64,000 bases of DNA from Rugalucina vietnamica (Eukaryota > Mollusca > Bivalvia > Lucinida > Lucinidae). Each line of letters opens with the position of its first letter. Within the stretch, counting starts at the first letter, position 1. This document shows positions 1 through 64,000 of this stretch, piece after piece. Location of the stretch: contig OZ024876.1 of the NCBI GenBank assembly GCA_964017185.1, forward strand, positions 15,884,226 to 15,948,225. The letters are read 5' to 3'. The notes beneath the pieces are model-generated. The model searched no databases. It worked only from the letters and a program-made list of their open reading frames with translations, and was not told where the DNA came from. The position numbers were made by a program, and so were the translations under genes.

Positions 1-597
1 TTTCTGGTTCTCATATTATTGTTAGTATATTATTGTTGTTAAAGTGCAAGAACAATGAACCAGAAACCAATTGCACACATTTTTGCATTGCGAGAATGTT
101 CATGATAAACGACCAACTGTATCCCTTAAATACAGTTGGGCATTTGTACACTGGTCCCCTACTTACTATGGGGAAAGTTAGGTCCGTAGGTTTCAAACCC
201 TGCATTACAAACCTATACACGCTATATATACTTATTTGAAAATCATTAAGAAATGGTATTACGTTTTTGCATACAAAAGAAATGGTAATTGAAATTTACT
301 CCCCCAGTTTGTTAACTGTTTCAATAAAAGATAATTTCTATTGAGATTAGACAATTTGATAATTGCCATTACAAAATAAGAAAAAAAAAAATAGGTTTCA
401 AAATGCACAAGGGACGAAACTCCACTCTGATCTATTTTTGACAATAGCGACGCGGTGTACAGTTGACAAGCCTCCTCGCTTTGCACGTGCAGTGTTCGGT
501 CAATAGTTATATCGCGAGAAAAGTCACTTTACCGGTGTGCATTATCGATGTATAGATCTTAAAACTAAAATTTCACTCAGTGGGGTCATAAGGTAAG
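1..597. other. Intergenic, nothing recognised
   Basis: No coding region, RNA gene or repeat shared with the rest of the window was recognised. The stretch is AT-rich and its short open frames have no recognisable composition. Confidence 0.5.
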
Positions 598-750
598 TTA
601 ATTACCCGCTTTGCGACAGGTGGGCATGATATTTTCCTGACCTGTCCGGCCAAAAGCATGCACCTCGAGCCCTTCGGGCTCTCGGTGCATGCTTTTGGCT
701 GGACAGGTCAGGAAAATATCATACCCACCTGTCGCTCAGCGGGTAATTAC
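598..750. repeat. Fold-back hairpin element (about 150 bp)
   Basis: The segment is a long near-perfect inverted repeat. It opens with TTAATTACCCGC and closes with GCGGGTAATTA. The arms share GACAGGTGGG, ATATTTTCCTGACCTGTCC and CCAAAAGCATGCACC, and they meet at the small hairpin GAGCCCTTCGGGCTC near 667-681. It contains no coding capacity. It is probably a non-autonomous inverted-repeat transposon or a recent fold-back; no other copy was seen in the window. Confidence 0.75.
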
Positions 751-1040
751 TACATAACATAAGCAAACAAAACAGTAAAATAGTATCTGGGTCAGTAAAC
801 ATCCAGAATTAATTTATTTTTCTCTGCCTTCAAATGACACATTTCTTTTTCAATTGGTCCATGAGGTGAGTCCCTACATGCTTGGCTTCCAGACATATGT
901 CTTTCCAAAAATTCAATGATTTCTGAAATATGAATACAATTTTTGAACTCAATCGGGTCTTGGGGCGTCCAGACCCCAGAAAAAAAATTGAAATTCTGGA
1001 ATGTCAGGGAGGCCATCTAAGACAATTCCATAGCCAAATT
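751..1040. other. Intergenic, nothing recognised
   Basis: No gene or shared repeat was recognised. Two short overlapping open frames on opposite strands have no recognisable content. Confidence 0.45.
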
Positions 1041-1044
1041 TTAG

Positions 1045-1215
1045 CATATTCATTATTCTTTAAAATGTTATTCACTATTCATTATAATACTCTGCTATTC
1101 ATTAAACATTACATGTATTCATTATTCTTTAGGACCTCGTTATTCACTAATCATTAAATTTTTTGCTCTTTATTCACTCTCATTAAAATTTTTAGGCCAT
1201 TATTCATTAATCATT
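1045..1215. repeat. ATTCATTA short-motif array
   Basis: About 170 bases contain many irregularly spaced copies of TATTCATTA and its variants ATTCACTA and AATCATTA. The spacing is uneven, so this is not an ordinary microsatellite. It resembles the motif arrays seen in other elements of this window, but no partner array or terminal repeat was found. Confidence 0.55.
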
Positions 1216-1339
1216 ATACCCCATCCAGACCCTCATATTGTAACTGGCGTGACTTTATTACTATCATTTACAAGGTACATGCCGAGTCTCTCTACTACTT
1301 GCATGTGTTTTCACACTTTCGAAAACTTTCGTTGATATG

Positions 1340-1505
1340 ATTTAACCTATATATGACAAATGAACTTGCCCATCATTATCATTTGGGTTTTTAGGGACAT
1401 TAGGAGTGATTTTGAATTTGTATTCCATTTTCGATCTAAGCAAACAGAATAGCCCCAGATGGACGCCGCGTTGGGCTATTCTGTTTGCCTAGGACCCATA
1501 AATAT
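1340..1505. repeat. Hairpin element family C, copy 1
   Basis: The core hairpin near 1438-1490 pairs AGCAAACAGAATAGCCC with GGGCTATTCTGTTTGCCT around a GACGCCGCG centre. The upstream flank (ATATGACAAATGAACTTGCC, then CATCATTATCA) recurs upstream of the cores at 4612 and 58035, so the unit is a dispersed repeat of about 160-200 bp. It is non-coding. Confidence 0.7.
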
Positions 1506-2058
1506 ATAAGTTGATAAGAGCTACTGGTCTCCATTTTACTGGACTTCTACTCATCATTGGTGATGTTGTGCTTTCAATATATTCACCCACGTAAACCAAT
1601 AAATTAAAGGCTTATATGTATTGAAGGTTTGACTAAACTACTTTTCCTGACGGTCCCAACGAGTGGAGGCCCGTCGCCCTTTTCTCGTGGTTGTGATTAT
1701 TCTGTAGTATAGGCAAGTTTGATTGAGTTATGATATTAAATCAAATAGTCTGATTTAAAATTCCAGATACATGTACGGTCCTCCTATGAATATCATAGAT
1801 TTACGTCTCTGGACATATCATAGATGTTGACTGGTTCGCTAAGGCCTCAAACCAAACAAATCTCTGGGCACATACATAGGTTCAGTTGCAACAGGCACGT
1901 GTACATGTACATATATTGAAAATGTTGACGACATAAACTCATAATTGATCTGCTTGAAACAGCGGTCAAAATGATAACTTAGAACTAAGGACTCACGAAA
2001 AAAGGCTTAGGGCGTTTACGGCCTGATTTTGGCTTCATAGTTTGCTAAAAAATAAATT
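1506..2058. other. Intergenic, nothing recognised
   Basis: No gene, RNA gene or shared repeat was recognised. Confidence 0.4.
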
Positions 2059-2148
2059 TTAGAATTTAGGTTAGAAAACTATTCCTTAAAACAGCCATAT
2101 GTCACGTCTTTTAAAAACCAGAACAGGTACTTCATTTATCCTACAAGC

Positions 2149-2162
2149 GTTGCCATGGCAAG
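2149..2162. promoter_or_regulatory. RFX X-box-like palindrome (one mismatch)
   Basis: GTTGCCATGGCAAG matches the RFX-family X-box palindrome GTTRCCATGGYAAC except for the last base. It is the first of four such sites in the tandem duplication. Sequence match only; no evidence of binding. Confidence 0.45.
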
Positions 2163-2409
2163 GCGGAGAAGAACCATAGATAGAGCACATTTTACACTTT
2201 TTGGTCTATTTTTGACCATTTCTGAACACATTTTTTATTTTTAGTGCCGGCCCACACGACGAACAAAATGATACTTTGCATACAATATCTCTGGATGATA
2301 CTTCATAATTATTTTATAATAAGAAATTGTTCGTCGCGTGGGCGGGTAGACAATATAGAAAAAATAGACACAAAATTGCAAAAAGTGGCATTTCTATGCT
2401 TTTCAGAGC

Positions 2410-2423
2410 GTTGCCATGGCAAC
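2410..2423. promoter_or_regulatory. Perfect RFX X-box palindrome
   Basis: GTTGCCATGGCAAC is a perfect 14-base palindrome identical to the strong RFX-family site. It occupies the second arm of the first tandem unit. Confidence 0.5.
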
Positions 2424-2546
2424 ATGTGTAGTATGAATGTGATAGTTGTGATAGAATTTAGGTTAGAAAACTATTCCTAAAAACAGCCATATGCCTCGTC
2501 TTTTAAAAACCAGAATAAGAATAAGTACTTCATTTATCCTACAAGC

Positions 2547-2560
2547 GTTGCCATGGCAAC
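2547..2560. promoter_or_regulatory. Perfect RFX X-box palindrome
   Basis: GTTGCCATGGCAAC recurs in the first arm of the second tandem unit. It corresponds to the degenerate site at 2149. Confidence 0.5.
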
Positions 2561-2820
2561 GCGGAGAAGAACCATAGATAGAGCACGTTTTGCACTTTTG
2601 GGTCTATTTTTGGCCATTTCTGAACACATTTTTTATTTTAAGTGCCGTCCCACACGACGAACAGAATGTTGCTTTGCATACAATATCTCTGGATGATACT
2701 TCATAATAATTTCATAATAAGAAATTGTTCGTCGCGTGGGCTGGTAGTTGAAAATGATGTTAAATTGTGAAAAAAAAGACCCAAAATTGCAAAAAGTGGC
2801 ATTTTTATGCTTTTCGGAGC

Positions 2821-2834
2821 GTTGCTATGGCAAC
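2821..2834. promoter_or_regulatory. RFX X-box (GTTGCTATGGCAAC)
   Basis: This variant also fits the X-box consensus (one transition inside the palindrome). It is in the second arm of the second tandem unit. Confidence 0.45.
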
Positions 2835-3126
2835 ATGTGTAGTTGTGATAGAACTTATACATGTAAGCACGGACCTATAACTGCTTTTTGTAATACTTTT
2901 CTCCTCATAATTCCAAACTTCAACTTTTTACCAACACATGAGGCTGAAATCAGGCCTTAAATCCCCTAGGCCTTTGTTTGTAAAAGAAAATGGGTTGCTG
3001 ATCCATGTCTGCTAACCTGACAGAGAAAATATACCGAGATGATTCCAGACGTTCTCACTGATTTCAAAGGATCATACTTTTATATTTAAATTCATAAATA
3101 TAATAGATGCTTAAATAGTTATAATA

Positions 3127-3355
3127 GTGGCCGAGCGGTTAAGAGCGCTGTTTCTTAATCACTCCATCATCTCACCGCTGTGACTGGTGTGGGTTTGATC
3201 CCCGCTCTGACCACATGTGAGACAAGCCAAATTCTGCTTGCGGGTCAGGTGGTTTTTCTCGGGGTTCTCCCGTTTTCGCCCCACCTACTGATTGGCCCGT
3301 CTCATATGAGCTGAAATAATCTTGAAAGGGACGTAAAACTGAATTAAAAAAAATT
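3127..3355 (+). mobile_element. tRNA-derived SINE, copy 1
   Basis: The head carries an A-box-like GTGGCCGAGCGGTTAAGAGC, as in class II tRNAs (Leu/Ser type). About 60 bases later there is a B-box-like GGGTTTGATCCCC. The body (GAGACAAGCCAAATTCTGC, then CTACTGATTGGCCCGTCTC) and the tail (ATCTTGAAAGGGACGTAAAA followed by an A-run) recur at 9924, 13377, 14308, 24930 and 47062. It is a non-coding retrotransposon transcribed by RNA polymerase III and mobilised by a LINE in trans; the partner LINE is not identified. Confidence 0.85.
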
Positions 3356-3575
3356 GAAGCCTGAAAAACCTTGAAAATTATTCCATATTTACCCCATTAC
3401 AAGTCGACATATATTTCCATTACATAAATAGGTAGAAATAACCACTACTATCTAAACATATTTTGTGGTTCTTCGTGAGATTTTTTTACCTGAAATAAAA
3501 AATAAACGACAACATCATATGTCAAGAGACAAATGTTTTGAAATGAGTAGACATTAGTGCAAACAGTATATATGT

Positions 3576-3660
3576 AAAAGTAGGCAATGATCAGGAAATG
3601 GCGCAATCTTAAAGAAATTACCACACCAAGAAAACTAAATTAAACTTATACCAAGAAACG
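3576..3660 (-). mobile_element. Penelope-like element 3'-terminal fragment
   Basis: Read on the plus strand it starts AAAAGTAGGCAATGATCAGG, continues through a diverged ATTACCACACC block and ends near ACTTATACCAAGAAAC. This is the reverse complement of the 3' terminus of the Penelope-like copies at 20982, 38938 and 53519. It is diverged, and only the last 85 or so bases of the element remain. Confidence 0.7.
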
Positions 3661-4108
3661 TATCGTAAACCCATGAAACCTCAGCGTCTTCTGAAAGATG
3701 GTGACACATCCAATGCCTGTTTTATGTCAAGAGTAAATCATGACTGTAGGCAATAAATTAAGTTTTTCCGGCTGATGACCAATAAAGTGCCTATATACTT
3801 CGGATATTTAATATAGAATTACAGACGAGCGTAGCCTTATTGTGAATATGATTAGAAGGCTTGGAACATATTTCAGACTTTAATGATGCACTAACCTCTA
3901 ATAAAAATTCGATCATACACATTTATGGCCAGGGCCAGAATGTTGATATCTAATGTCTGGAAGCTTAGTCTATGGATGGTCTGTTGCAGTCATTGTGGCA
4001 ACATCTAATTTCATGTTACCCAAAATACGTCTACGTATCATGATTTTCTGAACTATTGTTAAGTATGTTATCGTCAAGAAGCTGTAGTTGACAACCATGT
4101 TTTAATGC
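3661..4108. other. Intergenic, nothing recognised
   Basis: No gene or shared repeat was recognised. Confidence 0.4.
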
Positions 4109-4109
4109 C

Positions 4110-4451
4110 GTATATTTATGCAATATTTGGCAAAAGTAAACATCAGGAAAACATGTCCGTGAAATGTTTACCCACGTATACCCCACTTTTATATAGCAAA
4201 AACTGGGGTATGCAGGGGTATGCCTATTTTTCTTATTTTTGCTCCAAAACATAGATTGTGGGTACTCGTTAGAACCGCTTCGCCGAGGCGGTTCTAACGT
4301 GTACCCACAATCTATGTTTTTGAGCAAAAATAAGAAAAATATCAAACATTTTCTACTGAAAATTTTCATTTTTTACAATTTTAAAAATCACTGTATTTTG
4401 CATGGGCATGTTTTCGTAATGTATATTTCTGCAATATTTGGCAAAAGTAAA
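4110..4451. mobile_element. Hairpin element family A, copy 1, with 31-bp flanking direct repeats
   Basis: The element runs from CATCAGGAAAACATGTCCG (4141) to GGGCATGTTTTCGTAATG (4421). Its centre is a long hairpin in which CATAGATTGTGGGTACTCGT and GAACCGC face GCGGTTC and TACCCACAATCTATG. A TTTTTCTTATTTTTGCTC block flanks one arm and its complement flanks the other. A direct repeat of 31 bases with one mismatch lies on each side (4110-4140 and 4421-4451, each containing GCAATATTTGGCAAAAGTAA). Non-coding. Related copies are at 7048, 11569, 27574, 57350, 59117 and 61524. Confidence 0.8.
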
Positions 4452-4497
4452 TGACCGAACCAAACAGCAATAGGTTTTAACTTCTACAAAGAATTTA

Positions 4498-4700
4498 ACC
4501 CATATGTGACGAATGAATTCTCCCATCATTATCAACTGGGTGAGTCCACTTTCATTTTTAGGGGTGTCAGGGGTGATTTTTGAATTTTATTCAATTTTTC
4601 GATGAAAATTCTTTTAGCAAACAGAATAGAACGCGGCGTCCCATCTGGGGCTATTGTGTTTGCCTATGTCCCATAAAAGGGACGACAGGCTTAAATGAGT
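4498..4700. mobile_element. Hairpin element family C, copy 2
   Basis: The unit begins ACCCATATGTGACGAATGAA and continues through CCACTTTCATTTTTAGGGGT. It reaches a hairpin at about 4616-4667, AGCAAACAGAATAG against CTATTGTGTTTGCCT, with the GGGACGCCGCG centre inverted relative to copy 1. It ends after CCCATAAAAGGGACG. The same order of blocks recurs at 57930. Confidence 0.75.
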
Positions 4701-5442
4701 TAACCTAACTGTACTGTGCTTGGAGTTAAGTAAGAAATGAGGGACCAGGAATCGATGCAATTAAATTCAAAGTCCCAAAATAGACACCAGGTGGGAAAGA
4801 AAACAAATAAAACATAACAAAAATTTCCGACAACAGACAGGAAAAGCAGAATTACTAGGCTAAGCTCTGTCAAAACAAGGTAGCCATCCGGCTAAATTTC
4901 AACCGAAACGAAAGGCAACGAGCACGACAGAGAGGCAGACACAATTAGCAGTTGTACATGTATAATGAAGATAACCTACTTTTCTTGGGACACCGATTAC
5001 CGATTTTACTGGGGACAACGTCGAAAACTATTTAAAGAAAGAAAGTTAAATATAAACATACATAGTGTTCAACACATGTAACAAAAACTTTTTATGTAAT
5101 TAAGTTAAAATACCAAATACAGCGATTATTATTATCATCAATAAAACCAGTTTTACTAGGACTACAGCGAAATTACATGTACCATTTCTACCAGTACAGC
5201 GAAAATGTATTAGCGATTATTGAAAATGGATTTGAATAAAATTAAAGTACTCAACTGGCTAACACATGTATTACAAAATATTGCTGCAATAAAGCCAGAT
5301 ACTAGGCGAGAAATGCTGTATAATCTCGGGTTCAGGATCGTTTCTGAAACTTGGATGCATGTATAGATGCGAAATATGAATCCAATCTAAGGTAACAAAA
5401 TGACACTTTATGTTATATTCAGAGTTCCTATTCTGTGTGAAC
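4701..5442. other. Sequence between a repeat and the GPCR gene
   Basis: This would be the 3' flank of the GPCR gene, which lies on the minus strand. No repeat shared with the rest of the window and no other gene was recognised, and no confident polyadenylation signal was found close to the stop codon. Confidence 0.4.
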
Positions 5443-6351
5443 CTAATTAGTTGACCCACAGAGAGCCTGTCTAAGTTCTTTACGAAACCGTTTCCCACTG
5501 AATACATACAGTAAAAAATTAACAGCGTGACTCAGGTTGATCAGATTTAGAAATAAGCTGTCAACTGCCTCGTCTATACTGTTCCCATAATATTGATCGG
5601 TCTTTAAGTCAAATATATACGGCCTTATTATTTGATATAAGAGCGCAGGAAAGTATAGCACGATAAAAGTAGTGCTAACAAGACATGTTATTATGATAAG
5701 TTGCTTCATTGTCTCCCTTTTCTTTGCTGAAAGTGCCGACTTCCTGAACCTAACAACGGTTATGATGTTGAATGACAGACTGGTAGCTGCAGGCAGTATA
5801 AAGCCGATCACAAGGTCGATCCACGTATATACAAGATAAAAGAAATTCTTGTATCCGTGACTTGTAAAAGTACATACTGTGCCTGTAGCATTTTGGCCCT
5901 CCGCAAGTGTGAATCCAAACAGCAAATGTAGATCCGCAACTGTAAATAGTGCAATAACAGAAGCGACAATAATAACTCCTGTTTTTGTTACACAAAATGT
6001 CTTGACCTTTAATGGGAAATACACAGAAAATGTCCTTTCTGCCGCTAAGACTGTTACAAGCCACACGGAGATGTGCGGTAGCGTGTAAGCTAAATAAAAG
6101 GCGAGTTTGCACCCCAAAACTCCGCTGTTTTCAAGATAGACCTCAAACGCAATCCTCAGCCATGATTGACACATATACACCAGATATGCTGAATCACATA
6201 TAGCTAAGGCGGCAAGGATCACGGTGAACGAGGTTTTCTTGGAATGTTTGTTTAATACGGTTATTAAAGTCAACACGTTTCCCACCAATCCAGTTAGGAC
6301 AATAACTGGAGTAAAATATGCCCATAACGCCTTTCCGAATTTACTTTCCAT
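5443..6351 (-). CDS. Rhodopsin-family (class A) GPCR, intronless, peptide-receptor-like
   Basis: This is a complete 302-residue seven-helix receptor in a single exon. Visible class A marks are GN in TM1 (24-25), the LAALAICDS block with Asp53 in TM2, and Cys81 at the top of TM3, which can pair with Cys160 in the second extracellular loop. Further marks are ERT (105-107) in place of DRY, TM5 Pro187, TM6 FIVLYFP with Pro235, and NFLLY (278-282) in place of NPxxY, followed by the basic FRKEL start of helix 8. TM4 lacks the usual Trp. NAT at 154 is a possible N-glycosylation site. The N-terminus is short (about 12 residues), which suits a small-peptide or amine ligand. The degenerate motifs resemble expanded lophotrochozoan FMRFamide/peptide-receptor-like families. 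It should act in the plasma membrane through G proteins; the ligand cannot be inferred. The start at MESKFG leaves a normal TM1. Confidence 0.85.
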   Translation of the reverse strand: MESKFGKALWAYFTPVIVLTGLVGNVLTLITVLNKHSKKTSFTVILAALAICDSAYLVYMCQSWLRIAFEVYLENSGVLGCKLAFYLAYTLPHISVWLVTVLAAERTFSVYFPLKVKTFCVTKTGVIIVASVIALFTVADLHLLFGFTLAEGQNATGTVCTFTSHGYKNFFYLVYTWIDLVIGFILPAATSLSFNIITVVRFRKSALSAKKRETMKQLIIITCLVSTTFIVLYFPALLYQIIRPYIFDLKTDQYYGNSIDEAVDSLFLNLINLSHAVNFLLYVFSGKRFRKELRQALCGSTN

Positions 6352-7047
6352 CAGACTGAGAGAAAATAAAACTTTATTTTGTCTGTTTAGGCTTTCTTCG
6401 ACTGTATAAAGATTTTACGGTTTGATATGTTTCCTCCAACAATTTAGTGGAATTTTGTTTTACGGTTTGGTATGTTTGTCCCAGTTTTTTAAAGGTCCGT
6501 TTTTATTGAACAATTACAATATATTTGTGGTATGTTTTCTCCAATATTATCAGTTCCTTTTTGCGGTCACTTTGGTTGTATGCTTTACAAGAATGTTTGT
6601 TTGGTTGCGCGCACTAAAAGCTTATCTTTCTATTCCGATGCATGCAAGATAAAGATGCATTGATCTTTTCTTGAAGTTTCTCAATTGTATTGCTAACTTT
6701 TCCTAATATCCGTAACTTATACGGTGCAAGCCCGCGTTCGAATTTATATATATATAGTCCTTTCGACGCTGAATAAATGAAATCAAATTATACCAAGTCG
6801 GTTCAACTGAATTGTTGGATTCGACATTACGATAATACCTCTAATCCAAATCATATCAAAGTTGGTTTTCAAATGAAAAACTTGTGACACATTTTTTATT
6901 TCTGATTTTTAAACTACATGTTTATTATATTCTACTGTGCAATACAGTTTAGGTGTGCCTGTGTCTAAGTGATGCAATTCAGAACAGTACAGCACAGTTT
7001 GCTATCAAACAAAACAAGAAATTACTTGTAAATCTACTGTTCTATTA
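6352..7047. other. 5' flank of the GPCR, probable promoter region
   Basis: No other gene was recognised. Pyrimidine-rich imperfect repeats containing TTACGGTTTGATATGTTT and TTTACGGTTTGGTATGTTT (6415-6545) recur about 50 bases apart just upstream of the receptor start. A core promoter cannot be assigned. Confidence 0.4.
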
Positions 7048-7325
7048 CATCAGGAAAACATGTCCGTGAAATAAATACCCCCGTATACCCCACTTTTATA
7101 TAGTAAAACTTGGGTATGCAGGGGTATACCTATTTTTCTTATTTTTGCTCCAAAACATAGATAGTGAGTACTCGTTAGAACCGCCTCGTCGAGGCGGTTC
7201 TAACGTGTACCCACAATCTATGTTTTGAGCAAAAATAAGAAAAATATCAACATTTTTCTCACGAAATTTTCAATTTTTACAGGTGAGAAATTCTCTGTAT
7301 ATTGCATGGGCAAATTTTCGTAATG
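7048..7325. mobile_element. Hairpin element family A, copy 2
   Basis: It runs from CATCAGGAAAACATGTCCG to CAAATTTTCGTAATG. The central hairpin is TACTCGTTAGAACCGCCTCG against CGAGGCGGTTCTAACGTGTA. Unlike copy 1 it is not flanked by a long direct repeat. Non-coding. Confidence 0.8.
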
Positions 7326-7845
7326 TTGGAAAAAAGAGAGAGAAATGGGACATAAATTCCATAGATGATTATCATCATGGTGTACCTCAAAGTTCTTTTA
7401 CGTTAATACTGGTCATTTCAGTTTGCTAATTGAAAAAGAAAAACAACTTTTGTACAAAGGAAATACGCTAATCAGTACAACTCATAATTAGGCACCAGCA
7501 TCACTAAAGACAAGGATAACCACATCAATTATATTAAAATACAAGCCCAAGTAACGTAATTAAGGGATATCAATGCGAGATACCAAATTACTAAGCTTGA
7601 TTCTTAGGAAAATTGGATATATGACTGGAGTTCAAAGGGACATTTGCCTAAACCGAGGTCGTTAAAAGGACATCTCCTGTACATACCGGAAGTATTAGTA
7701 ACTCTTTTCATTTTTGTTGAAAATTGTACTTTCAGATGTCCAGTGTTCTGGGATTAATATAAGTATAATAAATTCAAGAAGATCTGTATCAAAAGTGCAG
7801 AAATTGGTCATGGTCAACGATCAATAATTTAGCTTGAGTCCAAAC
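7326..7845. other. Intergenic, nothing recognised
   Basis: No gene or shared repeat was recognised. Confidence 0.4.
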
Positions 7846-8045
7846 ATTAATAGACATTTTTCACTTTTGAACGCAAATGCTGCTGGTGCGTGCGGTTACG
7901 ACTTTCTTTGTGATGGGGGACGACTCGTGAGGGCATATGTGAGACTAAGACGAGGGACAATATGAAGAATTACACAGTCATAACTACCAACAGCCCAACG
8001 GAGACGAATTAGATGAGACATGCAATAAATGTTATAGTGTAGGAC

Positions 8046-8122
8046 GTCTATCTCTGTAGCTCAGTAGGTAGCAAGCTAGGATTCAAAACGAAAGGTTCTG
8101 GGTTCGAGTCCTGGTCGGACCG
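8046..8122 (+). ncRNA. tRNA-like Pol III promoter segment in FB1 left arm
   Basis: An A-box-like TAGCTCAGTAGGTAGC is followed at suitable spacing by a B-box GGGTTCGAGTCC and then a T-run, as in an RNA polymerase III unit. Acceptor-stem pairing is not maintained, so it is not called a functional tRNA. Its mirror copy is at 14862. It may be a SINE head or a tRNA relic. Confidence 0.5.
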
Positions 8123-8999
8123 CTTTTTTTTCTTTTCTTTATTTGTCTCCCCTGTGACAATAAAGCTAAGGAAATTAAAAAAAATGTATTATCAGCTGAT
8201 TATATTTATTGGCGAATGCAAGAATCAGGAAATGCCCTTGTGCATAAAATACTTAAATCGTAAAGGAATTGAAGTGCGAGACGGCACCTCACATTAATGT
8301 TTCTCTCTTGTTGACTTTTAACCTGTTGAAATCGACAGCTCGATCGTATTTGTTTTGGTAGAAGAGCTGATCTTCGAGCGATCCTCATGTCAATATTTCT
8401 TTCTTGGGGACAAAAAATGTTCATATTCTGAAGGCTTGTACAGGAATAATGTGGCTAGGATAAGTTAGCCACCTGAATGACTTTAAATGTTTTCCGCGGA
8501 CGTAAGGCACTAACTCAAATAGTATAGTGTACCTGTACAGACATATGAATATATATCAGGTGTAAAAACTACAGTTTCACGTGCTGTCTCGTGAGCGAAC
8601 ATAATTCATTTGGCATGTTTATACATGTATTTCAAACAGATACTCGAAAGCTTGGTGGGGGTTATTTGGTTGATGTTTCGTTTTGATCCCATACAGCACC
8701 CATCTGCATGTCATAAGGGCGATATCCTTACTACATTATGCATATAGCCATACTAATAATTTGAGGTTTTGTAGGCCTTCACAGTATTTCAGCCATATCG
8801 AGTGCGATAATTACGAATTTTAGATGATTTTTGCAAGCCACAGGCTTTCTGTATGATCCTCATTTATTCTCTTGTAGTATGCGTGCTGTTTGTCTGGTTG
8901 ACTTCAAATAAATATAATTAATCATCAAACTAACATTATGTTATTTTCAAGTAAATAAATGATTACAAAACTAAGAAACATCTAGTCTTTTTTTAGCTC

Positions 9000-9923
9000 A
9001 CCTGAGCCGAAGGCTCACAAGGAGAGCTTATAGGATGGCCATGATCTGTCGTCCGTCTTCGTCGTCGTCCACAATCTTCTTCTCTGAAACCACTTGGCCA
9101 ATCAAGTTGAAATTTTATTTGGAGCCTCCTTGTGTAGCGGCATTTCAAGTTTGATCGCGAAATCTATGTCACATGACCAATATGGCCGCCACGCCCACAT
9201 AAGGTAAAAAACACTCAAAAATCTTCTTCTCCAGAACCGGCGGGCCGATTCCCACGAAACTTGGTATTTACCATCAGTGTCTCCAGCCCATCAAAGTTTG
9301 GCAAAATGATGACCATGGGATGACCTTGACCTATTTTACGGCAAGGTCAATTTTGGAAACATAGGCTTTTACATGGGAAAAAGTGAAAACTATTGATTTT
9401 TTTTAAAACGATTGCAGCCAGAGACCTGAAAAGAGGTAGATGCAGACAACTAATGGAGTAGATAAAAGTATGTGATTAAATTAGGTCAAGGTCATCTCTT
9501 GACCTTGGCCAGTCTGTTTTCCATACACACTTTTCATACATCTTCATCTCTGAAACCGCTTGGCCAATCAAGTTGAAATTTTATGTGGAGCATCCATTGG
9601 TAGGGGGAACGAAAGTTTGATCATGAAATCTGAGTCACATGACAAAGATGGCCGCCATCAGTGACTCCAGCCCATTATAGTTTGATAAAATGATGGCCCT
9701 GGGTTGACCTTGACCTGTTTTACGGCAAGCTTAATTTTGGAAACAGGCTGTTACATGGGAAAAAGTGAAAACTATGGATTTTTCGAAAACGATTGCAGCC
9801 TGAGACCTGAAAAAAGGCAGATGCAGACAACTAATGAGATGTAAGTATGTAATTAATTTAGGTCAAGGCCATCTCTTGACCGTGACCAGTCTGTTGTTCA
9901 TACACACTTTTAAAACATCTTCA
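9000..9923 (+). repeat. Dispersed repeat family D (GACCTTGACC-type), tandem units
   Basis: It begins TTAGCTCACCTGAGCCGAAG and holds two or more related units. Each has CTGAAACC.CTTGGCCAATC, a GATGGCCGCCA block, CTTGACCTATTTTACGGCAAG and GGTCAAGGTCATCTCTTGAC. Related units occur at 10181, 11655 and, inverted, 25250. No reading frame is conserved between units. Confidence 0.75.
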
Positions 9924-10179
9924 TGGCGGCCCCCGTGGTCGAGCGGTTGAGAGCGCTGTTTCTTAATCACTCGATCATCTCACCGCTGTCTCTGGTGAAG
10001 GATCGCGCCCCGCACTGGCCACATGTGAGACAAGCCAAGTTCTGCTTGCGGGTGTGCCAGGTGTTTTTTCTCGGGGTTCTGCTGTTGTCGCCCCACCTAC
10101 TGATTGGCCCGTTTCATATGAGCTGAAATTATCTTGAAAGAGACGTTAAACTGAATGAAAAAAAAAAAAAAATAAATAA
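9924..10179 (+). mobile_element. tRNA-derived SINE, copy 2, with target duplication
   Basis: A GTGGTCGAGCGGTTGAGAGC head and an A-rich tail bound a full SINE. It is inserted into repeat family D. ATCTTCA is duplicated at 9917-9923 and 10180-10186, and removing the insert restores the family D order CATCTTCA.CTCTGAAACC seen at 9538. This supports target-primed insertion. Confidence 0.85.
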
Positions 10180-10430
10180 ATCTTCACCTCTGAAACCGCT
10201 TGGCCAATCAAATTGAAATTTTATGTGGAGCATCTATGGGTAGGGGGGAACGAAAGTTTGTTTGTGAAATCTGGGTTACATGACCAAGATGGCCGCCACG
10301 CCCATATATGGCTAAAACCACTCAAAAATCTTCTTCACCAGAGCCGGCAGGCCGATTTTCACGAAAATCGGTATGTAGCATCGATGACTCCAGCCCATCA
10401 TAATTTGATAAAATGATGACCCTTGGAAGA
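10180..10430 (+). repeat. Continuation of repeat family D after SINE insertion
   Basis: CTCTGAAACCGCTTGGCCAA through AAGATGGCCGCCACGCCCAT resumes the unit interrupted by the SINE. Confidence 0.7.
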
Positions 10431-10740
10431 CCTGGATTTGCGGATCCAGACATTTTTACGAGAGGGGGTCCAACCAAAATGGTAAAATATTGTCGCAGAC
10501 GAGGGGGGGGTCCAACCCCCCAAAAAATCCCAAAATTACCCTGTTTAGGTAAACTTTTCAGATTCCGGGGGGGGGGGGTTCCGGACCCCCGTAGAGCGTT
10601 TACAGGACCATTGGTCCTCTGGTTTTCATTACGTGTTGGTAGACGGAATATTTCCATCGGTATTCTGTTAGACCTCTCCATACACAGAAAAGGAGCGCGG
10701 TCACGAAGTGTATCGGTGTGCAGGTTAGCCAGCTGATCAA
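10431..10740. repeat. G-rich low-complexity segment
   Basis: Several long G runs (GAGGGGGGGG, then a pure G run near 10567) and GGTCCAACCCCCC make opposite-strand open frames that are not genes. The origin is unclear. Confidence 0.45.
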
Positions 10741-11568
10741 ACGTGCTGCGAACCTTGCTTAACCCTTAAACAGGACAACACTATTCTGACTTTTAAGCGC
10801 GCATACAAACTCTAACTCACAAACACACACTCACGCAAACACGTTCCGTAGAGGACTTTGTCTCGCAGTGGCTCAGTCAGTCGCCTCTTAAAATCACATA
10901 GCACAAATAAATACGTAGTTGATATAAGACAGGTACAGAATGATTTTAATAAGAACATTAATTTTGACTCGTTTCGCAGGTTGAGCGCGAGAACGAAACG
11001 CCTACAAATGAAAATTGTTGTCTTTCCGTTAAACTGTCTAATTCTGATGGAACAAGGAACCAGAAGTGACCTTTGACACGAAATATTTTCTAAAATCGCA
11101 TCATATATATATCACTTATCATATTTGCCATTAAAGATGCGTTACTCGTTCAATGCGAGTCGGATTTACAAATGCTTGGCGCGAATAAAATGCCTCCATT
11201 TTAACAGCTTCCAATGCAGAATTCGATTATTTTAGACACTCGTGTGTATAACTAGGCGTCGCTCGTTCGATAAACCGAGGTCCCGGCTTCGTATGACAAT
11301 AACTGTTGGTGGGAAAAACCAATATCAACTATTTGTTATCGCCATGTGACATTTTACATACTGGCTTATGTATATACGTACATTGGTTCTGCTAAGCTAC
11401 ATTTTCACGTGGTTTTCGTGAACGCACAGAAAACTTTATACATGTATACATGGCATGATTTACGATTTGAAACATAAGTTGATCTTTAATTTTATGTGCA
11501 GTTTTTTATTCTACGCCTTAATACAACGTTTTGACATATTTCAAGTCATCTCGAGCATGGTCGGTTAT
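10741..11568. other. Interior of FB1, nothing recognised
   Basis: No gene was recognised. An A-box-like GTGGCTCAGTCAGTCGCCTC near 10869 resembles the inverted segment near 13800 and may be another tRNA-derived relic. Confidence 0.35.
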
Positions 11569-12600
11569 CCATATCAGGATAACGTGTCCGTGAATACCCC
11601 ATGAACCACACTTTTATACAGCAAAACTTTGGTATGCATGGGTATACCTATTTTAAGCTAACATGAGCCCTTCGGCTCAAAAAGCGAGCTTATAGGATGA
11701 CCATGCCCCCGTCGTCCGTCCGACGTCGTCCGTCAACAATTTCCATGATATTCTCCCCTGAAACCAAATGGCAAATCAAAGTTAAACTGCTTGCGGAGCA
11801 TTCTTAGGAAGGGGTAACGAAAGTTTGCATAAATGACCCAGGTCACATGACTAAGATGGCCGCCATAGCTATAAATAGCAAAAACCTTTAAAACAATTTC
11901 TTCCCAGATTTTGAAACTAAAGTTTGAAGCATCAGGCAATAGAGTTCTACAAAGTTGGTATACATCATAATGCTGGGATGACCTTGACCTATTTTATGGC
12001 AGGGTCAACTTAGGTCGCCCATGCATTTAAATGGGGAAAATAAGTTGAATGTAATTAAATGGGTGGAAACTCGCGATGAGCATGCAAAGGTACTGAAGAT
12101 TTATGTCCATGAAAACATTTAGTCCCCAGGGGTGTGTCTGCTCCTGCCCGGGGGCTATATACATGCATATGACCAAAATATTCAAACATCTCTGCAACCG
12201 CATGGCCGATCAAAGCCACACTTCATGGAAAGGGAACGAAAGATTGTATAAATGGCCGCCATGGCTATAAACTGCAAAAACCTTTAAAATGTTCTTCAGA
12301 ACCAGCAGGCCTATGATTTTGAAACTTGGCATTAAGCATCTACAAAGTTTATACATGGCCTAAATCATGACCCAGGGATGATATTGACCTATTTTACGGC
12401 AAGGTCAACTTAGGATGCCCATGCATCTGAAAACACAGATTGTGAGTACTCGTTAGAACTGCCTCTGCGAGGCAGTTTTAGCGTGTACCAACAATCTATG
12501 TTTTGAGCAAAATAAAAAGATAAAAATGTTGAACTGATAATTTTCATTTTTTACAACTTTAAAAACACTGTATATTGCTTGTTAAGGTTTTGTTATGCTA
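11569..12600. mobile_element. Hairpin element family A, copy 3, split by a family D insertion
   Basis: The left end (ATCAGGATAACGTGTCCGTG to GGGTATACCTATTTT) lies at 11569-11654. The central hairpin and right end (ACACAGATTGTGAGTACTCG onward) lie at 12431-12600. A family D repeat of about 775 bp separates them. Confidence 0.7.
11655..12430 (+). repeat. Repeat family D, two units inserted in a hairpin element
   Basis: It begins AAGCTAACATGAGCCCTTCG and contains two units of about 400 bases, each with an AAATGGCCGCCAT-like block and TGACCTATTTTA.GGCA. It interrupts hairpin element A copy 3 exactly between its outer and central parts. Confidence 0.65.
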
Positions 12601-12604
12601 GCGT

Positions 12605-12990
12605 CAAGATACACGGCACCATTTTAGTACACATGTATTACACATGCTGACAACAGAGCTACATGTACAACACCTTGATCATTCTTATCCTTACTCATAT
12701 GGGCATTTTTTGCGTTCGGAATCGGGCGAGCATAAATGCGCATAAGCTTCTTACTCAATCAGAATTTACATAAATAATAAATTTAATTGGTTTGTTGATA
12801 TGAGGTTTAACGTTAATCCAACAGCAAAGGTCATATGGATACATCAGTTTATAGTATCATCCGACAGACTTAAGGATTCCGGGATCAAACCCGCGGTCCC
12901 TGATTTAAAAGGACGAACACGTGCCGTTATCACTAACTGTTTTCGGCTTGTCAAGCAGCAATGTGGTTTGATAACTGATCCTGCTTGATA
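12605..12990. other. Interior of FB1, nothing recognised
   Basis: No gene was recognised. The segment just before the T-run (12880-12985) includes GATCAAACCCGCGGTCCC, a B-box-like string, so a degraded tRNA-derived SINE on the minus strand ending in the T-run is possible. Confidence 0.35.
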
Positions 12991-12993
12991 AAA

Positions 12994-13033
<40 letters not shown>
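12994..13033. repeat. Poly-T tract (about 40 bp)
   Basis: An uninterrupted T-run, plausibly the poly-A tail of a minus-strand retroposon. Confidence 0.8.
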
Positions 13034-13034
<1 letters not shown>

Positions 13035-13376
13035 ATTTTCGAGGGGCCGTGGGACAAAATTTCAACAGCCAAACACAGGGTTCACGGATGTCGTTTCGTT
13101 TGTTTACATATAAAAAGCCGGTAAATTGAGCACGTAAAATGTCTGCGTAATATACTGTGCATGAATATGTATATTCAGGAATTGTCTATCAGTATAAGCA
13201 ACATCGTAAATGCCTGCGATATAACAAAAGTCCTTACAGTAAAGATTGATGCAACATCACACAACATGTGATAAAATGGAGCAATTGAAAAAAGCAATAT
13301 CGCTTTGGCAACAACCATCACCAAGACAATGAACACTTCGTCGTAGGTTGCTGCCCAATTGATCAGTCTTACAATC

Positions 13377-13521
13377 ACAGGTGACACAAACCAAATTCTG
13401 CTTGTGGGTGTGCCAAGTCGTTTTCTGAGGGTTTCCCCCCCCCCCCCCCCACCTTGTTACTGATTTATCCGTGTCATATGAACTAAAATAATCTTGAACG
13501 GGGCGAAAATTGTATAAAAAC
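13377..13521 (+). mobile_element. tRNA-derived SINE, 5'-truncated copy
   Basis: The body blocks CACAAACCAAATTCTGCTTG, a C-run, ACTGATTTATCCGTGTCATA and AATCTTGAACGGGGCG match the middle and tail of the SINE family. The head is missing. Confidence 0.7.
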
Positions 13522-13757
13522 GAAATTATGATCTGAAATGAGCACAATCAGACTCTTATCTGTTATCAATAGAATGACCTGGAATCGATACAATTAAATT
13601 TCACATCCTCACTAAGGTGGGCGTAGTGTAATTCTGGGCCCTGATTAGATTTTAACAGATAGCAAAACTTCTCCGATGTTACTCGTGCCTATAAGAAAAA
13701 AATGCATTTACATTCCATCATGCACGCATGTTTAATGTAAATACTGGACCCTGGTCT

Positions 13758-13835
13758 CGACCGAAAGACGGAGTTACGCGTTGGATTGAACGCGCGGCCC
13801 GTTTTACGAGGCGACTGACTGAACCACTACGACAT
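13758..13835 (-). ncRNA. tRNA-like relic
   Basis: On the minus strand GTAGTGGTTCAGTCAGTCGC (A-box-like) is followed by GCGTTCAATCCAACGCG (B-box-like) at tRNA spacing. A complete cloverleaf was not found. It is probably a SINE head or pseudo-tRNA. Confidence 0.35.
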
Positions 13836-14307
13836 GGAGTGCTTTATGGAAACACTTTAGCAACTCATAAAAATAATATTGTGTTAGTTTTATTGTAATC
13901 ATATTTATTTGAATTCAACCAGGTAAACAACACGCATACAATATCACACAGAATAAATATGGATCAAAAAGAAAACTTATGTCTTGCCAAATTAATTTAC
14001 TACATCGCAACCAGCACACTGGATATGGCTGAATTACTGGTCTACAATAAACAAAATTAGTTGTGTGGCTTGGCGAAAAATAGCTACATGTAGGATGTTG
14101 CCTCCATCGCACTTCGTATGGCATGCAGATGACTGTCGAATGAGCGAAACTTCGACATCAAGCTGATAATCTGTTTGAAATATAAACAGAATGAATTATG
14201 TTCGCTCACGAGACAGCACGTGAAACTGTAGTTTTACATCTAATAATCACAGATATACATGTATCTGAACATGTACACTATACTATTTGATTTATTGTCT
14301 TGCGCAT

Positions 14308-14520
14308 TTTAGTTCAGTTTTACGTCCCTTTCAAGATTATTTCAGCTCACCAATCAGTAGGTGGGGTGAAAACGTGAGCACCCTAAGAAAAACCACCTGG
14401 CACTCCCGCAAGTTGAACTTGGCTTGTATCATATGTGGCCAGTGTGGGGCTCGAACACACACAAGACACAGCGGTGAAAGAAACAGCGCTCTCAACCGCT
14501 CGGCCACGGGGGCCGCTAAG
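14308..14520 (-). mobile_element. tRNA-derived SINE in FB1 right arm
   Basis: On the minus strand it reads GCGGCCCCCGTGGCCGAGCG, the A-box, then the body and AATCTTGAAAGGGACGTAAA. It has no counterpart in the left arm of FB1, so it inserted after the fold-back formed. Confidence 0.8.
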
Positions 14521-14861
14521 TCATTAGAGGCGGCCAACTTATCCTAGCCGCATTATCTGTACCAGCCTTCAGAAAATAAATGTTGACGTGAGGATCGGTC
14601 GCGGGTACGCTCTTCTGCCGATTACGATCAAGCTACCGGCTTAAATCGGTGAAAAGACAACAAGACTTAGTGAAAACCCTATACGTGCAGGCTGCCTTCT
14701 CCCTACACACTTTAATCCACAAATTAACGATTTTAGTATAAAATGCAGTAGTGCATTTTGTGAGTTTTGCATTTTTTTCTTTTCTTTTCTTTTTCATTTT
14801 CTAAGCTATATTGTCACAGATGCGAAAAAAAGGAAGCAATTAACAATAGAAAAAGAATTTT

Positions 14862-14937
14862 TGTCCTAGCCGGACTCGAACCCAGGACCTTTTGTTTTTA
14901 TTCCATACATGCTACCTACTGAGCTACAGAGTAAGAC
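14862..14937 (-). ncRNA. tRNA-like Pol III segment in FB1 right arm
   Basis: Reverse complement of the segment at 8046. The minus strand shows TGTAGCTCAGTAGGTAGCAT and GGGTTCGAGTCC, with six of seven acceptor pairs possible (GTCTTAC against CTAGGAC). The anticodon arm does not fold well, so a functional tRNA is not claimed. Confidence 0.5.
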
Positions 14938-15152
14938 GTAGTGGACTATTTCTTTTTTGCCTGTCTTGTTTAATTGGTCTCCGTTAGGCTATAGGTAGTT
15001 TTTACCAAGTAATTATTCATATCGCCCCTCGTCATCGTCTCAAATATGCCCTCACGAGTCGTCCCCCATCACACCGAAAATCGTAACCGCAAGCGCCAGC
15101 AACATTTACGTTCAAAAGTGAAAAATGTCTAATACCACACTGTTTTAGGTCT

Positions 15153-15672
15153 GTCACAGTGTGAATGATTCTTTATGATATCAGCTACTGATTCTTGATG
15201 ATATCAGGTAAAGGATTCTTGACAAATGCTACGGATTCTTGACAAGAATTGATACTCCCAATTGCAAACAGCAAAAAATGGTAATTTTAGATAGTTTTAT
15301 TTCTAAATTTTGTCAGGAGACATATTAGAAGCATGGTTCATGATAATCTATGTATATATTCTACATGTTAGGGTTTCAAAATAAAACCAATTAGATAAAT
15401 TGAGCAAATATGAAAAACTTGGCAATTCGGTATAATTGTGTGAATTCCTAAGCAAACTTGTTTGGAAACATTGAAACAGTTAATAAAAGTGATATGTGGA
15501 CCTTCAAATTCTACATTACCCTGCGTAATAACCCTTTTTCATTTTTTTGCATGCTACGGATTCTTGATGATACGTTACAGATTCTTTATGATAACAAAAT
15601 GTGGGTAACGGATTATTTATGATATATGTTACTGATTCTTTATGATAAATGTTACAGATTCTTTATGATTTA
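15153..15672 (+). mobile_element. Motif-array element with GATTCTTTATGATA arrays, copy 1
   Basis: It starts GGTCTGTCACAGTGTGAATG. Both ends are crowded with variants of TACNGATTCTTTATGATA (15165-15245 and 15545-15672), flanking a unique AT-rich core. A second element with the same end and motif, in reverse orientation, lies at 26768-27297, but its core sequence differs. Non-coding. Confidence 0.65.
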
Positions 15673-16049
15673 AAGCAAGTTTATGATGTTCTACAACTTG
15701 AAATGCAGATTTGGACCCATGGTCACCAATGAACTGTATTTTTATCAACTCCACACTGCAAGAAATATGATGTGCAGTGTAAAATTCGATCAGATTTATC
15801 ACAAGCCAATTAATAATTGTGATTAATGTAGAACCTTGTTGTATATTTGTGTATATCACAAAACACTATTATTAATTTATTAACTTTTTGTTAAAATCAA
15901 TTCAATTTTTTCAATCAGTGAGACCGACAATCTTATAAGTACATGTAGTATTCATGTATGTTTAATTTTACATTTTTTTCTGTTTTGGGTCTCACAAGGA
16001 TGGGCATTGATCCCATTTCTTACCACCTTACCGCCTCGCTATGTCACCT

Positions 16050-16125
16050 TATGTATGTTTTCATGTTTGGGTAACTGAGTGACTGCCTAGTGGGAAAAAG
16101 CTACTCACTCAGATTACAAAATGTT
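16050..16125 (+). mobile_element. Penelope-like 3'-tail fragment upstream of a second copy
   Basis: ATGTATGTTTTCATGTTTGG, GGTAACTGAGTGACTGCC and GGGAAAAAGCTACTCACTC match the 3' untranslated region of the family (compare 16975 and 24350). It lies about 35 bases before the next copy, consistent with the partial tandem arrangement typical of Penelope-like elements. Confidence 0.6.
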
Positions 16126-16236
16126 CCCTAAGTATACCAAGTATAACTTGGTATAACGGCAAAACTTCTCCAACAGGGCTATCGGTATCATAAACTTCGA
16201 AAAACCTTTTCTAAATTTTATCGTAGACACTATGAA

Positions 16237-16527
16237 TTGATTTCCAAATATAATGTTGGGTTAAAGACGCTTTTAAGTGAGGGCCTTTCGGAACCTGAAT
16301 TTTATGGTGACTTGGTTTACAAATTTAAGAAACTTATAGGAATTAATGATTTTTCTTTTCAATTCAGAAAAATCATAACACGTTACAGACGTATAGATTA
16401 TAACTTGAATGTTATGCGACAGTCTGCATGCTTAGTTTTTAACCCAATCATGGTTGATAACTATGCTGCCTTCTTTAATTGCACGCCGGTAGGTCGGGCG
16501 TCAGACTCTATGATGGCCCCGACTTAA
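16237..16527 (+). pseudogene. Penelope-like RT C-terminal fragment
   Basis: The frame encodes the C-terminal region after the reverse transcriptase domain (SKYNVGLKTLLSEGL and VDNYAAFFNCTPVGRASDS). It matches the minus-strand copy at 21450-23330. The catalytic region is absent because the copy is 5'-truncated, so it cannot make an active enzyme. The stop after SDSMMAPT is shared with the copy ending at 23902, so this is probably the true end of the family protein. Confidence 0.75.
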
Positions 16528-16687
16528 AGCTATTCATTTTAGTTGGTTGGGGCCGGAGCTTCTTGTCTGTTGCTTGGCCCACCGGGGTTCAACTGGTGTT
16601 TTTCTTTTGCTCCGGAGTTAGTAGGTTATTCGGCACCCAAGGATCTCCATCGTCGGGCAGCTTACTCAATCTGTGAGTCCTGGGTTT

Positions 16688-16738
16688 TGATTCATCAGGA
16701 TGTTTATCTTGATTTATATGTTTGTTCTTGATGATTCA
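16688..16738 (+). ncRNA. Hairpin H2 in Penelope-like 3' region
   Basis: TGATTCATCAGGA pairs with TTCTTGATGATTCA at 12 of 13 positions around a loop of about 24 bases. The hairpin recurs at 21388-21438 (minus) and 24062-24112 and lies about 50 bases before the larger structured domain. Confidence 0.55.
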
Positions 16739-16789
16739 TTGACTAGTTAGAGATTCACCACGAGGACCGAAGAACTAATTAAATGTTAT

Positions 16790-16898
16790 GAACCACTGCA
16801 GAAGCTGAGGGTGAGGTTAGGCGCCTGTAAAACCGGTTTAAGCCCGCCAGTAACTTTGTGTTACTGATCGTTCCAAGGCGATACTTCTGTGGTGGTTC
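16790..16898 (+). ncRNA. Structured RNA domain of Penelope-like element, copy A
   Basis: About 109 nt are closed by a 15-bp helix, GAACCACTGCAGAAG against CTTCTGTGGTGGTTC, with two G-U pairs. Inside are CTGAGGGTGAGG, the palindrome AGGCGCCT (16819-16826), GTAAAACCGGTTTAAGCCC, a hairpin AGTAAC/GTTACT and a hairpin ATCG/CGAT. Five copies in the window vary while preserving the pairs. It is not a recognised hammerhead: no CTGANGA plus GAAA core is present. Its function is unknown. Confidence 0.6.
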
Positions 16899-17230
16899 TT
16901 TTTGTTTTATGTCTTGGTGTTTAAATTTTTTTTGTGCTGTTGGCGCCTTGTGTGTGTTTTCATAGTTTTGGTTAAGTTAAGGTAACTGAGTGGCCACCTT
17001 TTGGGAAAATAGCTGCTCATTCGGCTTACGATATGTTTCATGGTATATAAGTACCTGATTGTTAGTTTGGTTTTTTCCCACCTCGGTTTTTGGAGTGGGA
17101 ATCTTTTTCTGATTGTGCCTTTTCCTGATCTTTGCCTACTTGTACCTTTTTTCACATTGGTTTTCGGAGTGGGAATTTCTGATTGCACCATTTCCTCTAA
17201 TCATCATCATTGCATACTTTTTTCCTTTTC

Positions 17231-19277
17231 GGTGCCACCCTTGCGAAAATTAAACGCGGCTCTGTATAAAAGCTGCAGAAAAGCCGGCTTTTCTGCAGCT
17301 TTTCTGCGTTTCTTTTTCAAAGCTGTAGAAAAGGCGCGTTTCTATTTTAGACCTGCGTTTTAGCTGCGTTTTTTTCAGTGAGCTGCAGAAAAGCTGTACT
17401 TTTTTTAAGTGAGCTGCGTTGAAGCTGTATATTTAATTTGGGTATCTGAAAAAGCCGCGTCTTTAGGTATAGAAGCTGTAGAAAAGCTGGATATTATTTC
17501 TTTTTCAAAACAGGTTTAATCTACAGCTCTTGAAAGCTGTAGAAAAGCTGTGTATTAGTGAAATTTCAAATCAGACTATTAAAAAACATTAAGACGCAGC
17601 TTTTCTACAGCTTTTTGAAGCCGCATATTAAACTTTTAAATAAAGCTTCTGTATAGTATTACAGCTCTTCTTGAAAGCTTTGTAAAAGCTGGCTTTTCTC
17701 CAGCTTTTCTGCATTTATAAATAGGGGCTGTAGAAAAAATTAACTTTTTTAACTTAAGGTGGCATGCAGAAAAGGTGTGTCTTTTTCAAATAGCTGTGTT
17801 TCTTCATTTATTAGCTGTCGAAAAGCTCGATAATTCCTATTCTTTCAAATTTGAAATTGAGCTGAAAATGAATAATACGCAGCTTTTACGCAGAGCTGCG
17901 TATTTCTTCAACCATAGTCAGGTCTATGTAATATTAAGCAGTTTTAACTTGTTGCTATGGCAATTTTACCTGAGGGGGGCATCTGGCAAAGAAGTCTGTT
18001 TCAAAAACACTTTTGAGCATCATTTATAGGCTGACAATAGAAGAGAAAAGGAGTGATTTTTAAATTTTATACATACTGTTTGAAATTGCTGTGGATTCTC
18101 AGGTAAGAAATTTATTTACTTCAGCTATTTCAGTGAACTTTATTATACATTTTACTTACATGTAAGACCAAAGAAAAACACACACATGAGCTGGAATATG
18201 ATGTTTCCCTGCTAGATACACAATCAATTGTATTTGTTGATGTTGAATAACTGTGGAGAGATTCTCAGATCAGCAGTGAAATAATATCCTTTTATTGCCA
18301 GTTATAATTCATACATAGTATAGATGTGTTATTCCAGCAGACTATCAACTACAATTAAGGTATGTATCTGAAAAAGTATTCCTTAAGTAATGTTTGGCTT
18401 CAAACTTCCTAGACATGTCATCCCTTCCTAATTGCCACTTAACTAGTTCAATAAAGATTAAAATCTTGTACCAAAGGATGCAACACAATGTCACAAACCT
18501 TCTACCACTCACTCTGGCCCTTGATGCTCTACCACTGAGCCAGGTTGCTGATCTACTTCCGGAAGGTAAGCATGATCCACAAACATAAGCATGATCCACA
18601 AACAAAAAAAATTTATATGTGCTTATTTTGTTTTCTTTTCAAACTTGTGTTTGTCTGTTCTTATTTGCTAGTATGTTTTCTAGTCACCTGTCTGATGCTA
18701 CTTTGTCACTTTTTTTTATCCAGTTCTGTTCTTTTTATATTAAAATTCTATTTGATATTGTTTCAAACCTTTTTGAAATTTTTGTTTGTCTGTTCTTATC
18801 CAGATTTTTTTTAAAAGACGCAGGTTTATTAAAAGCCGCGTATACGCAGCTATAAAAGCCGCGTTTACGCAGCTGTATTAAAAGCCGCGTAAACGCAGCT
18901 TAGAAACGCGGCTTTTATAAAAGTCGCGTTTCTTAGCCACGCGGCTTTCTGCAAAAGCCGCGTATGTAAGCTTCGCAAAAGCTGTAGAAAAGCCGGCGGT
19001 ATTGGCACCTGCATAAAAGCCGGCTTTTCCGCAGCTTTTTGCGTTAACGCAGCTAGCTGCGTTTACGCGCCTTTCTGCGTTAAAACTTCGCAGAAGCTTC
19101 GCAAAAGCCGGCTTTTCTACAGCTTTGTCAATATACCTGCGTATTGGCGGCTTTTCCGCAGCTCTGCGGAAAAGCTAGCTTTTCTACAGCAAATACGCAG
19201 GTGCCAATACCGCCGGCTTTTGCGAAGCTTTCGCGAAGCTTTTAATGCTGCGCAGCCGGCTTTTTTCGCAAGGGCAC
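17231..19277. mobile_element. Motif-array TIR element with AGCTGCAGAAAAGC arrays
   Basis: The ends are inverted: GTGCCACCCTTGCGAAAA at 17231, and the reverse complement of GTGCCCTTGCGAAAAAA at 19277. Both subterminal regions (17250-17900 and 18810-19265) are packed with variants of AAAAGC(C/T)GCGT and AGCTGCAGAAAAGC in both orientations, including the perfect palindrome CTGCAGAAAAGCCGG and its mirror at about 17272. The 0.9 kb core (17905-18800) is unrelated AT-rich sequence with no transposase frame. Confidence 0.75.
18481..18560 (-). ncRNA. tRNA-like A-box segment in transposon core
   Basis: On the minus strand CTGGCTCAGTGGTAGAGCAT is a strong tRNA A-box and D-arm. A credible B-box at tRNA distance is lacking, so it is probably a pseudo-tRNA or SINE head. 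Confidence 0.3.
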
Positions 19278-19444
19278 TTCAGGGATTTAACATTTACTGC
19301 CAGACTAGAATTCAGGAAATACAAATATTCAAGGCCACTAATGAGTATTGATTATTTGAAATAGATCCGCATTCCTTTCACTGCTGTTTCAGGATCTCAT
19401 CTCTATGGCAAGCCAATTTACTGTTTATTCAAGAAAGCAGACAT

Positions 19445-20105
19445 CTGTTATGCAATATTAGATATCTTGTTTAATAAATATGATATTTACTTTAATTTAT
19501 TAGATATCTATTATAAAGAAGATATCTTATATAGCAAATACGATATCCATTTAATTATATTAAATATACAAAATGTAAATATTAGATATTCACAATGTTA
19601 ATTTATATGTCTTATATTGTATATTTAGATATCATTCAGGCTTAATAAGATATTTTATTTGTAAAAATAGATATCTAAATTGACAAATAAGATATCTTAA
19701 AAATTATATTAGATATCCTATTTGTAAAAAGTATATGACATATCATAATTCATAATTTGTCATAAAGATATCTGATATAGCAATTATGATATAAGATATT
19801 AGATTTTTTCTTAATATGACATCTTAATCAGCATTTGAGAATATGCCATCTTAATCAGCATTTGAGTTATCTAAAATAGTTGTATAGATATCTATGTTAA
19901 CATATAAGCTTTTTATATTTGTCAAATAAGATACCCTCTTGAGTATATAAGATATCTTTATTACATAAGATATCTAATATGCTTAAGTAGATATGGTTTT
20001 AGACAAATAAGATATCTTATTTACAAAAAAAGTTATCTTATATCCTTTATTAGCTATCGTATTGAGCTAAACAAATAAGACACCTTTAGTTTATAATATA
20101 TCTTA
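19445..20105. repeat. GATATC motif array, left block
   Basis: More than twenty copies of AGATATCTTA-type motifs occur at irregular intervals of 15-40 bases in AT-rich DNA. A matching block lies at 24560-24905, on the far side of the nested Penelope-like copies, so both are probably the two ends of one motif-array element that the retroelements invaded. Confidence 0.7.
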
Positions 20106-20114
20106 TTATAAGTG

Positions 20115-20981
20115 TAGAGGGTTCCGTGCGACGAGCTTGTCCACATATGATTTTTCTACTCTGTATACAACTTTACCACATAATCTAATTAAAGAAAAAC
20201 TTCTGGATTTGATAGAGTGGACCTTCAAAAGGGCATTAAAAAACTATGGTTCACTTTATTTGGCATGTAATGACAGAAAGGCTTTTTTCACATCCTCTGA
20301 CCAAAGTCGGTATACACTTTGGTCATGTCAGAATGTGTGCGACGCCTTATCCTATCTCCTGGATAATATTTATATTAGATTTGGGACCAAGTTATACAGA
20401 CAAATTGTTGGAATTCCGATGGGTACAAATTGCGCACCTCTCGTAGCTGATTTATTTTTATACTGCTACGAAAGAGATTTCATGGATTCTCTTAACCATG
20501 ATAATCAAGCTGATGTTATCGAGGCTTTTAATTCCACTTCTAGGTACCTCGATGACCTTTTGAACATTGACAACCCTTATTTTGAAGGTATGGTCAATCA
20601 AATTTATCCATCTGAACTACAGTTGAACAAAGCCAATATCTCGGATACCGAAGCCCCCTTTTTAGATCTACATCTTTCTGTTGCAAATGGATTTGTTTCT
20701 TCTAAAATTTATGATAAGCGCGATGACTTTGATTTTGATATAGTAAATTTTCCGTTTTTGGATGGTGACGTTCCTCGTCGTGCTTCTTATGGTGTATACA
20801 TTTCGCAACTTATTAGGTTTGCTAGAGTCTGCAATCATGTTACAGACTTCAACGCTCGAAATAAATCTTTAACGGCCAAACTTCTCCAACAGGGCTATCG
20901 GTATCATAAACTTCAAAAAACCTTTTCTAAATTTTATCGTAGACACTATGAATTGATTTCCAAATATAATGTTGGGTTAAA
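20115..20981 (+). mobile_element. Penelope-like element, left part of split host copy
   Basis: This copy starts at GTGTAGAGGGTTCCGTGCGA, at the codons just before the RT core. It continues to GTTGGGTTAAA, where an antisense copy of the same family begins. Its coding sequence resumes at 23636. The 5' part is missing. Confidence 0.85.
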
Positions 20982-20994
20982 AAGGTACAAGTAG
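20137..20994 (+). pseudogene. Penelope-like reverse transcriptase, interrupted by a nested insertion
   Basis: The frame carries the RT core: TYDFSTLYTTLPH near residue 3 (first catalytic Asp), GIPMGTNCAP near 92 and RYLDDLLNID near 136 (catalytic YLDD-type box). The PFLDLHL to QLIRFARVC region of Penelope-like RTs follows. It reads out of the family sequence after SKYNVGLK and stops within four codons because the antisense element starts there. The N-terminal 210 or so residues of the family protein are absent, so no intact product is expected. Confidence 0.85.
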
Positions 20995-21227
20995 GCAAAG
21001 ATCAGGAAAAGGCGCAATCAGAAAAAGATTCCCACTCCAAAAACCGAGGTGGGAAAAAACCAAACTAACAATCAGGAACTTATACCATGAAACAATAGTA
21101 AGCCGAATGGGCAGCTATTTTCCCAACAGGCGGCCACTCAGTTACCTTAACTTAACTAAAAATATGAAAACATACATAAGGCGCCAACAGCAAAAAAAAA
21201 ATTAAACACCAAGACATAAAACAAAAA

Positions 21228-21336
21228 GAACCACCACAGAAGTATCGACTTGGAACGATCAGTAACACAAAGTTACTGGCGGGCTTAAACCGGTTTTACA
21301 TGGCCATAACCTCACCCTCAGCTTCTGCAGTGGTTC
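21228..21336 (-). ncRNA. Structured RNA domain, copy B
   Basis: Minus-strand copy of the domain described at 16790. The 8-base box reads ATGGCCAT (21300-21307), again a perfect palindrome although half its bases differ from copy A. Outer helix and inner hairpins are intact. It ends about 250 nt before the element's 3' end. Confidence 0.6.
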
Positions 21337-21449
21337 ATAACATTTAGTTAGTTATTCGGTCCTCGTGGTGAATCTCTAACTAGTCAATGAATCATCAAGA
21401 ACAAACAAATAAATCATGATAAACATCCTGATGAATCAAAAACCAGGAC

Positions 21450-23330
21450 TCACAGACTGAGTAAGCTGCCCGACGATGGAGATCCCTGGGCGCCGAATAA
21501 CCTACTAACTCCGGAGCAAAAGAAAAACACCAGTTGGACCCCGGTGGGCCAAGCAACAGACAAGAAGCTCCGGCCCCAACCAACTAAAATGAATAGCTTT
21601 ATGTCGGGGCCATCATAGTCTGACGCCCGACCCACCGGCGTGCAATTAAAGAAGGCAGCATAGTTATCAACCATGATAGGGTTAAAAACTAAGCATGCAG
21701 ACTGTCGCATAACATTCAAGTTATAACCTATACGTTTGTAACGTGTTATGATTTTTCTGAACTGAAAAGAAAAATCATTAATTCCTTTAAGTTTCTTACA
21801 TTTGTAAACCAAGTCACCATAAAATTCAGGTTCCGAAAGGCCCTCACTTAAAAGCGTCTTTAACCCAACATTATATTTGGAAATCAATTCATAGTGTCTA
21901 CGATAAAATTTAGAAAATGTTTTTCGAAGTTTATGATACCGATAGCCCTGTTGGAGAAGTTTTGCCGTTAAACATTTATTTCGAGCGTTGAAGTCTGTAA
22001 CATGATTGCAGACTCTAGTAAACCTAATAAGTTGCGAAATGTACACACCATAAGAAGCACGACGAGGAACGTCACCATCCAAAAAAGGAAAATTTACTAT
22101 ATCAAAATCAAAGTCATCGCGCTTATCATAAATTTTAGAAGAAACAAATCCATTTGCAACAGAAAGATGTAGATCTAAAAAGGGGGCTTCAGTATCTGAG
22201 ATATTGGCTTTGTTCAACTGAAGTTCAGGTGGATAAATTTGATTGACCATACCTTCAAAATAAGGGTTGTCAATGTTCAATAGGTCATCAAGGTACCTAG
22301 ATGTTGAATTAAAAGCCTCGATAACATCAGCTTGATTATCATGGTTAAGAGAATCCATGAAATCTCTTTCGTAGCAGTATAAAAATAAATCAGCTACGAG
22401 AGGGGCGCAATTTGTACCCATCGGAATTCCAACAATTTGTCTGTATAACTTGGTCCCAAATCTAATATAAATATTATCCAGGAGATAGGATAAGGCGTCG
22501 CACACATTCTGACATGACCAAAGTGTATACCGACTTTGGTCAGAGGATGTTAAAAAAGCCTTTCTGTCATTACATGCCAAATAAAGTGAACCATAGTTTT
22601 TTAATGCCCTTTTGAAGGTCCACTCTATCAAATCCAGAAGTTTTTCTTTAATTAGATTATGTGGTAATGTTGTATACAGAGTAGAAAAATCATATGTGGA
22701 CAAGCTTGTCGCACGGAACCCTCTACACTTCAATTTACTGAGCACCTCACCAGAATTTTTAATTGACCAAAACCAATTTTTATTTGAAGTTTCATACACT
22801 GTCTCACAGTATCTTATAACATGAGATTTGATAGCAGTAAGACAGGAAGTTAATAATTTAGAAAGTTCAGTGGTAGTACAAGAGCTAGAATTTGCAATAA
22901 ATCTAGCTTTGTATGGTCTTTTGTGAAGCTTAGGTAACCAATACATCGTAGGAAGTTTGTCTTGGCCTTCATTGACACAAACAGAAAACTTAACAGGTAA
23001 ATCGTTTAAGTGGGCATTAACTACAGACACCTCATCAGTATCTGTCTCCAGATAAGCCCTGGTACCATCAAGCTCCTGTTTTAAGGTGTTAACGTAGTGA
23101 AGCATACAAACGACAACACCATTGTTTGCGGCTTTATCTGCCGGAACCAAGACACACTTTCTATGAAATTCTTGGATACCCTGCTTTAAATGCCTAAATG
23201 ACGATTTGGGTTTAGGAGGTAAAAGATTAGTATTTTGTGAATAAAACTTAATACGTTTATCCACGATAGTGAAGATACTTCTTTTCCATTCTTTAAGAGC
23301 ATTATCCTCAACACCCTCTCGTTTACACAA
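21450..23330 (-). CDS. Penelope-like reverse transcriptase (ORF, probably not intact)
   Basis: The 626 residues from the first Met contain VPADKAANN (62-70), YWLPKLHKRPYKARFI (130-145, the LPK.HK motif typical of Penelope-like RTs), STYDFSTLYT (211-220), GIPMGTNCAP (301-310) and RYLDDLLNID (345-354). The enzyme would copy element RNA into DNA at a nicked target. The frame is open upstream of this Met as far as an in-frame TGA at about 23520, with family-like residues on both sides, so the true protein is longer. Near the C-terminus, loss of two bases after VGRASD shifts the frame and replaces the family ending SDSMMAPT with about 45 foreign residues. It is probably a recently active copy carrying two lesions. 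Confidence 0.8.
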   Translation of the reverse strand: MCKREGVEDNALKEWKRSIFTIVDKRIKFYSQNTNLLPPKPKSSFRHLKQGIQEFHRKCVLVPADKAANNGVVVCMLHYVNTLKQELDGTRAYLETDTDEVSVVNAHLNDLPVKFSVCVNEGQDKLPTMYWLPKLHKRPYKARFIANSSSCTTTELSKLLTSCLTAIKSHVIRYCETVYETSNKNWFWSIKNSGEVLSKLKCRGFRATSLSTYDFSTLYTTLPHNLIKEKLLDLIEWTFKRALKNYGSLYLACNDRKAFLTSSDQSRYTLWSCQNVCDALSYLLDNIYIRFGTKLYRQIVGIPMGTNCAPLVADLFLYCYERDFMDSLNHDNQADVIEAFNSTSRYLDDLLNIDNPYFEGMVNQIYPPELQLNKANISDTEAPFLDLHLSVANGFVSSKIYDKRDDFDFDIVNFPFLDGDVPRRASYGVYISQLIRFTRVCNHVTDFNARNKCLTAKLLQQGYRYHKLRKTFSKFYRRHYELISKYNVGLKTLLSEGLSEPEFYGDLVYKCKKLKGINDFSFQFRKIITRYKRIGYNLNVMRQSACLVFNPIMVDNYAAFFNCTPVGRASDYDGPDIKLFILVGWGRSFLSVAWPTGVQLVFFFCSGVSRLFGAQGSPSSGSLLSL

Positions 23331-23515
23331 TCGATTACCGAAATCATTTAATGCAGATGAAATCTCCTCTCTACATTTGTCGAAATTAATGTAGGAAGGG
23401 AATCTATATTTCGGACCTTTAGAAACAATTTTGCGAATTCTAGAATCCGAAATTATTTTTAAATTTCCAGTAACAATATGTCCAGCGGGTTGATAAACAT
23501 ATTTTGAATCTTTAC

Positions 23516-23527
23516 AATCTCAAAACT
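23516..23527 (-). other. In-frame TGA upstream of the PLE frame
   Basis: Reading minus, the codons run AAG TTT TGA GAT TGT AAA, where family members that I recall have Trp before Asp-Cys-Lys. A second, more decayed copy has TCT TGA GAT TGT at about 36652. A shared TGG to TGA change in a common source copy is the simplest reading. Confidence 0.5.
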
Positions 23528-23686
23528 TAGGAGTACTAGCATGGATATCAAGATCAGAAACAAGTTTATTGAAATTAAAAATTGTATTTCTGATTGGTTT
23601 GTTATATTTGTAACAAATAATAGGAGGTTCTGAATTTAAAGACGCTTTTAAGTGAGGGCCTTTCGGAACCAGAACTTTATGGTGAC

Positions 23687-23902
23687 TTGGTTTACAAATT
23701 TAAGAAACTTATAGGAAGTAATGATTTTTCTTTTCAGTTTAGAAAAATCATAACACGTTACAGACGTATTGGTTATCACTTGAATGTTATGCGACAGTCT
23801 GCATGCTTAGTTTTTAACCCAATCACGGTTGATAACTATGCTGCCTTCTTTAATTGCACGCCGGTGGGTCGGGCGTCAGACTCTATGATGGCCCCGACTT
23901 AA
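23687..23902 (+). pseudogene. Penelope-like RT C-terminal fragment (right part of split copy)
   Basis: The frame VYKFKKLIGSNDFSFQF to TPVGRASDSMMAPT plus stop continues the protein broken at 20994. Joined in the genome before the nested insertion, the two would have formed one reading frame. It is now separated by 2.65 kb. Confidence 0.8.
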
Positions 23903-24164
23903 AGCTATTCATTTTAGTTGGTTGGGACCGGAGCTTCTTGTCTGTTGCTTGGCCCACCGGGGTCCAACTGATGTTTTTCTTTAGCTCTGGAGTTAGTAAG
24001 TTATTTGGCGCCCAGGGATCTCCATCGTCGGGCAGCTTCCTGAATCTGTGAGTCCTGGTTTTTGATTCATCAGGATGTTTATCATGATTTATTTGTTTGT
24101 TCTTGATGATTCATTTACTAGTTAGAGATTCACCACGAGGACCGAAGAACTAACTAAATGTTAT

Positions 24165-24273
24165 GAACCACTGCAGAAGCTGAGGGTGAGGTTACGGCCG
24201 TGTAAAATCGATTTAAACCCGCCAGTAACTTTGTGTTACTGATCGTTCCAAGTCGATACTTCTGTGGTGGTTC
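24165..24273 (+). ncRNA. Structured RNA domain, copy C
   Basis: Same architecture as copy A. The 8-base box is ACGGCCGT (24194-24201), still a perfect palindrome. The neighbouring AAACCGGTTT of other copies reads AAATCGATTT, also self-complementary. Confidence 0.6.
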
Positions 24274-24559
24274 TTTTTGTTTTATGTCTTGGTGTTTAAA
24301 ATATTTTGTGCTGTTGGCGCCTTATGTATGTTTGCATATTTTTAGTTAAGTTAAGGTAACTGAGTGGCCACCTATTGGGGAAATAGCTGCTCATTCGGCT
24401 TACGAAATGTTTTCATGGTATAAGTACCTGATTGTTAGTTTGTTTTTTTTCCCATCTTGGTTTTTGGAGTGGGAGTCTTTTTCTGATTGCGCCTTTTCCT
24501 GATCTTTGCCTTCTTGTACTTTTTTTATTTATTTTGCCCAATCACAACATTTTTCTTTT

Positions 24560-24905
24560 ACTTAAATAAGATATCTACTATGTCAATACAGATATCCAAT
24601 TTATAGCTTTAAATAAAATAAATTGTATTAATTCATATATCTGAATTATAAATTAAGATATCGTTTTTCTAATTAAAATATCTAATTTACCATAAAAGAT
24701 ATCTTTATTGACCACTGTATATAAGATATTTGTTTTACCAATTTAGATTTATTTGCTAATTAAGATACCTAGTTTAGCAATAAAGATGTCTTATAAACCA
24801 AAGTAGATATCTTGATTAATCTTGTTAGGAAGATATCTTGATTACTCTTGTGAAGAAGAAATCTTATTTAGGTATAGCAGATCTCTCATTTAGTATATAA
24901 GATAT
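24560..24905. repeat. GATATC motif array, right block
   Basis: At least twelve AGATATCT-type motifs spaced irregularly, the counterpart of the block at 19445. Confidence 0.7.
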
Positions 24906-24929
24906 CTAAATTATATTAGTTTCATAATC

Positions 24930-25125
24930 ACTCAATCATCTCAGCGCTGTGTTTGGTGTGGGTTCAAGTCCCGCACTGGGTAATTGCGAGACAAGGCAAG
25001 TTCTGCTTGCAGGTGTGACAGGTGTGTTTTCTCGGGGGTTATCCCATTTTCGCACACCTACTGATTGGCCCGTCTCATTTGAGCTGAAATAATCCTGAAA
25101 TGGATGTAAAATTAATTTAAAACCA
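24930..25125 (+). mobile_element. tRNA-derived SINE, head-truncated
   Basis: It begins within the head (TCACTCAATCATCTCAGCGC). It has the B-box-like GGTTCAAGTCCC, the body GGCAAGTTCTGCTTGCAGGT and CTACTGATTGGCCCGTCTC, and a diverged tail. Confidence 0.75.
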
Positions 25126-25249
25126 GTTCTGTAAACGCTCACCTGAGACCTGAGATTTATACATGTACCAATAAACTTGTTAGACCAGAATGGTACAATG
25201 CATGTATATAACCCTAGGGAAGGGTCAGAATAACTCCTGGAGTCAATGT

Positions 25250-26165
25250 CTTTTTCAAATCATAAAAATTCAGTCCATTTGCCAATTAACTGCAAGTTTT
25301 GTCCTTCAAATGACATCTTAACAATTTTCTCCATTCAAATGTACGGGCGATCTAAGTTGACATTGCCGTGAAATGGGTCAAGATCATCCCAGTGTCATGA
25401 TTTATACAAATTTTGTAGACCTCTGTTCCTTAATGCTTCATGCCAAGTTTCAAAATCATAGGCTTTCTGGTTCTGAAGAAGACGATTTTTAAAAAATTTT
25501 GCTATTTATAGCCATGGCGGCCATCTTGGTCATGTGACCTTGACCATTTATATAAACTTTCATTTCCTCTTCCTAAGGATGCTCCACATAAAGTTTGGCT
25601 TTGATTGGCTAAGCCGTTTCTGAGAAAAAGCTGTTTGAATATAATTATTATGAACATCTCATGTATATAGCTCTGGGGCAGGGGCAGACAACCATTTCAT
25701 AAGCATAAATCTTCTGTACATTTGCTCATTCCTAGCAAGTTTTCTGCCATTTCATGATATTTTTCTATTTTTTCCCATTCAAATGCATGGGCGACCTAAG
25801 TTGACCTTGCCGTAAAATAGGTCAAGGTCATCCCAGGGTCATGATTTATATAAACTTTGTAGAGCTCTATTCCCAGATGCTTCTTACCAAGTTTCAAAAT
25901 CATAGGCCTTCTGGTTCTGAAGAAGAAGATTTTTAAACGTTTTTGGTATTCATAGCCATGGCGGCCATCTTGGTCATGTGACCTTGACCATTTATACAAA
26001 CTTTCATTCTCTCTTCCTAAGGATGCTCCACAAAAAGTTTAGCTTTGATTGGCCTAGCGGTTTCAGAGAAGAAGATGTTTCAATATTATGGTCATATACA
26101 TGTATATAGCCCCGGGGCAGGGGCAGACAACCCCTGGGCCCAAAATATTTTCTTAAACATAAATC
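25250..26165 (-). repeat. Repeat family D, two tandem units (about 440 bp each)
   Basis: Units at about 25290-25650 and 25730-26090 share GACCTAAGTTGACCTTGCCG, GGTCAAGGTCATCCCAG, CATGGCGGCCATCTTGGTCA and GATGCTCCACA.AAAGTT. They are the reverse complement of the units at 9000 and 11655. Non-coding. Confidence 0.7.
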
Positions 26166-26489
26166 TTCTGTCCATTTAAAAAAGGAAGTGCAGTGCCGTA
26201 GGGGTAGACTACAGGACTCCGATGCGGGAGGCCCTTGGTTCTAGACATAACTCTACCATGCAAGTTGTGTTCATGAATCTATAGTATTGTTTAAAACACA
26301 AGAAGTGGTGGCCCTTTGCCCCAACATGACTCAAAACTTGTTTACTGTGACATGTAGTCATATCTTAACCAAACCATATCATAATATTTGAAAATAAATG
26401 CTCAAATCTCAGTTTGCCTGATAAAATAATGACGTGTTTACCAAACCGCATAGTACAAACCTGCTTTGTAGATCAGAGACATTAATAAT

Positions 26490-26735
26490 TGCCCCCCCCC
26501 TCCCCGGGGGGGGGGGGGTCTTTGCTCCCTGCTCCCTGAAAGAAAAAAAGACCTTTCTCACCAGCTCATAAAATGTTTTCCTCAGCCCCCTGCTCCCTAA
26601 AACTCCAAAAAGTTATGCTTTCTCCCCAAATCCCTTAAAATAAATGACCCTTCTCAAAAATTCTCTGACAATAGATAGCCCTTCTCCCTGAATCCCCACA
26701 AACCCTGGGAGGGCCTCATAATTGGTAGTTTATCT
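26490..26735. repeat. C-rich repeat family E, copy 1
   Basis: A C-run next to a G-run is followed by CCTCAGCCCCCTGCTCCC, GCTTTCTCCCCAAATCCC and AAATAAATGACCCTTCTC. A diverged copy of the same block order is at 45885. Non-coding. Confidence 0.6.
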
Positions 26736-26767
26736 CGATAAAAGAGTGGTAGGTTGTAGGCTATGAT

Positions 26768-27297
26768 GTCATAAAGAATCTGTAACATATCATAAAGAAT
26801 CCGTTACCCATCATTTTGTATCATACGGAATCCGTGACAAAATTTTGTCACAGATTCTTTATGATACTTTTTATGCTTTAAAACACAAAAGACTGCAAAA
26901 CAATTCCTTTGAAGATTTACATGCATTGAAAAGTGTTAGTTCATAGATAATTAGTTAAATTTCTAAACTGTTGATAAAATGTGTTGATATGTTATGTATT
27001 TTAATATTCATTTTCGATTTTCCTTGCTTAATTAACCATTTTAAGGATTTAATCACCCATTAACTTTCAACCTGGATACCAACATTGCTAAAATTGATGG
27101 AGAACAATTTCCAGCTCATATATACTATGTATGTATGCCAAAAAGGTCATTTCAGACATCAAAAACCTTAGAAAGACCGGTTTCTCATCACCTACCAATA
27201 GATGAGCTAAGATAATCATAAAGAATCTGTAACGCTATCATAAAGAATCAGTAGCAGATATCATAAAGAATCATTTCGCACTGTGACGGACCTAAAC
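26768..27297 (-). mobile_element. Motif-array element with GATTCTTTATGATA arrays, copy 2
   Basis: It is inverted relative to the copy at 15153. Arrays of TCATAAAGAATC(T/C)GT lie at 26768-26870 and 27215-27275, and the end CACTGTGACGGACC matches the 15153 terminus. The core between the arrays shows no clear similarity to that of copy 1. Confidence 0.65.
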
Positions 27298-27468
27298 CCC
27301 TGTGAATACAATACGCATTAAACAGTTAATTTGGTTATGTGACTATGACTATGTATGCAAACTTTTGAAATTTGACATTGGTTGGAAAGTCTGTTTCAGA
27401 GACAAAGATACAACGGTTGTGTGTAAGCAGTCTGACTATCGTATTTGGTTCGGACTAATATTACGTCT

Positions 27469-27469
<1 letters not shown>

Positions 27470-27506
<37 letters not shown>
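27470..27506. repeat. Poly-T tract
   Basis: An uninterrupted T-run of about 37 bases followed by GTTGTTG. Confidence 0.8.
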
Positions 27507-27507
<1 letters not shown>

Positions 27508-27573
27508 TTGTTGTTTTTTTTCCGTCAATTTTTATATCGAAATTTTGCATTTATAAGTCCATTTCAATGGTAT

Positions 27574-27852
27574 CATCACGAAAACATGTCCGTGTAATGA
27601 ATACCCCGTTGAACCCCACTTTTATATGGCAAAACTGGGGTATGCAGGGGTATACCTATTTTTCTTATTTTTGTTCCAAAACATAGATTGTGGGTACTCG
27701 TTAGAACCGCCTCGCTGTGGCGGTTCTAACGAGTACCACAATCTATGTTTTGGAACAAAAATAAGAAAAATGTCAAAAATTTTCAGCTGAAAATTTCCAA
27801 TTTTTAAAGCTCATAAAATCTCTGTATATTGCATGGGCAAGTTTTCGTAATG
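27574..27852. mobile_element. Hairpin element family A, copy 4
   Basis: It runs from CATCACGAAAACATGTCCG to GCAAGTTTTCGTAATG. The central hairpin pairs TACTCGTTAGAACCGCCTCG with its near-complement around GCTGTGGC, and ACAATCTATGTTTTGGAAC faces GTTCCAAAACATAGATTGT. Confidence 0.8.
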
Positions 27853-28155
27853 TGTTATGTTATCAGCATGTTTAAAAACTTTTGGTATTACTGGATTACT
27901 GGTTGTGGACATTCTGATCCCCTATAGACGTCTGTTTAAAAAGGCTTGTATACCGAATTGTATACATATACATGTGTCGTCTCGCAGCATTTAAATGATC
28001 CATTTTTCTTTCTTGAATATTATCCAGAAATTCAATTCAGTAGTTTTATTAAAGTCTCATGTTGATATACAAACAATTATAAACATCAATATTACTACTG
28101 AGAACCACGTGGTATTGTATACATACAAACCGATAAATGATCGGTGACATTCTGC

Positions 28156-28505
28156 AATTAAGACCGAAGTTGGGGTTAGATTTTCGAGTTTTCTCCTCTA
28201 GCGTTTACTCTACTGACTGATAGATAGGTGCAGTCAATCCAGAAATTGAACATTTATTGAAAGAAAATAACATACGAAATCCCGGTTATTTCGTTTTTGC
28301 AAACACTTCAATATTGTTGAGATGGAAGCACTATATGTTCTTTTTTTCTGAAATATTTGCGAAAACGAAATAACCTGGATTCCATTATGTAACTTTCATT
28401 CAATAGATGATCAATTTCTGGTTGACTGCACCTATGTATTAGTCAATAGAGTAAATTCTATAGGAGAAAACTCGAATTTCTCATCTCGACTTCGGTCAGA
28501 ATTGC
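28156..28505. mobile_element. Long-TIR element (arms of about 150 bp)
   Basis: The left arm (AAGACCGAAGTTGG, TTTTCGAGTTTTCTCCTC, CAGTCAATCCAGAAATTGA, ACGAAATCCCGGTTATTTCG) is mirrored by the right arm (CGAAATAACCTGGATTCC, TCAATTTCTGGTTGACTGCA, GAGAAAACTCGAATTTC, CTTCGGTCAGAATT). It is non-coding and about 350 bp long, typical of an inverted-repeat non-autonomous transposon. Confidence 0.75.
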
Positions 28506-28542
28506 ATTGTGCGACACACATTCCGTACCACGTGATTTGAAC

Positions 28543-28787
28543 TATATGAGCCGCATCGTGAGAAAACGGGATTATTGCCTATGTGAAAACAAAGGCGCAG
28601 ATCAGCTTCGCAGTAACTGCGAAGCTGATCAGCGCCTTTGTTTTCGCTACTCGGATAGTACAATTCCTCTTCTACTCATAGCCAAAATTTCAAGTATCTA
28701 GCCTGCTCCTGTGACTGTACAGACTGATTTGTGTCGCACCAGGTTGGAAACCCCGAAGAGCGGTTTTCTCGCGTCGCAGCTCATATA
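28543..28787. mobile_element. Hairpin element family B, copy 1 (with TIRs)
   Basis: The ends are TATATGAGCCGCATCGTGAG and, inverted, TATATGAGCTGCGACGCGAG. The central hairpin is CAAAGGCGCAGATCAGCTTC against GAAGCTGATCAGCGCCTTTG. Further copies or parts are at 42110, 43155, 48244 and 62365. All six frames of the hairpin are open by chance; no protein is claimed. Confidence 0.8.
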
Positions 28788-28916
28788 AACCCATTCTATA
28801 TAGAATTGCAAGAGACTATCGTTTTTTAAAGACCCAAACATCATACATACATATATACATATATACTACTCAAAGTTTGATAAGCATCAAAACTTTATTT
28901 TTGTTAACAGGACATA

Positions 28917-29129
28917 TACTGTAGATCCGGAAATATTCGCGAGAACTTAATTTTCGCTAATATTCGCGAATTGCTTGCCTCGCGAATTCAAGGTTCTCGC
29001 TAATAAAGAGTCACTATAAACTTTATAGAATACATGGACACTCACTCGCGAATTCAAGAACTCGCTAATAATTCGGAAATAGAAAAATCGCGAAATAAAA
29101 GTCACGCGAAAATTTCCGAATTTACAGTA
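28917..29129. mobile_element. Small TIR element rich in TTCGCG/CGCGAA
   Basis: The ends are TACTGTAGATCCGGAAATAT and, inverted, TACTGTAAATTCGGAAATTT. Inside are repeated CGCGAATTCAAG and CTCGCTAATA motifs in both orientations. It lies at the point where the left arm of FB2 is broken. Confidence 0.75.
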
Positions 29130-29572
29130 GTCCGATTTTTTTCAATGTGCAGGGCGGAGCCTGTCAATGTTTGATTGACAATGACAAAGTTGACCATTAC
29201 ATTTAAAAATAGGTAGTTCTCACTTGGACTGTTACTTTGACCCACTTGTTATTGTTGAACCAATCCGTGTCAAAATTTAACCTCATGCACTGAAAATGAT
29301 GGGTAAACACATACTGTCACAGAAAAATATTCTGTACATCATGGCTGTATTTATGTAGGACCATATTGAAAATTCCCTTAGTAAATGCCTGGTAAACATT
29401 CTTGTTGTATGACTCTCTGTTTTTCCTTTCAAGTTTAAAACTTTAATTCTGATACAATTAAATATCAAATGATAAAGGCTTACTTTAAATTACTAATTTA
29501 CTAATGAAAGCAGCAGAAAGAAAGTGCAATAACTTCTTACTGGAAATCACAGTACGGATCTGTAAAGTGTTA

Positions 29573-29606
29573 CTGACAGCTCAGTCAAGTTAGCAGCGAA
29601 TCTGTT

Positions 29607-29649
<43 letters not shown>

Positions 29650-30606
29650 AAAAAAAAAAAAAAAAAAAAACGGTCAAGTTAGCTGCATCAAAACTTTTTG
29701 CCACCTATTGTCTATTGTTCATACATACAAGGCTCCAGAGTATCATCGTCTATCTTGAAGCTCACACTGATAAGCAAATCACTAAGGCGAACTACGGCAC
29801 AATTCGGTCTCTCCTTTTCGTTGAGCGCTATGACGGCAACTTCTGACGCAACGTCTATAAGAAACGATGATGATTGTCATCACAAACAGACGTTTTATAT
29901 CCCACCTAATAACCTGCAGTCTATGGACACTTTTACTGTTGGCAGGGAAGTTTTGTCCTTAAGCTATGTTATGGGTGGGATAGAAAAGTCTTGTTTGCGG
30001 CATAATTATTCGTTTCCTATAGCACTCACAGCCAGACGAAACTGTAAAAATCGGCAACATTTTCCACAACGTTGGTAATATGTGGTCTAGAAAAGTTCTT
30101 TTGCAGCACACATCATCATTTTCTACATAGCGATCACAGCCAAACGAAAAAGAAAAAAAATAATAATAAATATAAGATAATAAAAAATGGAGTCAAACGT
30201 TTCCACTTACATGAACTTTTTTCGTAGGTGATGTCGAAAAGATGTGATTGTGGCATAAAATGTCATTTTCTTATGCGCTATCACCTAGATTAAAGCCAAA
30301 TCAATCTGCGACAAAAATGTTCGCTGCTGCAAGCGATATTGCTGCTTACTTGACTGTTTTTCGCTGTAGCAAAATAGCTGCTTACTTGACCAATTTCGCT
30401 GCAGCAAAATTGCCGCTAATTTGACTGTATTTTGTTGCAGCAAATTTAATTCTAACCCTGCAAGCAAAATTGACGTTAACTTGACTGCTTTTGCTGTAGC
30501 AAAATTGCTGCTTCATGTAACATGACCGATTTTGCTGCAGAAAAATTGCTGCTAAATTGACCGTTTTTGATGCAGCAAATTTGCTGCTAATTTGACTGAG
30601 CTGTTA
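29573..30606. mobile_element. Motif-array TIR element with GCTGCAGCAAAA arrays
   Basis: The ends are CTGACAGCTCAGTCAAGTTA and, inverted, CTAACAGCTCAGTCAAATTA, each followed by GCAGC. The right subterminal zone (30320-30600) repeats TTGCTGCAGCAAAATTGC and TAATTTGACTG blocks. The left zone has decayed into a pure CAG run plus poly-A. A 126-codon open frame at 29698-30078 has no recognisable content. Confidence 0.7.
29604..29670. repeat. (CAG)n followed by poly-A
   Basis: About fourteen CAG triplets run into an A-run. It probably arose by slippage from the GCAGCAAAA motif array of the surrounding element. Confidence 0.8.
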
Positions 30607-31410
30607 GACCTTGTAGGAAAAATAAGTAAAATCAGCTGGTTCTCCGAATCACTTTATTTTTCGAATGGTAATTTATTGACCTTCTACTGCGGTCATGTAC
30701 CATCAGTAAAGCAAAGAGTTGTTGACAAAAATAGAGGCATTGGCTAACTTGATAGAAATATTTGAGTGTAGCCATATGGTTATATTTTAGAAACAAAATG
30801 TTTATGTTTTTGTGTGTCTACCATACACTTCACCTATATTGAAATCATTCAGGTGAAACACAGGTATAGCACAAAGACAACAAGCATAGTCACCTTTACT
30901 TCAATTATACATTGTCAGCTCAGGGACCCTTTCTCAACAATGAAATCATCCAAGGCTGGTCTTAGCTAAGCACTGCCCTGCACATTGAAAAAAATCCAAG
31001 TATACTTGTAATTTAACACCCAAAATTTTGATATAGATATGCAGCAGAGTCACATCTGTGCAAATATTCCATCTTTTTTTCGCGTTGCCTGCGAGCGCGT
31101 CTCGTAGACTTGCAGAAACGATGGGAAACCCCTGAAATTAAAGTTGTCACTTTTGCATATTTTTGCCTTCCCTATCAGATTCTGTCATTCATCCCTTCTT
31201 ACTGGTTCATGCAACTGCAAAACTGTTTTGATAATCCGCAGAATATCGATGCTTCTCTTTCTAAAATGAACATTTGGAAAAGTTCAGAAATCTGTGATTT
31301 TGGGTTAAAAACACGATTTTTTACCAAAAAAAAAATGTTTTCGCATAAAACGGTGCCCTTTAGGCTGCGAGTTTGGAACAGAAAACCGATTTGAGCTACG
31401 GGCATTGGTT

Positions 31411-32556
31411 TAGATTTTACAGCGTTTTAAAACATTTGTTTGTTTTGTTTGAATTAATGCTTTACGTCCCAGTCAACAGCTAAGGTCATGTCTAAGGACG
31501 TTGCCTCCACTTTATGGGACTTTTATCCAAAATGAGGACGTCATGACATCCAACAAGTGCTTGAAATATCCATCCAACCAAGCCAAAAAGGCTTAAAGGT
31601 TTGGAGGGTTTGACTTGAAACCACTTTTCCTGGGCAAGCTCAGACCTGAGCGGATAACCAGTAATCAGATGGTCAGTCAGTAACGAAGAAGCTTTGCCTG
31701 GAGACACAAGCAGCCCATCTATTTTTTAGGCCCCAATGGGCGGGGGCCCGTTTTAAAACATTTGTCATTAGACTAAATGCACTTCTTTTCGGTCGGTCTT
31801 TTAGCTGAATATGGTTGGTATTTTAGTTCATGCATTTCGTGAAAATGGTGCGATTGGCAGTGAGCATTTCTCAGTAATCTGTATATAAGGATTTTAGAGA
31901 TTTGAAAAATCATCGACGCTCGTTGCTTCGCAATATTGTTACCGTTTCGTTTGTTCGTCAAATTTTCCCATTTAATTTAGAATATAAATTTTCAAAGATG
32001 TTTGGTCACAATAGCTGGATTGGCGATTACAATTACTTTTAGATCAGATTTTGAGATATTTTTGCAAATAAGATCGGATAAATGAATCACGTGTACGCTT
32101 GATTAATTACAGTAAAATGGTTTTTGGCGTTGCCCCCAGTACAAACGGTAATCGACGTCCCAGGGAAAGTGGTTTTATGTTCATGATACGACTGTTTATT
32201 GTGGCTGTCCACTTTCGTGCCCGTTTCCCTTAGTTTTGGTTGAAACTTAGCCTACTTGTTACCTTGTCGGGAGAGAACAACGAAGTCATTCTGCTCCTCG
32301 AGTTTGTTGTGGGAAAAACCTTTGTTATGTATTATGTATTTTCTTCCCGACCCGGTGTCTACGTTGGCATTTCAAATTTAATGGCATCGATCTCTGGTTC
32401 ATATATTCTTACTTTATAATACAAACCACGACATTACGGTTTTAATGGATATCTTAGATTTATTTGATGAATGTCGTTTCAAGTTTGAGATTTTACGGTA
32501 ATTGTTACTTCATTAAAGTAGAACTTGGTTTTTAAAAATGGGAACTTTGATTTATT
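31411..32556. other. FB2 core, nothing recognised
   Basis: No gene or shared repeat was recognised. Confidence 0.35.
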
Positions 32557-32654
32557 AGCTCGACTGCACGAAGTGCATAGAGCTATTGCAGTCACCCCGG
32601 TCGTCCACGTTCCCGTTCCCGTTCCCGTGCGCGTGCGCGTCACACTTGCGTTAA

Positions 32655-33330
32655 AGTTTTCTAGAAGTCCATATCTTGACAACCACTCATCAGAAAGCAT
32701 TCATACTTGGACCATAGATACCCTGTAGGGTTAGCTTTCATTCCATGGCATCGGGCCCCTGGGTCCAGGCCAGGGGGTGGGGCTGGAGGTTAAAATCTAG
32801 AACACCTTCAAAAATGGCAATTCTTATGTTAAAGTTTTCTAGAAGTCCATACCTTGACAACCACTCATCAGAAAGCATTGATACTTGGGCCATTGACACC
32901 CTGTAGGGTCGGCTTTCATTCCATGGCATCAGATACCTGGGTCCATGCCAGGGGGTGGGGCTAGAGGTTAAAATCTAGAACACCATTAATAATAAAGGCT
33001 TTTCTGTGATATAGTATTCTAGAAGTCTATATCTTGAAAACTTTTTATCAGAGGGCTTTCATACTCGGACCATAGGTACCCTGTAGGGTTGAGTTTCATT
33101 CCATGGCATCGGGCCCCTGGGTCCATGCCTGTGGGGTGGGGCTGGAGGTTAAAAACTAGAACACTAAAAAATAGATGTACTGCTGTGTAACTTTTACAAG
33201 GAGGCATATCTTGACAACAACTTATCATAAAGCATTCATACTTCATACACTTTAGGTTCCATGACATCAGACCTCTGGGTCGGAGTCAGGGGGCGGGGCT
33301 AGAGGTCAAAATCTAGAACTCCTCGATTTT
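32655..33330 (+). repeat. Tandem array, about 155-190 bp unit, four units
   Basis: Units share TCTAGAAGTCCATATCTTGA, TCATCAGAAAGCATTCATAC, TACCCTGTAGGGTT, TCCATGGCATCGGGCCCCTG and GGTTAAAATCTAGAACACC, and decay towards the right. Short minus-strand open frames across units are incidental. Confidence 0.8.
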
Positions 33331-33552
33331 ATTTCTTTTTATTTCTTAATAGAAACAACTTAGGAGGATGGTTGGTCATTCATCTTTTGACTTTGTGACA
33401 CTGACTTGTGTGACATGACGGTAAGGGTCGGTTGACCTACTTTCCATGGTTCAGTGATTTTGCCTTATATCTTGACACTCAATTAGTATATTTTCTTACT
33501 TCTTTCAGATTATGAGTTAGTACGACCAGGCCTTTGACCCCAATATATTTAT

Positions 33553-33567
33553 AGGTCACTGTGACCT
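33553..33567. promoter_or_regulatory. Consensus oestrogen-response-type palindrome (IR3), first of a series
   Basis: AGGTCACTGTGACCT is two AGGTCA half-sites inverted with a 3-base spacer, identical to the consensus oestrogen response element. It recurs at 33680, 33808, 33936, 34065 and 34194. Close variants are at 34322, 34425, 34553 and 34681. Sequence match only. Confidence 0.55.
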
Positions 33568-34193
33568 AATTTCACGGTTCAGTGATTTTGCCTTATATCT
33601 TGACACTCAATTAGTATATTTTCATACTTTTTCAGATTATGAGTGAGTATGACCAGACCTTTGACCCCAATATACTTATAGGTCACTGTGACCTAATTTC
33701 ACGGTTCAGTGATTTTGCCTTATATCTCGGTACTCAAATGGTTTATGAACAAACTTCTTTCAAAGTATGTTTGCGTATGACAAGACCTTTGACCCTGAAG
33801 TAGTCCTAGGTCACTGTGACCTAATTTCACGGTTCAGTGATTTTGCCTTATATCTTGACACTCGATTAGTATATTTTCATACTTTTTTCAGATTATGAGT
33901 GAGTATGACCAGACCTTTGATCCCAATATACTTACAGGTCACTGTGACCTAATTTCACGGTTCAGTGATTTTTGCCTTATATCTCGGTACTCAAATGGTT
34001 TATGAACAAACTTCTTTCAAAGTATGTTTGCGTATGACAAGACCTTTGACCCTGAAGTAGTCCTAGGTCACTGTGACCTAATTTCACGGTTCAGTGATTT
34101 TGCCTTATATCTTGACACTCAATTAGTATATTTTCATACTTTTTTTCAGATTATGAGTGAGTATGACCAGACCTTTGACCCCAATATACTTAT

Positions 34194-34208
34194 AGGTCAC
34201 TGTGACCT
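34194..34208. promoter_or_regulatory. IR3 palindrome, sixth perfect copy
   Basis: Identical 15-base box AGGTCACTGTGACCT, the last perfect one. Later units carry CAATATG or CAGTGTG spacers or a GGGTCA half-site. Confidence 0.5.
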
Positions 34209-34952
34209 AATTTCACGGTTCAGTGACTTTGCCTTATATCTCGGCACTCAAGTGGTTTATGAACAAACTTCTTTCACACTATGTTTGCGTATGACAAGAC
34301 CTTTGACCCTAAAGTAGTCCTAGGTCAATATGACCTTTATATCTCGGCACTCAATTGGTATATGAACATACTTCTTTCACGATATGTATGAGTATGACAA
34401 GACCTTTGACCGTAAAGTAGTCCTGGGTCACTGTGACCTAATTTCATGGTTCAGTGATTTTGCCTTATATCTCGACACTCAGTTGGTATTTTTTCATACT
34501 TCTCTCTGATTATGAATGAGTATGACCACACCTTTAACCCAAACATACTTATAGGTCAATATGACCTAATTTCATGGTTCAGTGATTTTGCTTTATATCT
34601 CAGTACTGAATGGGTATATGATCATTTTTCTTTCACATTATGAGTAAGTATCACTAGACCTTTGACCCTGCAATACTTATAGGTCAGTGTGACCTTTTAT
34701 CACGGTTCAGTGATTTTGCCTTGTGTCTTGGCACTCATTTAGTATATGAACACACTTCTTTCACAATATGAGTGAGACCTTTGAATCTTAGGTAGTTATA
34801 GTTAACTTTCATGGTTGTGATTTTGCCTTATTGCATCAAGGCAAAAAGACGTGAGCATAATGCTTTGGGTTAGGTTACTGGTCGGGTTTGGCCTTATGTT
34901 TGACAAAGGTCAGAAGCAGTCGAGCACGCTGTCCTGCGACAGCTCTTATATA

Positions 34953-35427
34953 TATATGGATTCAGTTTTGCTGTTTTAAAGATGCAATGTTGTTGTGCTG
35001 TGTTTCATAAAGTATTCTAAGTTTCAGGCTATAGAAAGTTTAGAGATGTGTTACAGAGATGGCTGGCTAACTGTAGATGGACACGGGATGGAAACGGGAT
35101 GCGTTTATGTGGAATAATAAATCATATATAGACAGTTTTAAACTGTTGAAATTGAGTGTGGTTGTTAATGAGTCGAAAAATGAAGCAACATACTCATATT
35201 CAAAATACTGTGTTTTGTTCTTTATTACTCTGGAGAATGGTTCTTGAATTGCGATTACTTTTGCAAGGCAAGACCTTATATTAAGACTGATAGAGAAACG
35301 ACTTTATTTATTTGAGGACGAACGAAGTGAGGGAGAAAATAAACATTTTCTTAATGGTTTGCATTACGTGATTAAACCATTTGACAACACATTTAAAAAA
35401 CGCTGGTTTCAGCAAACCAGAGTGCGT
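34953..35427. other. FB2 core, nothing recognised
   Basis: No gene or shared repeat was recognised. Confidence 0.35.
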
Positions 35428-36290
35428 ATTCAAAAACGGTTTTCAGTTTCATGCTCACCGTGCAAAGGACAACATTTTAAGCGAAAACAATGTTTTTGGT
35501 AAAAAATCGTATTTTTAACCAAAAATCACAGATTTCTGAAATTTTCCAAAAGTGCATTTTAGACACAAAAGTATCGACATTTCGACTTTCAAAACAGTTT
35601 TGCAGTTGAATGAACCAGTAAGAGGAGATGAATGACACAATTGGATAGGGTAGGAAACAGTGACAACTTCGATTTCAGGGGGGTCCATCGTTTCTGCAAG
35701 TCTGCAAGAAGCACTCGCAGTCAATGCTAAAAAAAGATGGAATGTTTGCACGATGCTGGTTCTGCTACATATCTATAGCAAAATTTTGGGTGTTAGATTA
35801 CCAATATGTCCTGTAATCAAAAATAAAGTTTTGATGATTATCAAAGTTTGAGTAGTATATAAAACAAATGATTGTCATTTTTGTAATGAGTAGCAGGGTA
35901 TTCAAAACATCTAACATGAGTATTTACATATTAACCTATATATGTATACATCAGAATGTACAAGTTCAAGAGGCAGAGCGGCTGTGGTGGAAACCGATGT
36001 CCAGACAGCAAGCCCTCTGCCTGGACATTACTACGGCGAATACATGTATGTAGTTTAGCTTATAATTTATTCTGATTTTGCGATGACAATCTTTATAAAT
36101 GTTCTGCGCAAAGTAGGAATCGGTGCAATCCCGGCATTGTACCTGCGCAGAAATTAGGAATTCCTACCTTGTCCACCGATTCTAGAATTGTACCGGGCAA
36201 TTCTAGAATTGTACAAGGGATGACGGACATTGTTGGCTGTTGTCTTGCAACAAGATATAATGTGACATATGACTGGAGATAGCCAGCAGT

Positions 36291-36769
36291 GATTGTGACT
36301 GTATGCAGCATCTTGGAGACCCTAAAGGACGATTTGGATTTAGGCGGTAAAATAATAGTATTTTGCGAATGAACCTTATGACGTAAATCCACAATAGTGA
36401 AAATAATTATTTCCCATTCTTTTAAGCCGCTATCCTCAACACCCTTGCTTTGGATAGTCTGCCCTTTTACAAAATCGATTACCGAAATCATTCAATACCA
36501 AATGCAGTCTACTCTCTACATTTGTCGAAATTAATGTAGGAAGGACATCTATATTTTGGACCTTTAGAAACTGTTTTGCGAATTCTAGAATTATTTTTAC
36601 GAGTTACTACATGTCCGACTGGTTGATAAACATATTTTGAATCTTTACAATCTCAAGAATTAGCAGTATAAGCATGCATATCAAGGTCAGAAACAAGTTA
36701 ATTGAAATGAAATTAAAAATAGTATTTGGTTGATTATACTTGTACAAATATCTAGAGGAGGTTCTGAAT
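36291..36769 (-). mobile_element. Penelope-like element, 5' fragment
   Basis: Its minus-strand start (ATTCAGAACCTCC at 36769) equals the 5' end of the copy at 20982-23635. Codons for EGVEDNALKEW-like, FTIVD and LLPPKPKSSFR-like residues follow, with frameshifts and an in-frame TGA. It is broken off before the RT core. Confidence 0.75.
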
Positions 36770-37080
36770 TTTGAAAGTGCATAGGTATAGATTGTACCAC
36801 TCATTAATCCTGAAATATAATTGGTATATCAATAAAATCATTTATTAATCGATCAGTGGACGAAGAACATATTGAGTATAACATCATTTCAACAGTGCTG
36901 CATCATACATTTGATGAGTTCTATCGTAAAATCTATTAGCCTCAGTAGCCAAGGAAAGTAAAAGGGTATCACAGCAATAGTTTGACTTGTACAAGTCTCC
37001 TACTTATTTTAAGTTTTATTTAGATATTTTTTCTAAGATGTATTATTTTGCTAATTCTAACGAAATTTTCTCTCCTTTAG
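36770..37080. other. Intergenic, nothing recognised
   Basis: AT-rich with no recognised gene or shared repeat. Confidence 0.4.
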
Positions 37081-37122
37081 ACTGAATGATAGTTCGTCTC
37101 TCACTAATGAGAAAGACCATCA

Positions 37123-38208
37123 TTATTTCTTGAATAGTGCTGATGTGTGTTGGTGAGTTCTTTGATGGCTGACTAGGCCAATTCTGGCTCTAAACTGTCG
37201 GTTGCAAGTAGAGCAAGTCAATGTCATAGAGTCTGATGGTGGCACATTTGTTTTGGCTTTGCGCTCTCTTCGCTTTCTTTCAGCTTCACAGATTCTCTTC
37301 TTTTCATAAAGAGCTGCTCCTTTGTTGATGAGACCTCGCCACTTTGATTGCTCCTGTGCAGTCTGTTCCCAGGACCCCATTGGTATTTCGAAATCCTTCA
37401 GAGAGGCTTTGAGGGTGTCTTTGTAGCGTTTCTTCTGGCCACCTTGAGAGCGCTTTCCCTCCTGTAGTTCTCCATAGAAAACTTTCTTTGGAAGTCGCGC
37501 ATCAGGCATTCTTATAACATGGCCAGTCCATCTTAGCTGTGCTAGCTTTAAGACTGTATGCATGCTTTGCATCCCTGCTTTCGTCAGGACCTCTGTGTCT
37601 GGAATCTTGTCCTGCCACTTGATTTTTAACAACTTTCTCAAACAGCTTAAGTGGAAATGGTTAAGTCTCTTTGCATGGCGTTGGTATACTGTCCAGGTCT
37701 CACATGCATACAAGAGGGTTGGCAGTACCACAGCCTTGTAGACTTTCAGCTTGGTGTCAAGCTTGATTCCATTTCGCTCCCAGACATTTGCACGGAGTCG
37801 TCCGAATGCCACACTAGCCTTTGCAATTCTGGCAGTGATCTCATCATCAATATGCACTGCTCTGGAGAGAGTGCTTCCCAGGTAGGTGAACTTGTCAACA
37901 ACTTTCAGTTTTTGCCCATTCACAATGATTGTTGGTTCATTATATGGCTTTCCGGGCGCTGGTTGGTGTACAACCTCTCTCTTTTTTGTGCTGATTGTGA
38001 GATCATAGTTATCACATGACTGTGAGACTTGATCCATGGCTCTTTGCATTTTTGCCTCTGTGCTGGCATTCTTATCCATATCATCTGCATAGAGGAGCTC
38101 ATCTAGCACATCAGTCTGGACCTTAGTTTTGGCTTGCAACCTTCTGAGGTTGAATATGTTGCCATCAAAACGGTACCTGATTGGAAAACCAGTGTCACTG
38201 TCCTGAAA
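37123..38208 (-). pseudogene. Non-LTR RT C-terminal half with C2H2 finger (copy 1)
   Basis: It encodes the RT from shortly before the LLYADDMDKNA catalytic box through the thumb (TYLGSTLS, LLYACETWTVYQRHAKRLN, RWTGHVIRMPD) and a basic tail. It ends in C-x2-C-x12-H-x3-H (CSTC, then SHQRTH). The frame ends at the family stop TSALFKK. Its upstream part is separated by an inserted Penelope-like tail, so no full enzyme can be made. Confidence 0.85.
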
Positions 38209-38244
38209 AGCATCACGAGGACCGAAGAACTAACTAAATGTTGT

Positions 38245-38351
38245 GAACCACTGCAGAAGCTGAGGGTGAGGTTAGGTACCTGTAAAACCGGTTTAAGCCC
38301 CCCAGTTATTTTATAACTGACCGTACCAAGGCGGTACTGCTGTTCTGGTTC
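38245..38351 (+). ncRNA. Structured RNA domain, copy D (most diverged)
   Basis: The box reads AGGTACCT (38274-38281). The first hairpin is AGTTAT/ATAACT in place of AGTAAC/GTTACT, two paired changes. The second is ACCG/CGGT in place of ATCG/CGAT, one paired change. The outer helix is kept at its base (GAACCA/TGGTTC) and weaker above. Confidence 0.6.
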
Positions 38352-38583
38352 ACACTTATCAAAGTTATTCCAATTACGAGTTTCATGTTGCATGGCTTTG
38401 TGACCACCCGAATATAATGGCTGTTCACTTAGCCCTCTGCATTTACTTGTTCTGTCCAAGCTAGCACTGTGACCACCTAATACCTTCAATAGCTGCTCAC
38501 TCTGCTTTCCGTTATTCATGTTAAACGTTGGTATCTATGTTTAGTATTTTCTTAATATGATTTCTTATTTCTTGTTTATCACT

Positions 38584-38692
38584 GAACCACTACAGAAGCT
38601 GAGGGTGAGGTTAGGTACCTGTAAAACCGGTTTAAGCCCGCCAGTAACTTTGTGTTACTGATCGTTCCAAGTCGATACTTCTGTAGTGGTTC
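38584..38692 (+). ncRNA. Structured RNA domain, copy E
   Basis: The outer helix GAACCACTACAGAAG/CTTCTGTAGTGGTTC is perfect Watson-Crick over 15 bp; the positions that are G-U in copy A are A-U here. The box is AGGTACCT. Inner hairpins match copy A. Confidence 0.65.
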
Positions 38693-38938
38693 TTTTTGTT
38701 TTATGTCTTGGTGTTTAAAATTTTTTGTGCTGTTGGCGCCTTATGTATGTTTTCATATTTTTAGTTAAGTTAAGGTAACTGAGTGGCCACCTATTGGGAA
38801 AATAGCTGCTCATTCGGCTTACGATATGTTTCATGGTATAAGTACCTGATTGTTAGTTTGGTTTTTTCCCACCTCGGTTTTTGGAGTGGGAATCTTTTTC
38901 TGATTGCGCCTTTTCCTGATCTTTGCCTACTTGTACCT

Positions 38939-39335
38939 TTCCATAGGCATGGCAGAAAACATCATGCTGAACAGTGTTGGTGCCAGAACACAGCCTTGTT
39001 TGACCCCATTTGTTACTTCAAATGGTTCAGAGAACTCTCCATCATTTTGCACACGTGCCTGCATGCCATCATGAAACTGCCGCACCATTGCTATGAATCT
39101 GGGTGGACAGCCAAACTTGGCCATGATTTTCCAGAGTCCATCACGACTAACAGTGTCAAAAGCTTTGGTGAGGTCAACAAACGCCATGTATAGATCTACA
39201 TTCTGTTCTTGGCATTTCTCCTGAAGCTGTCTTGCTGTGAATATCATGTCTATTGTCCCTCTGTCTCTTCTGAATCCACATTGACTTTCTGGGATAAGTC
39301 CCGTCTGATCAAGATGAACATTCAGACGATTCAAC
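38939..39335 (-). pseudogene. Non-LTR RT central fragment (copy 1)
   Basis: It encodes NRLNVHLDQTGLIPESQCGF, FVDLTKAFDTVSRD (first catalytic Asp) and NGVKQGCVLAPTLFSMMFS. It is cut on one side by the Penelope-like tail and on the other by a frameshift in a T-run where copy 2 reads AKILLNRLN. Confidence 0.8.
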
Positions 39336-39779
39336 AGAATTTTTTAAAATTATCTTCCCAGCAATTGATAGGAGGGAGATGCCTCTGTGATTGTCACAGA
39401 CTTGAGGATTTCCTTTCCGCTTGTATAGGTGGATTATGGATGCATCCTTAAATTCTTGTGGGATAGCCTCCTTTCTCCACATACAGTGAAACAACTCTGT
39501 CAGTTTCTCTGCCATGGGTAGCCCCCCAGCCTTGTAAACTTCGGCAGGAATTGCATCTGCACCTGGGGCTTTGCCAGATGATAGTTGTTGAACTGCTTTT
39601 CTTGTTTCCGTAACGGTAGGAAATTCATCTAACAGAACATTGCACTCTATCTGTGGAAGTCTGTCGATTGCATCCTCATTGATGCTTGATGGTCGATTAA
39701 GCACACTATTGAAGTGTTCTGCCCACCTTTCCAAGATAGCTTCTTTATCTGTGAGAAGAGTGTTTCCATCTGCACTGAG
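39309..39779 (-). pseudogene. Non-LTR RT N-terminal fragment (copy 1)
   Basis: The frame contains AVQQLSSGKAPGADAIPAE, LTELFHCMWRKEAIPQEFK and HRGISLLSIAGKI, the early fingers of the RT. A TAG just upstream (in ATT.TAG.CTC order, where copy 2 has TTG) separates it from the endonuclease, and the frameshift near 39340 ends it. Confidence 0.8.
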
Positions 39780-41118
39780 CTATGTGGTGGCTCCAGAACT
39801 CTTTGGACCATAAATGGTTTTCAGTGCATCATGAAATTTCTTCATGTCCTTTCTATCCGCAAAAGACTGAATTTCTTCTGTTTTCTTCCTCAGCCAGGAA
39901 TCTTGCATGTCCCTAAGCTTGGTCTGGACTGTCTTACAAATGTTGCTGTAGGCTGCTTTCTTTGATACTGAGCTAGTATCATCTTGATGTGCCTTGTGCA
40001 ATCGGTGCTTTTCTTCAAGAAGCCTCTGAATTTCGTCATCATTCTCATCAAACCAGTCTTGATGTTTGCGAGATGGATGGCCTAAGGTGCTTGCAGCTGA
40101 AGAAAGAACTGTTTTATGGAAAACTGTCCAGTTTTCTTCGGGGTCCTCTGAACTGAGATTCATTGCATCCAGTTGGTTGCAAATGTCTGTTAAGAAATCT
40201 TGTCTCATGCTGTCTTTATTCAGCTTTGAGACATCCAGTCTCTTAGGAGCTTTCTTGCCTTGAGGTCGCCTCGCAGGCTGTATTCTTAGGTTGAGTTTGC
40301 TGACAACCAGTCTATAATCTGTCCAGCAGTCTGCACCACACATAGTCTTTGTCACTTTAACATCCTGCCTGTCTGTTCTCCGCACTATGGCATAGTCTAT
40401 GAGATGCCAGTGTTTGGAACGGGGATGCATCCAGGATGTTTTGTTCCTATTAGGTAGACGGAAGACTGTGTTGGTGATTAGAAGGTCATGTTCAGCACAC
40501 TTCCTGAGAAGCAAGAGACCATTGCTGTTGCACTTTCCAACCCCTTCTGGACCTATAACTCCTTCCCAGGTCTGGTGGTCTGTACCCACTCTGGCATTAA
40601 AGTCGCCAAGAAGGATAAGCTTGTCTGTGCGGGGTGTTGCAGAAATAACATTGTCTAGGTCATCATAGAACTTGTCCTTGACCTCATCTGGATTGGTCAT
40701 TGTGGGTGCATAAGCACTGACAATAGTTGCATGTTTATTGCCTGACAGAGGAAGTCTCAATGTCATTAGACGGTCATTAATGCCTTTTGGCAATCCTGAC
40801 AGCTTACCAACAAGTTCTGTTTTGATGGCAAAGCCAACTCCTGCTTCACGCCTCTCTTCACTTTTGCGTCCACTCCAGAAGAAGGTGTATCCAGCACCAA
40901 CTTCTTTGATCTCCCCAACATCTGCGAACCGAGTCTCACTCAATGCAGCTATCTGTATATCATACCTCCCAAGTTCTCTGCCCACAAGGGCCGTTCTACG
41001 CTGTGGTCTATCTGACCCAGCATTGTCCATTAAAGTACGCACATTCCATGCGCCAATCCGTAAGGGAATTACTCTAGCTTTTTTCTTTGTATTTCGACCG
41101 CTTAAGGGGATCCCCGCT
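39780..41118 (-). pseudogene. Non-LTR endonuclease domain and linker (copy 1)
   Basis: The frame is open upstream of the first Met at 41042 and reads IPLRIGAWNVRTLMDNAGSD. This is the usual start of APE-like endonucleases (the Asn of WNVRTL is a catalytic residue). It continues with LSETRFADVGE, GVGFAIK, SAYAPT and LILLGDFNARVG. The expected DHRLV box reads DYRLV here, a missense change at a catalytic His compared with copy 2. A premature TAG ends the frame at 39780. Confidence 0.85.
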
Positions 41119-41640
41119 GATCGCGGTTAACCAGCCAGGGGGTTTGAAGCAGGCAATTGTTTAGGGCACCTTTTCTAGCCCCTTCCCCATGCTACGGGGG
41201 TGAGCAGTGCGGTCCTAAATAGGTCTGCTCAGTCGCTCAGCCGACTGCCGAATTCTGCTTACTGCTTCTCCTCACAGAAAGTGACCATTAGAACTGAGCC
41301 GCCTGTGTGCAGGTCTGCAACTACAGCTCCCAGTGTGTACTACACCTGCTGCTTCGCCACTCGCCCATCGCCACAGGACTTTGTAGCTATGTGGGTGCAA
41401 GTGTAATGAAATTGTTGTGTATGCAAGTGCTTGAGTGTTGAGAAATAAGATGACATGCGCTATGAAATTGGATTATAGTGAGGAAGAGGTGCGCAACGTC
41501 AACCTCACTCTCTAGTCCTCGCCCAGCTGCGCCCAGAGGCAAGACACAGGTCAAGACGTCTGGAGTTGGGTTTGGATGCAGTGGATGACCGTAACATCTT
41601 TAGTGCCTTGTCACGCTCTGCATGTTCCACAACATGTTGC
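41119..41640 (-). other. Probable 5' region of the non-LTR element
   Basis: The sequence is more GC-rich than its surroundings and lies directly upstream of the endonuclease frame, but copy 2 is truncated before this point so the 5' boundary cannot be set by comparison. I looked for an HDV-like ribozyme fold and could not establish one. Confidence 0.4.
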
Positions 41641-41682
41641 TGTATCGCTTTCGGAACCGTTGAATCAGGTGATTTAGACTGA

Positions 41683-41964
41683 ATATAGACTGATATTCAG
41701 TCTCTACTTCTGTTTATAATTCTATTTTCACAATACCTTACAGCATCTATGTATGCCTTTCTGATAGCTTCTGAATTAAGGAGAGAAAAGTTCATTAGAG
41801 TAAGAAAAATAAAGATTAGAAAAAAAATATTTGATTAAAACTTGAAATAAGAAGGAGACTTGTACAAGTCTAATTCTGAAGCTGTGAGAAAGGCATACAT
41901 AGATGCTGTAAGTTAATGTGAAGATAAACTTATATACAGAGTTAGAGACTGAATATCAGTCTGT
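41683..41964. mobile_element. Inverted-repeat element (arms of about 95 bp)
   Basis: AGACTGATATTCAGTCTCTA, TTACAGCATCTATGTATGCC and GCTTCTGAATTA in the left arm are mirrored by TAATTCTGAAGCTGTGAGAA, GGCATACATAGATGCTGTAA and TAGAGACTGAATATCAGTCT in the right arm. Non-coding. Confidence 0.75.
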
Positions 41965-42109
41965 CTAAGCCATAGGCAGATAACTAAGACAAGCACGCAT
42001 TGAATATCGACGCTGGAGTATTAAGAGTAGTGTTCACTTTCATTGCAGCGCTCAGTTTTCGTTTGTCATTACCCTTTTCCCTGGTACTATGAGTTACGAG
42101 ACTCTTTAA

Positions 42110-42375
42110 GTGTAAGTTCACCAAAAACGGGCATTTTGGAAATGAGCCGCCGCATGGGAAAATCAACAAAATGCTTGGACGAAAACAAAGGCGCAGATCA
42201 GCTTCGCGGTAACCGCGAAGCTGATCAGCGCCTTTGTTTTCGCTACACGGATAGTACAATTCCTCTTTTTTCCGAAATTTCCAGCCTCTAACCATCTTCT
42301 GTGACTGTACAGGCTGGTTTGTGTCGGACCTGGTCAGAACCCAAATTGTTGGTTTTCTCACGCACAGGCTCAAAT
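42110..42375. mobile_element. Hairpin element family B, copy 2
   Basis: Central hairpin CAAAGGCGCAGATCAGCTTC against its complement at 42187-42238, followed by CACGGATAGTACAATTCC, TGTGACTGTACAGGCTGG and GGTTTTCTCACGCACAGGCT. The left terminal repeat is poorly conserved. Confidence 0.7.
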
Positions 42376-42387
42376 GTTATCTTCATG

Positions 42388-42765
42388 GTCACTTAAAAAA
42401 GGATCTTGATTGCACCAGGGCTTATCAGGAGACATATACTGATGAATTGTCTGTAGTTAATGCTGAACGCATATCATGTTACGGTTGCTGTTTGTGTCAA
42501 TGAGGTCAAACTCATTACAAACTTCCTACGATGTATTGGTTACCTGAGCTTCACAAAAGACCATAATATAAAACTAGATTTATTGCAAATTCTAGTCCTT
42601 GTACTACTACGGAACTTTCTAAAATATTTCAAAACTTACTGTCTTACTGCTATCAAATTTCACCATAAATACTGTGATTGTTTTGGTGAATTAAAAATTC
42701 TGGCGAGGTGCTCAGTAAATTGAAGTGTAGAGGGTTCCGTTCGACGAGCTTATCCGCATATGCTT
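42388..42765 (+). mobile_element. Penelope-like element, internal fragment
   Basis: Translated pieces match the region before the RT core: TRAYQETYTDELSVVNA, then YWL.ELHKRP-like and LVLLRNF-like remnants out of frame. DNA text follows through GAAGTGTAGAGGGTTCCG. It carries frameshifts and breaks off after CTTATCCGCATATG, just before the first catalytic motif. Confidence 0.75.
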
Positions 42766-43150
42766 TTTGCTCATTTATGTTTGATCCGTCTAAGGTTCAA
42801 GTCGGACTGCATAGTACATGTCGACGACAAAAATGCAATATGTGTTTACGGATATGATTCAAATGTCAGATGAAATGATATCATTTGGTTTTGTTTCTAA
42901 GACTTGTAGTATGTGCCGTCAATAACTTTGCAGAAATGTCGTTTCTGTAGTTTTGAGGTGCAGACGATTAAGGATTGCACATTTATCAATAGTATTTGCA
43001 TAATTCTGATGTCTTAATACAAGTTATCAATAACCGTGCTTATAAGATTGCTTTTGTGATTGATTACATAAACGTTTTGTTGCAATTTTCACAAATTTGT
43101 TCCATCGTATAGCAAGTCACAAACTAAAATGGGTTTGCCATTATGCTATT
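42766..43150. other. Intergenic, nothing recognised
   Basis: No gene or shared repeat was recognised. Confidence 0.4.
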
Positions 43151-43154
43151 AGAT

Positions 43155-43356
43155 GAATTGAGCCAAGACGCGAGAGAACCGGTCCTCGTGGTTTCCGACC
43201 AGGTCCGACACAAACCGGCCTGTACAGTCATAGCTTGAAAATTTAGATATACATGTACGTAGAGGAGGGATTGTACTATCCATGTAGCGAAAACAAAGGC
43301 ACTGATCAGCTGTGCAGTAACTGCACAGCTGACCTGCGCCTTTGTTTTCGCGTGGG
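43155..43356. mobile_element. Hairpin element family B, copy 3 (inverted)
   Basis: It starts TTGAGCCAAGACGCGAGAGA and carries ACCAGGTCCGACACAAACCG and GGCCTGTACAGTCATAGC. The hairpin is GATCAGCTGTGCAGTAACTG against GCACAGCTGACC. The loop arm has drifted on both sides together (CTTCGCAG to CTGTGCAG), so self-complementarity is kept. Confidence 0.7.
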
Positions 43357-43593
43357 CAAAAATCTTTGTTTTTTCATGATGCTGCTCATATCATGCACTA
43401 AGACTCCCTCAACATGACAGTCACTGAGATAAATAACAAATCATCATAGCAGGAGTAAGACCATTTGCTCAGAGGTCTGGTTTTATCAGTGAAGATACAT
43501 AAAAAAAAATCCCGGTTGGATCGTTTAACTCTTTGAGACTACAAAACTCCATGGTAGTTTGAGATTGAAATGACCAATGTGAATAAAACCTAA

Positions 43594-45246
43594 AAGCCCG
43601 CTCAGACCACAACGTATTAGCCAACGTATGAGCAGCGTATGAAAAAACACCCAGTACGTTATTGTACGTCCCAGTACGTTATTGTACGTTGTCATACGCT
43701 GTTCATTCTATGCTAAAAATCCGGAAAATGCTTTCTCTGAACGTATGTAAAGCGTATGCTTAGCGCACGGAACGTATGTCTAACGTATGAGTAGCTTATT
43801 CATAACGTATCCCTGGCGTATCATGACTTATAACAGCGTATAACAAGTGCGCCCAGCGTTAGCATAGCGTCCGTGACTTATTAGGAGCGTATGAACAACG
43901 TACGTCTGACGTATTCCAAACGTATGCATAGCGTGCTTCTAACGAACTTGACGTTCTTCAAAAAAGGGAGTCAAACATATATCCAGTAAAAATGGAAATA
44001 AATAAATAAATAAATAAGTGATTCTTCGGGTGCATTTTGTGGATTTCTTATATCGTTTCTCAGAAGAATCATTTCCTAATTAGGTAGAACTGAGTTTATG
44101 GGTCACTTAACAAAAGTGACAAAATCATTGATAATGACAAATAATTGACTGGAGCTGAAACCTTGCGTGATATAACTCATAAACTATACTTAATTGTGCA
44201 ATAGTTCATCGTATTCGATACATGCATTTTAGTGACTAAGCTTCCATGCACACCAAAATCGAAACAAACAAATTGTCACTGCTTGTATTCTTGTCTTACT
44301 TGAGTAGACCTAGTAGAAACATATATTATGATGCCAGGGTAACGTTTTTAAGATTCGCGTCTGTTTCTGTTTCAATCTTAACACTTCTCACAGCTAAGGA
44401 AGTCTCCCATAACAATTTCTCAACAACTTTTCATTTCTACAAAATGTAATCATTCGATATACACGTACTGAAACCAGCATATTGTGGAATCTACCTGCTT
44501 AAATTTTCAGCTACCTTTTTGATATTCGGAAGTGACTTTAATATTCAACAAATCTTTCATACTTTATATGTCGATAATTTTATAAAGGGTCATCGAATAT
44601 GAGCCTTGAAGGCATCCAGTTCTTACAAAAAATATTCTCTGGACGATAATACAACAGTGAATACAATTTAATGTGCAATTTGTTGTTGGCCGAGTATATT
44701 ATTTTGATGCTTCCATGTGGCTATTTAATCATGAACACAGTCCCTATTCCTTCCATTTTTATACATAAAATCCCGAACGCTGCCCAATGCGATACGCGTA
44801 CATACGCTGAGTACGTTCTTCGCACGTTTAACATACGCTGCGTACGTTCCGAGCACGCAGCTCGTACGTTGGTAATGAATGCGTTATGCATACGCGTCTC
44901 ATACGCTTTAAACAAAAATCCAGGTGAGCTTTGGCGTACGACAACGTATGCGAACGTATGAGTAACTTACAGGTAACGTTCATGAACTTATGCATAACGT
45001 ATTCGTTGCGTATGCCTAACTTATGAGTAATGTATTATCAGTACGTCGGCATACGTTGGAAATTTTGTGCATGCACAAAATTTCTGGGCGTACACGACGT
45101 ACGACAACGTATGCCAGCGTTTTGTAGCGTACCCCTAACTTATGCAAAACTTATGCCGAACGTATGCAACGTACACCAACGTATGGACAAAATATCTCAT
45201 ACGTCGGCATACGTTGGCGCTATACGCTGTGGTGTGAGCACCTCTT
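43594..45246. mobile_element. Harbinger-like TIR element with CGTATG/CATACG arrays
   Basis: The ends AAGCCCGCTCAGACCACAAC and, inverted, AAGAGGTGCTCACACCACAG share GCTCA.ACCACA and are flanked by TAA on both sides. Dense arrays of AACGTATG and CATACG variants fill 43605-43960 and 44795-45235. The 0.8 kb core has no transposase. The 3-base T-A-A flank suggests PIF/Harbinger-type integration. Confidence 0.65.
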
Positions 45247-45249
45247 TAA

Positions 45250-45574
45250 CGCCTCCAAGAAAGACGACCGAGATATCGAACGTGAATTTGTCAGGATACA
45301 TGTACATAAATACCGATTTTCCTTCTTATTTTAAATCAAAGGCAGGTAGTTTCCAAATTCTGAATTTTTGACCTGCAATTTCTGGAGACTGTATTTTGCA
45401 GACATTTCTTTTTGAATTATTGTCACCGGCAACAACTTATATTCGAAAACACTGATTTTATCATTTATAGGGAAGTAACCAAAAGTTTATTCATTTATTT
45501 ATTGTGAAAGGGCAAATTACTGTGATTTATGTGCATTTGATGCAGCTTATAATCAAATTACAACGCAATTTTTC
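45250..45574. other. Intergenic, nothing recognised
   Basis: No gene or shared repeat was recognised. Confidence 0.4.
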
Positions 45575-45808
45575 GAAGTTTTGTGCTGTTTGAACCTTAT
45601 GTATATGTACGTTTTCATATTTTTATTTAAGTTCGGGTGACGTGGAGTGGTCGTCTATTGGGAAAAAGCTGCTCACTCGGCTTACGATATGTTTTCTAAG
45701 TATAAGTATCTAATTGTCAATTTAGTTTTTCCCACCTCGAATTTTGGAGTTAAAATTTCTTTCTGGTTGCGCCTTTTCCTGATCATTGCCTACTTGTACT
45801 TTTTCCCT
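45575..45808 (+). mobile_element. Penelope-like 3'-tail fragment
   Basis: TTTTGTGCTGTTTGAACCTT, GGGAAAAAGCTGCTCACTCG and CCTTTTCCTGATCATTGCCT followed by ACTTGTAC give the last 230 or so bases of the element. The structured RNA domain is not included. Confidence 0.75.
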
Positions 45809-45884
45809 TTATTTCATTGCAGCGCCAAGTGTTCATCTTAAAAGAATGGGATGAAAAACTGCCAAATACTTGGGGGAGGTGGGG

Positions 45885-46065
45885 GTACATTTTAACTTCC
45901 GGTTCTCAGAAAGCTCCCCAGCTCCAAAAATGGATTTCCTCAGCTCTCTGCTTCCTGTGTTCTATATTCCCAAACGTTTATGCTTACTCCCCAGATCCCT
46001 GAAAATAAATGATCCATCTTCCCATCTTCCCAAACCCCACATAGTGTCTCAAGGGTGAGGGAGCA
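45885..46065. repeat. C-rich repeat family E, copy 2
   Basis: CCTCAGCTCTCTGCTTCC, TTATGCTTACTCCCCAGATC and AAATAAATGATCCATCTTCC follow the same order as at 26570-26660. Confidence 0.55.
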
Positions 46066-46115
46066 ATCATAAACTGAATAGCTTTAAAAACGCATAAGTT
46101 AAAATTCAACTGTTA

Positions 46116-47018
46116 GGCTGCGTTCACATAGAAATATACGGTATACGCTATACGCTATTCGCTATACGCTATTCGGTATTCGCTATACGCTATACGGGCA
46201 CGGCGGTTCACATAGAAGTAGCACGTGCTTTCGATGTGCTCTTTTCGTGAGTATGAATAAAAGTTACGAATTCGGTATTTTGAAAACATTTGTGCTTTTA
46301 CTAGCCGAGGAGGAGGAGGAGGCGACAAAACCTAAGTAAAGCAGACGCATATTGGTTCGACAGCACTTTGAAATGCGGCCTGTGTTGGTCGAAATTAACA
46401 CAACATTTCAGAATCTCACGAATTATTTCAGCCATCCACTATCATTGAAAACGTGGAAACTTTCTGATCTGCACGTCATTATTTATCACCAATACTAGTA
46501 AATTGTATCCGTTCTGACGTTATTCATACATTAAAACCCATACAGATTTGACCTGTGACCTAGACGACATTGTCCTTTCAAATGACACACCCGGATCCCA
46601 TCAACTTTGGTGAAGATAGGCACCTATCTGGGAGGAGTATGGGGACAAACAAGCAAGCAAACAAACAAACAAACGTTACTTGAATGAGAGTATTGTGAGA
46701 GGTTATTTAAGTTATTTAAGTTGTTTTACATATTCATGAGAATTCAAATATATGACTTTATTGTGTAAAACGCTCTATAACTTGTGTAAATAAAAAATGA
46801 GACCAGGAAAACCACTATACGCTATTCGAAAATCAAACATGTTCGATTCCCACTATACTATACTATACGCACCTATACGCGCCTATCCGAACTTTTCGAA
46901 TAGTGTCCTCCTATGTGACTCGGTATAAGGAAATCATAATGTTTGATTTCAACTATTCGCGTGCCCTCAAAAACGTACACCGTATACCCGAATAGTCTAC
47001 TCCTATGTGACCGCAGCC
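46116..47018. mobile_element. Harbinger-like TIR element with TATACGCTATTCG arrays
   Basis: The ends GGCTGCGTTCACATAG and, inverted, GGCTGCGGTCACATAG are flanked by a TTA duplication (46113-46115 and 47019-47021), typical of PIF/Harbinger elements. Subterminal arrays of ATACGCTATTCG-like motifs lie at 46137-46196 and 46815-47000. The core includes another repeat (46545-46680, ending in AAAC repeats). No transposase. Confidence 0.75.
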
Positions 47019-47061
47019 TTATGCATATTATTTATTGTGGTTCGATTTAAGTGCATTTTTA

Positions 47062-47175
47062 AATTCAGTTTTACGTCCCTTTAAAGATTATTTCAGCTCA
47101 TATGAGACGGGCCAATCAGTAGGTTGGGCGAAAACGGGAGAACCCCGAGAAAAACCACCTGACACACCCGCAATC
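47062..47175 (-). mobile_element. tRNA-derived SINE, 3' part only
   Basis: On the minus strand GGTGTGTCAGGTGGTTTTTC, CCTACTGATTGGCCCGTCTC and AATCTTTAAAGGGACGTAAA are the body and tail of the SINE; the head is missing. Confidence 0.7.
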
Positions 47176-48162
47176 AATGCATTTTGCCACAAATTAATAT
47201 TGTTATGTCCAGAAAGTAAATTTCGAATCAAAATAATGAGGAATCTGAGAAAAACAGTCTATTAAATACCATTACCCTAGATTCCAAAGTTTCAAGTATC
47301 AGTGAGAATAACTATAATTTGCCCTTTTGCATAAAGTACATCGCCATCTCATTTAAAACACAAGGTTTGCCATTTGCACTGATTGTCTTGCACTGATGCT
47401 AGCTTGTTTGAATGGGCATGGTAAAATAATGTAATCGACATGATTTAGCGTCTTGACGTCGAGTTTCTAGCGATATTAGCGTCTCTACGTTGAAGTTTGT
47501 ATGATCATATAGGTGTCGATATTTCACTGACCAAAAAGCCTGACAGGGTCCCTGATGCGCCGTATAGTTGATAGATGGCACATATGACGTCACGTGACGT
47601 CAGATATACGTCATCAAGTTTGTAAAACTCCAATTATGCTGGATAAATCATTTTCGAATTTTTTTTATATGGATTACTACAAGCTCCATGTGGAATGCTA
47701 TTTTTTTTTCTATTCATTAACTCGAAAAGACTACAAATGGCAAAAAGTGTAGAATAACTTTTTTTTTTTTTATTTCTGGAGGTGGCCAGTGCCTTTAAAA
47801 TGCCGTTTCATGTTAAAACATAAGCAAAGTACACTTACAGGCCCCCTTACAGACCCATCTGTTGGTGTAAAAATATTATTTTTCCTTCTTTGTATTGTTA
47901 AAGCTCTTCAGTGTACATTAAAAAAATAAATAAATAAAAAAAATAAAATAAAATAAAATAGAGATATTTTAAGAGCAGTGAACATATCAATGAGAAAAGG
48001 GACTGGCCATACCATGTTTTCGGCTACTTAAACCTTGTAAATGACCCTTTAGATTTGACAACATGGAGCCAAAGAGAATTACTGTGAGTTTGCACGTTTC
48101 AACAGGGCAGCCTATTTTACAATTATTTGCACAATATGAGCAGAGCGTCGCGGCAAAGGTGC
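47176..48162. other. Intergenic, no gene recognised
   Basis: No coding region was recognised. It includes short A/T runs and an AAATA-type simple repeat near 47925-47965. Confidence 0.4.
47585..47602. promoter_or_regulatory. Double CRE / E-box palindrome
   Basis: TGACGTCACGTGACGTCA is a perfect 18-base palindrome. It combines two CREB-type TGACGTCA sites with a central CACGTG E-box. No adjacent gene is recognised. Confidence 0.4.
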
Positions 48163-48243
48163 TGTATGTTGAATCGCCTGAATTTTCATCTTGATCAGAA
48201 GGGACTTATCCCCGAAAGTCAATGTGGATTGAGAAAGGACAGA
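48163..48243 (+). mobile_element. Non-LTR element fragment fused to a half hairpin element
   Basis: The plus strand encodes LNRLNFHLDQKGLIPESQCG and the next few residues of the RT, matching copies 1 and 2. At 48244 it changes abruptly into the right half of hairpin element B. Confidence 0.75.
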
Positions 48244-48415
48244 GGTAACCGCGAAGCTGATCAGCGCCTTTGTTTTCGCTACTCGGATAGTACAATTCCT
48301 CTTCTTCTTAAATCCGAAATTTCAAGCTTCTAGCTTGCTTCTGTGACTGTGAAGCCTGATTTGTGTCGGACCTGTTCGGAAACCACATTGTTGGTTTTCC
48401 CACGAGACGGCTCAA
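48244..48415. mobile_element. Hairpin element family B, half copy
   Basis: It begins at the loop of the hairpin (AACCGCGAAGCTGATCAGCG) and runs to the terminus GGTTTTCCCACGAGACGGCT. The left half is absent and replaced by the non-LTR fragment. Confidence 0.75.
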
Positions 48416-49310
48416 TAACGAAATTACTGGAGCAAATATGGTTCAAAAAGTAGCTTAGAAATAGGAGTAGGTGGTCTACGGAGTACCACATTTGTTTCTA
48501 TATACCAAAATGTTCGTCTTGGTCTGTAGTTTTGAAATCCAGCGTTTGCCACCTTGGCAAACCTTGCATAACTCCAGTATTCAAGATGGCGTCCAAGATG
48601 GCTGCCGTTTCCTAAAACCAACCCCTACTCCAAAAATGCATAATATTTTTTCATGTGTTTGCATTGTAATGGAATTTTAATGCCCATTTCATGTAAGAAT
48701 GATATATTTGTATATTTCAAGTAAAAAACCTGACAATTTAGGTAATACAGTTGTAAAAATCATGTTTAAATTTACAAATGCACGTGCCCAAGGTTTTTCA
48801 CCTAGGAATGTTTGTTTAATGGCCCATTATTTATGATCAGACAGTTATGGCTGCTTTTTTACTTCTTTTCTATCAAATATAATATCTGTAAAGATTTTAG
48901 AGAAACAAAAATTGTTTCTATGTATAAGCTTCATGCTTAAAAACAGGTTTTGGACAGCCAACCCAACACGACAAAAACAACAAAAAGTACATATTTTCTT
49001 ATGCTCTTCAATCTTATTTGTTTTTTATTCTATATACCATAGTGTTTGTCTCAGTCTTACTTTGCAGCATAAAATCCAGTGTTTGCCACCTCAGCAAAGC
49101 ACAGGATAGCTCGAGTATTGAAGATGGCATCCAAGAAGGCCGTCAAAATATAGAATTTTGAAAAAATGAGCCAAATATGTCCCTTGACTTTCATTAAGTA
49201 ATAAAAAGCTAAAATCAAGTTGTAAAACACTTAGAACATTTTTTAATGTTATCTTCATGTGTGTTTTTCCTTGATAAAACAAAATTATTTAGACACCATA
49301 ACCTTTTTAT

Positions 49311-50164
49311 AACACTATTGTTGGAGTTCAAACCAATCTCTGTGTTAGCTATATTCAATTTGTGTTATAACGAGAGTAAAGTATATAAACATATACCAAA
49401 GGTAGTATGAAATGACCATTTGGAGTCCAGCTATGATCATTGCTATATCCAAAACCATGTTTCTTGAACTGAGTTACAGGAAGGTCCAAATGTATTTATT
49501 CTAGAAATGAGTGGAATTTTCTTGCCCGGCAAGAAGAAGTACAACAAAGAAAACTTGTTTTCTTGTACATCATGAGTTCCCCAATCTTATAACAAATGTA
49601 ATTCACAAATTCTGGTTTGGCAATTAATATAACTTTGGTGCAGTTTTAAGCTTACAATTAATACAACCTTGGTGCAGACATGGATATACGATATGGCACT
49701 ATATAAAACAAAATAATACCAAACCATGTTTTGTTTCCACACTATAATCATATGTAGGTTCTAATTCCTCATTAAATGATTATGCTTTGAGTATTTATGT
49801 ACAAGGTTTATGCAAACTGTGGTGCCATAAGAACTGTAAATTCACTTATCAGAGCATTAAAGCAAAACCAGTAGAGACGTAAAGTCAAACATAAGAAATG
49901 ATTAGACTAAGCCTAGAAGTACCATATCATCTACAAAGTATTTTGATTGGAAGAATAATTGCTTATTTGTGGCGAGATTTGTGACCTGTTAGAAATGAAA
50001 GTAAAGTAAGTGGAAGCTGGTCGATGTTAGCATGCGCAATCGGTGATTGTAACATTGATGTATTTATAAGAGTTGTTGAAGCAACGGAGAAAGGCAATGA
50101 CTTCAAAGTGCCATACATACATGTACTAATGGACATTCCAAATGGTGACTTAGTTGCTGCTGGA
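49311..50164. other. FB3 core, nothing recognised
   Basis: AT-rich, with no gene or shared repeat recognised. Confidence 0.35.
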
Positions 50165-50171
50165 GCAATAT

Positions 50172-53122
50172 GATAGTTCGTCTCTCACTAATGAGAAAGA
50201 CCATCATTATTTCTTGAATAGTGCTGATGTGTGTTGGTGAGTTCTTTGATGGCTGACTAGGCCAATTCTGGCTCTAAACTGTCGGTTGCAAGTAGAGCAA
50301 GTCAATGTCATAGAGTCTGATGGTGGCACATTTGTTTTGGCTTTGCGCTCTCTTCGCTTTCTTTCAGCTTCACAGATTCTCTTCTTTTCATAAAGAGCTG
50401 CTCCTTTGTTGATGAGACCTCGCCACTTTGATCGCTCCTGTGCAGTCTGTTCCCAGGACCCCATTGGTATTTCGAAATCCTTCAGAGAGGCTTTGAGGGT
50501 GTCTTTGTAGCGTTTCTTCTGGCCACCTTGAGAGCGCTTTCCCTCCTGTAGTTCTCCATAGAAAACTTTCTTTGGAAGTCGCGCATCAGGCATTCTTATA
50601 ACATGGCCAGTCCATCTTAGCTGTGCTAGCTTTAAGACTGTATGCATGCTTTGCATCCCTGCTTTCGTCAGGACCTCTGTGTCTGGAATCTTGTCCTGCC
50701 ACTTGATTTTTAACAACTTTCTCAAACAGCTTAAGTGGAAATGGTTAAGTCTCTTTGCATGGCGTTGGTATACTGTCCAGGTCTCACATGCATACAAGAG
50801 GGTTGGCAGTACCACAGCCTTGTAGACTTTCAGCTTGGTGTCAAGCTTGATTCCATTTCGCTCCCAGACATTTGCACGGAGTCGTCCGAATGCCACACTA
50901 GCCTTTGCAATTCTGGCAGTGATCTCATCATCAATATGCACTGCTCTGGAGAGAGTGCTTCCCAGGTAGGTGAACTTGTCAACAACTTTCAGTTTTTGCC
51001 CATTCACAGTGATGGTTGGTTCATTATATGGCTTTCCGGGCGCTGGTTGGTGTACAACCTCTGTCTTTTTTGTGCTGATTGTGAGATCATAGTTATCACA
51101 TGACTGTGAGACTTGATCCATGGCTCTTTGCATTTTTGCCTCTGTGCTGGCATTCTTATCCATATCATCTGCATAGAGGAGCTCATCTAGCACATCAGTC
51201 TGGACCTTAGTTTTGGCTTGCAACCTTCTGAGGTTGAATATGTTGCCATCAAAACGGTACCTGATTGGAAAACCAGTGTCACTGTCCTGAAAAGCATCCA
51301 TAAGCATGGCAGAAAACATCATGCTGAACAGTGTTGGTGCCAGAACACAGCCTTGTTTGACCCCATTTGTTACTTCAAATGGTTCAGAGAACTCTCCATC
51401 ATTTTGCACACGTGCCTGCATGCCATCATGAAACTGCCGCACCATTGCTATGAATCTGGGTGGACAGCCAAACTTGGCCATGATTTTCCAGAGTCCATCA
51501 CGACTAACAGTGTCAAAAGCTTTGGTGAGGTCAACAAACGTCATGTATAGATCTACATTCTGTTCTTGGCATTTCTCCTGAAGCTGTCTTGCTGTGAATA
51601 TCATGTCTATTGTCCCTCTGTCTTTTCGGAATCCACATTGACTTTCTGGGATAAGTCCCGTCTGATCAAGATGAACATTCAGACGATTCAACAGAATTTT
51701 TGCAAGTATCTTCCCAGCAATTGATAGGAGGGAGATGCCTCTGTGATTGTCACAGACTTGAGGATTTCCTTTCCGCTTGTATAGGTGGATTATGGATGCA
51801 TCCTTAAATTCTTGTGGGATAGCCTCCTTTCTCCACATACAGTGAAACAACTCTGTCAGTTTCTCTGCCATGGGTAGCCCCCCAGCCTTGTAAACTTCGG
51901 CAGAAATTGCATCTGCACCTGGGGCTTTGCCAGATGATAGTTGTTGAACTGCTTTTCTTGTTTCCGTAACGGTAGGAAATACATCTAACAGAACATTGCA
52001 CTCTATCTGTGGAAGTCTGTCGATTGCATCCTCATTGATGCTTGATGGTCGATTAAGCACACTATTGAAGTGTTCTGCCCACCTTTCCAAGATAGCTTCT
52101 TTATCTGTGAGAAGAGTGTTTCCATCTGCACTGAGCAATGTGGTGGCTCCAGAACTCTTTGGACCATAAATGGTTTTCAGTGCATCATGAAATTTCTTCA
52201 TGTCCTTTCTATCCGCAAAAGACTGAATTTCTTCTGTTTTCTTCCTCAGCCAGGAATCTTGCATGTCCCTAAGCTTGGTCTGGACTGTCTTACAAATGTT
52301 GCTGTAGGCTGCTTTCTTTGATACTGAGCTAGTATCATCTTGATGTGCCTTGTGCAATCGGTGCTTTTCTTCAAGAAGCCTCTGAATTTCGTCACCATTC
52401 TCATCAAACCAGTCTTGATGTTTGCGAGATGGATGGCCTAAGGTGCTTGCAGCTGAAGAAAGAACTGTTTTATGGAAAACTGTCCAGTTTTCTTCGGGGT
52501 CCTCTGAACTGAGATTCATTGCATCCAGTTGGTTGCAAATGTCTGTTAAGAAATCTTGTCTCATGCTGTCTTTATTCAGCTTTGAGACATCCAGTCTCTT
52601 AGGAGCTTTCTTGCCTTGAGATCGCCTCGCAGGCTGTATTCTTAGGTTGAGTTTGCTGACAACCAGTCTATGATCTGTCCAGCAGTCTGCACCACACATA
52701 GTCTTTGTCACTTTAACATCCTGCCTGTCTGTTCTCCGCACTATGACATAGTCTATGAGAAGCCAGTGTTTGGAACGGGGATGCATCCAGGATGTTTTGT
52801 TCCTATTAGGTAGACGGAAGACTGTGTTGGTGATTAGAAGGTCATGTTCAGCACACTTCCTGAGAAGCAAGAGACCATTGCTGTTGCACTTTCCAACCCC
52901 TTCTGGACCTATAACTCCTTCCCAGGTCTGGTGGTCTGTACCCACTCTGGCATTAAAGTCGCCAAGAAGGATAAGCTTGTCTGTGCGGGGTGTTGCAGAA
53001 ATAACATTGTCTAGGTCATCATAGAACTTGTCCTTGACCTCATCTGGATTGGTCATTGTGGGTGCATAAGCACTGACAATAGTTGCATGTTTATTGCCTG
53101 ACAGAGGAAGTCTCAATGTATT
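50172..53122 (-). mobile_element. APE-type non-LTR retrotransposon, copy 2 (RTE-like), 5'-truncated
   Basis: The 3' end (plus-strand GATAGTTCGTCTCTCACTAA) matches copy 1. The 5' end breaks off inside the endonuclease at about 53118. GCAATAT occurs on both sides (50165-50171 and 53123-53129) and is probably the target duplication, with four filler bases at the 5' junction. 5' truncation with a short target duplication is the signature of target-primed reverse transcription. Confidence 0.85.
50207..53116 (-). CDS. Non-LTR endonuclease/reverse transcriptase (RTE-like), 969 residues, N-truncated
   Basis: A single open frame contains the C-terminal half of the APE endonuclease: SAYAPT (15-20), GDFNARVG (52-59) and DHRLV (148-152). 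A linker follows, then the RT: SSGKAPGADA (394-403), HRGISLLS (458-465), FVDLTKAFD (527-535), NGVKQGCVLAPTLF (584-597) and LLYADD (646-651). The protein ends in a C2H2-type finger (Cys940, Cys943, His956, His960), which may bind nucleic acid. The endonuclease nicks target DNA and the RT copies element RNA there. The first 85 or so residues of the domain (starting IGAWNVRTL in copy 1) are missing, so the first Met used here is internal and the copy is dead for autonomous movement although its RT frame is intact. Copy 1 differs by few residues. Confidence 0.9.
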   Translation of the reverse strand: MRLPLSGNKHATIVSAYAPTMTNPDEVKDKFYDDLDNVISATPRTDKLILLGDFNARVGTDHQTWEGVIGPEGVGKCNSNGLLLLRKCAEHDLLITNTVFRLPNRNKTSWMHPRSKHWLLIDYVIVRRTDRQDVKVTKTMCGADCWTDHRLVVSKLNLRIQPARRSQGKKAPKRLDVSKLNKDSMRQDFLTDICNQLDAMNLSSEDPEENWTVFHKTVLSSAASTLGHPSRKHQDWFDENGDEIQRLLEEKHRLHKAHQDDTSSVSKKAAYSNICKTVQTKLRDMQDSWLRKKTEEIQSFADRKDMKKFHDALKTIYGPKSSGATTLLSADGNTLLTDKEAILERWAEHFNSVLNRPSSINEDAIDRLPQIECNVLLDVFPTVTETRKAVQQLSSGKAPGADAISAEVYKAGGLPMAEKLTELFHCMWRKEAIPQEFKDASIIHLYKRKGNPQVCDNHRGISLLSIAGKILAKILLNRLNVHLDQTGLIPESQCGFRKDRGTIDMIFTARQLQEKCQEQNVDLYMTFVDLTKAFDTVSRDGLWKIMAKFGCPPRFIAMVRQFHDGMQARVQNDGEFSEPFEVTNGVKQGCVLAPTLFSMMFSAMLMDAFQDSDTGFPIRYRFDGNIFNLRRLQAKTKVQTDVLDELLYADDMDKNASTEAKMQRAMDQVSQSCDNYDLTISTKKTEVVHQPAPGKPYNEPTITVNGQKLKVVDKFTYLGSTLSRAVHIDDEITARIAKASVAFGRLRANVWERNGIKLDTKLKVYKAVVLPTLLYACETWTVYQRHAKRLNHFHLSCLRKLLKIKWQDKIPDTEVLTKAGMQSMHTVLKLAQLRWTGHVIRMPDARLPKKVFYGELQEGKRSQGGQKKRYKDTLKASLKDFEIPMGSWEQTAQERSKWRGLINKGAALYEKKRICEAERKRRERKAKTNVPPSDSMTLTCSTCNRQFRARIGLVSHQRTHQHTSALFKK

Positions 53123-53129
53123 GCAATAT

Positions 53130-53518
53130 ATTGTGCAGTAAAAAGAGCTGTTTACTCAATGGCACATTAGAATATAACATTCAGCTATGACACTGAGCAT
53201 GTTAAGGATAATTCTGTTTCATTGAAATATACAGATACAGGTTTAAAGCTAAAAGCTGCGTATGAAAGTTCAATAATGGACAAAAATTAAGTTGCAGAGT
53301 TATCCAATTAATAGAAATATTTAAATACCTGGAGTTAGAAAGCTGGGTTATATAACATAGAATTTTATAAAAACAATCCATATAAAGAGCCTTTTTATTT
53401 AATTATGGTCAGAATTATCATTTACGTAGTTATCCACTTAATAGACAAATTTCAATACCTAGAGTTGAAAAGCTGGGTTATATGACATAGAATGTTATAA
53501 AACAAACAATATAGAGAA
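53130..53518. repeat. Imperfect tandem repeat around 130 bp
   Basis: AGCTGGGTTATATAACATAG, AAAGAGCCTTTTTATTTAAT and TATGGTC.GAATTATCATTTA recur two to three times between 53335 and 53660. The Penelope-like tail at 53519 is inserted in the last unit. Confidence 0.6.
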
Positions 53519-53612
53519 GGTACAAGTAGGCAATGATCAGGAAAATGCGCAATCAGAAAGAAATTTCCACTCCGAAAGCCGAGGTAGGAAAAACTAAATT
53601 GACAGGTACTTA
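53519..53612 (-). mobile_element. Penelope-like 3'-terminal fragment (about 94 bp)
   Basis: The plus strand reads GGTACAAGTAGGCAATGATC, GCGCAATCAGAAAGAAATT, GAGGTAGGAAAAACTAAATT and GACAGGTACTTAT, the reverse of the element end. It interrupts a local tandem repeat. Confidence 0.8.
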
Positions 53613-55035
53613 TAAAAAGAGCTTTTTTATTTAGTTATGGTCCAAATTATCATTTACGTATTGAGATTGATTTGGTACGAAGCACTGAATATGTTTGATC
53701 AACTATGAAAATTAAACCAAAGCATTTCAGCTGATGATACACACAGGCTTCTTTTGAATAATAGCAGAAGATACGATAAATCATAAAACTATAGGTATGT
53801 TTACAAATGGTATTCTTAGAAACATTGAAATTGTAACGGATCAATCTGCCAACATTGCAAGCCTTTCAAGATATTTTACTGTACTAAACAAATGGTCGGC
53901 TTCAAGTGTGAGCAATGAATGATTTGCTAATGCTTCAGACATATCAGCTGAGCTTCAGTAGATTTGCACTGTCTTTAAGTTGCTTGTAATATTACAAAAG
54001 CAGCGATTTCTATTGCATACCCTAAACATGTAGTTGTCTTGTTGTACATGATCAAATCTGGAGTAGACTCTTTGATTTAACAAACAGCTTATCTTCGATA
54101 TACGATAACATCGATTACATACCCTGAAATGAGGCAAGTTTTATCATCAGCACACAAGCTAACACTCCCTCAGTGGAACCGTCCCCTCAGAAATTACGTC
54201 AGAAATCAGGGGGTATGCTTATACTGGGAGTTACCGATAACTTTGACAATAACGAAAAGGCAGTAGATGTAAACTAACCAAACATGCAATGACCTCAATC
54301 GTTCTAATTGCGCCATTTCCTGATTGTTATTTTCATTTAGCTTTGTTATCACATTATGCAGGGTCCTGAAACGAATATAGATCTGCACCATCTAGGTGAA
54401 GATTTAGAACACTCGGGGGATGATAGGTGGTCTAAGTTCGTAACAAAAACAGTTTGTCTTTAAACTCACTGTGCGCAGAGAAGGCAATATTGCTGATGGC
54501 TAAAAAGCTACCTCGACATATAACAATTTCGGGTTTCATTGCCTGAGGGGTGTCTATCAACTGCATATTTGGCGGAATGGGTTGCACTATGTTCAAGAAC
54601 TGAAATCACCATCAGACTTTAGATTTGAATTGGACAATGAATGATAAAATAAAATGCTTAGTATTATTGGTAACACTATCAGTTGCAGCTCCAGAGCTAT
54701 TGAATGACACTGTATGCTAACGTAAAGAAATGAGTGTTGAATACTGCACAAGCTATATGTGTCGACAACCATACACTGTGATATATAAATGTCAGAAATC
54801 GATGTACATGTAGTTATATACACAAATGTGCATACTATCTTTTCAGGCATGTTGACAGAGGAAAATTACAGTGATTCAGATTATTAAAAGGAATTTAAGT
54901 TGCATCTGTTCAAACATAATCCAGCCCTTACCCCATGCATTTCTAGATTTGTATGCATAATGTAATATTGACAAAGAAATATATACATGAAAATATTTTT
55001 AAAAAGATAGATCTAAGTGTTTTAGCTTGTTTTGT
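53613..55035. other. FB3 core, no gene recognised
   Basis: AT-rich. A short string at about 54308 (ATTGCGCCATTTCCTGATTG) resembles the Penelope-like terminus, too little to call a copy. Confidence 0.35.
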
Positions 55036-56189
55036 TAGTAAATAAAGGTTAAAGGACACATGCGGCATATTTTTCGAAATGTTATATTTTGACGGCCTTC
55101 TTGGATGCCCTTTTGAAAACCGGAGTTATGCTGGGATTGCAGAGGCGGCCGACGCTGTATTTAAAAGCTTCAAACCTTCAAAAAGCTTGCAAGTCAAAAT
55201 ATTTGGTATCTAGAATCAATAACAAATACGATTCAAGAGCCTATAATGAATAGGAAAATATGTATTTTTTGTTCTTTTTGGCCTTGTCAGTGAGACCTTA
55301 CTCCATTCATATCTAGAATATATATGTATAATGTAGTTGTAACAATGGAAAACCCATGAAAATACCAATAATAAGATAACTCTAAGTGTTTATAGCTCAA
55401 TTTAAGCATATTTGTTTCTAAACAAAAGTCAAGGGACATATGTGTCTCATTTTTTCAGAATTGTAAATTTTGATTGCCTTCTTGGATGTCATCTTGAATA
55501 CTGGAGCTATCTTGTGTTTTACAGAGGTGGCAGACACTGTATTTTTATGCAACAAACCAAGACCATCACAAACACTATGGTATATAGAATCAATAACAAA
55601 TTAGATTTTAGAGCGTATTTTGTAAAGGAAAATATGTACTTTTTGTTGTTTTTCCGTGTTGGGTTGGATGTCTAAAACCTGTTTTTAAACATGAATTTTA
55701 GATATAGAAACAATTTCTTTTTCTATAAATTTTTTAAAAATATTATATTTGATAGAAAAGAAGTAAAATAGCAGCCATAACTATCTGATCATAGATAATG
55801 AGCCATTAAACAAACATTCCGAGGTAAAAAAAACCTTGGGCACATGCATTTGTGAATTTAAATATAATTTTTACAATTGTTTTACCTAAACTGTCAGGTT
55901 TTTTACTTGAAATAGACAAATACATCATTCTTACATGAAATGGGGCATTAAAATACCATTACAATGCAAACACATGAAAATTATGATGAATGTTTTGTAT
56001 AGGGGTTGATTTTAAGAAATGGCAGCCATCTTGGACGTCATCTTGAATACTGGAGTTATGCAAGGTTTGCCAAGGTGGCAAACGCTGGATTTTAAAACTA
56101 CAGACCAATACGAACATTTTGGTATATAGAAACAAATGTGGTACTCCATAGACCACCCCCTTGAAAGATAGCCCATGATATTTGCTCCA

Positions 56190-56744
56190 CTAAATGGTTC
56201 GCTACATGTAGTTGGTTGGCTACACATAACATAAACTCCAATGTTAGGGTAGCTAGACAAAAGAGAAAATTCTTTGTTGATCATTTCGCATTGCCGTTAA
56301 ACACCAACGAAAATGATTTTTTTTTATTCCAACATTTTATTTGCTATACAATTGTAACATAGCAATTTTGACCGCAATCCATGCAAAAACTCGTTTATTT
56401 TAAGTCTTAAACGAAATTACTTCCAGAAAAGTTGGAATAACGCTATCAATGATTAGCTTAGCTTGCGATGTAATCATTTCTTGTAAGAGGATCCACATTT
56501 ACTGAGGATGCTCGGTTTGCGGTTAAATAATTGATACTTACGAGTACATGTAGATTTCACACCCACACCAAGGTATCAGTATTACATGCACTGTCACAGT
56601 TTCATTTCCGCTGAATCACCTTTGATTGATGTAACAGCCTGAGAAAACAGCATATCATGTATACACCATGCCCAAAGTTTTTTGTTTTTTTTTTGTTAAG
56701 GTGGAGGCTCTGTCCCGACTGACCGAAAACTACTTGACTGGGAC
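56190..56744. other. Intergenic, nothing recognised
   Basis: No gene or shared repeat was recognised. Confidence 0.4.
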
Positions 56745-56815
56745 GCCTTGTCGAGGCGGTTCTACCAAGTACGAACGTGTTTTGGTACAAAAGTAAAACG
56801 TATACCCCTGTAAAC
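56745..56815 (-). repeat. Hairpin element family A, degraded half
   Basis: GTCGAGGCGGTTCTACCAAG, GTGTTTTGGTACAAAAGTAA and GTATACCCCTGTAAAC follow the order of the right half of the inverted family A element. Confidence 0.5.
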
Positions 56816-56844
56816 CGCTATTAAAGAGGATATTCAAGTTTTTG

Positions 56845-56978
56845 GAGTGAATATGAGTTTTGTTTTATTTCATTGAGTGAAGTGAAAAAAAGTTATATTT
56901 CATGAGTGCCGAAGGCACGACTGAAATATATAATTTTTCACTTCACGAGATGAAATAAAACTCAAATTCACGACAAAA
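56845..56978. repeat. Fold-back hairpin element (about 130 bp)
   Basis: GAATATGAGTTTTGTTTTAT, GAAGTGAAAAAAAGTTATAT and TTCATGAGTGCC in the left arm mirror GGCACGACTGAA, ATATAATTTTTCACTTCACG and ATAAAACTCAAATTCAC in the right arm around the tip GTGCCGAAGGCAC. Confidence 0.75.
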
Positions 56979-57039
56979 TCTTGAATTTTCTTATTATTAT
57001 ATTGCATGTAGTCATTGTAACGTTGCGCGCTAAATCATA

Positions 57040-57075
57040 TGACGTCAAAATCTTAAATGACGTCATTACGTCACG
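57040..57075. promoter_or_regulatory. CRE-like cluster
   Basis: Two perfect TGACGTCA sites (57040-57047 and 57058-57065) are followed by TTACGTCA and ATTACGTCG variants within 55 bases. No recognised gene is adjacent. Confidence 0.4.
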
Positions 57076-57199
57076 CCATTACGTCGCTATTGTGTGTGAA
57101 CGTACGTTCATTGCGTCAACAATAGCATAGATTATAAAATTAAGTTATGTGTAAATTAGAAATGAAACGGTGGAATCGTAATTTGCGTATACCCAAATC

Positions 57200-57262
57200 T
57201 TATATTTTCACATGTGAAAATATAACTTTTTTTTTTTATATTTTCACATGTGAAAATATAAC
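57200..57262. repeat. Duplicated 24-bp palindrome
   Basis: ATATTTTCACATGTGAAAAT occurs twice, each inside a longer perfect palindrome, separated by a T-run. The pair may form alternative hairpins. Confidence 0.7.
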
Positions 57263-57349
57263 TTTTTCAAATATTGGTTATATCTAATACATATTTCTCT
57301 ATATTTCATCACTTGCCATATAATAAATACGACTTGGGTGTAAGGGATA

Positions 57350-57653
57350 CATCAGGTAAATATGTTCGTGCAATGAATACCCCCTTAAACCCAACATTTT
57401 TATAGTAAAACAGGGGTATGCAGGGCTATACCTAATTTTCTTATTTTTGCTCCAACCATAAATTATGGGTACTCGTTAGAACCGCCTTAGCGAGACGGTT
57501 CTAACGTGAACAACAATCTATGTTTTGAGAAATAAATAAGAAAAACATCAATATTTCTACTGATTCTTTTTATCTTTTACAACTTTAAAAATCTCTGTAT
57601 ATTACATGGACAAGTTTTCGTATTGTTTATTTCACGGACATGTTTTTCTAATG
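57350..57653. mobile_element. Hairpin element family A, most complete copy
   Basis: Both terminal repeats are present: CATCAGGTAAATATGTTCGT on the left, and TTTATTTCACGGACATGTTT followed by TTCTAATG on the right. The central hairpin pairs TACTCGTTAGAACCGCCTTA with its near-complement. Other copies lack the outer right repeat, so this copy helps define the element. Confidence 0.8.
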
Positions 57654-57929
57654 TGAAAATTACCATTTTGTCTGGACAGGAAGGAAGATCACGAGTAACT
57701 CCTTTTCTTTGAAGCTAAAGATAGATGAAAACTGCCAATCAAGTTCCAAACTTAGTCGTGGCTCCCTGACCGGTACAATAAAAGGATCAGGGAGACGCAC
57801 TGTCTCATAAATTCTGATAATCTTTTTTTTTATTTCACATCAAGTATTTACGACTATGCAAATGCTAATAAACGTAGGAAAGCAATAAAAATGTCGCGCC
57901 AAAATGGACAAAGAATCCTTTACCCATAT

Positions 57930-58146
57930 TTGACGAATGGATTCTCCCATCATTGTTAATTGGATGAGTCCACTTTCATTTTAGGGGTGTTAGGAGCGAT
58001 TTCTATTTTTTATCTAATTTTTCGATGAAAATTCTCTAAGCGAATAGAATAGCCCCAGATGGGACGCCGCGTTCCGCGGCGTCACATCTGGGACTATTCT
58101 GTTTGCCTATGTCCCATAAAAGGGACGCCAGGCTTAAATGAGTTAA
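57930..58146. mobile_element. Hairpin element family C, copy 3
   Basis: Same block order as at 4498: CCATATTTGACGAATGGA, CCACTTTCATTTTAGGGGTG, then the hairpin GAATAGCCCCAGATGGGACG, CCGCGTTCCGCGG and CGTCACATCTGGGACTATTC, then CCCATAAAAGGGACG. This copy has both arms of the hairpin complete. Confidence 0.8.
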
Positions 58147-58766
<620 letters not shown>

Positions 58767-59019
58767 CATTGGGTGGCAGCGGTGGGATGATGACAACTGC
58801 CAGAACGGAGTTGCCTTACCCATGTAGTCCCCAGGCCAAGACTCGGGGCGAGACTTCTCGGAGGGGGAAGTAATGTAACGGGATAGTCTCCCTTGTAGAA
58901 TACGTTGGTGCAACGTATTAGCGGCACATTAGCGGGTAGTAATATGCAAATTAGAAACTCGAAACTTTGTGATTAGAGTAAGTGTTAGGTATATAGCGCA
59001 GTAAACCACCCTTGGTGGA

Positions 59020-59071
59020 TGAGCATGCTTTTCCACCGACGGGGTTTCTGTGGCTTGGCTCGGCCGTTCGT

Positions 59072-59113
<42 letters not shown>
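59020..59113. repeat. Half hairpin plus (AT)n
   Basis: ATGCTTTTCCACCGACGGGG, TTTCTGTGGCTTGGCTCGG and CCGTTCGTTACAT precede about 19 AT repeats. It is one arm of the hairpin at 58671. Confidence 0.8.
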
Positions 59114-59114
<1 letters not shown>

Positions 59115-59116
59115 TT

Positions 59117-59283
59117 TTGAACCGCCTCGGCGAGGCGGTTCTAACGCACGGGTATCCACAATGTATGGTTTGGATCAAACATAAGAAAATTAGGTATACC
59201 CCTCCATACTCCAGTTTTTCTATATAAACGTGGGGGGTCAAGGGTGTAGACCTATACATTTCACGGATACGTTTTCCTGATGC
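59117..59283 (-). mobile_element. Hairpin element family A, half copy
   Basis: GAACCGCCTCGGCGAGGCGG, CACGGGTATCCACAATGTAT, GGTATACCCCTCCATACTCC and TTTCACGGATACGTTTTCCT plus GATG form the left half in inverted orientation. It begins at the AT run. Confidence 0.7.
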
Positions 59284-59293
59284 GTAACATTTG

Positions 59294-59411
59294 TTTTCTA
59301 GGTATAAGTACCTTTTGTGTCATTTTAGTTATTTCCCACCCCTCGGCTTGTGGAGTGGGAATTTCTTTCTGATTGCGTCATTTCCTGATCATTGCCTACT
59401 TGTACCTTTTT
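59294..59411 (+). mobile_element. Penelope-like 3'-terminal fragment
   Basis: TTTTCTAGGTATAAGTACC, TTATTTCCCACCCCTCGGCT, GTGGAGTGGGAATTTCTTTC and TCCTGATCATTGCCTACTTG plus TACC form the last 115 or so bases of the element. Confidence 0.8.
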
Positions 59412-60302
59412 TATCGAAGGCGTGGAAAATGTAGATATATGTAGATATATACCCTGACTGAAACGAGTTCAAAAAATGGCACGTCATAAAATTGAAAAAA
59501 AAAAAAAAAAAAAAAAAAAAAACATTTATCGATCGACGCGTGGAAAAATTAAGAAAAAAATGCCTCTGTAAGATGAATTTACACAAAACTCCACTTTACA
59601 TTGCATTACGTTTTGAATCCACGTAGCTCTAATTTATGAAGTATTGTGTTATATTACAACAAACAAAGGGATATTATTACATATTACAATATGTATCTTT
59701 GATATCACTCATATGACACAATGTTAGGCTTGCTGATGGATCGCATATTACAGGTGTTTGTAACAACCAGTGCAAACCAAGCTGGACCAACATTTGAAAA
59801 AGGTGGCTCCAAAACCTAACCGTGTACAGAACTGAGGAATAATTCAGTTTTATGTAGCAACTAAACGATTGCGTTGCAGGTTTGACGAAATCAAAATGAA
59901 GAACTATTATGTTTACATCATGGTCAACTTTCCTGTGAACCGGCAACATCTAGCAGGTACAGGTTTCATGAAAGGATCACGTTTAAAGTGAAATTAATAT
60001 CACGATATGAATACTTGACAAAGTACATACAGAAGACAAGGCTATTCGAGATTATTCTCCAGAAATCGAAAAGCTAACTTAATGGAGAATCTGAATTTTG
60101 TGTTAATATCAAACATCATGATATGAAAAGCTAGATGTTGTATATACATGTATGAAGACTTGTTACAATGAATATCAAACACTAAACAAAAACTGTGCAC
60201 TATCTTTAGTTCTGGACGAATCTATTCGGTTGTTTATTGAAGCAAAGTACGGATTATATCCAACATTCGTGCCTTGTTAACTACTCAGTGTTTTCTTAAA
60301 TC
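59412..60302. other. Upstream flank of the secreted-protein gene
   Basis: An A-run of about 27 bases lies near 59495. No other repeat or gene was recognised. The promoter and 5' untranslated region of the gene at 60303 should lie here; no TATA box could be assigned with confidence. Confidence 0.4.
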
Positions 60303-60788
60303 ATGACGGCTTTACGAGGCAACACAATTACTTCTATAATTTTTGCTTCTCTTGTATTCGCACAAATTGTTTGCGATACCGTGGAAGAAACGTCTCCGTC
60401 GAGGGTTATTAGAACTCGGACAAGGCGCCGTGCAGTACGACGTGTGTTCAACAATTTCATGAGATTTCAACGAGCTCTAGATGTTCTGAAGAGAAGAGCA
60501 GATTTTGCCGGCGACATTGGAGAAACTAAGGTATACACAAAGACGGGAGGACTCCGTGAAGCCATCGGGGAATTCTTACTACTGGATGCTAAAGAAATCC
60601 GTCAACTAGATACAAAGAATGGTGACTATATAAAACTGGGCAATATTGCTGATGACACGTACGTGAAACTTAAGTCAAAAGATTTATCTGTAAAACCACC
60701 TTGCTCTACGATTGAACTGTGGAAGGCGAGCTCAGTTAAACTGGGCGACGTAAAGTGTGTGGCTAAAATTGTTTACAAAGACGGATAA
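60303..60788 (+). CDS. Small predicted secreted basic protein, 161 residues, family unknown
   Basis: The frame opens with a plausible signal peptide: MTALRGN, then a hydrophobic stretch ITSIIFASLVFAQIVC to about residue 24. A strongly basic segment follows (RVIRTRTRRRAVRR, 34-47), which contains dibasic and furin-like sites, then an amphipathic basic helix (FMRFQRALDVLKRR, 52-65). The C-terminal 90 residues are mixed and soluble, with KLGN and VKLKSKD blocks and only two cysteines (134 and 152) that could form one disulfide. No known domain was recognised. The composition is that of a real protein and unlike the repeats around it. A further exon is possible but the frame ends in a stop. It is followed by ATTAAA-type sequences (for example 60862) that could be polyadenylation signals. 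Confidence 0.65.
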   Translation: MTALRGNTITSIIFASLVFAQIVCDTVEETSPSRVIRTRTRRRAVRRVFNNFMRFQRALDVLKRRADFAGDIGETKVYTKTGGLREAIGEFLLLDAKEIRQLDTKNGDYIKLGNIADDTYVKLKSKDLSVKPPCSTIELWKASSVKLGDVKCVAKIVYKDG

Positions 60789-61523
60789 GCTTTCAATTTT
60801 AATGATATGCAAACAGTAATATGGACATTATACAATACAAAAACACTTTATATAATTGAAATTAAAACCAAGGTTTTGAGAAATTATTGCTTAAATATTT
60901 CATACTGTATATAAGAAAACGCCATATGTTTTGTTTTATTTTCATTTACAGTGTACACTCTGACCTCGCCGGTCGACCTAATGGAATATACACAGAGAAG
61001 TTTTTACAATGTAAATGCTGTAGGCATTCTGTCCAGCCTTCTGATTAGTTTGAAGCAACTGAGCATGTCTTGCTCACATTATTAGAATCGCATTAATGAA
61101 AAAATACCTGAAAAATACACAGTGATATCAGCAAATGCGTATAGGTACACGTAACCCGGCAGAGCGAAACAAATAAAACAATATACATGTATATCTCTTT
61201 ACGAGATTGTTTCCGTATAGTCTAATTTCTTTCAACTTGTCGGTTTTACCTCTGACATCAAATGGGTACACTTTTTAATAATTATAATTATAGTTTACAA
61301 CACATGCCAATGTGCGATACATGTCACTGGAAAAAATGTCTAAAACATTTCTACGATAACACCTTTTCTAGAGTTTACAAAACTTAATCACCTGAGGTTA
61401 ACCGGCACGGTCAAAGTGTTAACTATACACAATTACCTATTATTAAGTAAAGATGTCTATTTTCCCTTTCGGTTACAAATCTTGAAGAAATTATACGCAC
61501 TTCACTGATGTGAACAGTGAACG
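60789..61523. other. Downstream flank of the secreted-protein gene
   Basis: No gene or shared repeat was recognised. Confidence 0.4.
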
Positions 61524-61761
61524 GCAATACGAAAACGTGCCCATGCAATATACAGAGAATTTTGTCAGTTGTAAAAAAAAAAAAAATGAAAATTTCATCA
61601 GAAAAAAAATGATATTTTTCCCCGAGGCGGTTCTAACGAGTATCCACAATCTATGTTTTGGGGCAAAAATAAGAAAAATACGTATACCCCTGTATACCCC
61701 AGTTTTACTATATAAAAGTTGGGTTTAAGGGTCTTCATTGCTTGGACATGTTTTCCTGATG
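61524..61761 (-). mobile_element. Hairpin element family A, inverted copy lacking one hairpin arm
   Basis: CAATACGAAAACGTGCCCAT to AAAATTTCATCAG is the inverted right end. CGAGGCGGTTCTAACGAGTA, TCCACAATCTATGTTTTGG and GTATACCCCTGTATACCCC to CATGTTTTCCTGATG is the inverted left half. The other hairpin arm is deleted. Confidence 0.75.
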
Positions 61762-62364
61762 GTGAGAAAGATACAACAGTAGCGCGTTGTTGGCATCAAA
61801 GCATAGATAATCCGTGGAGGGGGATACATGAGTATGGTTTGATTTGAATGCGAAATGCATTAGATAATTCTTGGCTCATTTTCAGAGGTCTGCTGTAGAT
61901 GATCTCTACCCCCTACAGAATACAAGTCGCCCAGCAAAAAACATTATGGAAACATCTCCGTTTGTTTAAACTTTAAAGTGTTTTACAGTAAACCTAATTT
62001 TGATTGTATTTTTGCATCTATTTCACTCATTCTTCATAAAATATCGTGCATTATGGGTATCTATTATGATCATCTTACCAAGTTCATGAAAACAGATACC
62101 TACAAAATATGTTTTAGCTATAAATGTTAAAATTTATAATTTTGTACCAACCCCTGATTTCCCCCATTTTTACTATATGTAAGGTGCAAATCTGGGGTAA
62201 CTTTCATACGGAGATATGAAACCTCAACAAGTCCTTATGTTTAGCTAGCTTTAAAAGTCAAAACTAGATTACGTGCAATGCAGTTAATTCTGAAAACGAA
62301 GAAGAAAGTCAAATACCTCATATCTATACAAAGTTTTGTGAATATTTGTTCACTATCTACGAAG
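61762..62364. other. Intergenic, nothing recognised
   Basis: No gene or shared repeat was recognised. Confidence 0.4.
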
Positions 62365-62582
62365 GTCTTTGCATGAGAAAACCAACGATTTGCATAGGCG
62401 AAAACAAAGGCGCAGATCAGCTTCGCAGTAACTGCAATACTGCGAAGCTGATTAGCGCCTTTTTCTTCTTTCTAAATCCAAAATTTCCAGCCTCTAGCCA
62501 TCTTCTGTGACTGTACAGGCCGGGTTGTGTTGGACCTGGTAGTAAACACAAATTGTTGGTTTTCTCACGCACAGGCTTATAT
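62365..62582. mobile_element. Hairpin element family B, copy 4
   Basis: The hairpin CAAAGGCGCAGATCAGCTTC against GAAGCTGATTAGCGCCTTT has a small extra insertion in the loop. It is followed by the family order TGTGACTGTACAGGCCGG and GGTTTTCTCACGCACAGGCT. Confidence 0.75.
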
Positions 62583-62818
62583 TTTTGTAGTTGGATCTCG
62601 CATAAACAACTTCTAGTATTTCGATCTACTTGATGAAACGATCATGTTCCTCGCACGTTTAAATTATAAGATATCGTCAAGTACATAGTACATATGTATT
62701 TCACCTTGAAAATGATGGGAACAAAGCTTTACTGAAAACAAAAATAGTCAATGATAGTCGAGTGATAATAGTATGGGAAAGTATCTGCTGATCGATGTAA
62801 TGCAGGTACAGATGTCAC

Positions 62819-62824
62819 TTTATT
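62819..62824 (-). terminator. Possible polyadenylation signal of the glycine-rich gene
   Basis: AATAAA on the minus strand, about 110 bases past the stop of the coding exon at 62932. Confidence 0.4.
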
Positions 62825-62931
62825 TTGTTACATTGCCGGGGTATGTTATATTTTGGAGTGTTCATTCAAAACGTTATTCTATGAGTATAATAATTATTCA
62901 GGGCGTGTGTGTCCTCTCTACCCAATAAAGC

Positions 62932-63213
62932 CTAGAACTTGTGATTGAAGTTCATTTGAAAACCACCGGCAGTAGGTTTTCCGTGGACCTCGGCACCGTT
63001 ATTGAACCTGTATCCTAACCCATTGCCTCCGACGGTTGCTCGTCCCCCATTGTCGAAGTTGTACCCTGCACCGTCCCTACCGACGGACACATTTCCTTTC
63101 TGACAGAATGTGTTTGCATCATGTGCTTTGATATGATTCCCCATCGCCTGTCCAAATGCGCTCACTTTTGGATCGCTTATACCACTGCTTGAGCCGGGTA
63201 ATCTGGAGGCCAT
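62932..63213 (-). CDS. Small glycine-rich repeat protein, 93 residues (terminal exon)
   Basis: The Met at 63213 was chosen because the sequence just before it (minus strand TTATTTCCTTTCAG, then ATCATGG) is a textbook 3' splice site, placing the start codon three bases into this exon; upstream residues in the same frame are intron. The protein has no signal peptide. After a Ser/Gly-rich start and one Cys (37) it shows a tandem repeat of about 17 residues: VSVGRDGAGYNFDNGGR, then TVGGNGLGYRFNNGAEV, then GKPTAGGFQMNF, ending in NHKF. The alternating Gly and aromatic pattern suggests stacked beta-hairpins. It faintly resembles the glycine-rich domains of attacin-type antimicrobial proteins, but I cannot assign a family. 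The 5' untranslated exon lies beyond the intron and was not located. Confidence 0.65.
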   Translation of the reverse strand: MASRLPGSSSGISDPKVSAFGQAMGNHIKAHDANTFCQKGNVSVGRDGAGYNFDNGGRATVGGNGLGYRFNNGAEVHGKPTAGGFQMNFNHKF

Positions 63214-63216
63214 GAT

Positions 63217-63218
63217 CT
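63217..63218 (-). other. 3' splice site (AG) upstream of the glycine-rich exon
   Basis: The minus strand reads TTATTTCCTTTCAG before ATCATGG: a pyrimidine-rich tract, AG, and the start codon directly after. It implies a spliced mRNA with a 5' exon further along the minus strand. Confidence 0.6.
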
Positions 63219-63908
63219 GAAAGGAAATAATATTATTATAATAAAAAAATACAATCTCTACGTTTGAATACATGTATATCAATCGAACTTTTTCACATAG
63301 ACTAGCATTGTGCTCAGTTATTATAACATAAGACTTTGATGAATGTGTAACTAAGTGTACATCTAGAAATTTTTAGTGCCGTAAGTGGAGGTAGTAAAAA
63401 ATTATAAAAGTAAATTTTAGAAACGAAAAAACATCAATTTATGACCTAATTGCATGAACTTTTTGAGCGCCCCTCGTACACTATAGTTATAGAAAAACAT
63501 ATTAACTGCGCAGACTATCAGCGTTTTTATAGTATTCTCTTCCTCTTTTTCAAGTTTTTAAATCAGAAATGCCTTCCATCTAGCCAGCTTCTATGGCTGC
63601 ACAGTATGATGATTGTGGGAACATGTTGGCCATCCCGAAAAGGTTTCTTCGATACACGTGAAAGATGAACCGCAACATAAAAACTATGTATGCAAGGTTT
63701 TTGACCAGATCATACTAACACAAACGGACAAAAACAATGCAATCAATGTAAAAATTCCATGTCCCCGTGGTATTTCACTTACTCACATGTATGTAGTTAA
63801 TATTTACAATTTATCAACCACTTAGCCGTTGATTGAAGTTTTAATTGATTAATATTAACAACTAGCATTTAGAAAAATGGGGTCAAAACGTGGTTTTCTA
63901 TATGCATA
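63219..63908. other. Intron and upstream flank of the glycine-rich gene
   Basis: No donor site or first exon could be assigned. A diverged family B-like string (TAGCCAGCTTCTATGGCTGC) is near 63580. Confidence 0.35.
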
Positions 63909-63996
63909 AAACATCTGCTGGGTCCCGAGGGAGGCGTTGAAACCCGAGCCTGAAAGTTGAGAGTTTCAACCCACTCGAGGGGCCAAGCAGATGTCA
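63909..63996. repeat. Inverted-repeat hairpin at window end
   Basis: CATCTGCTGGGTCCCGAGGG and GTTGAAACCCG are mirrored by GTTTCAACCCACTCGAGG and GGCCAAGCAGATG. It may be the edge of another fold-back element beyond the window. Confidence 0.65.
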
Positions 63997-64000
63997 ATGC

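Follow-up and report, generated by a model that had tools for sequence, protein, structure and literature searches.

Retroviruses and Ty elements characteristically dimerise their RNA. Penelope-like elements (PLEs) are relatives of telomerase reverse transcriptase (RT), and we know of no particle for them. Among PLEs, the Naiads of Craig et al. (2021) reportedly encode an N-terminal GIY-YIG-like endonuclease, a CxC motif and an RT, carry TGA codons together with a SECIS, and occur as tandem and inverted copies. To our knowledge, Naiads are described as being without hammerhead motifs, and we know of no account of them that describes the 3′ domain or the palindrome reported below. Their hosts include clams and spiders. 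Literature searches on twisters, Naiads and retrotransposon kissing loops listed no description of this domain; the original Naiad paper may contain one.

In structured retroelement RNAs, the short self-complementary loops of HIV-1 SL1 and MoMLV and the mutually complementary kissing loops of Ty1 have been proposed to start dimerisation (PMC516450, PMC5454406). The domain analysed here is akin to both kinds of signal but is set apart by lying in the 3′ UTR of a PLE. The HIV-1 palindrome is called remarkably conserved (PMC516450), whereas the letters of the corresponding hexamer in our domain are hypervariable. Dimeric action has also been described for newt and viroid hammerheads (PMC6155905) and, according to the title of a work cited in PMC10085705, reported for PLE-associated hammerheads. 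Like Penelope-like hammerheads, the domain is a structured RNA near the element end, and its fold is different. Twister ribozymes of types P1, P3 and P5 have been described, and activity was kept when P1 was deleted (PMC5408937). The protein of PAc, a related element and predicted to be a dimer, both cleaves and extends the two DNA strands (PMC11167929).

We analysed a window of 64,000 nucleotides of the Rugalucina vietnamica genome, in which five copies of the domain, all in the sense strand of a Penelope-like element, were found (Table 1).

Table 1. Positions of the domain copies, their parts and the associated element features in the window.
Feature	Position	Strand	Detail
Domain copy A, 109 nt	16790..16898	+	hexamer GGCGCC
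Domain copy B	21228..21336	-	hexamer TGGCCA
Domain copy C	24165..24273	+	hexamer CGGCCG
Domain copy D, diverged, 107 nt	38245..38351	+	hexamer GGTACC
Domain copy E	38584..38692	+	hexamer GGTACC
Outer helix of copy A (P5 here), 5′ strand / 3′ strand	16790..16804 / 16884..16898	+	
First inner arm of copy A, domain positions 20-56	16809..16845	+	two cis alternatives fit about equally
Hypervariable self-complementary hexamer of copy A, domain positions 31-36	16820..16825	+	proposed kissing site
Hexamer in the other copies	21301-21306 (-), 24195-24200, 38275-38280, 38614-38619		
Second palindrome of copy A	16830..16839	+	AAACCGGTTT; other copies: AAATCGATTT
Hairpin AGTAAC/GTTACT of copy A	16848..16866	+	closing C-G; P3 if twister-like
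Hairpin ATCG-TTCCAAGG-CGAT of copy A	16867..16882	+	P4/L4 if twister-like
3′-terminal region, domain to element 3′ end	16899..17152	+	about 250 nt
SECIS_1 upstream of copy A	16502..16569	+	39.0 bits
SECIS_1 upstream of copy C	23877..23944	+	35.8 bits
Stop-to-stop frame of copy B, RT, TGA read through	21348..23699	-	783 aa; motifs UDC, GIPMGTNCAP, YLDD
Insertion with copies D and E inside a LINE	38215..38940	+	

The element whose 3′ UTR contains the domain is best explained as a Naiad of selenoprotein type, the kind of PLE whose endonuclease is N-terminal. The name Naiad rests on characteristic motifs because a Pfam search of the element frames gave nothing above cut-off; protein searches with the RT frame gave no useful match. 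The frame of copy B contains YDFSTLYTTLP, GIPMGTNCAP and YLDD, which we take to be RT motifs, and its first ~60 nt span the junction with the inverted copy C near 23636. Four TGA codons were identified in this frame, one of which (UDC) lies in the RT part, while the other three lie past the frame ends of copy A and of L038, a longer copy elsewhere in the genome. From its 5′ end, L038 carries SDLDU...LVYVLTU, a frame shift, VGCNVGQT...RFGEH (presumably the GIY-YIG-like endonuclease), UDC and the RT; the order of endonuclease, UxC linker and RT is accordingly seen, by motif resemblance, in this one copy with its single frame shift. UDC takes the place of CxC in both B and L038, and two more in-frame TGA codons occur in the endonuclease region of L038. 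SECIS_1 scored above the Rfam gathering threshold at two places in the window and at ten places in nine of the ten fetched loci L029-L038, and the element therefore combines TGA within the coding frame with a SECIS, as a selenoprotein variant would. It resembles Naiads in the apparent order of endonuclease, CxC (here UxC) and RT, in the TGA codons with a SECIS, and in the tandem and inverted copies.

The element is ordered as ORF, SECIS, ~220 nt, domain, ~250 nt and 3′ end, with the domain at 2425-2533 when copy B is used as reference; the initial annotation had likewise assigned a structured RNA to the 3′ region of such an element. In 20 of the 22 loci shown, the main copy has its end at reference position 2778-2783 (the exceptions are L024 at 2742 and L027 at 2672), and the fragments at 45579-45804, 53517-53614 and 59303-59412 share this common 3′ end. 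Unlike the 3′ ends, the 5′ ends vary among the 22 loci. L036 and L038 have a 5′ end in common, TATAACCGGTATGAG, which in L038 lies by arithmetic ~3.9 kb upstream of the expected 3′ end; no domain copy was found adjoining the 5′ end of either. A common start at reference position 1985 was observed in L005, L008, L026 and L028, whose hexamer is GGATCC or GGATCT, and this group is possibly a non-autonomous subfamily.

To describe the domain across the genome, we used a search that gave 1101 candidates, 40 of them scored. Twenty-three of these 40 places were read, namely the window's own, L005, L008 and 20 fetched ones, and for ten of these a wider stretch was added. A covariance model gave 46 matches in 23 sources, 41 of them on the sense strand, and an E cut-off of 1e-14 kept 39 copies, removing all five matches on the antisense strand as well as two partial copies with weak scores. 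The alignment used for covariation contains the 23 distinct rows of these 39 copies from one genome. With 23 of the 40 scored places and their neighbourhoods read out of 1101 candidates, the sample is biased to young copies, and the E-values and shuffle counts given below ignore the relatedness of copies. Relatives of the domain were also sought in viral contigs by pattern and by RT protein, and no match was obtained.

In the domain, a long helix closes a junction from which two conserved hairpins and a hexamer-bearing third arm emerge. The 15-bp outer helix folds in copies A, B, C and E, with z values of -4.6 to -5.6 and none of 200 shuffles as stable, while in copy D it is interrupted and the fold stands out less (z -1.5, a stability reached by 16 of 200 shuffles). 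With the palindrome pairs included, standard pairs occupy 97.4% of 872 pair cells in the 39 copies (23 distinct) compared with 93.4% in shuffles, and the covariation score of the whole domain is 0.159 compared with 0.077, a value as high as the observed one being reached by 0 of 500 shuffles. Among the 23 distinct rows, six pairs are changed on both sides, as against 4.0 in shuffles (a value equalled or exceeded in 10 of 500); for further pair types, the whole domain shows no excess over shuffles (303 of 500 as high). In the same rows, 95.7% of the cells are paired in the hairpin at 59-77, with two double-changed pairs, and 100% in that at 78-93, with one, so that both hairpins are backed by compensatory changes. 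The outer helix has 96.8% of its cells paired and zero double-changed pairs. Its columns 8/105 hold UG in 16 rows, UA in two and unpaired bases in five, and its columns 9/104 hold GU in 22 and AU in one. These G-U pairs are kept and sometimes become Watson-Crick pairs, which points to RNA rather than DNA as the acting molecule. An alignment fold recovered the same helices and two short ones in the first arm, from an alignment that was itself built with that structure.

The initial annotation had listed the five copies with their places and strands, and all are present; its outer helix and two inner hairpins are real, the 15-bp helix being confined to A, B, C and E; and the compensatory changes that it had read in copy D, two pairs in AGTAAC/GTTACT and one in ATCG/CGAT, are there. 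Copy E does change two G-U pairs of the outer helix, one of them to A-U as it had said and the other to U-A. Its claim of covariation between paralogues is borne out by the score for the 39 copies.

In six diverged copies, the conservation of the domain was compared with that of its 100-nt flanks. It exceeds that of either flank in three: L032:6530 (95/109 identical against 73/96 and 71/87), L025:247 (98/109 against 50/71 and 63/90) and copy D (91/107 against 68/96 and 57/100). In L036:9289, L034:9733 and L032:5882 the domain is no better conserved than both flanks, and some of the poor flanks are possibly unrelated DNA.

The strongest covariation of the whole domain was identified in its most variable part, a hexamer in the first inner arm, which the initial annotation had overlooked. 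As in a kissing loop, the sequence is self-complementary: the palindrome is perfect in 37 of the 39 copies, with six different sequences, and relies on G-U pairs in the remaining two. The hexamers are GGATCC in 15 copies, GGCGCC in nine, GGTACC and TGGCCA in five each, CGGCCG in two, and GGGCCC, GGATCT and TGGCCG in one each, the last two being palindromic via G-U pairs; GGGTCC, again palindromic with G-U, is found in the partial copy L034:9259, which is not among the 39. In the 23 distinct sequences, all 69 of 69 cells of columns 31-36 are paired. Double-changed cells number 22 compared with 6.3 in shuffles, and the covariation score is 0.82 compared with 0.14, neither value being reached in 500 shuffles. 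Neither the number of pairs nor the number of pair types exceeds the shuffled values, which are as high in 427 and 151 of 500 cases. The hexamer signal therefore depends on the cell and score measures, which are inflated by relatedness. All four self-complementary kinds of centre dinucleotide occur among the 23 distinct sequences (CG seven, GC seven, UA five, AU four), and four hexamer columns account for 623 of 2608 pairwise differences (24%). Even among the 29 copies that otherwise match copy A at 97% identity or more, there are four different perfect palindromes and one GGATCT copy. On a poorly resolved tree of the flank sequences, the eight hexamer states need 11 changes, the minimum possible being seven. 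When the pairing partner was slid along the sequence, the score fell to 0.009-0.077 at five of the six slides, and a slide of -3, which leaves a single pair only, scored 0.73. For the six perfect hexamer loops, the computed self duplex is stronger than that with the best other partner by 2.3-7.3 kcal/mol. Because the adjacent middle bases are unable to pair in cis, and because a protein would select letters, it appears to be self-complementarity itself that is selected. We conclude from the pattern of letters that the hexamer is probably under selection for self-pairing between two molecules or two copies.

The arm that carries the hexamer has no settled cis fold, an uncertainty that the initial annotation missed or understated. 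In single-sequence ensembles of the 23 sequences, P(21-55) ranges from 0 to 0.72 and P(27-44) from 0 to 0.32, and the mean unpaired probability of the hexamer ranges from 0.18 to 0.73. A stem displaying the hexamer is given by the alignment fold and is not favoured in the single-sequence ensembles. Neither candidate cis pairing of the arm shows covariation above shuffles. The helix GGTG-A-GGTT/AGCC-CGCC, which is the minimum-energy fold of the arm in several copies and yet lacks covariation, was set aside, and a twister-like pairing of the arm is no better than this helix by shuffles. A second palindrome follows the hexamer, and its columns 44/47 change jointly (CG in 16 and UA in seven of the 23 distinct rows); this change on both sides perhaps occurred once or a few times only.

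Based on the covarying hexamer, we propose, at a probability of about one half, that the domain is an RNA homodimer (kissing) signal resembling the retroviral dimer initiation site. The hexamer would be displayed in a loop of the transcript and would pair with its identical counterpart in a second RNA or, alternatively, in a second domain copy within a tandem transcript, giving a kissing homodimer in which like would pair mainly with like. More weakly, the dimeric RNA might be the form that the element's RT/endonuclease binds, and two templates might thereby be delivered to the two cut strands. As the PAc protein acts on both DNA strands and is a predicted dimer, two templates would be useful, and two-template delivery would fit the inverted and tandem pairs of these elements. 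The data suggest that the element RNAs may recognise and hold their sister RNAs. If this is true, dimerisation in a Penelope-like element would suggest a second origin of the process, and it would offer a reason for inverted and tandem insertions. A loop that stays palindromic although its sequence turns over resembles a code for self-recognition among competing subfamilies, and the domain is a concrete candidate for a structured RNA of Naiads.

Inverted and tandem element copies are frequent among the fetched sequence, and the hexamers of linked copies can be compared. Copies D and E, which share one insertion, both carry GGTACC, a single matching pair that is no proof. Different hexamers were found in B and C (TGGCCA with CGGCCG), in the head-to-head pair of L011 (TGGCCA with GGCGCC), and in neighbours at L035 (GGCGCC with CGGCCG) and L038 (GGATCC with GGCGCC). 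A rule that linked copies share their hexamer, which holds for D/E and fails for B/C, L011, L035 and L038, was therefore rejected. Such unlike hexamers do not suit a strict rule by which the templates of one insertion would pair like with like.

Whether the domain belongs to a known ribozyme class was considered against the same evidence. The initial annotation had found no hammerhead core, and indeed no Rfam hammerhead reaches gathering in the window or in the ten loci; no Rfam family does so over the domain, the only such matches in the window being the SECIS elements ~220 nt upstream. Its suggestion of a different, possibly new RNA agrees with this result at threshold, but the best sub-threshold match in four of the five copies is to a known class, twister-P1. 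This match begins at UAA and spans GCC, both hairpins and the CCAAG loop, and has the best E-value of the weak Rfam matches in copies C (23.3 bits, E 0.0031), B (20.8, E 0.017), E (20.2, E 0.025) and A (17.7, E 0.52). Weak matches to pistol, SECIS_4, a snoRNA and other families (E 1.5-9.7) are at chance level. The domain could be a self-cleaving twister ribozyme in the circularly permuted arrangement of type P5, perhaps acting as a dimer, and would replace the Penelope-like hammerhead, with the outer helix as P5, GGGU/RCCC as P2, GAGG as the 3′ strand of L1, UAA with its U-A step at 16839/16840 as the cleavage site, GCC as L2, the two hairpins as P3 and P4, and UUCCAAGG as L4. The upstream GGGU-GAGG would supply the missing 3′ strand of L1, as the type-P5 permutation requires, and the domain and type-P5 twisters (Rfam clan CL00120) have in common the order P5, P2, P3, P4, the UAA step, GCC and the CCAAG loop. 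A descriptor of type P5 made from the Rfam consensus scored 24 of 27, a value that none of 10,000 dinucleotide shuffles and none of 8,085 background pieces attained (highest 22); its rarity is overstated because the descriptor was written after the match was seen. When the outer helix is included, scores are 28-30 for the window copies and at most 27 over 378,804 background bases (both strands). Other segment orders give 18-21 in copy A, and P2, P3, P4, P5, L1, L2 and L4 are correctly ordered with L4 of the correct length; a circular order permitted for twisters, with the UAA, GCC and L4 core, is thus present by a descriptor that followed the match.

Nevertheless, we regard this assignment as unlikely. 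The best score of 23.3 bits is far from the twister-P1 gathering score of 67.2, copy D has no twister-P1 match at all, and the twister-P5 model is absent from the matches, in which a weaker clan member at an overlapping position would be masked. The type P1 order and one unnatural order also reach 21 with the descriptor, as do two of 300 shuffles. The pseudoknots, with partners assigned provisionally, are incomplete and without covariation: the T1 pairs form in 23, 22 and one of the 23 rows, and the T2 pairs in 22 and nine. No standard P1 forms next to UAA. A 4-bp stem, 26-29/42-45, is paired in 98.9% of cells, leaves a longer L1 and is not favoured energetically, and copy A in its twister-like fold is 4.1 kcal/mol less stable than at its minimum (-39.8 compared with -43.9). 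Moreover, cleavage would cut off the 3′ end that insertion requires, and the 5′ ends of the full-length L036 and L038 lie elsewhere than the candidate cleavage site. A combination of this fold with pairing between molecules seems improbable to us: here a dimeric, circularly permuted twister-like Naiad RNA would use the hexamer as a subfamily self-recognition tag, only RNAs of the same subfamily would pair, fold the core and serve as (or be cleaved as) RT templates, and this would replace the hammerheads of Penelope-like elements.

The template-recognition signal listed in the initial annotation is compatible with our data. In its plain form, the domain would be a binding site for the element's own RT/endonuclease that works without RNA dimerisation, as the R2 protein reportedly binds a structure in its 3′ UTR. 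The constant distance of ~250 nt to a 3′ end fixed in 20 of 22 loci, together with variable 5′ ends, is the pattern of initiation near the 3′ end, and it speaks for such a site, as do the three of six diverged copies in which the domain outconserves both flanks; the other three speak against it. The PAc protein also requires a defined RNA segment and initiates internally at a stem-loop (PMC11167929). A binding site alone, however, leaves unexplained a hexamer that is hypervariable in letters and invariant in symmetry, and we hold it to be rather unlikely as a full account. Constant symmetry with changing letters would suit DNA as well as RNA, and with inverted and tandem copies so frequent, the palindrome might act in cDNA or genomic DNA, by strand annealing or as a cruciform, during tandem or inverted insertion. 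The outer-helix G-U pairs that are retained or converted to Watson-Crick pairs, and the place of the domain on the sense strand between the SECIS and the 3′ end, make such pairing at the DNA level very unlikely. That the hexamer has no function, being variation among paralogues with a chance symmetry, is hardly credible. The copies are related, the cells are not independent and the shuffle counts are not probabilities; but six different perfect palindromes, at least seven changes of hexamer state, no asymmetric state beyond G-U in 39 copies and the collapse of the score at most partner slides all argue against it. Regarding the overall interpretation of the initial annotation, the fold, position and covariation stand, but the strongest covariation points to RNA-RNA self-recognition, which was not among the roles that it listed, and a kissing signal is the reading that we prefer.

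The insertion that carries copies D and E interrupts the first of two LINE copies (37086-40763 and 50170-53119) that are >99% identical, and the uninterrupted second copy represents the empty site, with the junction near 51297-51298. No clear target-site duplication was found at this insertion, the overlap being 2 nt at most. The stretch 20110-24526 is made of complex Naiad pieces in plus/minus/plus orientation, in which the 5′ ends of B and C meet near 23636. Elsewhere in the window, a dispersed repeat of ~280 bp occurs at 4140-4422, 7047-7326, 27574-27853 and 57349-57633, the latter three being 82-89% identical to the first, and 33500-34420 holds overlapping open frames with repeated units, for example DQTFDPNILIGHCDLISRFSDFALYLDTQLVYFHTFF, that look like a minisatellite. 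Two open frames on the minus strand were also noted, one of 323 aa at 5443-6414 that resembles a seven-helix receptor and a glycine-rich one at 62932-63372 (SAFGQAMGNHIKAHD...) that resembles an attacin-type antimicrobial protein.
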